A model generated the notes under the pieces. The model searched no databases. It saw nothing but the letters and a program-made list of their open reading frames with translations, and was not told the DNA's origin. Source: Bacteroidota bacterium (GTDB taxonomy: Bacteria > Bacteroidota > Ignavibacteria > Kryptoniales > JAKASW01). From it: a DNA stretch of 47,481 nt. Made by a program: the position numbers and the translations under genes. Below are positions 1-47,481 of this stretch, piece by piece; the first letter of the stretch is position 1; every line of letters begins with the position of its first letter. Where the stretch lies: NCBI GenBank assembly GCA_021789975.1, contig JAJYIT010000033.1, positions 1 through 47,481 on the forward strand, written 5' to 3'.

Positions 1-20
1 TGCAATCACCTATCTTTGCT

Positions 21-58
21 CCTCTCAGATTGTCCATTTTCCTGTACTCTCTGAGAGG
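21..58. repeat. 9-bp inverted repeat (stem-loop)
   Basis: CCTCTCAGA at 21-29 is exactly complementary to TCTGAGAGG at 50-58, with a 20-base loop. A second outer pair, CACCTAT at 7-13 and ATAGGTG at 72-78, nests around it, so 7-78 could fold as an extended hairpin. There is no T-run, so it is not an obvious terminator. It lies immediately before the IS21-like repeats, and its role is unknown. Confidence 0.5.
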
Positions 59-76
59 AAAGTTAGACTCTATAGG

Positions 77-121
77 TGTGCAATTTTCACGCGGAAAAGT
101 GTTCAGTTTTCAGGCGGAAAA
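77..121. repeat. Two 22-bp direct repeats resembling an IS21-family terminus
   Basis: Copies at 77-98 and 100-121 match at 19 of 22 positions; each begins TGT and ends GCGGAAAA. The pattern TGTTCAGTTTTC...GGAAAA, repeated with a short period and starting with TGT, is typical of the multiple terminal repeats of IS21-family elements (recalled family knowledge, not a database match). By orientation this would be the left end of an element extending rightward, but no istA/istB genes and no matching right end are visible in the window. Confidence 0.45.
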
Positions 122-132
122 AACACCTTAAA

Positions 133-150
133 TAGTATCAAATGATACTA
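133..150. repeat. 18-bp palindrome left of the DUF1670 pair
   Basis: TAGTATCA-AA-TGATACTA is a perfect 8-bp dyad with a 2-base centre. The same sequence, with one change and in inverted orientation as judged by its AA centre, recurs at 1815-1832 on the other side of the two DUF1670 genes. It lies 3' of the gene pair, so it is not a simple promoter operator. It could be a protein-binding site or a border of a mobile unit. Confidence 0.6.
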
Positions 151-178
151 GGTGAAGGACAACTAGAATATTGAACAG

Positions 179-991
179 TTATCCATTGGAGTCAAGCGGT
201 ATGAGATCAAGGTACTGCTTGACTACCGATGTAGCGAGCCTGATGATGCGAGATATGGTGTCTACATCATCGAACTTGGTAGAAAGAAGTTTGACAGATT
301 CAAAATCCCGGATGTAACGTTCGACGGCATCACGGGAGTGATTAGTTCTTTGACAGATTGTAGGGACAAGGTAGCCTTTAAGGTACAGGGAGATAATTTC
401 CTGCTTGTGAGTTTGTCCACCTCCGATGAGCTGGATATTTCCACGAGTGGGGAGCTGCCTTCCGTAAAGAGACTCATACTCTCTGACATACTGTCCGGCA
501 GTCATCTCGGAAACATTGAGAAGGACAGCCAGGTCGAGTTGAGAGAGAAGAGCACCTTGGTCGAAGGCCTGACTGGTCCAACGTTCTACTCTAGTCATTC
601 GGATTTCTCTGTGTTGAGAGAGATCTTTGACGGCTTCGATGTCGGAGTCGCTGATGATGTCGAGGACAACGGGCTTGAGTTTGGTCTGAGCCATTTTTTT
701 ACCCTTCTTCGGATACTCGTCTACAGGGACAGCGTGCCAGACCATCTGGCCTTGCTTGATGAAGGAGTTGTCGTTGTAGCGGTAATACTGCTCGATGATG
801 GCAAGGAGATCATCGACGATAGCCGAGGCGGTGATGGGTCCTTTGTCATAGCCATAGTTGTTCATGAAGCGATCGAGAAGGATGTGCTTGAGAGATTTAC
901 CCTTGAGCCTATTATACCTTCGAAGGGCGATAGATTCTTTGGACTGGCCGATGGTGTTCCTGGGCAAAAAGGTCAAATTATGGTTATTCAT
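179..991 (-). CDS. DUF1670 family protein, second of a tandem pair
   Basis: A 270-residue protein of unknown function that I recognise as DUF1670 (family known from Methanosarcina, Chloroflexi and others). The C-terminal half carries the family pattern: a helix-turn-helix-like stretch GALLSQLDLAVLLNVS, then LPTRGNIQLIGGGQTHK, LYLKGY and RTNHSRDAVERYIRDFE. The GG-Q-THK-EI--LYL-GY and T-HS--A--RYI-DF patterns are shared with the neighbouring gene, so the two are paralogues. The N-terminal ~100 residues have no recognisable domain. Its ATG overlaps the stop of the upstream gene by ATGA, so the two are translationally coupled. DNA binding is inferred from the HTH-like segments and the family layout; no enzymatic motif is visible. 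It is intact, unlike its partner. Confidence 0.7.
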   Translation of the reverse strand: MNNHNLTFLPRNTIGQSKESIALRRYNRLKGKSLKHILLDRFMNNYGYDKGPITASAIVDDLLAIIEQYYRYNDNSFIKQGQMVWHAVPVDEYPKKGKKMAQTKLKPVVLDIISDSDIEAVKDLSQHREIRMTRVERWTSQAFDQGALLSQLDLAVLLNVSEMTAGQYVREYESLYGRQLPTRGNIQLIGGGQTHKQEIISLYLKGYLVPTICQRTNHSRDAVERYIRDFESVKLLSTKFDDVDTISRIIRLATSVVKQYLDLIPLDSNG

Positions 992-1768
992 AGGGTTAGG
1001 CCCCTTTTTTTCTGGTCCTGAAGGATGCGCTTGAGGTGAGGGCTATCGGAGTGCTGCTTGTAGAGCTTGAGGTACTCACCGATGAGACGATGAGAGAAGC
1101 CGGTAGCGATCCGAGTCTGGTCTACAGAGAAGCCTTTCTTCTTGAGTAGGATGACCTTAGCGAAGTCCTGGATGTATCTCTTGATAGCTCCTTCGGAGTG
1201 ATGAGTGCGGCGCTCGATATCTGAGAACTGGTAGCCGGAGAGATAGAGGTCAAGGATTTGGGTCTTATGAGTTTGGCCACGCCCCATCTGGTGACGCCAG
1301 CCACGAGAAGGGATGACGATGCCTTTTCCTCCTCATGAAGCTCATATCGCGTTTGATGGTGACAACGCTGGAGGTGAGTATGAAGGCGATGTCTTCGTAG
1401 GAAAGGACGCCGCCCTGTTCTATGGCTTCGTTTGAGATGCGAACGATTTTGTGCTGCCTGAGTCCCTGCAACCCTGATTTCTTGTAGACAGGGATGTCTT
1501 CTTCAGGATTATAGAGAGTAAGCTTGACGGAGACCTTCTTGCATAAAGAGACTGGTTTACCTGCCGGTTCATTCTCCTCTATGGCAAGGTAGTGGAACTG
1601 TCCCGGGGAGATATCGATGTCTGCATGTTCAAGGAAGTAGTCTTTGATCTGGTTAAAGTAAGCTTCAGCCAGTAGAGGAGTGAGATTGAAGTCTTTGGAA
1701 ATATTACTGATGATCGATTGCTTGACCGTTTTGGATGTCAAGCGATCAGAAAGTGGTTTGTCGACCAT
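988..1768 (-). pseudogene. DUF1670 family protein, first of a tandem pair, split by a +1 frameshift
   Basis: The N-terminal part (start 1768, good GGAGG ribosome site, MVDKPLSDRL) ends in an HTH-like segment GGVLSYEDIAFILTSSVVTIKRDMSFMRRK and then leaves frame. The C-terminal part continues in another frame as IVIPSRGWRHQMGRGQTHK, LYLSGYQFSDIERRTHHSEGAIKRYIQDF, which is the rest of DUF1670. The break is in an AAAA run near 1322-1330; removing one A restores MRRKGIVIPSRG and a protein of about 259 residues. It is either a recent inactivating insertion, a programmed +1 shift or a sequencing error. It heads a two-gene operon with the gene at 179-991 and is probably expressed from a promoter near the palindrome at 1815-1832. 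Confidence 0.7.
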
Positions 1769-1814
1769 ATGATACCTCCGGCACTTTTGTTATCAAAATT
1801 ACTCGTTTTTGCCT

Positions 1815-1832
1815 TGGTATCATTTGATACTA
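1815..1832. promoter_or_regulatory. 18-bp palindrome upstream of the DUF1670 operon
   Basis: Read on the minus strand this is TAGTATCAAATGATACCA, identical to the 133-150 palindrome except for one base. It lies about 47 bases upstream of the ATG at 1768, where an operator for an HTH protein would be expected. Together with the left copy it brackets the two genes. Confidence 0.5.
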
Positions 1833-1863
1833 ACTATAAATAATCAGTGATGCTTCACCTTAA

Positions 1864-1927
1864 GCGGAGCGGTTGGTGGGATAAGCTTACCTGCCAAAAC
1901 GCAAGTGTAGATATCCCACCATTCCGC
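1864..1927 (+). other. Stem-loop in the region before the T9SS protein gene
   Basis: GGTGGGATA at 1875-1883 pairs perfectly with TATCCCACC at 1912-1920, and GCGGA at 1864-1868 with TCCGC at 1923-1927. The result is a strong two-step hairpin about 70 bases upstream of the ATG at 1996. There is no T-run after it. It may be a structured 5' leader or the relic of a terminator or repeat. I do not recognise a riboswitch class. Confidence 0.4.
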
Positions 1928-1995
1928 ATGCATCGCGCGAGGACGATGGCCTCAGATTCTGCGGTAGTTTGAACATATAGCATAGGAGAAACAAT

Positions 1996-3504
1996 ATGAA
2001 AATGAATTTTACGATCGCAATGCTGGTTCTGTTTTCCATTGTGCCACAGGCTTGGGCTCAAATAACCATTGACGGTAATTTTAGCGACTGGAATGGAGTG
2101 CCTGCGTATGTGACTAATAGCACACCGAATACAACGTGGGGTTCTGACGGTACATTCACTGCTGGTTACTACGTTGCGGGAAACGACTCGCTTTACGTGC
2201 GGACTGATGTTGCCGGTACTTTCCAGTCATTGGACTATAACCACTATTACTTAATCTATATAGACGCGGATACAAGTACGTCAACAGGATTGACTAACGG
2301 TTGGTGGAGTATGGGCGCTGATTATCGAATAGCGATAATCAATTCGACAGAATACATACAAAAGTTTATGGGAACTACCCAGAGTGATGATGCCTGGGGA
2401 TGGGGCGGGACGCTGAACGGTTCTAAGCCCATCGATGCCGCACTTAAAGATAGCTCATGTGAGCTAGCAGTCGCGTATTCCGACTTAGGAGTCGCAAGAG
2501 GATCTGCGATTTATCTTCAGTGGAGAGCGGAATCCGGCAGCAACGTCATGCCCGTTATAAACGCTCCGCGTACTCCCGTGATTCTTGGCACGGCTTCGAC
2601 TTTGTCAGTGCCAATTCTTCTCTCGCCGGCAACAACCCAGCGGGCCGATTCTCTTATCCTTGCATGGCGCTCAGTTCCATCAGCTTCAGGATACTGGGTC
2701 CAGTTATCCGATACAGCATCTTTTTCAAGATTTACTATTAGCGACTCCACCGCCGACACTTTGCTCACGGTTACAAAGTTGGAATATCTTCACAGGTACT
2801 ACTGGCGCGTTGAGGCCTACAACAGCGGCGGTGCGGGATCATTCTCGAACGCAGACTCCTTCACAACTATCATGTCCGTGCCGACACAACCGAAGCTTGT
2901 TGCTCCCAGAGTGACTTCCACAGGGATTCCTCGAAGGGCTAAGTTTGCATGGAATGTTGTGAACCTTGCTTCAAAGTATCGCCTACAAGTCGCAATCGAC
3001 TCTACGGTATATACCAGCGGCGATTCGGTCGGCCTGTTCTTGGCGAAGGATCTCGTATTTGATACGACCTTAACTACCGCGAAGGACACTTCAATTCAAC
3101 TATCCTCACCGCTTGAGGCAAATACAAAATATTTCTGGCATGTCGCCGGACTGGATACGGCGGGTGCAGGCTTGTTTTCAACCGGTTCCTTCTCGACGGG
3201 CACGGGAATCTTGGCTGTGGATGAATTGGGTGGAATCCCGACAAAATTTGAGCTGTTTCAAAACTTTCCCAACCCATTCAACCCGACTACGGTGATTCAA
3301 TATGATATTCCCAAATCGTCGCAAGTCATGATTAGGGTTTATGATGTACTGGGAAGGGAAGTTGTGACTCTTGTAGATGAAAGGCAGGCTCCCGGCGAAT
3401 ACAGCGTGGAGTTTAACGCGTCGGGGTTTGCCAGTGGTGTTTATTTCTTCAGTATGAACGCGGGTACCTACACGAAAATTCAGAAGATGATGCTGATAAA
3501 ATAA
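1996..3504 (+). CDS. Secreted protein with sugar-binding-like domain, two FN3 domains and T9SS sorting tail
   Basis: A 502-residue exported protein. Residues 1-22 are a signal peptide (MKMNFTIAMLVLFS...AWAQ). Residues about 23-190 form a beta-rich domain starting ITIDGNFSDWNGVPAYV, the pattern of CBM9-like/DOMON-like carbohydrate-binding modules. Two fibronectin type III-like domains follow (about 195-292 and 295-402), each with YYWRVEAYN or YFWHVAGLD motifs. The last ~85 residues are a classic type IX secretion sorting domain (NFPNPFNPTT, YDVLGREVVTLVDE, ASGVYFF, KMMLIK). It is therefore expected on the cell surface or released after transit through the T9SS. An AGGAGAA ribosome site precedes the ATG. 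As first gene of the glycan locus it could bind the substrate; no catalytic motif is seen. A hairpin at 3537-3551 follows the gene but lacks a T-run. Confidence 0.8.
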   Translation: MKMNFTIAMLVLFSIVPQAWAQITIDGNFSDWNGVPAYVTNSTPNTTWGSDGTFTAGYYVAGNDSLYVRTDVAGTFQSLDYNHYYLIYIDADTSTSTGLTNGWWSMGADYRIAIINSTEYIQKFMGTTQSDDAWGWGGTLNGSKPIDAALKDSSCELAVAYSDLGVARGSAIYLQWRAESGSNVMPVINAPRTPVILGTASTLSVPILLSPATTQRADSLILAWRSVPSASGYWVQLSDTASFSRFTISDSTADTLLTVTKLEYLHRYYWRVEAYNSGGAGSFSNADSFTTIMSVPTQPKLVAPRVTSTGIPRRAKFAWNVVNLASKYRLQVAIDSTVYTSGDSVGLFLAKDLVFDTTLTTAKDTSIQLSSPLEANTKYFWHVAGLDTAGAGLFSTGSFSTGTGILAVDELGGIPTKFELFQNFPNPFNPTTVIQYDIPKSSQVMIRVYDVLGREVVTLVDERQAPGEYSVEFNASGFASGVYFFSMNAGTYTKIQKMMLIK

Positions 3505-3632
3505 CAATGGAAGCGGCCTAGAGCCAAAGCCGAAATCGGGGTGGGACCCCGTCGTTAACTCAGGTGCCCACGTGTGCCCCATCCCATCTTTTTGATTGAG
3601 AAGGAATAATTGTCTTCGACCGGAGAACATAC

Positions 3633-5945
3633 TTGCAAAGAGTAAATACTGTGATCAGGAGTTCGTTTGCGACTATTATCATCGCAGTGTCATTCCTGAT
3701 ACTACCTCACGGCGTTTGGAGAGCCGCCCAGACAAGCCAAAGTTCAGGTGCAAGAAGAGTGGTTGGGCACGTAGCGTCGGATCGCCGGATTCCTCAAACG
3801 CCCGGGGGCGAGCCGAGTACTCCTGTCAAGGTTAGGGGTCAAGATATTGAGATCTCCATCCAAAGTGACCTGCGTTTTCTCCTCGATTTTTCCGGTGAAA
3901 TGAAATCGTCTCCGGTTGATCTTGCTTCAAAACCCGGCCTCTTGTCCATGGTGAAGCTGGTTGGCTCAGGCAGGCCCGAGAAGTTCCATGTCGTCCGGGA
4001 ATCTGTATCGACTAAGATCAAGCATACGGAGTATGGTGAAGCCCGGGTCGTTTCGTTCACGGCCTTTTCTCGGGATTCGGGATTATCGGAAGAGTTCGAT
4101 TTCCTCGTTCCGGTTCGTTTTCACAATACCATTATCTGTGAGACATTCCTGAGAAACGAAGGCCGGGGTAAAATTCGGATTGCATCTTACGGACTGCTCC
4201 GCTCTCTACTGGACGCAAAGAAGTTTGGTGCCGATAGTTCGTATAAATTTTGGAGCTTCCAAGGAGGAAGCTATCCGGAAAGGTACGACTGGATATTCCC
4301 CCTCGACCGGACCTACCGGCGGGATAATTATCAGGGTATGAATGCATCCGACTACGGCGGAGGAATTCCGGTCGTGGGTTTCTGGACAAGAGAACTGGGG
4401 ATCGCTTTTTCAGTCGTTGACCAGAAACCCCGGTTGGTTTCGCTCCCGGTGAGAGTGACACGTGCCGGAGCCGTTTCGTTTTCTATAACTGATACGAACG
4501 AAATAGTGATGCAATCAGGAGATTCCACCCAGTTGGTTCGCACCGCTATCATTTTACATCATGGCGATTTCTTTAACGGCCTTAGAACCTACTCAGACCT
4601 GCTGCAGACAGAAGGGTTCCACTATCCAAAGGCACCTCCCGACGCTTTTGAACCTGAATGGTGTGCCTGGGGCTACGAACGGGATTTCAACAAAGAGCAG
4701 ATACTCAAGAGCCTGCCGACAGTGAAGAAGTTAGGCTTCGGATGGGTTACCATCGATGATGGGTGGCAAAACAACATGGGCGATTGGTATCCCAATCTTG
4801 CTAAGTTTCCGGGTGGAGAGAAAGACTTTGAAGCTTTCATCGATTCGATTCACTCTTACGGTTTGAAAGTCAGACTATGGTGGTCCCCCTTGTCGGCCCA
4901 GGATTCGACATACGGCACTGAACATTATCAATCTCGGATGCACGAGTACGGTTTCAATATTCAAAGTAAGCTGGCACTCGAACATCCGGATTGGTTTATG
5001 CTCGATAAGAACGGCAACAGGGTCAGGGTGTCGTGGTGGAACTCGTACTTGCTCTGTCCCGCGCTTTCCGCAGTCAGGCATTATTATGAAGATCTTGTTG
5101 AGAGACTCATCGTCAAGTGGAAGATCGACGGATTTAAGCTGGACGGGCAGGATTTGAATATGGTTCCGGGATGCTTTAATCCTGACCACCATCATGAAAG
5201 TCCTATTGCATCAGTCGACGCTGTACCCATATTCTTCAAGGACATTTACTCGGAAGCGACGAAGCTCAAGAAAGGATTCCTGATCCAACTCTGCCCCTGT
5301 GGTACTAATTTCTCTATTTGCAATCTCCCGTACTTAAGTCAGACCGTTGCATCAGACCCATTGTCCTCTTGGCAGGTTAGACTAAAAGGCAAGACGTTTC
5401 GAGCGCTGTATGGTAGCCAAACGGAAGCTCATAGTGGCGACCACGTTGAGCTCACAAACCACGTCTGGAACGATTCCCTGCAGACGTTTGTCGTGGACGG
5501 GGAACCGGATTTTGCTTCGACACTTGCGGTGGGCGGTGGACCAGCTTTTATGTTTACTATGCCCGGGTTCGAGCAGGCAGATTCCAGCCTGGAGCTAACC
5601 CCAATGTTGATGAAGTACTATCGAAAATGGATTGCCATTTACAACAAGGAGAGATTAAGTGAGGGTCGATACTTAAATCTTTACGACATCGCCTATTACA
5701 AGCCGGAGACTAACGTTATCAAAAGGGGGACAAGTTATTATTACTTCTTCTTTGCAAGAAGGCATTTCAGTGGTAATGTCGAATTTAGGGGATTAACGGC
5801 CCGAAAATACAAGGCCTATAATTTATATACAGGCAGATTTATCTCGAAAATCGCCGCTCGCAAACCTACTTCGAAGATCAGTTTTGATAAATACATGGTC
5901 GTTAAACTAGTCAGAGTTGGCAGACTTGCCAAAGTGCAAGGATGA
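3633..5945 (+). CDS. Clan GH-D glycoside hydrolase (GH36-like alpha-galactosidase type), exported
   Basis: A 770-residue enzyme expected to remove alpha-linked galactose or N-acetylgalactosamine. A hydrophobic N-terminus (SFATIIIAVSFLILPHG) suggests export. A beta-sandwich N-domain (about 50-320) is followed by a TIM barrel beginning EWCAWGYERDF, with the family motif GFGWVTIDDGWQ and the nucleophile motif DGFKLDGQD, where Asp504 is the likely nucleophile. Asp575 in VASDPLSSW is the candidate acid/base. A short beta C-domain ends the protein. The start is TTG at 3633, chosen because a GGAG lies 7 bases upstream; a GTG at 3651 is the alternative. The exact GH family and linkage specificity cannot be fixed by eye. 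Its position before amidohydrolase and DUF4832 genes suggests action on the same glycan. Confidence 0.75.
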   Translation: MQRVNTVIRSSFATIIIAVSFLILPHGVWRAAQTSQSSGARRVVGHVASDRRIPQTPGGEPSTPVKVRGQDIEISIQSDLRFLLDFSGEMKSSPVDLASKPGLLSMVKLVGSGRPEKFHVVRESVSTKIKHTEYGEARVVSFTAFSRDSGLSEEFDFLVPVRFHNTIICETFLRNEGRGKIRIASYGLLRSLLDAKKFGADSSYKFWSFQGGSYPERYDWIFPLDRTYRRDNYQGMNASDYGGGIPVVGFWTRELGIAFSVVDQKPRLVSLPVRVTRAGAVSFSITDTNEIVMQSGDSTQLVRTAIILHHGDFFNGLRTYSDLLQTEGFHYPKAPPDAFEPEWCAWGYERDFNKEQILKSLPTVKKLGFGWVTIDDGWQNNMGDWYPNLAKFPGGEKDFEAFIDSIHSYGLKVRLWWSPLSAQDSTYGTEHYQSRMHEYGFNIQSKLALEHPDWFMLDKNGNRVRVSWWNSYLLCPALSAVRHYYEDLVERLIVKWKIDGFKLDGQDLNMVPGCFNPDHHHESPIASVDAVPIFFKDIYSEATKLKKGFLIQLCPCGTNFSICNLPYLSQTVASDPLSSWQVRLKGKTFRALYGSQTEAHSGDHVELTNHVWNDSLQTFVVDGEPDFASTLAVGGGPAFMFTMPGFEQADSSLELTPMLMKYYRKWIAIYNKERLSEGRYLNLYDIAYYKPETNVIKRGTSYYYFFFARRHFSGNVEFRGLTARKYKAYNLYTGRFISKIAARKPTSKISFDKYMVVKLVRVGRLAKVQG

Positions 5946-5982
5946 TTCAAACGAAGTCAATATTTCGATTGAAAGGTAAAAA

Positions 5983-7041
5983 ATGTTGGAAGAAGAAATG
6001 TCAGTTGCCGAAAGAAAGCCAGATACTTTACTCCTAAACGACTTTAGACCGAGGAGTATCTATAATATTCCGCAGAACACAATTTCGAAGGCGAGGTTCC
6101 CGGTTATAGACGTTCATTCCCATATTTTTGCGAATTCCGAAAAACAGTTGGATGAATGGATACGCAAGATGGACTTGGCAGGAGTTCAGCAGACGGTTGT
6201 ACTCACAATGGCTCACGGCAGGAAATTTGATGATTCGGTAAAATTCTTTTCAAAATATCGGGATAGGTTCATACTCTATTGCGGGCTCGATTTTACACGA
6301 TATGATGAACCCGGTTTCGGCCCAGGTGCGGTAAAAGAACTAAAGCGGTGTCATGAAATTGGCGCCATGGGGGTTGGCGAACTCGGTGATAAAGGAAAGG
6401 GTCTGTTCTATGATGATCCTCCTGCCTGGGGAATGCACATCGACGATTCTAGAATGGACATGATCATCGATGCATGCGCGGAGTTTCGTATGCCGATCAA
6501 CATCCATGTCGGTGAACCACAATGGTTTTATGAGCGGATGGATAACACAAACGATGGCTTGATGAATGCATATAATTGGCGATTGGATAACCAGGATGGC
6601 ATTCTGAACCTTGATCAGCATCTAGAGCATCTAGGTCGTGCACTCTCAAAACATCCTGAGACGATTTTTATCGCGTGCCACTTCGCCAATCAGGTGACTG
6701 ACCTTGAAAAACTAGGTAGAATGCTTGACCAGTATCCTAACCTTTATTCGGATATTTCTGCCAGGTATTCAGAGGTCGCTACTATCCCGAGATATACCGA
6801 AGCGTTCATTGAGCGTCACCGGGATAAACTGCTCTACGGCACAGATATGGAGATTGCAGAACACATGTACGAAACGACCTTCACGATCCTCGAAACCGGG
6901 AACGAGCATTTCTATGTGTATCACTTCGACCACATCAGGGAGTTCAATTACCATTGGCCTCTTTATGGCCTTGGGCTAAGCGACGAGACTTTAAGGAAGC
7001 TGTATTTCGACAACACAACTAAAATCCTGACCATCCGATAA
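5983..7041 (+). CDS. Amidohydrolase (Amidohydro_2-type TIM barrel), copy 1, metal site intact
   Basis: A 352-residue metal-dependent hydrolase without a signal peptide. Visible metal-site elements are H45 and H47 in IDVHSH, H175 in INIHVGEP, H233 in IACHFANQ and D288 in LLYGTDME, the usual HxH...H...H...D set of the amidohydrolase superfamily. The reaction is unknown; family members hydrolyse lactones, amides or decarboxylate aromatic acids. An AAAGG ribosome site precedes the ATG. It is followed after 8 bases by a DUF4874/DUF4832 gene, and the same pair recurs at 11055-13588. A role in processing a sugar released in this locus is inferred from context only. Confidence 0.75.
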   Translation: MLEEEMSVAERKPDTLLLNDFRPRSIYNIPQNTISKARFPVIDVHSHIFANSEKQLDEWIRKMDLAGVQQTVVLTMAHGRKFDDSVKFFSKYRDRFILYCGLDFTRYDEPGFGPGAVKELKRCHEIGAMGVGELGDKGKGLFYDDPPAWGMHIDDSRMDMIIDACAEFRMPINIHVGEPQWFYERMDNTNDGLMNAYNWRLDNQDGILNLDQHLEHLGRALSKHPETIFIACHFANQVTDLEKLGRMLDQYPNLYSDISARYSEVATIPRYTEAFIERHRDKLLYGTDMEIAEHMYETTFTILETGNEHFYVYHFDHIREFNYHWPLYGLGLSDETLRKLYFDNTTKILTIR

Positions 7042-7049
7042 TTGATCAT

Positions 7050-8480
7050 ATGAGACACTTTGCCAAGCTTTACCTCCTTGCAACAGTTTTGGCGGCCGCG
7101 ACGGCTTTCAGCCAGACAACTGTTACTTACAAACCGTCGAACGCAATTTTCCCAAACCCCGAGAGGGGATTCTTCTCATCTTTACCGCGGGAGGGAGGAC
7201 CTTCGGAGAGTCCCCCAAACTCCAGAGCTAAAACGGACAGTCTCACTCTTGCTGCCATGAAAAAGATCAGAGCTGAAGGACAATCGGTCGTGGGATTGGG
7301 ATATAACCTTGCTAAGTTCAGAGATCGGAAAATCAGTAAAGAGGAATTGCAGCGGATCAAACACGATTTCGAATTGATCCGTGAAGGAGGAATGAAGTGT
7401 CAGCTTCGGTTCGCTTACAGCGAGTCAATTGGTGAACCGGACGCTCCGCTGAATATCATACTTGAGCATATTGCTCAACTTAAGCCAATTCTTATAGCAA
7501 ATTGTGATGTGATAGCAGTTATGCAGGCTGGATTCATAGGCGCATGGGGGGAATGGCACTCTTCTACAAACGGTCTTGACAACACGGCCGACCGACGGAA
7601 GATTCTTTTCGCGGAACTGAACGCCCTGCCTAAGGTAAGAATGATACAGGTGAGGACTCCATATTATGTATGGGGGATTTTTAACAGGACCACCCCGATA
7701 ACGAGAGCCGAGGCTTTCAACGGATCGAACTATTCCAGGGTCGGCCAGCATAACGACTGCTTCCTCGCAAACCGGAATGACTATGGAACTTATGTCGACA
7801 CGACTCGCGGCGAAAATTATATTGCGAAGGACTGCCTTTATGTTCCGATGGGCGGAGAGACATGCCACGTAAGTAAATATTGTGAGCGCGGTAATGCTTT
7901 GTGCCAGATGAATCGACTCCACTGGTCTCTCCTGAACAGCTCCTGGAATCCTGCTTTGTGCCAGATTTGGGAAAAGGAAGGTTGTCTTGACGAAGTAAAA
8001 AGAAGACTGGGATACCGGTTCGAATTGCTAAGTGGTACTTATGATACCTCGCTCAGTCCAGGTAGTCCATTTCATTATACTATAAGATTAACTAACCTCG
8101 GATTTGCCTCGCTATTCAATCCGAGAGACGTGGAGATAATTCTACAAGGCAATTCTGAGGGTGACAGGTATGTAACTTCATTACCTATAGATCCGCGATT
8201 CTGGCAACCTGGAGATACGGTAGATGTTTCCGGGGAGATCGGTATTCCATCTAAGATGCCGACCGGCAAGTATTCATTGTACCTAAACATTCCGGATCCC
8301 GCTCCGCGTTTACATTTCCGCCCTGCGTATTCTATCAGGCTTGCAAACAAAGGTGTTTGGAAAAGTTCAACTGGTTATAATAGCCTCAATGCGACGGTGG
8401 ACATAGTCGGCGGGCATGCCAGTCGAGTGTACAAAGGCCGGCCAGTCTTCAGGAAACTCACCATAAACAGTGGCTTTTAA
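7050..8480 (+). CDS. Secreted DUF4874/DUF4832 protein, copy 1
   Basis: A 476-residue protein with a signal peptide (MRHFAKLYLLATVLAAATAFSQ). The middle region (about 30-310) has the look of DUF4874, a putative TIM-barrel glycosidase-like domain: YKPSNAIFPNPERGFF, QLRFAYSESIGEPDAP, MQAGFIGAWGEWHSS (possible acidic catalytic residues in GEWH). The C-terminal part (about 320-470) is the beta-rich DUF4832 domain, with RLTNLGFASLFNPRDV and DPRFWQPGDTV. Many cysteines lie at about 240-310. It is probably periplasmic or extracellular. It is about as long as its paralogue at 12161-13588 and clearly related at DNA level (for example around 8198-8225). The function is undescribed; a hydrolase acting on galactosamine-type glycans is only inferred. 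Confidence 0.7.
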   Translation: MRHFAKLYLLATVLAAATAFSQTTVTYKPSNAIFPNPERGFFSSLPREGGPSESPPNSRAKTDSLTLAAMKKIRAEGQSVVGLGYNLAKFRDRKISKEELQRIKHDFELIREGGMKCQLRFAYSESIGEPDAPLNIILEHIAQLKPILIANCDVIAVMQAGFIGAWGEWHSSTNGLDNTADRRKILFAELNALPKVRMIQVRTPYYVWGIFNRTTPITRAEAFNGSNYSRVGQHNDCFLANRNDYGTYVDTTRGENYIAKDCLYVPMGGETCHVSKYCERGNALCQMNRLHWSLLNSSWNPALCQIWEKEGCLDEVKRRLGYRFELLSGTYDTSLSPGSPFHYTIRLTNLGFASLFNPRDVEIILQGNSEGDRYVTSLPIDPRFWQPGDTVDVSGEIGIPSKMPTGKYSLYLNIPDPAPRLHFRPAYSIRLANKGVWKSSTGYNSLNATVDIVGGHASRVYKGRPVFRKLTINSGF

Positions 8481-8562
8481 CGATAAACCACTCCCGGTGT
8501 GAGGCCGCTTTCATCAGGTAACTCAACACCATTTTTTGTAGACGGTTCGGTGGACCAAAGTT

Positions 8563-8640
8563 TGGAGATGAACAAGTGCTAAGAAAACTCTTGCGGTGAT
8601 TTTTATAATCGTGCCACCCTTGACAGCCAAAAGGATTCCG
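8563..8640 (+). pseudogene. Degenerate 5' remnant of a second GH-D glycosidase gene
   Basis: The stretch from GGAGATG at 8564 to about 8640 aligns with the ribosome site and first ~22 codons of the glycosidase gene at 13666-13742 (offset 5102), with the start GTG at 8576 in place of ATG at 13678. One base is missing in the early codons and a TGA follows, so it cannot be translated. No further homology is seen downstream. The rest of 8481-8798 holds no gene I can recognise. This shows the duplicated unit was amidohydrolase + DUF4832 + glycosidase and that one glycosidase copy was lost. Confidence 0.6.
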
Positions 8641-8798
8641 TGTGCCTCGTAGAGAGCAAGTGATCTAATGCGAAGAGTTAGATGCCAATGCCGTGCATAA
8701 TTAGGACAGCGCGACTGCTTGTTTGGACGTCTGAGACGGATCGTTGGAGACGATATCGTTTCTTATTGAAGAGTCTAGAGAGGTGAGACGACCTTAGG

Positions 8799-10139
8799 AT
8801 GCCAGAAAGATTTATTATAACCAATGGAACAGTCCTCTTGCCGGAAGGGCTGAAACAAACCGATCTTGAATTGCGGGACGGTGTTATTTCCCAGATCAAT
8901 GGGAGCATTTCTCCTGACGAATCCTCCCACGTCGTAAATGCAAAAGGGGAATACGTCCTTCCCGGATTCATAGATATTCATACAAACGGGATTGCCGGTT
9001 TTGACCTAACTAACGGAATGTATGATCTGAAAAGCAAGAGCTTTCGGTTCAATCAAGAAGCCTATATGGAGGGCCTAGACCATGCCCTGAAGAGATATGC
9101 GGAGAAAGGGGTCACGCGTGCGATCTTGACAAGCGTGGCTTCACCGATCGAAGAACTAAAACAAGCCTTTGGTTTTGTGAGTGCCTACAAGAAGAAGGTT
9201 TCTGAATCAGCTTGGAAAGAAGTGCTCGGCGGCCTTTATGTTGAAGGCACGTTCATGAAACTGGCCGAATATAGTGGTGCGCATAATCCCGAATATTTTA
9301 AGGAACCATCCGAACGACTATTTGATGAACTTCAAGATGCCGCGAATGGTATTATCAAAATTGTCAATATCGTACCTGAGTGGGGGGATTCTGCTCTGAG
9401 ATTGATAGAATATTTGTCCTCTCAAGGTATCGTTTGTGCGGCGGGTCACACGGGAGCATCCGCCCTTCAATACAATAGGGCAATAAAGAGCGGGACGAGA
9501 CTCGTTGTCCATTTTCTCAACGGACCTACTGGCTCGTCTACTAAACCTTTCGGCGGGGGAGGTGCTGTGGAGAGCGTGTTACGGGCCTCTAATATGTTTG
9601 TTGAGATAATAGCTGACGGTTACCATGTCGACAAATCATATGTGCTGGACACGATCGGCAGAAAGGGATTTGACAAAGTTGTCATAGTAACCGATGGTAT
9701 GTTTGCCATAGGCTTGGACGGGATTGAGACGTTTCGAATCTTCGATGTTGACGGAAAAGTGAGTTCAAATCGGGAGTACGTGGAAGTTGCGAGCAAAATC
9801 AATACCCTGTTTGGCAGCTTGCTGACCACGGATGTCGCATTCTCAAACCTGTTGAATTGGCTGACCGTTCCGGTGGATGGTGTCTGGCGCGACATGCACC
9901 AGCCGCTCGAGTTAGAGCAGGCCTTTGTAGTGGCTTCCGCGATGTGCAGCAAGAATCCAGCGAAAGCCTTGGGAATATTTGAACCAACGTTGCTAGAGCA
10001 TAATGCAGACTTGGGACATTACTCTGGAAGTATTGAGACCGGTAAATGCGCCGACATAGTAATTGCCAAACTCGAACGAATCGACGGAAAATTTAAACTT
10101 AACATTGATAAAGTGTTTGTCAAAGGTAAGGCAATCTGA
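8799..10139 (+). CDS. N-acetylhexosamine-6-phosphate deacetylase (NagA/AgaA type)
   Basis: A 446-residue cytoplasmic deacetylase of the amidohydrolase superfamily, converting GalNAc-6-P (or GlcNAc-6-P) to the amino sugar phosphate plus acetate. Motifs: PGFIDIHTNGIAGFD, GLYVEGTF (the position of HLEGPF in canonical NagA), AAGHTGAS, HFLNGPTGS and VTDGM with catalytic Asp299. It is longer than the usual ~380 residues and its motifs depart from textbook NagA, which fits a paralogue tuned to another N-acetyl sugar. A short AGG directly precedes the ATG and AGAGGTGAG lies 13 bases away. It is followed 66 bases on by a NagB-like gene. With AgaS and the tagatose enzymes downstream, N-acetylgalactosamine-6-phosphate is the likeliest substrate. 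Confidence 0.75.
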   Translation: MPERFIITNGTVLLPEGLKQTDLELRDGVISQINGSISPDESSHVVNAKGEYVLPGFIDIHTNGIAGFDLTNGMYDLKSKSFRFNQEAYMEGLDHALKRYAEKGVTRAILTSVASPIEELKQAFGFVSAYKKKVSESAWKEVLGGLYVEGTFMKLAEYSGAHNPEYFKEPSERLFDELQDAANGIIKIVNIVPEWGDSALRLIEYLSSQGIVCAAGHTGASALQYNRAIKSGTRLVVHFLNGPTGSSTKPFGGGGAVESVLRASNMFVEIIADGYHVDKSYVLDTIGRKGFDKVVIVTDGMFAIGLDGIETFRIFDVDGKVSSNREYVEVASKINTLFGSLLTTDVAFSNLLNWLTVPVDGVWRDMHQPLELEQAFVVASAMCSKNPAKALGIFEPTLLEHNADLGHYSGSIETGKCADIVIAKLERIDGKFKLNIDKVFVKGKAI

Positions 10140-10205
10140 GAATGCTGCAGAAAACGAGCACAATACATGATATGATCTACATCATGGTGAGAAAGGAAGA
10201 GAAAG

Positions 10206-10979
10206 GTGAGCAACGCGATTTCCATTTTCAACGTTGAAAAGTTAAAGGTTAATGTCTATTCAGACCGCAGATCTACAGGAAAGCAAGCAGCGTCTGTCGT
10301 TAGGGATAGGATTGGCGGGCTTCTGTCCCATGAGGAGAATGTGCGAATAATATTTGCAGCGGGTCCTTCTCAAAATGAGTTCCTGGAAGAAATGACGTTA
10401 GTGGAGGGAATAGACTGGTCAAGGGTCGTTGCATTCCATTTGGATGAATATGTTGGTGTCAGAAAGGATTCAAAGGATTCATGGGGGAACTTTTTAAAAG
10501 AAAGGATCTTTGCCAAGTTGAATTTCAAAGAGATCCATTATTTAAATCCGGAGCCAACTGATTTAACAAAGGAATGCGAGAGGTACGCTGCTCTTATAAA
10601 AGAGGCACCCATTGATATCGTATGTCTTGGGATAGGTGAAAATTGCCATATTGCCTTCAATGATCCGGGTGTTGCAAATTTCAGCGACCCACGAGTGGTG
10701 AAAGTCGTTGATTTAGACCAGACTTGCAGACAACAACAAGTAAACGACGGTTGCTTCACATCAGTAGCAGATGTCCCCAAGCAGGCAATGACCATGACCA
10801 TTCCGCCTTTGCTATCAGCGCATTTTCTTAGCGTTGTGGTCCCAGGGCCAACCAAATCCACTGCTGTTTTTCGTACCCTAAAAGGCGAAATAAGTACCAA
10901 TTGCCCGGCGTCTATCTTGCGGCGGCATGAAGACGCCGTATTATTTCTGGATGTGGACTCCGCATCAAAAGTTCTGTAG
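10206..10979 (+). CDS. Glucosamine/galactosamine-6-phosphate deaminase-isomerase (NagB/AgaI family)
   Basis: A 257-residue soluble enzyme with NagB hallmarks: FHLDEYVG with catalytic Asp80, GIGENCHIAFNDP (canonical GxGxDGHIAFNEP), VPKQAMTMTIPPLLSA and CPASILRRH near the C-terminus. It would deaminate and isomerise a hexosamine-6-phosphate to a ketohexose-6-phosphate. The start is GTG at 10206, supported by AAGGAAGAG upstream. The substitution of D by N in GENCH and the co-occurrence of an AgaS gene suggest an AgaI-like role on galactosamine-6-phosphate, or a parallel branch for glucosamine-6-phosphate. The downstream 11-kb run of same-strand genes implies co-regulation. Confidence 0.75.
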   Translation: MSNAISIFNVEKLKVNVYSDRRSTGKQAASVVRDRIGGLLSHEENVRIIFAAGPSQNEFLEEMTLVEGIDWSRVVAFHLDEYVGVRKDSKDSWGNFLKERIFAKLNFKEIHYLNPEPTDLTKECERYAALIKEAPIDIVCLGIGENCHIAFNDPGVANFSDPRVVKVVDLDQTCRQQQVNDGCFTSVADVPKQAMTMTIPPLLSAHFLSVVVPGPTKSTAVFRTLKGEISTNCPASILRRHEDAVLFLDVDSASKVL

Positions 10980-11054
10980 GGCGACACGTGGCGTCTCTTT
11001 ACATTAAGGAGGAGTGCTACCCAGATAGCGCTTTCTTGAAAAGGAGTACGAATT

Positions 11055-12143
11055 ATGAATGAACGACATAGTTTGTTCAGCCTGATGATCCTCCTACTCC
11101 TCGCCTTTGCAACACGCACTTACGGGCAAACCACTCCGGATCATCTCCTCCTAAAAGACTACAGACCCGAAAGTATCTTTAGGATACCGAACGTGGTCGT
11201 CAAAAGTGCTAAATACAAAGCGATAGATATGGATTCCCATCCGTATGCTACTTCGCAGAAACAATTGGCGCGGTGGGTACATAATATGGATTCAACGGGC
11301 GTGAGGAGAACCATTATTCTAACAGATGCATATGGGAAGAGATTTGATTCTCTTGCGGCCTATTACTCACATTATGCGAAAAGGTTTATCCTTTTTTGTG
11401 GTTTTAATCTTACAGGCTATGATAAACCGGGTTTTGGGCCTGCGGCCGTGAAAGAGCTGAAAAGATGTTACGAAGAAGGTGCCAGGGGTGTAGGCGAGCT
11501 GATAGATAGAAGCAGTGGTTTTGTCCACTGCAATCCACCTGCTTATTGGGTACACATAGATGATCCCAGACTGGATCCATTGCTGAGCGAATGCGCAAAA
11601 CTTGGAATGCCTGTAAGTATCGGCATAGGACAACCCCAGTGGTTCTATGGACAAATGGACTCCACAAACGATGGGCTAATGAGCGCGTACGAGCATTGGT
11701 TTTCGATGGGATGGGATTTAGATCTTGAGCAGGAACTACAACATCTTGCGCATGCGCTTGCAAGCCACCCCCATAACATCTTCATCGCCTGTCATTTTGC
11801 AAATCAGATCACGGACCTTGCAGAATTGGGAAAGTTATTTGACAAGTACCCGAACATCTATGCGGATATATCCGATAGATATGCTGAGATGGCGACAATT
11901 CCCAGATATGTCAAGGCATTCATACAAAGGCATCAAGATAGGATCCTTTATGGTACAGATATGGGTTTCGGATTGGATATGTATCATATGACGTTTACAA
12001 TACTGCAAACACGGGACGAGCATTTTTATGACTTCAACTTATTCAATTATCACTGGCCACTTTACGGCCTTGGATTGATCGGAAAAACATTGAAGAGAGT
12101 ATACTGGACAAATGCGGCGAAACTCCTGAACATCGAACCCTGA
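11055..12143 (+). CDS. Exported amidohydrolase-like protein, copy 2, with two metal ligands replaced
   Basis: A 362-residue paralogue of the protein at 5983-7041, but with a signal peptide (MNERHSLFSLMILLLLAFATRTYGQ) and an AAGGAG ribosome site. The fold is conserved (LLLKDYRPESIF, GFGPAAVKELKRC, IACHFANQ, LYGTDMG), yet the first histidine of HxH is Asp60 (IDMDSH), and the barrel histidine equivalent to H175 is Gly190 (VSIGIGQPQ). H62, H247 and D302 remain. A two-metal or even a standard one-metal centre is therefore unlikely to be intact. It is either a binding or scaffold protein, or an enzyme with altered chemistry. It is coupled to a DUF4832 gene 17 bases downstream. Confidence 0.75.
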   Translation: MNERHSLFSLMILLLLAFATRTYGQTTPDHLLLKDYRPESIFRIPNVVVKSAKYKAIDMDSHPYATSQKQLARWVHNMDSTGVRRTIILTDAYGKRFDSLAAYYSHYAKRFILFCGFNLTGYDKPGFGPAAVKELKRCYEEGARGVGELIDRSSGFVHCNPPAYWVHIDDPRLDPLLSECAKLGMPVSIGIGQPQWFYGQMDSTNDGLMSAYEHWFSMGWDLDLEQELQHLAHALASHPHNIFIACHFANQITDLAELGKLFDKYPNIYADISDRYAEMATIPRYVKAFIQRHQDRILYGTDMGFGLDMYHMTFTILQTRDEHFYDFNLFNYHWPLYGLGLIGKTLKRVYWTNAAKLLNIEP

Positions 12144-12160
12144 CCTCAGGAAGGAACACA

Positions 12161-13588
12161 ATGAGCAAACTCTGCATAGGTGTTATGTTAGTGCTGTCGG
12201 CAACGGCATTTGGGCAAACAACCGTCACTTACAAATATTCAAATAAGATATTCCCGAATCCCGAGAGAGGATTGTTTACCCCGTTCCCAACGCCCGAAGA
12301 CGGTTTTATGACTCATCCTATAGCAAGTAGCAATGAAGATAGCCTAGCTATCTCTGATTTGAAGGCCATTCGAGCAAAGGGGCAAACTCTAATAGGGCTA
12401 GAGTTTCATTTGGACCACTTCAGGCATCGCAAGCTGAGTGAGGATGAGCTCGGGATAATTTCAAATGATTTCAGGCTTGTGCGGGAGGCGGGTCTTAAAT
12501 GTGTTCTTCGGTTTGCTTATAACTACGGAATAGGTGGACCGGACGCTCCCCTTAAAATAATCCTAGAACATATCTCGCAACTGAAACCTATCTTCAGGGC
12601 CAATTACGACGTTATATGTGTCATGCAGGCGGGATTTATTGGTGCATGGGGGGAATGGCACTCTTCAACAAATGGACTGGACGATGCTACTGACAGGAGA
12701 AAGGTGGTATTTGCCGAATTGAAGGCGCTGCCAAAGTCTAGAATGGTACAGGTTAGAACACCTCATTACGCGAGAGGAATATTTTGCCGAAAAACTCCTC
12801 TTTCTCGATCCGAGGCGTTTGACGGTTCCAATTTCTCTAGAGTGGGACAACATGACCAGTGCTTTCTTGCTAGTTGGAACGACTTCGGGACCTATGTCGA
12901 CACTGCCCGCGGAACCGAATATATCTCGGAAACATGCCGGTACACTCCATTCGGTGGTGAGGCTTGTCACTTGAGCCCCTTTTGCGAATGCGGAAATGCA
13001 ATCTATCAAATGGAAAGATTACATTGGTCATACATGAGTAGTACGTGGAATCCAGCTGTACTAAACTACTGGAAAACCAAAGGGTGCATGAATGAAATTG
13101 AGAGGAGGATAGGGTACAGATTCGAGCTATTGAGAGGTACTTATAGTGATTCATTGAAACCTGGAGAAGCATTTCATTTCTCTATTTCACTTACTAATGT
13201 CGGGTTTGCGGCGCTCTTCAATCCGCGAGACGTTGAGATCATTCTTCGAAACGATTCAGATGACGATAGGTATGTAGCTTCACTACCAGTTGATCCACGA
13301 TTCTGGCAACCTGGAGATACGGTAGACCTGGCAGGGCAAATCGGTATTCCATCGAACTTGCCTCCCGGGAGATATTCGTTATATCTGAATCTTCCGGACC
13401 CGGCTCCTCGTTTGCGTTTTCGGCCGGATTATTCTATAAGAATTGCAAACAAGGATGTGTGGCAATATGCAACCGGTTATAACAATCTCAATGCGACTGT
13501 GGCGATAGTTGCCTCGCATGCAGGCGGCGTCTATAAAGGCAAACTTATGTTTAGAAAACTCCCGGTGAACAGTCCACTTTCCCGTTGA
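12161..13588 (+). CDS. Secreted DUF4874/DUF4832 protein, copy 2
   Basis: A 475-residue paralogue of the protein at 7050-8480 with a short signal peptide (MSKLCIGVMLVLSATAFGQ) and AGGAAGGAACACA before the ATG. The same landmarks are present: YKYSNKIFPNPERGLF, LRFAYNYGIGGPDAP, MQAGFIGAWGEWHSS, the cysteine-rich CRYTPFGGEACHLSPFCECGN, and the C-terminal beta domain with DPRFWQPGDTVDLAGQIG. Conservation of GEWH and the cysteine cluster across both copies points to functional residues. It sits between the exported amidohydrolase-like gene and a GH-D glycosidase. A carbohydrate-active role is inferred from context; no activity is known to me. Confidence 0.7.
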   Translation: MSKLCIGVMLVLSATAFGQTTVTYKYSNKIFPNPERGLFTPFPTPEDGFMTHPIASSNEDSLAISDLKAIRAKGQTLIGLEFHLDHFRHRKLSEDELGIISNDFRLVREAGLKCVLRFAYNYGIGGPDAPLKIILEHISQLKPIFRANYDVICVMQAGFIGAWGEWHSSTNGLDDATDRRKVVFAELKALPKSRMVQVRTPHYARGIFCRKTPLSRSEAFDGSNFSRVGQHDQCFLASWNDFGTYVDTARGTEYISETCRYTPFGGEACHLSPFCECGNAIYQMERLHWSYMSSTWNPAVLNYWKTKGCMNEIERRIGYRFELLRGTYSDSLKPGEAFHFSISLTNVGFAALFNPRDVEIILRNDSDDDRYVASLPVDPRFWQPGDTVDLAGQIGIPSNLPPGRYSLYLNLPDPAPRLRFRPDYSIRIANKDVWQYATGYNNLNATVAIVASHAGGVYKGKLMFRKLPVNSPLSR

Positions 13589-13677
13589 ACCTTTTCATAT
13601 TTGGGGATGGACCCTCTAGTCGGTTCCAGGGTCACTATCCTCAAAAGTCTGATTACACAAAATCCGGAGATGCACAA

Positions 13678-16323
13678 ATGTTCAGAAAAATGCTTGCGAT
13701 CGTATTGTTAATTGCACCCTGCCTGTGGGCAAGGGATGCCACTTACTTGACAAAGCACGGCGAAACAATCACGATAGGGAATCAATACCTCGAAAGAGTC
13801 ATTAGTATCGCGCCGGATCACGTCGGCACAATGAGGATAGTCAACAGGCTTTCTGGCAGGACCTACACGGTTAGCGATGATGTATTTGGTCTAAAAGTAG
13901 TGTTCTCCGGCACTGGTCCTGTGCCGAAGGAACCGCAAACCGGAATGAACGATGTGATGTTGACGGCGAAGGACTTTCAATTTACCGGTTACCAGAAGAG
14001 TGATCTGACAGGCGGAGGAAAGAAATTGGTACTGGATTTCGCCTTCAACTGGGAAGATGCTGCACTTCGCGTTCAAGTCGATTATGTGGTATACCCCGGC
14101 CAATTCTCGTTCAGAAAGAGTGTGCAGGTATCGGATTCTTTATACGGCATTCAGTTCCTTGATCGCATTTATGTTGAATCGATGTCCATCAATCCGGCGG
14201 ATCTCTCTCGCGGCCAGTTTGGGCAGCCTGTTTTTAACCATGACATATTCATGGGCGTCGAATACCCCACCGTCGAGAACGTCGTAAAGGGGAACCATGT
14301 CATGATTGGCTATGTGGTGGGACAGGATATTACTCACAAGCCATATAAATCTCACACGGCAATCCTCGGTTCGTCGCCCTCGAATGTGAAACTTGAGCAG
14401 ACATTCATGACCTACGTCAAGAGCATAGAGGTTCTTCCTCCACATCCTTTTCTGCTTTACAATACATGGTACGATCTCCGAACTCCCCTCATGGCCAATG
14501 GCCCTGCCGGCGTCGAGAATGAGAAGAATGTCTTGAAGACAATCGATTCGTTTAAGAGACATCTCTACGATAAATACGGAATTGCTCTCAACGGATTCGT
14601 CCTTGACGGCGATGCCGGTTGGAACAATGCTAACAGCATATGGGCTATCGATTCTACAAGGTTTCCTGACGGATTTACACCTATTGTTGAAGCCTTGGAC
14701 AGCACGCACACCAAGTTGGGACTATGGTCATCACCGTTCGGCGGATATCCCCCACTTCGCGATTCCGTTGTCCATTGGGGAAAAGTACACGGATATGAAA
14801 CCACCGGACCGTTTTACAATCTGGAGGGTCCGAAATACAGAGCGAAATTCATGCAAAGAATGGATGATTATACCAGGCAATATAAAATCGGATACTTTAA
14901 ATGGGACGGCTACTTAAGCGCTTTCAACACCCCGGTTAACGGTCGCTTGCCAGGGATTTATTCGCGTGAAGAGGGGTTATCTGACTATATCAAGATTATG
15001 AAGTCGGTAAGAAGAATCAATCCAAAGATATTTTTAAACATTACGAGTGGGACATGGCTTTCACCCTGGTGGCTCAAGTACGCCAACTGCATCTGGATGC
15101 AGGGGGAAGATTATGGCTATCAAGAGAATGTTCCATCAATAAATGAACGGGATAAGGCGATATTGTATAAAGATGCAGTGCTTTGGAACGACTATCAGAA
15201 GCAGCATCTGCTGTTTCCTATCTCAGGCCTGATGACGCATGGTATTATCCGAGGGAGATACAATCTGTTGGGAGGTGTCCATGAGTCACTGGCGTCGTTC
15301 AGCGATGAAGTGATGATGTACTTCGGGAGAGGAGTAATGATGTGGGAATTGTATGTGTCACCAGATCTTCTCTCTGCCGGTGAATGGAATGCAATAGCAT
15401 CAGCCGTAAAATGGGCAGACGCTAATCAAGAAGTCCTGCAAAACAGTAAGATGGTCCTTGGCGATCCTATCGAAAGACAGGTTTACGGCTACATCCACCT
15501 GACAAAAGACAAAGGAATCTTTTTACTTAGGAACCCATATATCACAAAACAAAGGGTGAATCTCAGACTCACGGCGAACCTCGGTGACATTGACCCGACA
15601 ACAGAATATTATGTCAGGGTGATATATCCATACAATTTCATACTTTCAAAACCAGTTAAGGTCAACCAGGATTTGTCGTTTAATCTTAAAGGATACGAGG
15701 TGTTGACTGCAGAGTTGATCCCTGCAAACGATATGGACAAGAGTCTTCCCATCGGGGTGAAATTCTCTTTGGAAAATGGAAACCTTATGGTCTATGGGGA
15801 GCCCGGTCAGCGAGTCAACATAGAATCGGTGGGTAAGAAAGATTTGGGAGTTGTGCGGTTCGGCAATGCCGCGAGAAAAGTCAACTACAAAGTGAAATCT
15901 CAAGTCACGAAATCCGCCTCTGACTATGCCACTCATTTGAGTATTAATGTGCCGGCCGACTACAGGAATCCAAAGTTTGCCCTCCTCCTCGAGACAGAAG
16001 GGAAGCTGCAAGAGAGATTGCAGCCTGATTTCGTAATAAAAGTCAACGGTGTCTCAAAAACGAGCAAAGTTGTAGAAGGAGATGGCACCTGGTTTTGGGT
16101 TATAACTGATTTGGAGGATGGGCACAATTCAGTCGATTGTTCTATCAGATTCAAAGGGAAAGAGAAGGGAAAAGTGAGCTTGTGGATGACTGGTGAGCAA
16201 GAGTTGGTTGCGCATCTGATAAATGGGCCAAGAGTCCGAAACGATGAGGTCCTTCCGGCAAAACCCTATCCCCCGACCGTCCGGAAAGAAATCATTCCCA
16301 TTTCACATTATAGTATTCAATAG
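13678..16323 (+). CDS. Large exported clan GH-D glycosidase (alpha-galactosidase/alpha-N-acetylgalactosaminidase-like)
   Basis: An 881-residue enzyme. ATG 13678 is chosen over upstream in-frame options because GGAG lies 8 bases before it and a signal peptide follows directly (MFRKMLAIVLLIAPCLWA). An N-terminal beta-sandwich (about 25-270) precedes a TIM barrel with LNGFVLDGDAGWNN, LGLWSSPFGGY and the nucleophile motif IGYFKWDGY (Asp410). WMQGEDYGYQ is a candidate acid/base region. C-terminal beta domains (about 640-880) may bind carbohydrate. It is distinct from the 770-residue enzyme at 3633. The 5' end of a lost sister copy survives at 8563-8640. Given the AgaS/tagatose enzymes, alpha-GalNAc or alpha-Gal substrates are plausible; the exact family needs profile searches. 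Confidence 0.7.
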   Translation: MFRKMLAIVLLIAPCLWARDATYLTKHGETITIGNQYLERVISIAPDHVGTMRIVNRLSGRTYTVSDDVFGLKVVFSGTGPVPKEPQTGMNDVMLTAKDFQFTGYQKSDLTGGGKKLVLDFAFNWEDAALRVQVDYVVYPGQFSFRKSVQVSDSLYGIQFLDRIYVESMSINPADLSRGQFGQPVFNHDIFMGVEYPTVENVVKGNHVMIGYVVGQDITHKPYKSHTAILGSSPSNVKLEQTFMTYVKSIEVLPPHPFLLYNTWYDLRTPLMANGPAGVENEKNVLKTIDSFKRHLYDKYGIALNGFVLDGDAGWNNANSIWAIDSTRFPDGFTPIVEALDSTHTKLGLWSSPFGGYPPLRDSVVHWGKVHGYETTGPFYNLEGPKYRAKFMQRMDDYTRQYKIGYFKWDGYLSAFNTPVNGRLPGIYSREEGLSDYIKIMKSVRRINPKIFLNITSGTWLSPWWLKYANCIWMQGEDYGYQENVPSINERDKAILYKDAVLWNDYQKQHLLFPISGLMTHGIIRGRYNLLGGVHESLASFSDEVMMYFGRGVMMWELYVSPDLLSAGEWNAIASAVKWADANQEVLQNSKMVLGDPIERQVYGYIHLTKDKGIFLLRNPYITKQRVNLRLTANLGDIDPTTEYYVRVIYPYNFILSKPVKVNQDLSFNLKGYEVLTAELIPANDMDKSLPIGVKFSLENGNLMVYGEPGQRVNIESVGKKDLGVVRFGNAARKVNYKVKSQVTKSASDYATHLSINVPADYRNPKFALLLETEGKLQERLQPDFVIKVNGVSKTSKVVEGDGTWFWVITDLEDGHNSVDCSIRFKGKEKGKVSLWMTGEQELVAHLINGPRVRNDEVLPAKPYPPTVRKEIIPISHYSIQ

Positions 16324-16339
16324 TGCCCTAGGAGCTAGG

Positions 16340-16495
16340 ATGTATATTGATTGGATAACTTGGAGCATTTGGCTAACCGGGTTCTTCATATTGGTTGTGT
16401 GGATCTGGATCCCGATCAAAGAGATCAAGGCCTTGGTTAAGAAGAAGCATCAGGAGATGATGGAAGCACAGGATCAAATACGAGGGAAGAAGTGA
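16340..16495 (+). CDS. Small single-span membrane protein coupled to the SSS symporter
   Basis: A 51-residue protein beginning MYIDWITWSIWLTGFFILVV. One transmembrane helix (about 5-27) is followed by a highly charged amphipathic tail (KEIKALVKKKHQEMMEAQDQIRGKK). GGAG lies 5 bases before the ATG. Its TGA overlaps the GTG of the symporter gene, so the two are translationally coupled. Several SSS transporters have small membrane partners encoded just upstream (YhdT with PanF, YjcH with ActP), and this is a plausible analogue. I do not recognise its family. Confidence 0.6.
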   Translation: MYIDWITWSIWLTGFFILVVWIWIPIKEIKALVKKKHQEMMEAQDQIRGKK

Positions 16496-18138
16496 ATATT
16501 GCAGATTACACAATTGTCTTTCTTTTCTTAGTGGTGATGTTCGGGGTCGGATCAGTTTTTTACAAGTGGATCGGCAATTCGGATGACTTCTACGTTGCCG
16601 GAAGAAACCTGACACCGTTTATACTTGCGGCGGTTATAGCTGCAACAAACATAAATCTCTACGGCATGATTGGACAGTCCGGCGTTGCTTACAAGCACGG
16701 GATACCTATAATCTGGCAATGCTGGACAGGGAATATGGCTATGATTTTTTCGGGCCTGTTCATCATACCTATTTATAGGAGACTTCGGATACGGACCATA
16801 CCCGAGTTCCTTGAGATGAGGTATTCGCGGGGCGTTAGAACTCTGGTTGCTTTGATTTGGGTGATCAGGCTGGCTTTCTGGCTTGGAGTAATACTCTACG
16901 CGGCGGTAACTGCTGCCCGGATCGTGACCGGCTTGCATTCGTTTACCAGTCTGGCACTGATTCTGTCAGTTGTGGTGATAATATATACCATGCTCGGCGG
17001 GATGTGGTCAGTGACTTTTACAGATGTGATACAGTTCGTCTTGATGTTAGGCGGAGCCTTGGTGTTGTTGCCGCTTGCAATGAGCTTTGTAGGTTGGTGG
17101 CCCGGCTTAGTTGCAAAGCTACCGCCGGGGTCCCTCACCCTGGTTCAGCAGTCCGGGAAATACAGCTGGAAGTTCATCTTAGCCATTTTTCTCCTCGGAA
17201 TCGAATGGGCAAGCATAGACCAGGGATTATTGCAGAGAGCATTTGGCGCCCAGAATACACGAACCGTTGCAAAAGGGCTGGTTTTAGCCGGTATTATAAC
17301 AACTCCATTTGCCTTATTATGGATCCTGCCGGGGTTGGCTGGAAAGATTATCTTTCCGGCGCTGGCTAATGCCGACACCGCGGTACCTATGCTCCTGGCG
17401 CACTTTATTCCACACATCGTTTTGGGAATCATAGTGGTGGGCATGCTTTCTTCGCAGCTCTCCGCCACTTCCGGAAACCTGAATGGTATAGCCACGGTCT
17501 TTGCAAGCGATATATATGAAAACGTACTCAACCGAAAGGCAACTCAGAAGGATGTTATCCTGGTTGCCAGAATCATTACGGTGGTGGCGGGTGTCGGAAT
17601 GCTTTTGTTCGCGTACTTGGTGCCTCTCTTAGGTGGTGCTGTCAATGCTTACTTGACAATAATCGCAATCATGGACATGCCACTTTTTGTGATTACGGTG
17701 ATCTACGGCTTGTTGTGGAAGAGGGCGAATTGGCAGGGTGCAATCGCAGGATATTTGAGCGGTGCCTTGGCCGGCGTGTCATGTCAACACTTCTTTAGCC
17801 TGAACTTCAATCTCACCACTTACATATCAGCCGGGACAGCTTTACTAATTACGCCAATAGTGAGTCTTCTTACTCCCCCCAGCAACAATAATTCCGTGGA
17901 ACGCATCTGGCAAGCCAAGAGCACAAGCGAAGAGGAAGCAAAAGCCAACAACGTTTACAATATCATTCCACGAACTGTTTGGGGAAGAATTAGTTTAGTT
18001 GTCCTCTTCATAGGACTAATTGCGTTTTTGGTGGGGGTCTTTATGGGAAGCGAAGGCCTTGGATTAGCCTCCTTCATCGCGGTTGCCGGCATGGGCACAT
18101 ATTTTATCGGCGGGTTTCTAAGAACATATACGAACTAA
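16492..18138 (+). CDS. Sodium:solute symporter (SSS family)
   Basis: A 548-residue inner-membrane transporter with about 13 hydrophobic helices. Family landmarks include FYVAGRNLTPFILAAVIAATNI near the N-terminus, RTIPEFLEMRYSRGVR, and GMLSSQLSATSGNLNGIATVFASDIYENVL in the middle, the region that lines the Na+/substrate path. It would import the sugar released by the glycosidases using the sodium gradient. The start is GTG overlapping the stop of the small upstream protein; a charged loop at about 460-490 precedes the last helices. Next comes a GHMP sugar kinase 10 bases on, consistent with import of a free, unphosphorylated sugar. Confidence 0.8.
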   Translation: MNIADYTIVFLFLVVMFGVGSVFYKWIGNSDDFYVAGRNLTPFILAAVIAATNINLYGMIGQSGVAYKHGIPIIWQCWTGNMAMIFSGLFIIPIYRRLRIRTIPEFLEMRYSRGVRTLVALIWVIRLAFWLGVILYAAVTAARIVTGLHSFTSLALILSVVVIIYTMLGGMWSVTFTDVIQFVLMLGGALVLLPLAMSFVGWWPGLVAKLPPGSLTLVQQSGKYSWKFILAIFLLGIEWASIDQGLLQRAFGAQNTRTVAKGLVLAGIITTPFALLWILPGLAGKIIFPALANADTAVPMLLAHFIPHIVLGIIVVGMLSSQLSATSGNLNGIATVFASDIYENVLNRKATQKDVILVARIITVVAGVGMLLFAYLVPLLGGAVNAYLTIIAIMDMPLFVITVIYGLLWKRANWQGAIAGYLSGALAGVSCQHFFSLNFNLTTYISAGTALLITPIVSLLTPPSNNNSVERIWQAKSTSEEEAKANNVYNIIPRTVWGRISLVVLFIGLIAFLVGVFMGSEGLGLASFIAVAGMGTYFIGGFLRTYTN

Positions 18139-18148
18139 AAGGGAACGA

Positions 18149-19249
18149 ATGAAAAGGTACAATAATAATATTTTGAGAGTCTCCTCACCAGGAAGGATTT
18201 GCCTCTTTGGCGAACATCAGGATTATCTTAACCTTCCCGTAATAGCATCTGCTATATCCCTGAGAATATACATAGAGGGCCATGTCAACGATCAAGGGGA
18301 TGCGGTAATACATCTACCCGATATAGATGACGAAGAGACATTTTCTCTGTCGGGGCAAATAGGCTACGAAAAAGAGAGAGACTACTTCAGAAGCTCGGTA
18401 AACGTGATGAAAAAGCACGGATATACTTTCTCACGAGGTATGGAATGCACCGTTAAAGGCGAAATCCCTATTAACGCCGGGACTTCGAGTTCCTCGGCGC
18501 TGGTGGTGACGTGGATAAATGTTCTGGCGAGAGTGAGTGACCAAGGCATCAGCTTACCTCCGGAAGTTGTTGCCGAGCATGCTTACGAGGCAGAGGTGCT
18601 CGAATTTTCTGAGCCCGGCGGCATGATGGATCACTACTCCACTGCCGTCGGCGGCATAATATTCCTTGACTCCTATCCGGAAATTTCGGTGAAGCGACTA
18701 ACTCCGGGTCTCGGGACTTTTGTACTCGGTAACTCAGGCGAGCCGAAAGACACAAAGCTTATTTTAGCTCGCGTGAAGAATCAAATTCAGCGAGTGGTAA
18801 AGGAGCTGCAGGAAACATATCCTGATTTCTCTTTGAGGACAGTGGGTGAAAGTGAGATCGACGAATATGCTGGCAAACTGAAAAATGAACAGGTTGAACT
18901 ACTTCATGGTACGGTGCGAAACCGAGATATCACATGGAATGCCCTTGATGTGCTCAGCCGGCCTAACGTGGACCGAACGCGGGTCGGTGAATTGATAAAT
19001 GAGCATCACAAGGTGCTGCGCGATACCCTGGAGATTTCCACGCCGAAGATCGACCGGATGATTGCTGCATCGTTGGAAGCCGGAGCCTACGGAGGCAAGA
19101 TAAATGGTTCAGGCGGCGGTGGTTGCATGTTCGCTTACGCTCCTGAGAATCCCTTAAAAGTCAAAGAGGCGATCGAAAAAGAGGGAGGCGAAGCATATAT
19201 AGTCAACGTAGCCGAAGGAACCCGTTCGGAAGTACTGGAGGCAGTGTGA
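18149..19249 (+). CDS. Galactokinase-like GHMP sugar kinase
   Basis: A 366-residue GHMP kinase. SPGRICLFGEHQDY (residues 13-26) matches the galactokinase signature, with Gln in place of the usual Thr in GEHTDY. PINAGTSSSSALVV is the ATP-binding motif 2, and KINGSGGGGCMFAY is motif 3. It would phosphorylate the C1 hydroxyl of galactose, GalNAc or a related sugar. The stop overlaps the GTG of the nucleotidyltransferase gene, so sugar-1-phosphate formation and nucleotide transfer are coupled. The altered GEHQDY and the locus content leave the true substrate open. Confidence 0.75.
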   Translation: MKRYNNNILRVSSPGRICLFGEHQDYLNLPVIASAISLRIYIEGHVNDQGDAVIHLPDIDDEETFSLSGQIGYEKERDYFRSSVNVMKKHGYTFSRGMECTVKGEIPINAGTSSSSALVVTWINVLARVSDQGISLPPEVVAEHAYEAEVLEFSEPGGMMDHYSTAVGGIIFLDSYPEISVKRLTPGLGTFVLGNSGEPKDTKLILARVKNQIQRVVKELQETYPDFSLRTVGESEIDEYAGKLKNEQVELLHGTVRNRDITWNALDVLSRPNVDRTRVGELINEHHKVLRDTLEISTPKIDRMIAASLEAGAYGGKINGSGGGGCMFAYAPENPLKVKEAIEKEGGEAYIVNVAEGTRSEVLEAV

Positions 19250-20133
19250 CAAGCCAGGGAAAGTTAGTCATACTTGCCGGAGGAATATCATCGAGAATGA
19301 AGCGTTCCACATCTAAAGAAATTTTGCCGGATGAAGCTCTTGCCCGTGACGCGGATGAGAAGGCAAAAGCTATGATCGGAGTAGGAGGAAATCATCGACC
19401 TTTCCTCGATTATTTGTTATACAATGCCAAACAGGCAGGATATGGGGATATCCTGATTGTAATTGGTGAGCGTGATGAAAGTATCCGCACTTACTATGGC
19501 AAAATGGATCGCGACAATGAATTTTTCGGTTTGAGAATTTCTTATGCGATCCAGAAAATTCCGCCGGGAAGACAGAAGCCGCTCGGTACGGCAGACGCCT
19601 TGTACCACGGACTTTCATCGATACCGGAGTGGAAAGCAACTTGTTTCACTGTCTGCAACAGTGACAATCTGTACTCCGTCAAAGCATTGCGGTTGATGCT
19701 TGAAAACAAGTACGATAATGCAATGGTCGATTATGATCACCGGTCTCTCGTGTTGCCTCAATTTGGATCCAGCAGAATTGAAAAATTTGCCGTAACTTTC
19801 AAGGACATGGAGGGCTTCATAACGAAAATCGTTGAAAAACCCCTGAAAAAAGACATTGAAGTTGCCAGAGGGCAGGACGGTTTTATCGGTGTCAGCATGA
19901 ACATCTTCGGACTAAACTAGGATGCAATCTATCCTTTCCTGGAACGTGTGCCTTTGAACCCGGTAAGACAGGAAAAGGAGCTTCCAGATGCTATGAACAT
20001 GATGGTGCGTGAGCATCCTAAGTCTCTCTTTGCGTATCCGCTCTCTGAGCATGTGCCCGATTTGACGGACAAGAGGGATATTTTGCCCGTCAAGAAGTAC
20101 TTGGAGGAAAGCTATGGCGAAATCAAATTCTAG
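19246..20133 (+). pseudogene. Sugar-1-phosphate nucleotidyltransferase interrupted by an in-frame amber codon
   Basis: The first 224 codons encode the nucleotidyltransferase fold: KLVILAGGISSRMKRSTSKE (nucleotide-binding loop), PLGTADALYHGLSS, CNSDNLY (metal-binding Asp) and FITKIVEKP. At 19918-19920 a TAG interrupts the frame; reading on in the same frame gives DAIYPFLERVPLNPVRQEKEL...LPVKKYLEESYGEIKF to a TAA at 20131, the expected C-terminal part (295 codons in all). One point change, for example TAC or CAG to TAG, explains it. The start is GTG overlapping the kinase stop. The last 20 bases overlap the ROK gene. The truncated protein keeps the catalytic core, so partial function or read-through is possible. 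Confidence 0.7.
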
Positions 20134-21355
20134 TAAAGAGAACAAGGTAAGTGCAAAAAATGAAATCAGACGGCGCCTTACTCTTAGGGCATTACTGGAC
20201 CACGGGCCATTATCGTTAACTGATCTTGCCAAAAAGACAGGGATGACATTGCCTGTTGTTTCCAACATCGTCGACACTCTAAAGCGAAGCAGACTGGTTG
20301 TCAACGGATCGTACGGCGCGACGAGTCAGGTTGGGCGTCCACCCTCCGTAATCAAACTTAACGGCGGCGCGGGTTTTATCCTCGGAGTTGACATTGGGCG
20401 TGTCTCAACGAATTTCGTGGTCCTCGATCATGCGACAAATATTATTGCGCAGACGCGACGGAAGTCGGTAGTCTTGAGCAATGATATCAAGGTGCTCAAC
20501 GACCTTGAGAAGGAGATACAGATCGTTCTGGCGGAGGCAAAAGCCAGCTGGAACAAGTTGCTCGGAATAGGAATTTCTCTTCCTGGGATGGTCAAAGGAA
20601 AGCAGGGACTGGGTGAGACTTACTTCAATTTCGGCGAAGGTCCGGTGGCCGAATTGCTTTCCAAACGGTTCAACAAGCCGGTTCATCTTGAACACGACCT
20701 GGAGGCAATGGCCTTTGGCGAGCGATGGTTCGGCGCTGCTAAGAACGTCGATAATGCAGTATGTATCAATGTCGGCTGGGGCTTAGGAGTCGGTATTATC
20801 ATAGACGGCAAGGTGTACTTCGGACAGGATGGGTACGCTGGTGAGTTTGGACATATCCAGGTTGTGAAGAACGGGGACCTTTGTTATTGTGGAAAGAGGG
20901 GATGTTTGGAGACCGTCGCCTCCGGTCGGGCAGTGACGAGAATCGCGAGAGAAAAAATTGAGGCGGGAGCGAAGTCAATTCTTACAGGACAAATGGGATT
21001 AAAAGTTGAACAAATTGATGCGGACTCGGTTTTGACGGCTGCCGGGAACGGGGACGAATTTTCGATTGAGATCCTCGACCAAGCTGCAAAGCACCTCAGT
21101 TTTGGAATCTCAATACTGATTAATTTACTCAATCCTTCCATGGTAGTGATTGGTGGAGGAGTTTTTACGGCGGCACCTTACCTGTTGGAAGCGGTGCGAC
21201 TGAACGCGCTTAAATATGCCTTGGTTCCTCTGAGTCGAAACGTCCGGTTTGTGACTTCAACTCTGGGAAACAAGGCTGGAGCGTTGGGTGTGGCGGCATA
21301 TCTCGCCGAGGATTTATTCGATGTTGAAAGGTTGAACCCGTCAGCTTATGTATGA
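20114..21355 (+). CDS. ROK-family transcriptional regulator (NagC/XylR type), possible sugar kinase activity
   Basis: A 413-residue protein. The N-terminal winged HTH (about 15-75: LTDLAKKTGMTLPVVSNIVDTLKRSRLV) is followed by a ROK domain with GVDIGRVSTNFVVLD, the zinc motif CYCGKRGCLE and VVIGGGVF. Asp195 in LEHDLEAMAFGERWFG occupies the catalytic position of ROK kinases, so phosphotransfer is not excluded. This matters because no dedicated GalNAc kinase is otherwise evident. It is the obvious local regulator of the cluster and an AT-rich dyad follows its stop. The ATG lies inside the end of the preceding nucleotidyltransferase frame. Confidence 0.75.
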   Translation: MAKSNSSKENKVSAKNEIRRRLTLRALLDHGPLSLTDLAKKTGMTLPVVSNIVDTLKRSRLVVNGSYGATSQVGRPPSVIKLNGGAGFILGVDIGRVSTNFVVLDHATNIIAQTRRKSVVLSNDIKVLNDLEKEIQIVLAEAKASWNKLLGIGISLPGMVKGKQGLGETYFNFGEGPVAELLSKRFNKPVHLEHDLEAMAFGERWFGAAKNVDNAVCINVGWGLGVGIIIDGKVYFGQDGYAGEFGHIQVVKNGDLCYCGKRGCLETVASGRAVTRIAREKIEAGAKSILTGQMGLKVEQIDADSVLTAAGNGDEFSIEILDQAAKHLSFGISILINLLNPSMVVIGGGVFTAAPYLLEAVRLNALKYALVPLSRNVRFVTSTLGNKAGALGVAAYLAEDLFDVERLNPSAYV

Positions 21356-21442
21356 TTGGCCTGAGTAGTTTTGTCCGTCTGAGGGATTAGAAGCTCGTTC
21401 TTTTGGACTCGGGATTTTTTTGTCTGGGAATTGCGATTAATA

Positions 21443-21473
21443 AATAATAATTCTTGTTTATACCATTATTATT
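21443..21473 (+). promoter_or_regulatory. AT-rich dyad between the ROK regulator and agaS-like genes (candidate operator)
   Basis: AATAATAAT at 21443-21451 and ATTATTATT at 21465-21473 form a perfect 9-bp inverted repeat with a 13-base centre in the only sizeable gap (149 bases) of the downstream gene run. AT-rich dyads are typical NagC/ROK operators. It lies 31 bases before the ATG at 21505, where repression of agaS, kbaZ, pfkB and kbaY could be set. Confidence 0.4.
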
Positions 21474-21504
21474 GCGGAAATTCCTAAGAAAGTGATTCGG
21501 TTAA

Positions 21505-22677
21505 ATGGCTAATACGATCGGAAACGAAGTAGATCTAATGAGTCCCGGAAGGGGACACACATTTCAGGAGATTATCGGCCAGCCAGAGTTATGGAGTGCG
21601 ACATGGAAATCTGTGAGGGGAAAAAAGTCCGAGATCGTGGAGTTTCTCAGTGAACTGAAACACTTCAGCAACCTTCAGGCTATATTAACAGGTGCGGGTA
21701 CATCTGCTTTCATCGGGGAGGTATTGGAAGGGCCCTTTCAGAGATACACCGGTATGTTTACAAAAGCGGTCGCCACGACTGATCTGGTCACTCATCCCGA
21801 ATTGGTTTTCGGCCATGACAGGGACACGCTCCTGGTTTCTTTCGCTCGTTCGGGCAACAGTCCTGAAAGCGCAAAGGCGGTCGAGTTAGCAGGACATCTA
21901 TCACGCAATGTCTTCCATCTTGTCATCACCTGCAACACTGACAGCGCCCTATTGAAAGCAGTCGAGGGTACCGATAGTCTCGTACTCCTACTGCCGCCCG
22001 AAGCGAATGATAAAAGCCTTGCAATGACTGGAAGCTTCACCGCCATGCTGTTATCAGGATTATTGATCTCCGACATTCGTGACATAGACAGGAATGAATT
22101 CGCAGTAGCTATTATGAGAGAGTACGGGAGGAAGATCTTCAAAGATTATTTTGCGGCATTAAGGCATGTGGCTGAACTTGACTTCGACCGCGCAGTATTC
22201 CTCGGTTCTGGTCCGATGAAAGGAACTGCAAGAGAGTCGCACTTGAAACTCCAAGAACTCACCGATGGCAAGGTCATTTGCAAGTTTGATTCGTTCCTCG
22301 GTTTCAGGCATGGACCGAAAGCCGTTGTAAATGAGCGAACCATTTTAGGCTACCTGTTCACGAATAATGATTACGCAAGCAGATATGAAGTGGATCTGGT
22401 TAAAGGTATCGCCGGCGGGAGAAAGCCACTCTATTCAATTGGGATCACGGAGGAGAGGCTTGATGGAATCGACGTTGATCTACTCATTTTATTAGGAGAT
22501 GGCAAATCCAAATTAAGTGAAGAATTTCTGGCAATAGTTTCTGTCCTGCCAGCTCAATTGTTGGGATTTCTGAAATCTATTCAACTTGGGTTGAAACCAG
22601 ACAACCCTTCAGAAAGCGGAATGATCCACAGGGTAGTTCAAGGCGTGAAGATATACCCGTATGAAGATGTACGATAA
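21505..22677 (+). CDS. agaS: SIS-domain galactosamine-6-phosphate deaminase/isomerase (AgaS type)
   Basis: A 390-residue protein with two SIS domains, each binding phosphosugars: LTGAGTSAFIGE and VSFARSGNSPESAKAVELA in the first, VFLGSGPMKGTARESHLKLQELTDG and FRHGPKAVVNE in the second. The length and motif set match AgaS, which converts galactosamine-6-phosphate to tagatose-6-phosphate plus ammonia. It is followed after 6 bases by the KbaZ/GatZ aldolase subunit, which handles the product after phosphorylation. The gene is intact and the ribosome site is weak. Confidence 0.8.
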   Translation: MANTIGNEVDLMSPGRGHTFQEIIGQPELWSATWKSVRGKKSEIVEFLSELKHFSNLQAILTGAGTSAFIGEVLEGPFQRYTGMFTKAVATTDLVTHPELVFGHDRDTLLVSFARSGNSPESAKAVELAGHLSRNVFHLVITCNTDSALLKAVEGTDSLVLLLPPEANDKSLAMTGSFTAMLLSGLLISDIRDIDRNEFAVAIMREYGRKIFKDYFAALRHVAELDFDRAVFLGSGPMKGTARESHLKLQELTDGKVICKFDSFLGFRHGPKAVVNERTILGYLFTNNDYASRYEVDLVKGIAGGRKPLYSIGITEERLDGIDVDLLILLGDGKSKLSEEFLAIVSVLPAQLLGFLKSIQLGLKPDNPSESGMIHRVVQGVKIYPYEDVR

Positions 22678-22683
22678 TAGAAA

Positions 22684-24000
22684 ATGAAAGAAGTCGGAAA
22701 CAAAATAAGATCCATTATAAAAAAACATAAATCAGGTTCTCCCGTTGGTATAACGTCGGTATGCTCGGCAAACGAATTTGTAATCAAGGCGGCAATGGCT
22801 CACGCAGGAAAGTTCGGCGGAGTCGTTCTTATCGAATCCACCTCCAACCAGGTCGATCAATTCGGAGGTTATACGCGATTGACACCTGACAGGTTCAGAG
22901 ATTATGTCTATAGTCTTGCTAATTCTATCGACTTTTCGGCCGAGAACATATTATTGGGAGGAGATCATCTTGGGCCGAATGTCTGGCAGGGTAAACCTCA
23001 CGTGCTTGCGATGGAAAATGCGAGGGAACAAGTCCGGGCTTATGTGAGAGCCGGATATGCCAAAATACATCTTGACACGAGTATGAAATGTGCCGATGAC
23101 GGTCCACGCGGCTGGCCTCTGGATGTGTCGACGGTTGCAGAGAGGGCTGCACAGTTGTGCGAAGTCGCAGAGGAAGAGATGAAAAACAGGAGGGCGGTGG
23201 AGAATGAACTCGTATACGTGATCGGCACGGACGTACCGACGCCAGGTGGAGCAGAAGGTAACAGGAATGCTTTCAAGGTTACCACTCCCGTCGAGCTTGA
23301 TGCGACAGTGGAAATCACCCGCAGAGAGTTCTTGAAGTACGGGCTCGACGATGCTTGGGAAAGGGTAATTGCCGTTGTTGTGCAACCCGGGGTTGAATTC
23401 GGAGATCAAAAAATTTTCGATTATCAGAGAAGCAGGTCCTACGAATTAAAGAAGAACATAGAGGAGAAGGAGAATTTGGTATTTGAGGCACACTCGACGG
23501 ATTTTCAGAAAAGGGAGTCATTGAGGGAAATGGTGGAGGACCATTTTGCGATATTGAAGGTAGGACCCTGGCTGACTTTTGCATTCAGGGAAGCTCTGTT
23601 TGCTCTCGAGATGATCGAGAAGGAACTCCTTCTGGGGAATAAGCAAGCAGCTCCTTCCAATCTATCTAACGCCGTCGAAACTGCGATGGAGAGAAATCCT
23701 GGTTACTGGAAGAAATATTATCGGGGGACGGATGAGGAGAAAACTTTCAAAAGAAAGTACAGCTTGAGCGACAGAATCAGATATTACTGGAACGACACGG
23801 CGGTGAAGGAATCGCTCGCGACGCTGCTTGGCAACTTGGCCACAGTCGAGGTCCCTATCACCTTGGTGAGTCAATTTCTCCCAGAGTCGTTTGATCAAAT
23901 TAGAAACAAGGAAATTGACAACACGCCGGAGAGTTTGATTCTCAACCGTATTTCTCACGTTTTACAGATATACGATTACGCGACCTCAGGGGAAAACTGA
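22684..24000 (+). CDS. kbaZ: Tagatose-1,6-bisphosphate aldolase, non-catalytic subunit (KbaZ/GatZ family)
   Basis: A 438-residue protein of the GatZ/KbaZ family, needed for full activity and stability of the catalytic class II aldolase. Landmarks: SVCSANEFVIKAAMAHA, ESTSNQVDQFGGYT, LGGDHLGPNVWQGKP, KIHLDTSMKCADD, YVIGTDVPTPGGAEG, VVQPGVEFGD, EAHSTDFQ and FAILKVGPWLTFAFREALFALE. Its partner is the aldolase at 25865-26704. The stop overlaps the ATG of the DMT transporter by one base. Confidence 0.85.
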   Translation: MKEVGNKIRSIIKKHKSGSPVGITSVCSANEFVIKAAMAHAGKFGGVVLIESTSNQVDQFGGYTRLTPDRFRDYVYSLANSIDFSAENILLGGDHLGPNVWQGKPHVLAMENAREQVRAYVRAGYAKIHLDTSMKCADDGPRGWPLDVSTVAERAAQLCEVAEEEMKNRRAVENELVYVIGTDVPTPGGAEGNRNAFKVTTPVELDATVEITRREFLKYGLDDAWERVIAVVVQPGVEFGDQKIFDYQRSRSYELKKNIEEKENLVFEAHSTDFQKRESLREMVEDHFAILKVGPWLTFAFREALFALEMIEKELLLGNKQAAPSNLSNAVETAMERNPGYWKKYYRGTDEEKTFKRKYSLSDRIRYYWNDTAVKESLATLLGNLATVEVPITLVSQFLPESFDQIRNKEIDNTPESLILNRISHVLQIYDYATSGEN

Positions 24001-24898
24001 TGAAATCCCGTCCATGGTTGGTATACGCTATTGTTACTACAGTCTTCTGGGGCATCGGGGGAACACTTATAGAGATTCAGGAAAAGGGTGGATTCCCCGC
24101 AACCCTTGGATACTGCGTCTGGACCCTGACGATGATTCCGCCGGCGCTGGTGGCATTGAAAATTGTCGGATTGCATCTCGGATATGACAGAAAGTCTATC
24201 CTGCTGGGATGCCTTATAGGGTCCACGGGGGCGGGAGGACAGTTGATTCTATTTGAAGCATTGCGTTCCGGCCCCGCCTACCTAGTGTTTCCATTTATCT
24301 CTCTTTCCCCTGTGGTTACGATTCTTCTATCATACTTTTTCCTCAAAGAGAGGGCTTCCAACCGAGGGTGGGTTGGGATAATTCTCGCACTCATTGCGAT
24401 TCCGCTACTCTCGTATCAATCACCGGATAATTCTGCTATCTCAGAATCCACCTGGATCGAAGTCTCGCTCCTGGTTTTTCTCGCTTGGGGGTCTGCAGGC
24501 GTACGTGGAAGTTTGCCAGCAAGACAATGAAAGCAGAGGCGATATTCTTCTACATGGCACTTACGGGTCTACATCTTATGCCTTCCGCTCTTCTGGTAAC
24601 TGATTTTTCTCCTAAGATCAATTGGGGATTCAACCGACCTTATCTCACTGCGATCATTCAATTGCTCAATGCAGTCAGAGCGCTCGCTATCGTTTATGCC
24701 TTCAGATTCGGAAAAGCAAGCATTGTAAGTCCGCTGAGTAATGCAGTCGCACCAGTTATCGCAATTATTATTTGGCTGTTGATATATCGGGTATTTTCTG
24801 AGACGATGGTATTGATAGGCATGATCGCGTTGATAGTTTCGATCTCACTCCTGGCTTTTGAAGGATCAGGTGAAGAACAGGTAGCAGAGAAAGCATAA
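24000..24898 (+). pseudogene. EamA/DMT-family transporter with two +1 frameshifts
   Basis: The 5' part encodes MKSRPWLVYAIVTTVFWGIGGTLIE and four to five helices up to LVFLAWG. At a GGGGG run near 24485-24490 the frame is lost; the next segment reads LQAYV in a second frame, and after GTGG near 24508-24512 the rest (KFASKTMKAEAIFFYMALTGL ... SLLAFEGSGEE) is in a third frame. Removing one G at each site restores a continuous ~298-residue, ten-helix transporter. Both lesions are single extra Gs within 25 bases, so sequencing error or recent decay are equally possible. An intact protein would be a drug/metabolite transporter-type sugar or metabolite carrier. Confidence 0.7.
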
Positions 24899-24914
24899 TC
24901 GAAAGAGGTGGCAA

Positions 24915-25868
24915 ATGGCAAGTAAGAAATTCGACGTCATGGTCGTAGGCGAATTGAATGTGGACCTAATCCTGAACGATATCGAGTCGTTTCCGGAAAT
25001 GGGCAAAGAGAAACTTGCAAAGGACATGACTCTGACATTAGGAAGTTCGTCCGCTATCTTTGCGAGCAATCTCAGTTCGTTAGGAGCAAGAGTGTCGTAC
25101 GTGGGCAGGGTTGGTAAAGACTATTTCGGCAAACTTGTCAAGGACAAACTTCGTGAAAAAGGGGTCAAAATCAGCCGCATAATTCAGGATAGTGTCTCGA
25201 ATACCGGAGCGACGATTGTTCTTAATTTCGGTGAGGACAGAGCCATGGTCACGTATCCAGGAGCGATGAACAATCTGACAGTTGGAGATGTAGGCACGGC
25301 CGTCCTTCGCCAGGCAAAACACCTGCATTTTTCTTCTTTCTACCTCCAGCCGGCCATAAGGAACGATGTCTACAAGATGTTCAAGCTTGCGAAGGAATTG
25401 GGTTTGACAACCTCATTCGATATGCAATGGGATCCGGAGGAAAAGTGGGAAATTGATTATGAGAAAATCCTGCCACTGGTAGATGTATTTTTCCCTAACG
25501 AACAAGAAATCCTACGTCTGACCCGCGAGAACACCGTCGAGGCAGCCCTGGAGAAGCTTTCCCCGATTTCAAATAGCATTGTGGTCAAATTGGGAAACAA
25601 GGGCTCTTTCCTACGAAATAAAGAGAAGACCATTAAGAAAAAGGCCTTTTTGAATAACGAGGTCGTGGATGCGATAGGCGCAGGCGATAGCTTTGACGCC
25701 GGATACGTATTCCAATTCGTGCGCGGCTCTGAACCTGAAAGATGCCTGGAGTTCGGCAATCTGATGGGGGCTGTTAACACAACCGCCGCAGGTGGAACGA
25801 CCGCCTTCACGACATACAGAGAGATAATGAAAACGGCAAGAGAAAGATTTGGGTATAGAGGAAAATGA
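24915..25868 (+). CDS. PfkB-family sugar kinase (tagatose-6-phosphate kinase candidate)
   Basis: A 317-residue ribokinase-fold kinase. VMVVGELNVDLIL opens the fold, YVGRVGKDYFGKLV corresponds to signature 1, and DAIGAGDSFDAGYV (residues 252-265, catalytic base Asp258) is signature 2. Between the tagatose aldolase subunits, the natural job is phosphorylation of tagatose-6-phosphate to the 1,6-bisphosphate. A fructose-type or adenosine-type sugar kinase cannot be excluded by sequence alone. GAGGTGG precedes the ATG. Its TGA overlaps the ATG of the aldolase gene. Confidence 0.75.
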   Translation: MASKKFDVMVVGELNVDLILNDIESFPEMGKEKLAKDMTLTLGSSSAIFASNLSSLGARVSYVGRVGKDYFGKLVKDKLREKGVKISRIIQDSVSNTGATIVLNFGEDRAMVTYPGAMNNLTVGDVGTAVLRQAKHLHFSSFYLQPAIRNDVYKMFKLAKELGLTTSFDMQWDPEEKWEIDYEKILPLVDVFFPNEQEILRLTRENTVEAALEKLSPISNSIVVKLGNKGSFLRNKEKTIKKKAFLNNEVVDAIGAGDSFDAGYVFQFVRGSEPERCLEFGNLMGAVNTTAAGGTTAFTTYREIMKTARERFGYRGK

Positions 25869-26704
25869 AACTACAGGAAAAGCTGAAACAGGTACAAAGT
25901 GAAAAAAGGGCGCTCCTAGCGACTAACTTCTACAATCTTGAAACGTGCAAGGGAATTCTCGTCGCGGCCAAAGAGATGAGACAGCCAGTGATCCTCCAGC
26001 TGACAAAAAGTTCAATCGACTATATGGGATTGAAAACGGCAGTACAGATAGCGCGGACACTCTCCGAACAATTTGGGGTTGAATCCTGGGTCCATCTGGA
26101 TCATTGCGAAGACATAGATCTTATCAAGAAGAGTCTGGAAGCCGGTTTTGATTCTGTGATGATTGACGCGAGCGACAATACGTTTGACGAAAATATAAGA
26201 ATTACGAGGGAAGTCGTGGCGCTGGCAAAAATGTATGGCGCAGATGTCGAGGCCGAACTCGGATGCGTTCCAAAGTTAGGGAGGGAATTGGACACCGGTG
26301 CTTTCACTGATCCCGGCGAGGCGAAAGAGTTCGTCGAAAAAACTGGCGTCAATGCACTCGCAGTTGCCATTGGGTCAAAACACGGCTTTTATAAAGGCGA
26401 GCCCAAGTTGGACTTAGAGAGACTTAAAATGATAAGCCAGGCCACAGACGTATGTCTAGTCCTGCATGGTGGGTCTGGGTTACCTGCAGCAAGCCTAAAG
26501 CGCGCGATAGAGCTTGGAATTACGAAGGTCAATGTGGCAACCGAAACAAAAGATACTTTCACCAGAACTATCAAGCAAGTATTAGCAAGGTCGTCGGAAA
26601 TTGACCTCAGAAAGACATTCCCGAAGGCAATCGATGCCGTGAAGGAATTGATAATCGAAAAACTAAGAATAATTTCGCTTGTCACTGAAACCAGGTCAAA
26701 ATAA
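25865..26704 (+). CDS. kbaY: Class II tagatose-1,6-bisphosphate aldolase, catalytic subunit
   Basis: A 279-residue zinc aldolase cleaving tagatose-1,6-bisphosphate (or fructose-1,6-bisphosphate) to dihydroxyacetone phosphate and glyceraldehyde-3-phosphate. HLDHCED (catalytic Asp79, zinc ligand His80), EAELGCVPKLG, AVAIGSKHGFY and LHGGSGLP are the expected motifs. It is coupled by ATGA overlap to the PfkB kinase, and the GatZ-type subunit is two genes upstream. It ends the plus-strand cluster. No convincing terminator is seen between it and the convergent AbiE remnant (26705-26885 holds no gene that I recognise). Confidence 0.8.
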   Translation: MKLQEKLKQVQSEKRALLATNFYNLETCKGILVAAKEMRQPVILQLTKSSIDYMGLKTAVQIARTLSEQFGVESWVHLDHCEDIDLIKKSLEAGFDSVMIDASDNTFDENIRITREVVALAKMYGADVEAELGCVPKLGRELDTGAFTDPGEAKEFVEKTGVNALAVAIGSKHGFYKGEPKLDLERLKMISQATDVCLVLHGGSGLPAASLKRAIELGITKVNVATETKDTFTRTIKQVLARSSEIDLRKTFPKAIDAVKELIIEKLRIISLVTETRSK

Positions 26705-26885
26705 AGATCGAACCATATTGTCTTTCAGAGCTGCGTTTTTTGTATTTCTTAGCGTTGCGAGCCTCCTCCGATTTCCAACTGCTACCTCTTTCTTTTGCTT
26801 ATAAATCATGGACCGCATGGCATTGTTGATTTGGAAGACAAGGGAAAGGGATTCGGCATCTTCTGTCCTTTCGCGTCCAGAACGC

Positions 26886-27470
26886 TCATAGATAATCCCG
26901 AAATGGATTTACAGCAGGGTGAGTGTGAACTCCCTGGAAAAGGATGTCGAGGGCCTCGACAAACCTGGGAGCCGGGAAATCCAGGATCGTTGGGTACGAG
27001 ATCTTCGTCGGCCGCGGACTGATCACGTCTCCAAACCCGATATCGATTTGCAGATTCACGCGCGCGTTGCCCAGCGTACCACCAAGTGTTGTTCTCACGC
27101 CTTGATAGTCGGCATCTTCAGCTATTGGTCCACCAGCGACGCTGTCCTCATCAAATGACATCCCGTCTGGTTCTACTTCAACCTTACAAGCGTCCTTCAT
27201 GACTTTGACAATTTCGTCGACATCATTGCTGGTTCTTCCAAGTAGATCTATATCTTTCGTCGGTTGTGATGCCGGGGCGCCACAGACTGTGAACATCAAC
27301 GCCCCTTTGAGGATGAACTTGCCGGCGTGAGGTGTCCTGGACAATCTGTAAATGAACCGTTCCATTGCAAAGTACTGCAGGAGCTCGTTGAACGGACGAG
27401 AAGACTCGGTCGCCTTGTTCAAAAGTCTCTGATGAACAGATGCAGGAAGGTTGCTGACTTCCCGTGCCAT
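26886..27470 (-). pseudogene. AbiEii-type nucleotidyltransferase toxin, C-terminally truncated
   Basis: 194 codons with the N-terminal nucleotidyltransferase core of AbiEii toxins: KFILKGALMFTVCG, then TKDIDLLG (Asp73, Asp75) and LQIDIGFGDVI (third acidic residue). Family members run to about 270-300 residues and have a conserved helical part after the core. Here the homology stops after the sequence LDFPAPRF and a short unrelated tail follows. None of the three frames beyond resumes the family sequence, so the end was lost by rearrangement near 26950. The ATG directly follows the antitoxin stop. Confidence 0.65.
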
Positions 27471-28085
27471 TTAAAAGATCGCCTCGATATACGGCCGCAT
27501 GACATCCTTTACCCGGCATATCGCTGCGAACTTCATCAGATCGTCCGAATTGATCTGTCCTCGCTGCCGATACTTTCGGAGAGCTTCCACCGCGGTATCG
27601 ACACCGATTTTGTTTCGGAACTTGAAGCAGTCAGCCAGAGTCTTCTCTGCTGAGTAGATGCGAACCTGTACGCCATCTAAGCTGCGGGTTTCAATCCCTT
27701 CTGTGAATGCTTTCCCTTTGAAGCGGTATGTCTTAAACGGTGGATGTTCCAGGCGTGGTTCTTCGGCTCCGGCCGCAAGCGCTATATCGACTTCGTGCGG
27801 AATGTGAGTCGTCAGGTCATGGAACGAGAGTGCGGAGAGGAGGCATATGACACCCGAGGGGATCCTGGTAGCCACTTTAACGAGATCCGGGTTACTTATA
27901 GGATGGCCATCGGCAATCCTAGACACTCCCCGACTGAGCCTTTCGAGCCTCCCATCCTTTAGAAGGGAATAAAGCGTTTCTGGGTGTATTCCGGCACGAA
28001 TGGCCTCAGCTGAGCGAAGAATTCCTCCGCGCTTTTTGAAGGTCAGGATGGCTCGTTCCTTTGGATATGCCGCTTTTTCGCTTAT
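27471..28085 (-). pseudogene. AbiEi-type antitoxin without a normal start codon
   Basis: The body matches AbiEi: an N-terminal winged HTH (ERAILTFKKRGGILRSAEAIRAGIHPETLYSLLKDGRLERLSRG) and the C-terminal domain (RIPSGVICLLSALSFHDLTTHIP, YSAEKTLADCFKFRNKIG, GQINSDDLMKFA). The frame is open up to a TGA at 28155-28157, but contains no ATG, GTG or TTG until an internal GTG at 27926, which would delete the HTH. The 5' end given here is therefore approximate. The N-terminus is either truncated or uses a rare codon such as ATA. With the truncated toxin it forms a dying AbiE module. Confidence 0.6.
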
Positions 28086-28101
28086 CGATGCAACGATAAA
28101 C

Positions 28102-28131
28102 TTACCTATACTTATTGATTTCGATAGGTAA
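28102..28131. promoter_or_regulatory. Inverted repeat before the AbiEi frame (possible operator)
   Basis: TTACCTAT at 28102-28109 and ATAGGTAA at 28124-28131 form an 8-bp dyad with a 14-base centre; TTATCG/CGATAA at 28082-28099 is a second dyad next to it. AbiEi antitoxins autoregulate by binding inverted repeats upstream of their operon, so an operator is plausible. The downstream stretch to 28390 has small hairpins (for example CCGCAC 28227-28232 with GTGCGG 28244-28249) but no gene that I recognise. Confidence 0.4.
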
Positions 28132-28400
28132 TATTGTCGGTGACAAAATAAGAATCAAGAAGACCTCCAAGCACCTCCCGAATATCTGAGAGCTGCTGAC
28201 GGTGGTCAATGCCAGGTTCACAACCACCGCACATACGTGAAAAGTGCGGAGGAAAAGAACCACATGGTGGTACACATTCATGCCCGTTATATGCCCGGTC
28301 TCGGGGAGAAAACTATATCAAAAAGGATTTACAGGTATCACTAAATCTGCGAATGTTAAATAAAATAAACGTTTTTTGCTCGCAGTAAGTGCCGTGGCAC

Positions 28401-28447
28401 GCCTGTCACGCAGGAGGTCGCGAGTTCGAGCCTCGTCAACCCCGCCA
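28401..28447 (+). tRNA. 3' fragment of tRNA-Asp (anticodon loop to CCA)
   Basis: From CTGTCAC (anticodon loop, GTC) through GCAGG, the variable region AGGTC, the T arm GCGAG-TTCGAGC-CTCGT, the acceptor strand CAACCCC and GCCA, this matches tRNA-Asp. The 5' half is missing: no GGGGTTG acceptor strand precedes it, and the 5' anticodon arm (CACGC) does not pair with GCAGG. It is not a functional tRNA but an attachment-site-like 3' duplicate, as left by islands that integrate into tRNA genes. Confidence 0.75.
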
Positions 28448-28452
28448 CAAAT

Positions 28453-28485
28453 TCCCGCAAAACAATTCGGATTGCGGGATTTTTT
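28453..28485 (+). terminator. Rho-independent terminator after the tRNA-Asp fragment
   Basis: TCCCGCAA at 28453-28460 pairs with TTGCGGGA at 28472-28479, followed by six Ts at 28480-28485. It is probably the original terminator of the tRNA gene. Confidence 0.75.
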
Positions 28486-28567
28486 GTTTCTCCACCTCTT
28501 CACCCCCCGAGTCAAAAAGTAAATTGCCGCAAATATGCCACATGGTCACGCGACTCTTTCTCATCGC

Positions 28568-28810
28568 TCAGTAATCCAGTTCATTCACCGCATGTGCTAG
28601 CGGATCGGGCTGCAAGTGAGCGTAGATTCGGACGGTAGTGCGAATCGATGCATGTCCCAGGACCTTCTGGATGAAGTACAAACTCACTCCCTTCATAGCG
28701 AGATGCGAAGCAAAGGTGTGCCGGAGAGTGTGGAAGTGAAAATGCGAATCAAGCTCCGCCTTCTTGCTCAGACGTACAGATAAGAAGACGACGCTACGCG
28801 CTGAATTGAT
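28568..28810 (-). pseudogene. Tyrosine recombinase/integrase, C-terminal remnant
   Basis: An 81-codon open segment reading FHTLRHTFASHLAMKGVSL, then FIQKVLGHASIRTTVRIYAHL. It holds the catalytic box II of tyrosine recombinases: HxLRHTF with the Arg, the LGH histidine, and the nucleophile Tyr in IYAHL. The N-terminal two-thirds, including the first catalytic Arg, is absent: the frame is closed by a stop at 28811-28813. It abuts the tRNA-Asp 3' fragment, the expected place for an island integrase. It is non-functional as it stands. Confidence 0.75.
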
Positions 28811-29155
28811 TTATGACGGTATAACCGAACGGTTCTTTGATTACGTGCCAAACCGGATTCGAGTGGAGTAATTGGCATCTGACCAGATGTGAACACGGGC
28901 CTTTGACTGGTGATGCGCAGAATTATGATCAGTCGGATTCTTCATAGGTTCTGGAAGCGGAGGTAAGAATTTGCTGACTAACGGAGTTTCACGCAGATGA
29001 AATCTCGCTGCCTCGACTCCTGCGGCGATAAGCGCATCTATGGAGTGAAAATTCGACCAGTCAGCGCGCGCCTCCTCCGCCTGAGGCCAGAGTGAAGGGG
29101 GGACTCGAGAAGTTTGTTCAGGCGCATCCGATAGTCCCTCCTCCTCTTTGAATTC

Positions 29156-29284
29156 TCAAGTATGATTAGTATGATTCGTTGCATTTCGATGTTGCTTATC
29201 CTCGATCGCCGAGCCAATCCATCCAAGCAGTATCACACCGACTGTAAGAATCGATATCCATGTAATCATTGCTGCCGAATTCAT
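29156..29284 (-). CDS. Small membrane protein, possibly an N-terminal piece of a longer interrupted frame
   Basis: 42 codons after a good AAAGGAG ribosome site: MNSAAMITWISILTVGVILLGWIGSAIEDKQ, one membrane helix and a polar tail. After its TGA the same frame stays open for 104 codons to a TAA at 28841 (EFKEEEGLSDAPEQ ... IRFGT), so the original protein may have been about 147 residues, or the extension may be chance. It lies downstream of the SPW gene in the same direction. No family is recognised. The rest of 28811-29155 shows nothing else. Confidence 0.4.
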   Translation of the reverse strand: MNSAAMITWISILTVGVILLGWIGSAIEDKQHRNATNHTNHT

Positions 29285-29374
29285 TTTCTAATCTCCTTTC
29301 AGAATGTGATTTGATTTGTCGGTTAAGTCGCAAAAGCGGCAGGGAAGTTCGCGGCCGCTTTATCTCCTGTTGTC

Positions 29375-29695
29375 TCATGCCAATCTCTCTTCATGCTTCC
29401 GGCCCATCGAAGCGATCCCTGCGATCGTGATGATGAGCCCCGAGATGAGATCGTTGTACACACAACCGATACCTCCGGTCAGGGGCGGGACGAAAGCTGC
29501 AATTATCGTCCACGCTGCAAACACCATCGCCAGCCATCCTTGCCATTGTTTATCCTTCACAATTGTGAATGAGCTGATCGCGACAACTACTCCTACAATG
29601 AGATCATTCCAAATACTGACGGCGGGATCCAGGCCAAGAAATGCTGCCGAGATGAGCCAGATTCCTAGGATCGCGTTCGTCCATGACTGCCACAT
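29375..29695 (-). CDS. SPW-repeat membrane protein
   Basis: A 106-residue protein with four hydrophobic segments arranged as two repeats: WTNAILGIWLISAAFLG...WNDLIVGVVVAISSF and WLAMVFAAWTIIAAFVP...YNDLISGLIITIAGI. This is the SPW repeat pattern of small bacterial membrane proteins of unknown function. AAAGGAGAAA precedes the ATG. It follows the flavoprotein gene by 15 bases and is probably in the same operon. Confidence 0.7.
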   Translation of the reverse strand: MWQSWTNAILGIWLISAAFLGLDPAVSIWNDLIVGVVVAISSFTIVKDKQWQGWLAMVFAAWTIIAAFVPPLTGGIGCVYNDLISGLIITIAGIASMGRKHEERLA

Positions 29696-29710
29696 ATCAA
29701 ATTTCTCCTT

Positions 29711-31279
29711 TCAAATCTGCACACTGTCTGCGGTCTCCCTCTCGGAAGATTGCGCTGTTCTTGAGTCCCGGGTGGGATGGTCGGACCGAACCGCTCCTTT
29801 TGCAGCTGCTTCTTGTATCATCTTCTTCGCAAGGTAACCGTAAGCTTCTGATAGAGTAGGGTGAGGATATATGGCATCCGCGACATCCCGCAGGGTTAAG
29901 CCCCTTGAAACTATGAGTGCCCCCTCGCCGACTATCGCCCCTGCGTCTTTTACGAATATATGGACGCCAATGATGACGGAGCTCCGGCGATCGACCACGA
30001 ATTTCAGATATCCGAACGGGTCGCCGTTGATTTGTGTAACCGCGTCTATCTTGTAATCGTATACACCCGTCACTATGTCTATTCCTTTCCTCCTCGCCTC
30101 CGCTTCCGTGTATCCAACCGATGCAATTTCCGGATCCGAAAACAAAACCCACGAGTTCTTGGTGAAGTCAGGTCTCGTAGAATTGCCTCTCATGATGTTG
30201 GCCGCGACGATATGTGCTTCATAAGTAGCCGTATGAGCAAACTTCGGAGCATTTATTACGTCTCCGGTGGCGTAGATTCCATTTACGCTGGTCTCCAGGT
30301 ATTCATTCACAGCGATTCCTTTCGGAGTGTACATTATGTCGGTCGCGCCCAGGTTCAGTTCATCCAGGTTTGGTTTCTTGCCGGCGGATACAAGGACCTG
30401 ATCTGATATGATTGTCCTTGTCGTTCCATCGGGACCTGAGAACGCCACGCTGAATTTGCCGTGGGAACGGGAAACCTCACTGACTCGTGAAGAAGTGAAA
30501 ATGTCAATCCCTTGTCTCTGAAGCCTTTCGGTTATTCCACTGACAAACTCCGGCTCGACGATGCCGTTCAAAATGGTGTCCATTACTTCGATGACTGTGC
30601 ATTTCACGTCGAGCCTGGAAAACATCTGGGCGAGTTCGATGCCGATCGGCCCGCCGCCGATAATCACGAGAGACTCGGGCACCGAATCGCGGCTGAATAT
30701 GGTTTCGCTGGTGAGCAGCTCGCCGGTCGCGTTTCCTTTGAACGGAGGTATAGTCGACGACGTGCCTGGTGCTATGATGCCATAATCGAACTCTGCCCTC
30801 ATATTTCCACCATCGCTGCTCGCAATCTCCACTTCGTGATTTGAAATGAACCGTGCGGTACCGCCGACCAGAGTAAGGTTCTTAAGCTTCTGAATACCAT
30901 TATAGGCTGCCCCCGATCTTGAGCTCAGGATTCGCTCCATGTTACTTCGTATCTGCGCCCAGTATCTGTCGCGTTCTTCGGGCGACGGAGTTGCTCCCGA
31001 TTGCCGCTCCTTCCCGAAATAATATTCATCCGCGGAGTGCTTTATTATCTTGGACGGGATGCAGCCGATGAACAGGCATGCTCCTCCTAATTTCCCGCTC
31101 TTTTCGACGAGCAGGACTTTCTTCCCGCTGGTGGCCAGATCAATTGCGGCAGGGGTTCCGCCTGGTCCTCCCCCGATAACTACTACATCAAAATGTTCTT
31201 TCACGTTTGTCTCCGATATTTTAACAGTTTGTTCGAATTCAGATCCCTTTGTTGCAGAGCTATAATGACTTGATTTCAT
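29711..31279 (-). CDS. Pyridine nucleotide-disulfide oxidoreductase (dihydrolipoyl dehydrogenase/mercuric reductase-like)
   Basis: A 522-residue flavoprotein. The FAD-binding DVVVIGGGPGG (31-41) is followed by the redox disulfide GGACLFIGCIPSK (Cys68, Cys73), the NAD(P) site VIIGGGPIGIELAQMF, GIYATGDVI, and the C-terminal interface YPHPTLSEAYG with the His-Glu pair of lipoamide dehydrogenases. A ~25-residue N-terminal extension is unusual. A C-terminal tail of ~45 residues without motifs follows. No other 2-oxoacid dehydrogenase genes are nearby, so a free role (thiol, quinone or metal reduction) is as likely as a lipoamide role. Its ATG overlaps the TolC stop by ATGA, tying it to the efflux operon. 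Confidence 0.8.
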   Translation of the reverse strand: MKSSHYSSATKGSEFEQTVKISETNVKEHFDVVVIGGGPGGTPAAIDLATSGKKVLLVEKSGKLGGACLFIGCIPSKIIKHSADEYYFGKERQSGATPSPEERDRYWAQIRSNMERILSSRSGAAYNGIQKLKNLTLVGGTARFISNHEVEIASSDGGNMRAEFDYGIIAPGTSSTIPPFKGNATGELLTSETIFSRDSVPESLVIIGGGPIGIELAQMFSRLDVKCTVIEVMDTILNGIVEPEFVSGITERLQRQGIDIFTSSRVSEVSRSHGKFSVAFSGPDGTTRTIISDQVLVSAGKKPNLDELNLGATDIMYTPKGIAVNEYLETSVNGIYATGDVINAPKFAHTATYEAHIVAANIMRGNSTRPDFTKNSWVLFSDPEIASVGYTEAEARRKGIDIVTGVYDYKIDAVTQINGDPFGYLKFVVDRRSSVIIGVHIFVKDAGAIVGEGALIVSRGLTLRDVADAIYPHPTLSEAYGYLAKKMIQEAAAKGAVRSDHPTRDSRTAQSSERETADSVQI

Positions 31280-32655
31280 TGCGCATCCTTGCTCTCGAGA
31301 TAATCTAGCTCCGCGTATTCCAATAGAATGTCTTTCTGGAAATTGAGTATGGAAGTCTGCACCGCTGCCACCTGAACCTCTGCGTCGTTAAGCTCAGTCG
31401 CGGTAATAATTCCGTTCTCGTAGCTTACCTTAGCGATCTCATGAGCTTTGCTGGCGACCTTGAGGTGGACTTCCTCCGCGCTCATCCTGGCACGCAGGTT
31501 CTGAATATTGATCAATACGTTCTTTATGTCGAATCGCAGCTTGATCGTCATCGCTTCCTCGTAATCGCTTACCATGTTTTCTGATGCGTCAACTTCATCG
31601 ACTTTCCCCTTCGTCAGGTTACCGTTAAAGAGCGGCATCGAAAGACCTATTCCGGCGGCAAGCCCGTTTCTCCATGCGTTATCGTAGGGAGGGAAGTCCA
31701 TACCGTGGTAGACATGATAGTTGCCGAAAAGGAAAATTGTCGGCTTCATCTCCGCGGCCGTAATCGTTTTCAGATTATCGAGCATCTGTTTCTTCAAACG
31801 AAGGCTCTTCAGCTGGTAGTTATTCGCGGCGGCGTTCGCGTAAATGTCGAGGCTGTCTGATGGCCCTGTGCTGTCAGGTAGCTGCAATCCACCTACGCAG
31901 TCTAGATTCTCGCTTAGCGGCAGCACCAGCAGCGACTTCAGGCCTGACTCCGCCAGATCGAGCTTGCCTTCGAGATCGACAAGCTTCGCTTTGAATTCGT
32001 CTACCTTGCTCTCAAAGGTGAGAACATCGAACTCGGAGCGCACCCCGTTGGCATAAGCCTGCTTCGCCAGTTCAAGATGGTCCTCGAATTGCTTGAGTGC
32101 CTGCTTGTTTACGTCGATGACCTTCTCCAGCAATAAGATGTTGTCGAAAGCTGTCGTCACATTGAGTACAATCTGATCCTTTTGCTCGTTCAGGTCGGAC
32201 GTGGCCGATTCCTTCAGTATGCCTGCATTCTCGTTCGCTTTTGATATCTTGCCACCCGTATATAGCGGATAAACAAGATTTATGTCCGTGGTAAACACGT
32301 CTCTGTTCTCATCCGCGAAAGGAGCCATCGGTCTCGTGACCACATACTCGCCGGATACCGGACCGGTTGATGTCATCACCGGAATTTGGTTAGGTCCCTG
32401 CAGAAACATTCCGGGAAGATTGTCTGCGTAGAAATATTGCGACATCAGATTGACGGTGGGTACTTCGTATGACCGGGCCTGTTCCATCTTCGATTCCGCT
32501 GCTTTGACGTCGGCCTTCTTTGCCTTGATAAGCGGATTATTTCCTATGGCTATGTCAATTGCCTGATCGAGTGTCAGCTGACGCGTCTCCTGTGCGCTTG
32601 CAGTCAGCGTGAGTATAAGGATCGCCGCTAAAGTTATCTTTATAAGTTTCATCAT
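31276..32655 (-). CDS. TolC-family outer membrane efflux protein
   Basis: 459 residues with a signal peptide (MMKLIKITLAAILILTLTASAQ) and two internal OEP repeats of long coiled helices: LTLDQAIDIAIGNNPLIKAKKADVKAAES near the start, ANGVRSEFDVLTFESKVDEF in the first repeat, and ENGIITATELNDAEVQVAAVQTSILNFQKDILL in the second. It would form the outer-membrane exit duct for the permease and HlyD protein encoded just upstream. Start and stop overlap both neighbours by four bases. Confidence 0.85.
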   Translation of the reverse strand: MMKLIKITLAAILILTLTASAQETRQLTLDQAIDIAIGNNPLIKAKKADVKAAESKMEQARSYEVPTVNLMSQYFYADNLPGMFLQGPNQIPVMTSTGPVSGEYVVTRPMAPFADENRDVFTTDINLVYPLYTGGKISKANENAGILKESATSDLNEQKDQIVLNVTTAFDNILLLEKVIDVNKQALKQFEDHLELAKQAYANGVRSEFDVLTFESKVDEFKAKLVDLEGKLDLAESGLKSLLVLPLSENLDCVGGLQLPDSTGPSDSLDIYANAAANNYQLKSLRLKKQMLDNLKTITAAEMKPTIFLFGNYHVYHGMDFPPYDNAWRNGLAAGIGLSMPLFNGNLTKGKVDEVDASENMVSDYEEAMTIKLRFDIKNVLINIQNLRARMSAEEVHLKVASKAHEIAKVSYENGIITATELNDAEVQVAAVQTSILNFQKDILLEYAELDYLESKDAQ

Positions 32656-33854
32656 GACAGAATCTCCCTGGGCTGGGTACCCGAAATGTGCCTTGTGTCA
32701 TCGGATGAGATGATTCTCCTTCTTTCGAAAGCTCCGAACAGGATGGACAGGAGTGAAAGCAGCAGGAACCCGCCAATGAAATAGTAAAGTGAATTAAGAT
32801 AGTTACCGACATCCGCGACGCTCAGCCCGCGGTTGAATACTCCGTACAGCGCTTCGAGGTAATACCTCAATGGAAACCAGCCTCCTGCCATTCTTGGGAA
32901 AGCAGGCATCTGCTGGAACGACACAAGAAATCCGGAATACAAGAATGCCGGCAGAACGATGAGCGTGTAAATGGCAACCAATGTGACGGTGCTTTTAATG
33001 TTAAGCGAGAAGAAAAGCGAGATGCTCTCCATCGCCATGACGAGGACCGAGATTACAAAGACAACGTTCCAGAAATTAGAGGGAAGGGGAACGGCAAACA
33101 TTACCATTACGGAGTAAAAGGCCGCTGCAATTGCCGTCGTAACAATCAACCACGAGAGGATCACAGGCATAATCACAGCCTTCAAGGGAAGCTGCCTTGC
33201 GACCTTCGCACTCGGGAATTTTTCACGGAATTGTTTCAGGTTCACATTGAGCAATAGTACTATGATTACCAGGGAGACTACCTGCATCGCGAGGCCCATG
33301 AAAGCCGGCAGCATTGACGACTCCATATTTACCGTCGGCGAATAAAACGCCCTCGTACTAACTGTCAGAAGCGGCATCATCTGATGTCGGAAGTTCGGTA
33401 TCGAGCCTAAATCCTCTACCGGTACCTTCAATTGCAGCTGACCTGCAATAGTGTTTACAATCATATTCATGTTGCCGAGCGCGAGATTTGGAACACTCGG
33501 ATTTGCAGAGCCGTTAAGCACTACCAGTATTCTTTGCGACCTTCCATTGAGAACATCCTTGTAAAGGTCATGGGGTATTACTACACCGGCGTCGACATTC
33601 CCCTGGGCTATAAGATTTTGCAGTGCGAGGTAGTCTACCGGCGTATATTCAACATCGAAAACGTTCGACGACCTTATGCCAAACACGATGGACCTGCTCA
33701 GTGGTGATTGATCCTCATCCACTACCGCGGTTCGGATGTGTCTGGGGGCGTTGTTGTAATACATTCCCGCCATCATGCTGAAAAAGAAAGTGAGGATAAC
33801 CGCGATGAGGAGGGTACGCAGTATGATTTGTGCCAACATCTTAATTGGTTTCAT
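32652..33854 (-). CDS. ABC-2 type export permease
   Basis: A 400-residue permease starting at ATG 33854 (GGAGGT 7 bases upstream; a GTG 9 bases earlier is the alternative). An N-terminal helix (IILRTLLIAVILTFFFSMMAGMYYNN) is followed by a large periplasmic domain (RHIRTAVVDEDQSPLSRSIVFG ... GNVDAGVVIPHDLYKDVLNG) and five to six C-terminal helices, the YhhJ/YbhR-like ABC2_membrane_3 layout. No ATPase gene lies in the operon, so energy would come from an ATPase encoded elsewhere. Confidence 0.8.
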   Translation of the reverse strand: MKPIKMLAQIILRTLLIAVILTFFFSMMAGMYYNNAPRHIRTAVVDEDQSPLSRSIVFGIRSSNVFDVEYTPVDYLALQNLIAQGNVDAGVVIPHDLYKDVLNGRSQRILVVLNGSANPSVPNLALGNMNMIVNTIAGQLQLKVPVEDLGSIPNFRHQMMPLLTVSTRAFYSPTVNMESSMLPAFMGLAMQVVSLVIIVLLLNVNLKQFREKFPSAKVARQLPLKAVIMPVILSWLIVTTAIAAAFYSVMVMFAVPLPSNFWNVVFVISVLVMAMESISLFFSLNIKSTVTLVAIYTLIVLPAFLYSGFLVSFQQMPAFPRMAGGWFPLRYYLEALYGVFNRGLSVADVGNYLNSLYYFIGGFLLLSLLSILFGAFERRRIISSDDTRHISGTQPREILS

Positions 33855-34674
33855 GGCTCCCACCTCCGAGTGCTACCCGAGCGCTGGGACTTGCAAGCTT
33901 GAGATAGACGTAGATTCCGGGTTTTATCTGGTCTTTATTGTTGAGGATTTTCATCTTTATCGAAAACGCTCTCACGTCTCGTTCATCCTGCAGGTTGGTC
34001 GGCACTTTTGTAGCAAAGTCAGCCATAGGGAGTATCTGGATTACTTCTGCGCGAAAGCTTACACCTGAGATGCCCGTTGTCAGCGTCAGAACCTTCCCCA
34101 ACTGTATCTGGTTGATGTACGATTCGGGTATGCTGAACCGCGCCCAGGAAATGGAAGTATCCGTCTCAACGACAACCGGCATTCCCGGCGCCATCATTTG
34201 TCCCGGCTCCAGAACTCTGACATTTATTTTGCCCGCTATTGGGGATGTGATCGTCATGTCGTTGATGTTGCTCTGAAGGGCGGCCATCTTGTCTTTGACA
34301 ACCTCATAGGCTGTCTCTATCTCGTCCAGTTTCTGTTGCGGTACCGCACCCACAGCGTAGAGATTTTCCAGGCGCTTCCTGTTCCTAGCGATATTGGACA
34401 GCTCAGCCTTCATGGCGGACAGGTTGTCTAACATTTCTTTGTTGTCAAGCTGCGCGACTTTCTGATCCGCCTTCACATACTGTCCTTCGTGGACATATAT
34501 CTCGGTTATCTTGCCAGGGATCCTTGTCGTGACGTTGACCTCCGTGTCTTCGATGTATCCCATGAAAAGGTTCTGATACTTCGGCGGGTCCTGAGCGCAT
34601 CCTCCGATCATCAGCATCGCGATGACCGCCAGCCCGACCGATACTTTCGAAATCTTTGTGGTATTTGTTTTCAT
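33841..34674 (-). CDS. HlyD-family periplasmic adaptor, lipoprotein
   Basis: A 277-residue membrane fusion protein starting at 34674 with AAAGGA 7 bases before the ATG. The signal MKTNTTKISKVSVGLAVIAMLMIGGC contains a lipobox (Cys26). Biotinyl-lipoyl-like halves (VTTRIPGKITEIYVHEGQYVKADQKVAQLD and ITSPIAGKINVRVLEPGQMMAPGMPV) flank a helical hairpin (about 90-150), and a beta barrel follows (ISWARFSIPESYINQIQLGKVLTLTT). It bridges the ABC-2 permease and TolC. The stop overlaps the permease start. Confidence 0.8.
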   Translation of the reverse strand: MKTNTTKISKVSVGLAVIAMLMIGGCAQDPPKYQNLFMGYIEDTEVNVTTRIPGKITEIYVHEGQYVKADQKVAQLDNKEMLDNLSAMKAELSNIARNRKRLENLYAVGAVPQQKLDEIETAYEVVKDKMAALQSNINDMTITSPIAGKINVRVLEPGQMMAPGMPVVVETDTSISWARFSIPESYINQIQLGKVLTLTTGISGVSFRAEVIQILPMADFATKVPTNLQDERDVRAFSIKMKILNNKDQIKPGIYVYLKLASPSARVALGGGSHETN

Positions 34675-34696
34675 GACTTTATCCTTTGTTTCGTCA

Positions 34697-35581
34697 TTAT
34701 TTGCCGAGTTGATATTCCACGCCGAGGAGCACCGAGTAGCCGGTGAACCACGCGCTCTTCTGATAGATCGTATAAGGGACTCCGACTCTGAAGTCGAGAC
34801 CATGGCTGTAGTAGTATGTTATGCCTGCCAGTACGTTCAGGTAGTAATCGTAAGAATTGTTCACCGGATTTCCCGAAATCCTGTCGTCGAATTTATATGC
34901 GGCGTTGAGTCCGGCATCGAATGTAAAATTCCCGAACGGGGTCTCCGTGTATTTGTCAAGAAGGAGATAAGCTCCTGTCCAGTCTCCGTAGTTAAGCGAG
35001 CCGTCGTTGCCCACGAAATTGTAGTAGGCCGAGTAGAGAAGTCCGTAGGTACCGATTGGATTGTAACCGTCCACCGATCCTGTGAATTGAATGGCATTTA
35101 CACCTAAGGCATATTCACCCTTTCCCGGAGGCGTGTCCGCGCCGATGGGAAGTGTGGTTGAAAGAGTCGCGTCTAAGCTCGAGGGACCGCCAGTAGTAAG
35201 GAAGTTTAGAGTGCCGCCCAACTGGAGGTCGCCAAACCCCTTGCCGGTTAATGTCGGGTTGAGCGAATACACGTGAACTGAGCGCAGCGGGATTTCGCCG
35301 AACACTGTCAGATTGCGCGTGAGTCCGTAGGCAACGAAACTGTTCAGCGCGACATCGTTATAGACCATCGTCGAGGGTTTGACGACGTATGTGTTTTTCG
35401 TCTGGTCATAGATTTTCAAATGGCTTACCATGTCTCCGGTGAAATTGAAGTAAAGATTTCCAGGATCGAGAGTCGATTTTTGGATCCCGAAGATCGAGCG
35501 GTACCCCAATTGTGCGTTGGCAAGCTGGGGTAATAAAGGAAACATTAGTAAGACCAGTAGGTATCTCAATTTTCTTCTCAT
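34697..35581 (-). CDS. Outer-membrane beta-barrel protein (MetA-pathway/phenol-type transporter family)
   Basis: 294 residues, signal peptide (MRRKLRYLLVLLMFPLLPQLANAQ), then alternating amphipathic beta strands such as NSFVAYGLTRNLTVFGEIPLRSV, DLQLGGTLNFLT, LDATLSTTLPIGADTPPGKGEYALGV and YYHSHGL-like strands near the C-terminus. This resembles the transporter family annotated as putative MetA-pathway of phenol degradation. It is the first gene of the efflux operon and probably an outer-membrane channel for a hydrophobic compound. The specific substrate is unknown. The start MRRK at 35581 is chosen because a signal peptide begins there. Confidence 0.65.
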   Translation of the reverse strand: MRRKLRYLLVLLMFPLLPQLANAQLGYRSIFGIQKSTLDPGNLYFNFTGDMVSHLKIYDQTKNTYVVKPSTMVYNDVALNSFVAYGLTRNLTVFGEIPLRSVHVYSLNPTLTGKGFGDLQLGGTLNFLTTGGPSSLDATLSTTLPIGADTPPGKGEYALGVNAIQFTGSVDGYNPIGTYGLLYSAYYNFVGNDGSLNYGDWTGAYLLLDKYTETPFGNFTFDAGLNAAYKFDDRISGNPVNNSYDYYLNVLAGITYYYSHGLDFRVGVPYTIYQKSAWFTGYSVLLGVEYQLGK

Positions 35582-35926
35582 CTTACTGCTCCGATGTGTT
35601 ATGGTTTTTAAATGCACAAGCCTATAGCCCAAACGGCGTGCCGCTATCCAATCGCTGCAATTTCAGCCGATTGGCAGGTTTTCTGGTGTTTGGAGAGGAG
35701 TACGGGAAATCGGATTTCGCAGGGAAAGTTTTAAGCTACCGATTAGAGCCTGTTACTCGGGGAAGACGGTGTGAAATGAGATTTCGCGGATGATTCAATG
35801 CTACCCGTCCAGTCCATGAAATGAGAGAAGCCCGTGAAATTGTATGTTAAGAAGTATGGATTGCAAGCAGCCACTACTGCTGGGCGCTATCCCCAAAGTC
35901 GGCTACTAGAGACCCAGACGAAAAGG

Positions 35927-36012
35927 ACCACCGAGGCACGAAGTCACAAAGTGAAACACCAAAACGGAACGCAGCCAAAGTATTCTTCTTCGTGTCTTGG
36001 TGACTTGGTGGT
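35927..36012. repeat. Imperfect 25-bp inverted repeat (dispersed CACCAAG-type palindrome)
   Basis: The arm at 35927-35951 (ACCACCGAGGCACGAAGTCA...) is nearly complementary to 35988-36012 (ending GACTTGGTGGT). The arms themselves are made of a short CACCAAG/CACGAAG pattern, which is a common intergenic repeat in environmental genomes. The 457-base gap 35582-36038 holds nothing else that I recognise. Confidence 0.55.
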
Positions 36013-36038
36013 GAAATGAGGGGGTCCCGGCAGGATCT

Positions 36039-36938
36039 CTAGCAGTTACCTCTCCACGGCCTCTCTCCAAACCCCAAAGAATCCAACATCCGAAGAAGCT
36101 CATCCTTCGGCTTATCGATTCGGTTCACTTCTTTAATCAGGTCGCGGAGAATTCCTCTTAGCTTCGCGAGTTCGGCATTCTGCACGGTAACATTAGAGGT
36201 CCCGTGCACTATGTTTGATCTCGTCCGATAAAGGTCCTTCACCTCTCGGAAAATCGTTTCGCCTTTACTGGCTGAATGTCCGAGAAGCACCGCCGCGTAC
36301 CGGGACACGCGATATGTTATCTCACCTTTTGATGGGTTAAGAAGACTCTCCACACCGATCATCAGAAGCAGGAATGCCAGATTCGAATGCATCGAGCCGT
36401 AGGACATGTCATAGCTCTGAAAGGCTAGATTAATGCAATCTTTCGTAAATGGAAGCTTTGTATCACTAATGAATGTCTCTAATTCCGGTAGTTCCGATTC
36501 GTCAAGATGGAAAACTGGACCGTAAGCGACTCTTCCAGGACCCACTTCCATCTTCTTCGTAAGTTGGCCCTCGTTCTGTGAAAAATAATACCAGAGTGGC
36601 ATTTGGGGATTGCCTTCTTTGAAAAGCCTAAGCTTGGGAAGAATTTCCTCCGAAAGAGGACGAACGATTTCCTCTTCAAATTTGAAGATGTTGTCGAGCG
36701 AAAGATCATTGTGTGAGCCGTGGGTCAAAACGTAGAAATCACCTTCGGTTCCACGCACACCAGAAGTTGACCTTGCAAAAATTCCATAATCGTGATAGTT
36801 GTCCAGCTTACTCAGGAGCTTGTACGCTTCGTCTTGAGACAAGAATTCGGGGTGAACACTGTCCCCAAAGTTCACTTTGAGAATTGATGGATCGACGTTT
36901 GACAGAAAGCCAATGAAGTTGAATCGTTGGATGTTCAT
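36039..36938 (-). CDS. HEPN-domain protein (ApeA-like), putative RNase of a defence island
   Basis: A 299-residue protein. The C-terminal ~120 residues have the ApeA/HEPN look: FLLLMIGVESLLNPSKGEITYRVSRYAAVLLG, then LYRTRSNIVHG, where R240-x4-H245 is the Rx4-6H ribonuclease motif. The N-terminal ~170 residues form an unrecognised sensor-like region (VNFGDSVHPEFLSQ, GVRGTEGDFYVLTHG). It is transcribed divergently from the type III-like restriction-modification operon, with a 171-base shared promoter region. HEPN proteins beside R-M genes often serve as back-up abortive-infection effectors; that role here is inferred. Confidence 0.6.
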   Translation of the reverse strand: MNIQRFNFIGFLSNVDPSILKVNFGDSVHPEFLSQDEAYKLLSKLDNYHDYGIFARSTSGVRGTEGDFYVLTHGSHNDLSLDNIFKFEEEIVRPLSEEILPKLRLFKEGNPQMPLWYYFSQNEGQLTKKMEVGPGRVAYGPVFHLDESELPELETFISDTKLPFTKDCINLAFQSYDMSYGSMHSNLAFLLLMIGVESLLNPSKGEITYRVSRYAAVLLGHSASKGETIFREVKDLYRTRSNIVHGTSNVTVQNAELAKLRGILRDLIKEVNRIDKPKDELLRMLDSLGFGERPWRGNC

Positions 36939-37109
36939 TGGATTATCTCCACTTGAAACTTAGATTTCTTCATCAAATTTACGGGCTGGCCATGGTGATT
37001 ACAATCGATATACGAAGGGCACGTGTCGAGATTCGGTCGAGAGTTCTTGTAGACAGGTCTTTGCGATTCTTCACCGTATTGGCTAACTTTCTACAAATCA
37101 CAGGCTTAA

Positions 37110-39902
37110 ATGGCAAAAGGCAAGAAGAAGTCGGTCAGGGAAGTTTCAACAGAGGTTTACAGGCATCCGGAAGCGACAAGCCCTCTGCGGCCGGAGGTTG
37201 GCACTCAGGCCCAGTTCAGGAAGAAGAAACCGCCGCAGTCGTACAGGTACGACTCATCTTTATCTCCCGAGCTTTCGTGGGACGGCCAGAATTCCACACG
37301 TGAATTCGGCGAGTGGCTCCTCGCATGTATCGACGAAGCGAGCCGCCTCCCGGCGCCGCACAAATTTCAGTCTCCCCATGAGTTCAAAAACTCAAGCAGC
37401 CAGGTCGTTGCAGCAGTCGGCGGACTTGCCGACGCCGTCGAGCAGCTGAAGCGTATCCAGAAGCTCTTCCTCAACTGGGCGGGCAAGGCCGAGCGACTTT
37501 CATTCGATGTTCCTACTCTTCCTCTCTTTGTCCATGAGCGCCTGTCGACCAAAGCCATCATCGAGACGCTGAAGAGCCACAAGCGCGACAAACAGATCGA
37601 CATGTTCGATCTGTACGGCGACCCGCAGCATTCGGTCACTGACCAGGTCCTTAAAGCTTACGAGTACCAGGATAAGTGGGTGAACCGTATGGTTCTTGGC
37701 GACTCGTTAGTCGTGATGAACTCGCTCCTTCGCTACGAAGGACTTGGCGGACAGGTACAGATGATTTACTTCGACCCGCCTTACGGCGTAAAGTTCAGCT
37801 CGAACTTCCAGCCGTTCGTAAGGAAGCGCGACGTCAGCCACAACGACGACGATGACATGACTCGCGAGCCGGAGATGGTGAAGGCTTATCGTGACACGTG
37901 GGAGCTTGGGCTGCACAGCTACCTGACGTACATGCGCGACAGGCTTCTCCTTGCACGCGAGCTTCTATCGCCAAGCGGAAGCATATTCGTACAGATAAGC
38001 GACGATAACATCCACCATCTGCGTGAGATCATGGATGAGGTCTTTGGGGAGGAGAATTTTGTCGCATCTATCGTCTTCAAGACAAAGAAAATGACTATGG
38101 GAAACACGCGACTAATCGAGACGATTGCTGATCATGTACTTTTCTATGCTAAAGACAAGGAGCTAGCGAAGTACCGTTCACTTTTTGGTTTTAAGGATTG
38201 GAAAGAGGACTTACATTGGAGGTACTTGGAGTTACCCGATGGCGCTAGAAGAACAATGACTCGAGAGGAGAGGGAAGATTTTACTAAGATTCCGTCGGGT
38301 GCAAAAGTCTTTATCCCGCTTGATCTTAGACCCAGTGGGTATTTTGCTACAGGTGATTTCGTTTTCCCATTCAACGGGACAAAGTATTCACCGGGCGCCG
38401 GAAAAAGTTGGCGGACAAACTTTGAGGGTATGCGTAATCTTGCAAATGCGAATCGTTTGTATGAAACGCGCGATGCTTTGACGTACGTCCTATATCATGA
38501 CGACTATCCTGTCTCGAAGCTCACCAATTTTTGGGCAGACACCGAAGGGGCTTATGATGCTACCTATGTTGTCCAAACCTCGACCAAGGCGATAGCACGG
38601 TGCTTGTTGATGTCCACAGATCCGGGCGATTTGGTTTTGGATCCGACGTGTGGTAGTGGCACGACTGCCTATGTAGCTGAGCAGTGGGGAAGAAGGTGGA
38701 TCACGATAGATACTTCGCGCGTTCCGCTTGCACTCGCGCGTCAGCGGATTCTCACGGCGACTTTCCCATATTATGACCTGAAGGAAGAAAACCGCGGACC
38801 TGTCGGTGGATTCGTTTATAAACGAAAGCAGAACTCAAAAGGCGAGGAAGTCGGCGGTATCGTACCGCACATTACTTTGAAGAGTATTGCCAACAACGAG
38901 CCGCCGCAGGAAGAAGTGCTCGTGGACAGACCGGAAGAAATAAAGAATATTACACGTGTGAGCGGCCCGTTCTGCGTCGAGGCAACCATCCCAACTCCCG
39001 TTGATTGGGAAGGCGACGGCGATGAAGACTCCGGTGCGCAGGAATCCTACGGCTCATTCGTGGAGCGGATGCTTGAGATTTTGCGCAAGTCGCCGGTGCT
39101 CCATCTTGACGGAGGCAAGACAATTCAATTCAGAAACGTGCGTCCACCGGCAAAGACACTTTCGCTTTCTGCGGAAGCCCTTGTGGTCAGCGGTGATCGA
39201 CCTCACCCCGACCCTCTCCTAAAAGGAGAGGGGGCACCGGCTGAAAAGCCTGCGGCGCTTGTATTCGGGCCTGAGAACGGGGCGGTGAGCGAGAAATTAG
39301 TTTACGAAGCGGCGAAGGAAGCATCTGCCAAAAAGTACAATCATCTTTATGTCATAGGCTTTGCGATTCAGGCGAACGCGCGTCAGCTCGTTGACAACTG
39401 CGAACAAGTCGTAGGGATCGCCGCTACTTATGTGCAGGCAACTCCCGATCTCATGATGGGAGATTTGCTGAAGAACATGAGGTCGAGCCAGATATTTAGC
39501 GTGTGTGGACTTCCGGAAATAAAAGTCAAAAAGCAAAAGTCAAAAGTCAAAAACGAAGCGGACAAGTATGAAGTGGAGTTGGTTGGGCTTGATGTCTTCG
39601 ATCCCGTGACAATGCAGACGGAACACCGAAAGGGCGATGACGTGCCTGCATGGTTATTGGATACGGACTATAACGAGAAGGTGTTTCACGTCAGTCAGGC
39701 ATTCTTCCCTCGAACAAGCGCATGGGATAACCTGAAGAGAGCCTTGAAAGCGAGCTACGAAGAAACTGTCTGGGATCATCTTGCCGGGACAACGAGCGCA
39801 CCTTTCGAAGCCGGAGAGCATCAGCAGGTTGCGGTGAAAGTGATTGACGATAGAGGGAATGAGCTGCTGGTCGTGAAGAAACTTGGAGAGGTCGAGAAGT
39901 GA
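37110..39902 (+). CDS. mod: Type III-like DNA adenine methyltransferase (Mod)
   Basis: A 930-residue beta-class N6-adenine methyltransferase: catalytic motif DPPYG at 222-226 comes before the AdoMet-binding motif DPTCGSGT at 511-518, the order of type III Mod proteins. The region between and after would hold target recognition. It is larger than typical Mod (~600-700), partly from a long C-terminal part (about 640-930). Two low-complexity insertions of dispersed-repeat origin lie in frame (39201-39240 and 39521-39553). The GTG start of the next gene overlaps its stop. Mod and Res should form a complex that methylates or cleaves the same short asymmetric site. Confidence 0.8.
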   Translation: MAKGKKKSVREVSTEVYRHPEATSPLRPEVGTQAQFRKKKPPQSYRYDSSLSPELSWDGQNSTREFGEWLLACIDEASRLPAPHKFQSPHEFKNSSSQVVAAVGGLADAVEQLKRIQKLFLNWAGKAERLSFDVPTLPLFVHERLSTKAIIETLKSHKRDKQIDMFDLYGDPQHSVTDQVLKAYEYQDKWVNRMVLGDSLVVMNSLLRYEGLGGQVQMIYFDPPYGVKFSSNFQPFVRKRDVSHNDDDDMTREPEMVKAYRDTWELGLHSYLTYMRDRLLLARELLSPSGSIFVQISDDNIHHLREIMDEVFGEENFVASIVFKTKKMTMGNTRLIETIADHVLFYAKDKELAKYRSLFGFKDWKEDLHWRYLELPDGARRTMTREEREDFTKIPSGAKVFIPLDLRPSGYFATGDFVFPFNGTKYSPGAGKSWRTNFEGMRNLANANRLYETRDALTYVLYHDDYPVSKLTNFWADTEGAYDATYVVQTSTKAIARCLLMSTDPGDLVLDPTCGSGTTAYVAEQWGRRWITIDTSRVPLALARQRILTATFPYYDLKEENRGPVGGFVYKRKQNSKGEEVGGIVPHITLKSIANNEPPQEEVLVDRPEEIKNITRVSGPFCVEATIPTPVDWEGDGDEDSGAQESYGSFVERMLEILRKSPVLHLDGGKTIQFRNVRPPAKTLSLSAEALVVSGDRPHPDPLLKGEGAPAEKPAALVFGPENGAVSEKLVYEAAKEASAKKYNHLYVIGFAIQANARQLVDNCEQVVGIAATYVQATPDLMMGDLLKNMRSSQIFSVCGLPEIKVKKQKSKVKNEADKYEVELVGLDVFDPVTMQTEHRKGDDVPAWLLDTDYNEKVFHVSQAFFPRTSAWDNLKRALKASYEETVWDHLAGTTSAPFEAGEHQQVAVKVIDDRGNELLVVKKLGEVEK
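39201..39240 (+). repeat. Dispersed GC-rich palindrome inserted in frame in mod
   Basis: CCCTCTCCT at 39212-39220 pairs with AGGAGAGGG at 39224-39232 across three bases, in the context CCTCACCCCGACCCTCTCCT. This sequence type (translating as RPHPDPLLKGEGA) is a widespread intergenic repeat in environmental genomes. Here it is coding and keeps the frame. Confidence 0.6.
39521..39553 (+). repeat. AAAAGTC tandem repeat in frame in mod
   Basis: AAAAGTCAAAAAGCAAAAGT followed by CAAAAGTCAAAAAC, an array of about four AAAAGTC-type units coding for KVKKQKSKVKN. The array is of the kind common between genes and gives a basic, probably disordered loop. Copy-number change by 7 would shift the frame. 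Confidence 0.5.
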
Positions 39903-41392
39903 AGCAAGTTTCAATTCTCACCCTTCTTACCCGAGGCCTGGAGACGACGCTCAGGGATAACAATCCCTGGTGGCGTGGAGAGCGCATGTTTGGAGTGCCG
40001 GAAACGCGACGGTGGTCGTTTGATAATGTTATTAATGGTTTGAAAAAAGGGCCGACTCCCGTAACCGTGCTTCGGGGACCGCGACAAATCGGAAAGACAA
40101 CATTACTCAACCAGGTTATCAATCAACTCCTTGACGAAGGAGTGCCACCCGAGTGCATTTTTAGAGTTCAGTTTGACGAATTACCCGAGCTGATGAGATT
40201 GTCGCAACCGATTCTTGATCTCACACAATGGTATTCTGAAACGATATTGAAGACATCACTGAACAAAGCGGCCTGGACAGGGAAAAAGGTTTACATCTTT
40301 CTTGATGAGGTGCAAAACCTTACGGATTGGGCTCCACAGTTGAAACATCTAGTGGATCTCCAGCCTGTTCGAGTCGTCGTCACGGGGAGTTCAGCTTTGA
40401 GAATCGAAGCGGGACGCGATAGCCTTGCCGGGAGGATCACGACCCTGGAAATGGGGCCATTGCTTCTTCGAGAGATCGCGACTCTCAGAGAATTAGGGGA
40501 GATTCCTCCATACCTTCCAGCGAACGGCACCGGTCCTCTCAGAGAAAAGGCGTTTTGGATTGGATTAAGAGCGCATGGAGAAAAACATAAGGTTCTTCGC
40601 GATGAAGCGTTCGCTGCTTTTTCTGAGCGCGGCGCGTACCCTATTGCTCACGCAAAAAAAGATTTGCCATGGGAAGCGATCGCAGATTTGTTGAACGAGA
40701 CTGTAATTCGTAGAGCCATTCAGCATGATCTCCGCATGGGACCGAAAGGTCAGAAGAGAGACGAGCACCTTCTTGAGGAAGTCTTTCGGCTGGCATGTCG
40801 TTATATTGGACAGTCTCCCGCGCAAGCGTTCTATCTTGCCGAGTTGCAGCGTGTAATGCACGCCAATCTTGGTTGGACCAGGGTATTGACCTATTTGAAA
40901 TTTCTCGATGGCACATTATTGATCAGGCTTATAGAGCCGCTGGAGCTGCGGCTGAAGAAAAGGCGAGGTGCCTCCAAACTTTGTCTTTGCGATCACGCAT
41001 TGCGCGCGGCGTGGCTGCAGGAAATGGTACCACTTACCCCAGAAGGTCTTAGTGAACTCCCTCACCTTGCGGACCTTGCAGGCCGGATCGCAGAAAGCGC
41101 GTCGGGATACTTCTTCCGCTCGATAATTAATCTTGATGTTGCGCATTTCCCTGAGCGTAACGACGAGCCTGAAGTAGATTTCGTGCTTACGGTTGGTGAG
41201 CAGAGGATTCCAATCGAAATCAAGTATCGGCGGAGGATTAATTATCAGGACACACTTGGTCTGAGGTCTTTCATCGAGAAGGCGCACTATAATGCACCTT
41301 TTGGCATTCTGGTCACCATGCTCGATGAAAATGCGACCGATGATCCGAGAATCGTGTCCATCCCGCTTTCGTCTCTCCTGCTGCTAAGGTGA
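39899..41392 (+). CDS. AAA-family ATPase with DUF4143 C-terminal domain, inserted between mod and res
   Basis: 497 residues. Walker A GPRQIGKT at 60-67, Walker B FLDE at 134-137 with sensor-like VVTGSSALRI, and a C-terminal DUF4143-type domain ending in the restriction-fold-like segment EVDFVLTVGEQRIPIEIKYRRR. Such ATPases are widespread and of unclear function. The GTG start overlaps the mod stop, and the res gene starts 3 bases after it, so the three are one operon. Standard type III systems have only mod and res, so this protein is an extra component, perhaps a regulator or an additional effector. Confidence 0.75.
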   Translation: MKQVSILTLLTRGLETTLRDNNPWWRGERMFGVPETRRWSFDNVINGLKKGPTPVTVLRGPRQIGKTTLLNQVINQLLDEGVPPECIFRVQFDELPELMRLSQPILDLTQWYSETILKTSLNKAAWTGKKVYIFLDEVQNLTDWAPQLKHLVDLQPVRVVVTGSSALRIEAGRDSLAGRITTLEMGPLLLREIATLRELGEIPPYLPANGTGPLREKAFWIGLRAHGEKHKVLRDEAFAAFSERGAYPIAHAKKDLPWEAIADLLNETVIRRAIQHDLRMGPKGQKRDEHLLEEVFRLACRYIGQSPAQAFYLAELQRVMHANLGWTRVLTYLKFLDGTLLIRLIEPLELRLKKRRGASKLCLCDHALRAAWLQEMVPLTPEGLSELPHLADLAGRIAESASGYFFRSIINLDVAHFPERNDEPEVDFVLTVGEQRIPIEIKYRRRINYQDTLGLRSFIEKAHYNAPFGILVTMLDENATDDPRIVSIPLSSLLLLR

Positions 41393-41395
41393 CCA

Positions 41396-44300
41396 TTGAC
41401 CAATTTTGAAGTCCCTGAACCAATCATAAACTCGCCTTACGAAGAGCCGAAACAATACTGGAAGATTGCTGAAGGCGAGCCGCCGCGGCTCCTGCCGGGC
41501 CGGCGTTCATCATGTTATTACTATAAGCCACCTGGTTCGCAGCCAAGCTTGTTCGGTGCGGAAGATCTCGGCACACTGATAGAGCTGAAAATCGTAAACC
41601 GTATCCGAGAACGCGTCAAGGAGTGGCGTTCACAAGGATGGCCTGGAGTGAGTCGGGTGACTCTTGAGCTGCTGAACTACTGGAGGCGCGACGGCCGTGA
41701 GAAGAGACTCTTCTTCGCCCAGCTTGAGGCAGCTGAGGTCATCATATTTTTAAGAGAGGCAAGAGGCGATTTCCTGCAGGGGATAGAAATTCCTTTGGAC
41801 GAACCTGGCCAGAACGGGGCGGAGAATGGCGTCAAGGCGTTTACACGATATGCCTGCAAGATGGCCACAGGCACAGGCAAAACGACCGTGATGGGGATGC
41901 TTGCAGCATGGAGTATCCTGAACAAGGTGAACGACCATGGCAACAGTGGATTTTCAGATGTGGTCCTGGTTGTCTGTCCCAATATCACGATCAAGAACAG
42001 GCTGCAGGAACTCGACCCACAGCTTGGCGAAGCAAGTTTATACCGAACCAGAGACCTCGTTCCACCTCATTTCATGCCCCAGCTTACTTCGGGGAGAGTC
42101 ATAGTCACTAACTGGCATGTGTTTGAGTCGCAGGCAGTACAGGTCGGAGGTGTTAGCTCGAAGGTTAGCCGTGCAGGAACCGAGCGCCGGTCGAAAGATT
42201 ATATCACAATAGGGCCGAAGACAACGACGGCCCGTGGCAAGAGATATATTTCTCCTGAAGATCTGTCGAAACAGATAGCAGCCGGGTTGATTACAGTTTT
42301 GAGCGAGGAACGGGACAAGTCCGGTAATTTGAAGCGAGTATTCGTCGAGTCAGTCAAGTATGTGGAAAGCGACGCTTCCGTGATAAACCGGGTCCTCGGA
42401 AGGGAAATCGGGAAGAAAGGGAATATCCTGGTTTTCAACGACGAAGCCCATCACGCTTACAGAATTCACCGCACGGAAGAAAAAGAGGATGTATCGGAAG
42501 AGGAAGATGTATTCGGAGAAGAAGAGGAAGGCGAAGAGTTTTTCAAGGAGGCAAACGTCTGGATGGACGGCCTCGACAAAATACATGGACATAATGGTCG
42601 TGGACTAAATTTCTGTGTCGATTTGTCGGCAACGCCATATTTTCTCGCTCGCGTCGGGAGGGAGACCAACAGACCTTTCCCATGGGTGGTCAGTGATTTC
42701 GGGTTGACCGACGCAATTGAATCAGGGCTCGTAAAGATACCACAGCTCGCAGTAAGGGACACAACGGGCAAGGAAATACCCGGCTATTTCAATATATGGA
42801 GATGGATACTTCCTCAACTTACTCCATCTGAACGCGGCGGAAAGAAGGAAAGTCCAAAACCAGAGGCCATCTTGAAGTATGCCAACCCACCGATAGCGAT
42901 GCTTTCTGGACTCTGGGAGGAAATGAGAGTTGAATGGGAAGAAAGAAAAGAAGATCCTCGTCCACCAGTTTTCGTTATCGTATGTAAGAACACGAAGATT
43001 GCAAAGGTCATTTATGAATGGATTGGCGAGAACAAACCACCTTATGGTATTCCTCCTCTCGGCATCGAAGCGTTTCGCAACAACGGAAAAACAAATACTA
43101 TTCGTGTCGATACGAAGGTTGTCATGGAGAGCGAGACTGATGAATCCAAAAGCGACGAGACGAAATGGATGCGACATACACTCAACACCGTCGGCAAAAC
43201 AGATTGGCCGCGCGATCAGCTTGGACGTTCGCTCTATCCTGAGGGTTTCGAGGAGCTTGCACAGAAACTCAAGCGCCCGCTTCATCCGCCTGGAAGAGAT
43301 GTACGATGCATAGTCAGCGTAAGCATGTTGACCGAAGGGTGGGACTGCAACACCGTCACGCACATTATAGGGCTTCGTCCATTCATGTCCCAATTGCTTT
43401 GCGAACAAGTTGTGGGCAGAGGTTTGCGTAGGCGTTCTTATGAACTGCGCGCAGACGATAAGATGGAAGAGGAAGTGGCAAAGGTATTTGGCGTGCCGTT
43501 CGAAATCATCCCTTTCAAGCAGAACAAGTCGGGTCCTCAGACACCGCCTCCAAAACGTCATCATGTTTACGCGGTTCCCGAAAAGGCCAGATACAAAATT
43601 GTCTTTCCGCGGGTCGAGGGCTACAGACAAGCGATCAGGAACCGGGTGGTCCTCGATGAATCCGTGGCGAGTCTCCGGCTTGATCCGTTGAGGATACCGC
43701 CAGAGGTGCAGATGAAAGCTTCGTTGCCGGCAAATTCAGGGAGGCCGAGTCTCACGGGGCCGGGGAAGCTTGAAAACGTCACGATGAATCCTTATAGGCA
43801 GGGGCGGAGATTTCAGGAACTCGTTTTCGATCTTGCACGCGATCTAACGCGAGAATATGTCGGCCAACCGGGATGCGGTGCTCCGGCTCATGTTTTGTTC
43901 CCACAGTTTGTCGAGATCGTAAGGAATTATCTTGAAGGTAAGGTTCAGCCGATACCACCCGCGGACATACTCGACGTATTCCTCTCTCCTTATTACGGGT
44001 GGGTGCTGGAGAGACTGGTAAACGCAATCAAACCTGATACAGCTTCTGGGGAGACTCCGGAGGTCCCCCGATATGAAATCAATCGCGGACCTGGTTCGAC
44101 AGCGGACGTTGATTTCTGGACGAGCCGCGAAGTTCGGGAAGTGGTACACAGTCATCTCAACTATGTCGTTGCCGACACCAAACAGTGGGAGGAGTCGGCA
44201 GCATACACGATAGATAACCATTCAGCGGTTGACGCGTTCGTAAAAAACAGCAGTCTTGGTTTCGCAATTCCATATCTCTTCAGTGGTCAGGCACACGACT

Positions 44301-44524
44301 ATGTACCTGACTTCATTATCAGACTGAAAGGTGATCCACAATTACATCTGATTCTTGAGACGAAGGGGTACGATGAGCTGATGGAAGTAAAGCGGCAGGC
44401 TGCAGAGCGGTGGGTGAATGCAGTCAACGCGGATGGTTCGCATGGCAAATGGAAATATGCGGTTGCGGTGCATCCGGGCACCGTGACTAAGTTGATCTCC
44501 GATGCGGCAGAGGAAGTCAATTAA
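41396..44524 (+). CDS. res: Type III-like restriction endonuclease (Res), helicase-nuclease
   Basis: A 1042-residue SF2 helicase/nuclease, TTG start. ATGTGKT at 157-163 (Walker A), DEAH at 349-352, QVVGRGLRR at 671-679 (motif VI), and a C-terminal PD-ExK nuclease: PD at 971-972 and ETK at 988-990 (YVPDFIIRLKG ... LILETKG). A strikingly acidic insert of about 25 residues (EEKEDVSEEEDVFGEEEEGEE) follows the DEAH motif. It would translocate or switch on DNA with Mod and cleave between head-to-head unmethylated sites. All key motifs are intact. Confidence 0.85.
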   Translation: MTNFEVPEPIINSPYEEPKQYWKIAEGEPPRLLPGRRSSCYYYKPPGSQPSLFGAEDLGTLIELKIVNRIRERVKEWRSQGWPGVSRVTLELLNYWRRDGREKRLFFAQLEAAEVIIFLREARGDFLQGIEIPLDEPGQNGAENGVKAFTRYACKMATGTGKTTVMGMLAAWSILNKVNDHGNSGFSDVVLVVCPNITIKNRLQELDPQLGEASLYRTRDLVPPHFMPQLTSGRVIVTNWHVFESQAVQVGGVSSKVSRAGTERRSKDYITIGPKTTTARGKRYISPEDLSKQIAAGLITVLSEERDKSGNLKRVFVESVKYVESDASVINRVLGREIGKKGNILVFNDEAHHAYRIHRTEEKEDVSEEEDVFGEEEEGEEFFKEANVWMDGLDKIHGHNGRGLNFCVDLSATPYFLARVGRETNRPFPWVVSDFGLTDAIESGLVKIPQLAVRDTTGKEIPGYFNIWRWILPQLTPSERGGKKESPKPEAILKYANPPIAMLSGLWEEMRVEWEERKEDPRPPVFVIVCKNTKIAKVIYEWIGENKPPYGIPPLGIEAFRNNGKTNTIRVDTKVVMESETDESKSDETKWMRHTLNTVGKTDWPRDQLGRSLYPEGFEELAQKLKRPLHPPGRDVRCIVSVSMLTEGWDCNTVTHIIGLRPFMSQLLCEQVVGRGLRRRSYELRADDKMEEEVAKVFGVPFEIIPFKQNKSGPQTPPPKRHHVYAVPEKARYKIVFPRVEGYRQAIRNRVVLDESVASLRLDPLRIPPEVQMKASLPANSGRPSLTGPGKLENVTMNPYRQGRRFQELVFDLARDLTREYVGQPGCGAPAHVLFPQFVEIVRNYLEGKVQPIPPADILDVFLSPYYGWVLERLVNAIKPDTASGETPEVPRYEINRGPGSTADVDFWTSREVREVVHSHLNYVVADTKQWEESAAYTIDNHSAVDAFVKNSSLGFAIPYLFSGQAHDYVPDFIIRLKGDPQLHLILETKGYDELMEVKRQAAERWVNAVNADGSHGKWKYAVAVHPGTVTKLISDAAEEVN

Positions 44525-44717
44525 TGAATAGCTCCTACAGACGTTTCTGTGATCTTAACTCTACCATAATCCGACGCAGTCTCACCCAAAGAGAGTATCA
44601 TCTAAGCGCATAAGTCCGCCACATCCGGAATAACCCAAGAATCGTCTTTTTATGATCTCAGATCGGATGCCTCATTACAGCATTGGCGGGTTTTGTGCTC
44701 TTGTGGCGGTGAGCCTA

Positions 44718-45032
44718 TTAATAAGTACTGACCCCATTCTCGTCAACATCCGCCGGTTCTTCTCTCCAGTCCAGAACTTTTGCCAGCACTTCGAGCATTT
44801 CATCGGGACTCTTCGACGACCGCAGCAAAGCCCTGATTCGTTGCATTTGTAACAATTGACTCAGTTTAATGAGTATGTCGGCGAGCTCGCGTTCCTTTTT
44901 TAACGGCGCGGCAACGAGAAAGACGAGATCGTTTAGATATCCGGCCCCTGAATGCTGTCCGATTCCAGTGTCGGATCTTCCAACGGTTGACATACGGACA
45001 TATTATTCTTTCCCATGGTGGTGCTCTTCGAA
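44718..45032 (-). pseudogene. PTS EIIA (fructose/Ntr-type) domain relic
   Basis: The last 91 codons read MSTVGRSDTGIG...NDLVFLVAAPLKKERELADILIKLSQLLQMQRIRALLRSS, which fits the second half of fructose/nitrogen-type EIIA domains (VxFLLAxP...LxxLAxLLxD). Just upstream in the same frame is HHHGKE, resembling the region of the phosphorylated histidine, but a TAA at 45003-45005 splits the frame and further stops precede it. No complete domain can be made. The 193 bases before it (44525-44717) hold no recognisable gene. Confidence 0.4.
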
Positions 45033-45059
45033 ATTCCATCAGCTTCCCCAGGAAATGTG

Positions 45060-45685
45060 AGATGCGTTCTTACATTTTCGAACCCACCCTGAGAGACATA
45101 CTTCGATTAGCTCAGCTATTGGATCGCGCCGGACCCAATGCCAATCGTCGTGCCTGGATACAATTCGTCAAATATCGAAACGGTTGGTGGAATCTTCGCA
45201 GGTCTCAAAGAGGGATGAGAAGTAAGACTTCACAATCAACGTGTCGGGTCGTCGATTATCGAATGCTATGAGGGTACATCAATGCGAAATGTGATTTCTC
45301 AATGGAAGGGCGATTTGAATTCGACTTTCGTGCCCTCCGAAAATATTCATTTGCTGTCATGAGTGATTTGATCCGGCTGAGCGCGTGGAGAATGGGGGAC
45401 GAACAAATGGTTCTTATCTATTTGACAAAACAACAGATATGCTCGCCACGAATTTCACGAATTATGAAATAAGTTAGTCCACGTTTTCACGAAATGAATA
45501 TTCAGTCTTATAGATGCGAAAAGTCTTTCAGAAGCCATCGGCTCTGCCGGTGGTGGTCCATTTGATGTGTGTGTTGCTTTGAGCTTGATAGTGACCCTTT
45601 GAGAAGTTAATTTTTCAATGAATTCCGGTGTCGATTCAGGCTTGATCGTGGGAGGCCTGCCGGAGGTTCTGAAGGGAGGCGCTAA
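45060..45685. other. Long gap without a recognisable gene
   Basis: About 620 bases with short frames in all directions but no protein family that I recognise, no tRNA and no strong terminator. Its right end holds the ribosome site for the next gene (GGGAGG at 45674-45679). A minus-strand frame at 45540-45600 resembles nothing I can name. It may contain old insertion-sequence debris. Confidence 0.4.
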
Positions 45686-46555
45686 ACGAGCAAACTGAAA
45701 TTAGCAGTTTATTTCAAAGGGCATTCCAATTGCCCATTTGCTTCGACGCTCTTCAACCAAGACTTTGACGGACGGTTTGCGGATACCTCCAAGAAGTTTC
45801 GAAACGAGATAAACGACTTCCATCCCGATGCATCGGTGTTGTGCTTTTGTTCCGCGAGTGAAAAAGATGGCGAGGAGTTAGCACGCCTTCAATCCCTCGC
45901 GGGGCCGATTCCCGTTATCGCGTGCTCCAAATCCCTTATGATAGATTTTGTCCGGGAGGCAGCCCGAAAAGGTGTGAACCACTTTATATCTTGTGGCTGG
46001 GACAGAGCAAGTATCTCTGGAGAAATTTCAGAGGCGATGCGGCGCGGTGGAATCACAGAATTGTTAGAAAGCTGCTATCCGGATGTTCTCAATGGTTTGC
46101 CTTATGCGCATAAGATCGTAAATGCGATTGTGCGAGCCTTTCCTCACAGGTTAAATGAACGTGAGTTATCGAGACAGCTTGGAATGAGCGAACGCTGGGT
46201 GAGAAGTTTGTGCCGCGATGTCTTCAAAAACACATTCGGTCAATTAGTGCGGCGCATCTGGGTACACCAGGCTCTGCGCATGATGGAACACACCGGTCTT
46301 GACAATACCGAAATTGCTCTGCACCTTAATTACAGCGAAGAGAGCAGCATGGCTCGGGATTTTCGAAAGGAGCTTGGCTGCGGCTGCGCTGAAGCGAGAA
46401 AAAGGCTGCTAAATAGTACTCCGCTGGAGCTGATTAAACAGGCTTTTCTATTGGTGGTCAAGGCAGTTCCTACAATTTTACTTCCGCTTTGGTATGGAAA
46501 CTTCCGATTTGGTTTTGACGAGGTCTTGAATTCTGCCGTATCTTCTTCTTGTTAA
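45686..46555 (+). CDS. Receiver-like + AraC-type HTH transcription regulator with an ACG start
   Basis: A 289-residue protein if read from ACG 45686, which has GGGAGG with a 6-base gap before it and opens TSKLKLAVYFKGHSN, a first beta strand. Residues about 3-130 look like a degenerate receiver domain (VLCFCSASEKDGEELARLQSLAGPIPVIACSK); the C-terminal region holds an AraC-type double HTH (LNERELSRQLGMSERWVRSLCRDVFKNTFGQLVRRIWVHQALRMM, then NTEIALHLNYSEESSMARDFRKEL). The first standard start is an internal GTG at 45836, which would remove the beginning of the receiver fold. A hydrophobic tail (AFLLVVKAVPTILLPLWYG) ends the protein. ACG could be a rare start or a mutated ATG. Confidence 0.6.
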   Translation, partial: TSKLKLAVYFKGHSNCPFASTLFNQDFDGRFADTSKKFRNEINDFHPDASVLCFCSASEKDGEELARLQSLAGPIPVIACSKSLMIDFVREAARKGVNHFISCGWDRASISGEISEAMRRGGITELLESCYPDVLNGLPYAHKIVNAIVRAFPHRLNERELSRQLGMSERWVRSLCRDVFKNTFGQLVRRIWVHQALRMMEHTGLDNTEIALHLNYSEESSMARDFRKELGCGCAEARKRLLNSTPLELIKQAFLLVVKAVPTILLPLWYGNFRFGFDEVLNSAVSSSC

Positions 46556-46589
46556 GTTTGTTTCAAAACGTCACAAAAAGGAGGGCGGA

Positions 46590-47381
46590 ATGAGAGTTGT
46601 GAAAGGAATGTTTTTCAGGGTATGGTGGCTGACTGCCGTAGCCGCAGTGGCGGCAATGGCACAGACTACCACTTTTGTTGAAACGAAGAATTATACAGAC
46701 AAAACGCTGGGTGGCGAGTGTGTTTTGAAGAGCGCGAAACTGAGTGTAGATGGTCAGTTCGTGCACAAGACATTTGAAATTGATGTCGGCGAAAACGGGG
46801 ATTATTACCTCAACGCTTGGGTTATGGGCGGTAATACTTCCAAAGGGCTTCAGGTACTGAAAGTCTATTTGGACAATGCGAGTTCACCATCCGGCGATTT
46901 GGCGGTTTCAAGCACGGGGTGGCAATCCGCCAAGCTGGTGAATAGCGCAGACAAATCGATATTAAAACTTGTATCCCTGACCGCAGGGACTCATACAATC
47001 TCGTTTCAAACCGAAGTTCCGTACACACCTGCAGTAGATTTCATCCGATTGGCAAAGGATAAGGAAAGGTCTGTCATTTCAGACATCAAATACCGGACAT
47101 TCATTGACTCATTGAAGTCACTGCGGTTACCAACCAGCTATGCGAAGACAGATGGAGATACGGCTTCGGTTAAATTGATGAGGGTCCTCCCCAATCCACA
47201 GGGCAATTATGCGCACGAGATTGAGATGAGTTGCCGGTACACCTACTACGGGCTTTTCTACTTCTACGCGGGTTCACCTGTGGTCTTCGAGACCAGGAAG
47301 GCTGATCCTTACGCGTCAAATCCAGTTATGGAGCTCTTCAATGCCGACGATCCAATCGGTCAAGTCCCAATCTCTGTGTAA
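46590..47381 (+). CDS. Secreted protein with carbohydrate-binding-like beta domain
   Basis: 263 residues. Signal peptide MRVVKGMFFRVWWLTAVAAVAAMAQ, then a beta-sandwich reminiscent of CBM6/CBM35-type modules (NGDYYLNAWVMGGNTSKGLQVLKVYLDN ... AGTHTISFQTEVPYTPAVDFIRL), then a second region from ~150 with MSCRYTYYGLFYFYAGSPVVFET and ELFNADDPIGQVPISV. AAAGGAGG precedes the ATG. No T9SS tail is present, and the end after ISV is abrupt compared with multi-domain relatives, so a C-terminal truncation is possible. The remaining 100 bases of the window hold no gene. Confidence 0.6.
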   Translation: MRVVKGMFFRVWWLTAVAAVAAMAQTTTFVETKNYTDKTLGGECVLKSAKLSVDGQFVHKTFEIDVGENGDYYLNAWVMGGNTSKGLQVLKVYLDNASSPSGDLAVSSTGWQSAKLVNSADKSILKLVSLTAGTHTISFQTEVPYTPAVDFIRLAKDKERSVISDIKYRTFIDSLKSLRLPTSYAKTDGDTASVKLMRVLPNPQGNYAHEIEMSCRYTYYGLFYFYAGSPVVFETRKADPYASNPVMELFNADDPIGQVPISV

Positions 47382-47481
47382 AATCATAGAAGGTCACGCT
47401 GCCAGTCTGTATGAGATAAAATCTGTTTGATTGTCATGCGGACAGATGAGTTGCCTGAGCTGCTTAAGCTGTGCGAGCTCA

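Follow-up and report, generated by a model that had tools for sequence, protein, structure and literature searches.

The pel operon of Streptococcus intermedius encodes SIR_1591, a DUF4832 glycosidase that disperses Pel aggregates (PMC12345266). Many sources of GalNAc are served by GH36-clan enzymes together with the Aga pathway (PMC12118421). A locus for the uptake and full catabolism of Pel/GAG was not found in a literature search of limited scope. The locus described here lies in a stretch of 47,481 nucleotides from a Bacteroidota bacterium (the window) and is probably a mosaic locus for the catabolism of an alpha-linked GalNAc/GalN polymer resembling Pel or galactosaminogalactan, with diverged paralogous modules.

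Organisation of the locus

The following features were recognised (coordinates in the window, strand, description).

1996–3504, +, secreted protein carrying an fn3 domain and a type IX C-terminal sorting domain (Pfam), upstream in the locus
3633–5945, +, melibiase-like (GH36-clan) glycosidase (Pfam E=6e-12; 71% amino acid identity to the G005 gene)
5983–7041, +, amd1, Amidohydro_2 protein without signal peptide, metal-site motifs complete (HSH, IHVGEP, CHF, GTD)
7050–8480, +, duf1, secreted DUF4874-DUF4832 protein, predicted glycosidase (Pfam E=6e-62 and 1.4e-43; invariant Glu pair)
8481–8601, +, spacer and glycosidase-start relic, counterpart of the C1/G005 duf-glycosidase junction (score 35 versus 10.2±1.5 for shuffles)
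8556–8620, +, remnant that aligns with the ribosome site and initial codons of gh881 (GTG 8576, in-frame TGA 8597)
8799–10139, +, nagA-like N-acetylhexosamine-6-phosphate deacetylase (TIGR00221 E=3e-46, under cut-off)
10206–10979, +, nagB/agaI-like sugar-6-phosphate isomerase (PF01182; NCBIfam PRK00443 E=7e-39, under cut-off)
11055–12143, +, amd2, secreted amidohydrolase homologue, two conserved metal-site His gone (DSH, IGIGQP)
12161–13588, +, duf2, second DUF4874-DUF4832 protein (Pfam E=3e-61)
13678–16323, +, gh881, intact secreted GH36-like glycosidase with invariant YFKWDG nucleophile motif
16492–18138, +, SSF sodium:solute symporter
18149–19249, +, GHMP (galactokinase-like) sugar kinase
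19246–19920, +, nucleotidyltransferase
20114–21355, +, ROK regulator with HTH
21505–22677, +, SIS protein, AgaS-like
22684–24000, +, GatZ/KbaZ-like tagatose-bisphosphate aldolase subunit (PF08013 E=4e-174)
24000–24530, +, EamA transporter
24915–25868, +, PfkB kinase, probable tagatose-6-phosphate kinase
25865–26704, +, class II aldolase, GatY/KbaY-like

No SusC-like TonB receptor was found among the window proteins scanned; the related loci C82 and G027 have one.

Origin of the two modules

As originally predicted, the gene pair at 5983–8480 recurs at 11055–13588, both pairs consisting of members of the Amidohydro_2 and DUF4874+DUF4832 families. Pairwise amino acid identity between the copies is 53–56% for the amidohydrolases and 64% for the DUF proteins.

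The glycosidase remnant claimed to follow copy 1 was recovered as well. The segment 8556–8620 aligns with 13657–13720 with a local score of 37, against a mean of 17.0 (sd 2.2) and a best value of 32 for 2000 shuffles, none of which reaches the score of the relic, so that a chance alignment is ruled out as its source; the reverse strand gave nothing in this test. The relic keeps a GGAG ribosome site and the GTG start; after these the frame slips by one base and the TGA codon is reached. The match extends further, over the whole of 8481–8601, with the duf-to-glycosidase spacer and gene start of G005, another species of the same genus, and of C1, a second contig of the bin. The rest of the glycosidase has no match past 8641, with no further relic in 8641–8798, and 8601–8798 does not match the region preceding nagA in G003.

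The gene order is secreted protein-mel-amd-duf-gh-ssf on contig C299 of G005 and amd-duf-gh-ssf-kin-ntp-rok-sis-gatZ on C1, where the amidohydrolase gene is 5'-truncated close to the contig end. Because in both counterparts a complete glycosidase gene follows, after a spacer that can still be recognised, the loss after copy 1 is real, and the alignments support the view that a glycosidase gene once followed copy 1 and was then lost. It is improbable that the duplication unit ended within the glycosidase, in which case copy 1 would only ever have had the gene start, by partial tandem duplication and with no later loss. The survival of the start alone, with nothing resembling a glycosidase beyond it, would agree with such an event, but the full gene occupies the counterpart position in both G005 and C1, behind a similar spacer, and the ancestral copy was therefore complete. 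C1 and G005 share 97–98% DNA identity over most of their shared length, while rpoB is 79% identical; C1 is therefore mis-binned or recently transferred, and it may lie outside the genome studied here.

The original prediction explained the locus by a three-gene duplication with later loss. The loss agrees with the intact glycosidases of the counterparts, but the duplication within the lineage finds no support. In the amidohydrolase tree, amd1 groups with the genes of G005 C299 and C1 (support 100/100), amd2 belongs to a different old clade, and the sisterhood of amd1 and amd2 is rejected (p-AU 2e-52). Since these clades predate the species, a recent three-gene duplication is ruled out for the amidohydrolase gene. 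The sisterhood of duf1 and duf2 is absent from the best tree, but the test does not reject it (p 0.13). The amidohydrolase genes share no alignable upstream sequence, and the outer breakpoints are therefore not placeable. A tandem duplication of the amidohydrolase, DUF4832 and glycosidase genes within the lineage, followed by fast divergence and the loss of one glycosidase, would account for the recurring gene order, for the p value of the DUF proteins and for the match of the relic to the start of gh881 too. We give it little credence: gene conversion between the copies would be needed to reconcile it with the amidohydrolase tree, amd1 shares 79% identity with the G005 counterpart versus 53–56% with amd2, the relic aligns over a greater length with the C1/G005 junction, and the melibiase-like gene precedes the G005 counterpart pair as it precedes copy 1.

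Recurrent linkage of amidohydrolase and DUF4832 genes in other genomes, which had been anticipated, is present in G005, G183 and G228. The suggestion that the pair acts as a unit fared less well, and the pair is not obligate: G003 and G010 have a melibiase-DUF4832-GNAT-glycosidase order with no amidohydrolase in between, several amidohydrolases were found without DUF4832, and the two copies now differ in where their amidohydrolase is located and in its metal site.

Amidohydrolases

The product of amd1 matches the Amidohydro_2 family and has the HxH motif, the beta-5 and beta-6 His and the beta-8 Asp; its model (pLDDT 60) has a fold match to the ACMSD/LigJ group. The product of amd2 still matches the sequence family, but its ligand set is incomplete, the first His of HxH being Asp and the beta-5 His being Gly. 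It belongs to a clade of six members with ligand losses (support 99/99), in which the HxH site reads DSH, DSR, YST, YSQ or AAR and the beta-5 site IGI, ISI or IRI; two members additionally lack the Asp or the last His. The metal-site His occur in all homologues outside this clade where the site is covered. A PDB sequence search with the amidohydrolases returned no relative. The amidohydrolases would most likely deacylate an amino sugar or an oligosaccharide.

The secreted amd2 clade is under purifying selection, with dN/dS of about 0.10–0.15 (0.146 for G003 versus G010, with unsaturated dS). Together with the open frame, these values rule out amd2 as a decaying pseudogene. What is new here, as read from the sequences, is that the amidohydrolases are split into an intact-site clade predicted to lack signal peptides (amd1) and a predicted secreted, selection-kept clade that has lost two His (amd2). 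The amd2 protein is predicted to be exported and is probably a binding or scaffold protein. That the proteins of its clade remain enzymes, working on a reduced metal site of the leftover His and Asp, is somewhat unlikely: CH and GTD motifs of catalytic type persist in amd2 and purifying selection is strong, but neither the first His of HxH nor the beta-5 His is retained, the replacements taking several forms, and two members also lack the Asp or last His. The split is a clean case of a paralogue whose metal site is partly lost and which is still secreted and still under selection.

DUF4874-DUF4832 proteins and glycosidases

In both duf1 and duf2 the two domains (PF16173 and PF16116) score over the Pfam cut-off (148–210 bits versus about 30). 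E165 and E267 are invariant across 10 DUF relatives; the fold model of duf2, built from three sequences, reaches a pLDDT of only 46. No relative of these proteins was found by PDB sequence search. The gh881 gene starts at ATG 13678, not at 13585. Its product has no Pfam or NCBIfam match and does not match GH36 (clan GH-D) over its full length; a weak profile match to the GH36 structure 3mi6 (E=2e-4) covers the catalytic barrel region, and the KxD motif is present within the invariant YFKWDG.

Probable utilisation of galactosamine polymers

At the level of families, a deacetylase, a deaminase/isomerase, a tagatose-6-P kinase and a tagatose-BP aldolase, all of predicted specificity, are encoded in one cluster, the pathway steps being assigned as in the review PMC12118421. 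Comparable gene sets stand beside DUF4832 or amd genes in other families, namely sis-gatZ-eamA-pfkB-fba-DUF4832 in G027 and mel-fba-pfkB-sis-DUF4832 ... DUF4832-eamA ... amd in G228; G343 and G424 also have such sets near DUF4832 or amd. In the phylum sample, the majority of DUF4874 loci lack the GalNAc genes. Spherulin4 proteins, relatives of GH135 Sph3 (5c5g, E=7e-7), are confined to four of the 13 genomes of the genus, precisely those with DUF4874 (chance 0.0014), and their genes are close to amd genes in C82, G010, G005:C2 and WY4.

The surroundings (SSF, NagA, AgaS-like SIS, GatZ, PfkB and class II aldolase), the Spherulin4/GH135 link and the published cleavage of Pel by a DUF4832 protein point to the use of an alpha-1,4-linked GalNAc/GalN polymer similar to Pel or galactosaminogalactan. 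The earlier guess of a galactosamine polymer as substrate is well supported. Degradation of another alpha-galactoside- or hexosamine-containing glycan (e.g. mucin-type or glycoprotein glycans), instead of a Pel/GAG homopolymer, is unlikely. The breadth of GalNAc sources served by GH36-clan enzymes and the Aga pathway (PMC12118421) and the occurrence of DUF4832 proteins in pathway-less loci speak for it, but Spherulin4/GH135 and DUF4832 co-occur in the genus and the sole assayed DUF4832 enzyme found acts on Pel.

If a GalNAc/GalN polymer is the substrate, it would be cut by the secreted DUF4832 proteins and by Spherulin4/GH135 enzymes whose genes lie elsewhere in the genome. GH36-clan glycosidases would free the monomers, which the SSF symporter would import. 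Conversion of the imported sugars to triose phosphates would fall to a kinase, NagA, AgaS-like SIS, PfkB and the pair formed by GatZ and the class II aldolase. In this reading, the melibiase-like gene, amd1, duf1 and the relic make up a first module that is probably the 5' part, one half, of an older locus, which in the sister species (G005) still continues into the intact glycosidase and SSF gene. Here, the first-module glycosidase has probably been deleted down to its start, which is now followed by nagA, nagB and the second paralogous module (amd2, duf2 and gh881). The paralogues have probably specialised, amd1 as a cytoplasmic protein with the full metal site and amd2 as an exported one with two metal-site His lost.

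A more specific version, which is possible but doubtful, is a dedicated bacterial feeding locus for biofilm polymers of the Pel/galactosaminogalactan type, in which the secreted, selection-kept pseudoenzyme clade acts with the active paralogue (the genes overlap on contig C82), for example as a polymer-binding or regulatory partner. If the predicted substrate is right, these Bacteroidota feed on the matrix polymer that holds biofilms of other bacteria and fungi together, and the two DUF4832, the two GH36-clan and the Spherulin4 proteins are new candidate biofilm-dispersing enzymes.

Comparison with known systems

SIR_1591 (PMC12345266), a secreted/surface glycosidase acting on GalNAc-rich Pel, has the DUF4832 domain in common with duf1 and duf2 and is compared with them here at the level of this domain; its operon makes the polymer, whereas the locus of duf1 and duf2 is probably catabolic. 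The Spherulin4 proteins that share these genomes and loci (C82, G010, G005 and WY4) resemble GH135 Sph3 endo-alpha-1,4-N-acetylgalactosaminidases, as judged by the 5c5g match, although none was found within the window and several have type IX secretion tails. Like the GH36 alpha-galactosidases (3mi6 and 2xn0), gh881 has a profile that covers the catalytic barrel and an invariant KWD motif, but the match is weak and the protein falls in no Pfam family. The amd1 model fits the fold group of Amidohydro_2 enzymes (ACMSD, LigJ and 2f6k), with the HxH/His/His/Asp set present, whereas neither amd1 nor amd2 has a close PDB sequence relative and the amd2 clade lacks two of the metal-site His. As in the Aga/Nag GalNAc pathway (PMC12118421), the locus encodes NagA, an AgaS-like SIS protein, PfkB, GatZ/KbaZ and a class II aldolase, with a non-PTS permease and a kinase as in Shewanella; it differs in having an SSF symporter as the permease, an additional GHMP kinase and nucleotidyltransferase, and putative polymer-cutting enzymes attached.

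Paired genes and glycosidase relic

The amidohydrolase-DUF4832 gene pair is present twice, at 5983-8480 and 11055-13588, as the original prediction had it, and encodes Amidohydro_2 and DUF4874-DUF4832 products (53% identity between amd1 and amd2, 64% between duf1 and duf2). The features are as follows.

3633-5945, melibiase-like gene
5983-7041, amd1, amidohydrolase of module 1
7050-8480, duf1, DUF4874-DUF4832 gene of module 1
8556-8620, glycosidase relic
11055-12143, amd2, amidohydrolase of module 2
12161-13588, duf2, DUF4874-DUF4832 gene of module 2
13678-16323, gh881, intact GH36-like glycosidase

The predicted relic is likewise real: 8556-8620 aligns with 13657-13720 at a score of 37, against a mean of 17 and none above 32 in 2000 dinucleotide shuffles. 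It retains the ribosome site and, from a GTG start at 8576, the opening codons, which are followed by a frame slip and a stop; past 8641 no match to the glycosidase was found.

Counterpart loci

Contig C299 of G005, a genome of the same genus, encodes, in order, a secreted protein, a melibiase-like protein, an amidohydrolase (79% identical to amd1), a DUF4832 protein (75% to duf1), an intact glycosidase and an SSF symporter. From this gene order and these identities, module 1 and its melibiase-like neighbour are evidently the counterpart of the C299 locus, in which the intact glycosidase occupies the position of the relic. A third copy in the bin of the window (98% complete, 85 contigs) lies on C1, an 11.8 kb contig carrying a cut amidohydrolase gene, with homology beginning only at about residue 113, followed by genes for a DUF4832 protein, an 878-residue glycosidase, SSF, kinase, nucleotidyltransferase, ROK, SIS and GatZ. 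Since C1 is 97-98% identical to C299 in DNA across 6 kb, bar its first few hundred bases, while rpoB of the window's genome and G005 differs by 21% (79% identical), C1 is either mis-binned or recently transferred; none of the conclusions on the history requires C1 to be part of the window's genome.

History of the two copies

The spacer and relic (8481-8601) match the G005/C1 junction at a score of 35 (shuffles 10.2, sd 1.5) and the gh881 start at 25.5 over a shorter stretch. The three glycosidase starts are about equidistant in identity, so the tree evidence weighs more. In a tree of 28 amidohydrolases, amd1 groups with the C299 and C1 copies (support 100/100) and amd2 with five others (99/99). 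The three-gene duplication with later loss proposed originally stands as regards the loss, the gene being intact in G005 and C1; amd1 and amd2 as duplication sisters are ruled out, at a cost of 150 log-likelihood units (p-AU 2e-52). The DUF tree places duf1 with C1/G005 (81/93); here a grouping of duf1 and duf2 as sisters could not be rejected (p 0.13). We conclude that the copies are probably out-paralogues assembled in one mosaic locus, with one glycosidase truly lost.

Regions 29371-35790 and 38622-47357 are 95% and 92% identical to the same-genus genome G010, despite 76.5% identity in rpoB, which suggests that DNA has recently passed from one species of the genus to another and makes such transfer plausible for C1 too. 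Positions 37110-44524 encode a DNA methylase together with AAA/DUF4143 and ResIII-like proteins, a set similar to a type III restriction system.

Split amidohydrolase family

ACMSD-like enzymes are the closest fold matches to the amd1 model, whose pLDDT of 60 makes it usable for fold class only. Wherever the site is covered, all homologues that fall outside the amd2 clade keep the HxH motif and the beta-5 His, which we take to be metal ligands by analogy with ACMSD-like enzymes. Within the clade HxH is replaced by DSH, DSR, YST, YSQ or AAR, and the beta-5 His motif is IGI, ISI or IRI. The clade has open frames, signal-peptide-like N-termini in complete members and a dN/dS of 0.146 (same-genus genomes G003 and G010, dS 0.6); for amd2 and C82a, of contig C82 in the same bin, dN/dS is about 0.10, with dS near saturation. 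No signal peptide is present in amd1 or its G005 counterpart. We read amd2 as a putative secreted pseudoenzyme, although an enzyme with a reduced metal site is possible. Contig C82 (9711-12025) carries tandem amidohydrolases with a four-base overlap, one with an intact metal site and one degraded, near TonB receptor and Spherulin4 genes; this overlap hints at joint action.

The earlier proposal that the pair acts as a unit is weakly supported. Linkage was found outside the genus, in G183 (about 6 kb) and G228 (about 7 kb), the two families co-occurring in 2 of 8 genomes compared with 15 of 394 (P 0.033). Pairing is not obligate: the gene between DUF4832 and glycosidase in G003 and G010 is a GNAT gene rather than an amidohydrolase, and many amidohydrolases lack an accompanying DUF4832. 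The GNAT acetyltransferase (310 aa; L034 6573-7505, L035 2209-3141) was identified by Pfam in the G010 copy; the G003 gene is assigned from its size and position. Adjacency of the amidohydrolase to a melibiase-like gene, seen in the window, G005, WY4, G343, G183 and G424, recurs at least as often as the DUF4832 linkage.

Sugar pathway and likely substrate

Between the modules lie nagA and nagB, and downstream are genes for an SSF symporter, galactokinase-like GHMP kinase, nucleotidyltransferase, ROK regulator, AgaS-like SIS, GatZ/KbaZ, EamA, PfkB and class II aldolase. This predicted set is that expected for GalNAc use via GalN-6-P, tagatose-6-P and tagatose-1,6-bisphosphate (PMC12118421). A sis-gatZ-eamA-pfkB-fba-DUF4832 cluster occurs in another family of the class (G027), and in another class of the phylum (G228) mel, fba, pfkB, sis, two DUF4832 genes, eamA and an amidohydrolase gene lie inside about 30 kb; pathway genes are also found with close amidohydrolase relatives in the G343, G424, DBS2 and WY4 bins. 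Spherulin4 proteins, related to GH135 Sph3 (match to 5c5g, E=7e-7; family assignment, PMC12054363), occur in 4 of 13 genus genomes, exactly those with DUF4874 (chance 0.0014 assuming independence, a figure inflated by common ancestry), and their genes are close to amidohydrolase genes on C82 and in G010, G005 and WY4. One DUF4832 protein, SIR_1591, has glycosidase activity and disperses aggregates of Pel (PMC12345266). Together, the pathway genes, related loci, Spherulin4 co-occurrence and the SIR_1591 analogy make a Pel/galactosaminogalactan-type polymer the most probable substrate. Pel production has been reported for Acidithiobacillus thiooxidans (PMC5852609). The sample codes hint that the source sites may be acidic mine waters.

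Two related loci encode proteins of ~700 residues without any Pfam match (L049 8051-10153, L051 18948-21023), which are candidate additional polymer enzymes. Flavin amine oxidoreductase and cytochrome c genes (L075 4241-6472, L078 4723-6930), possibly for amino-sugar oxidation, lie within the related loci of two distant Bacteroidota.

A Pel/galactosaminogalactan-type utilisation locus with a split amidohydrolase family appears to be without a description in the limited literature searched; its individual components are of known kinds.
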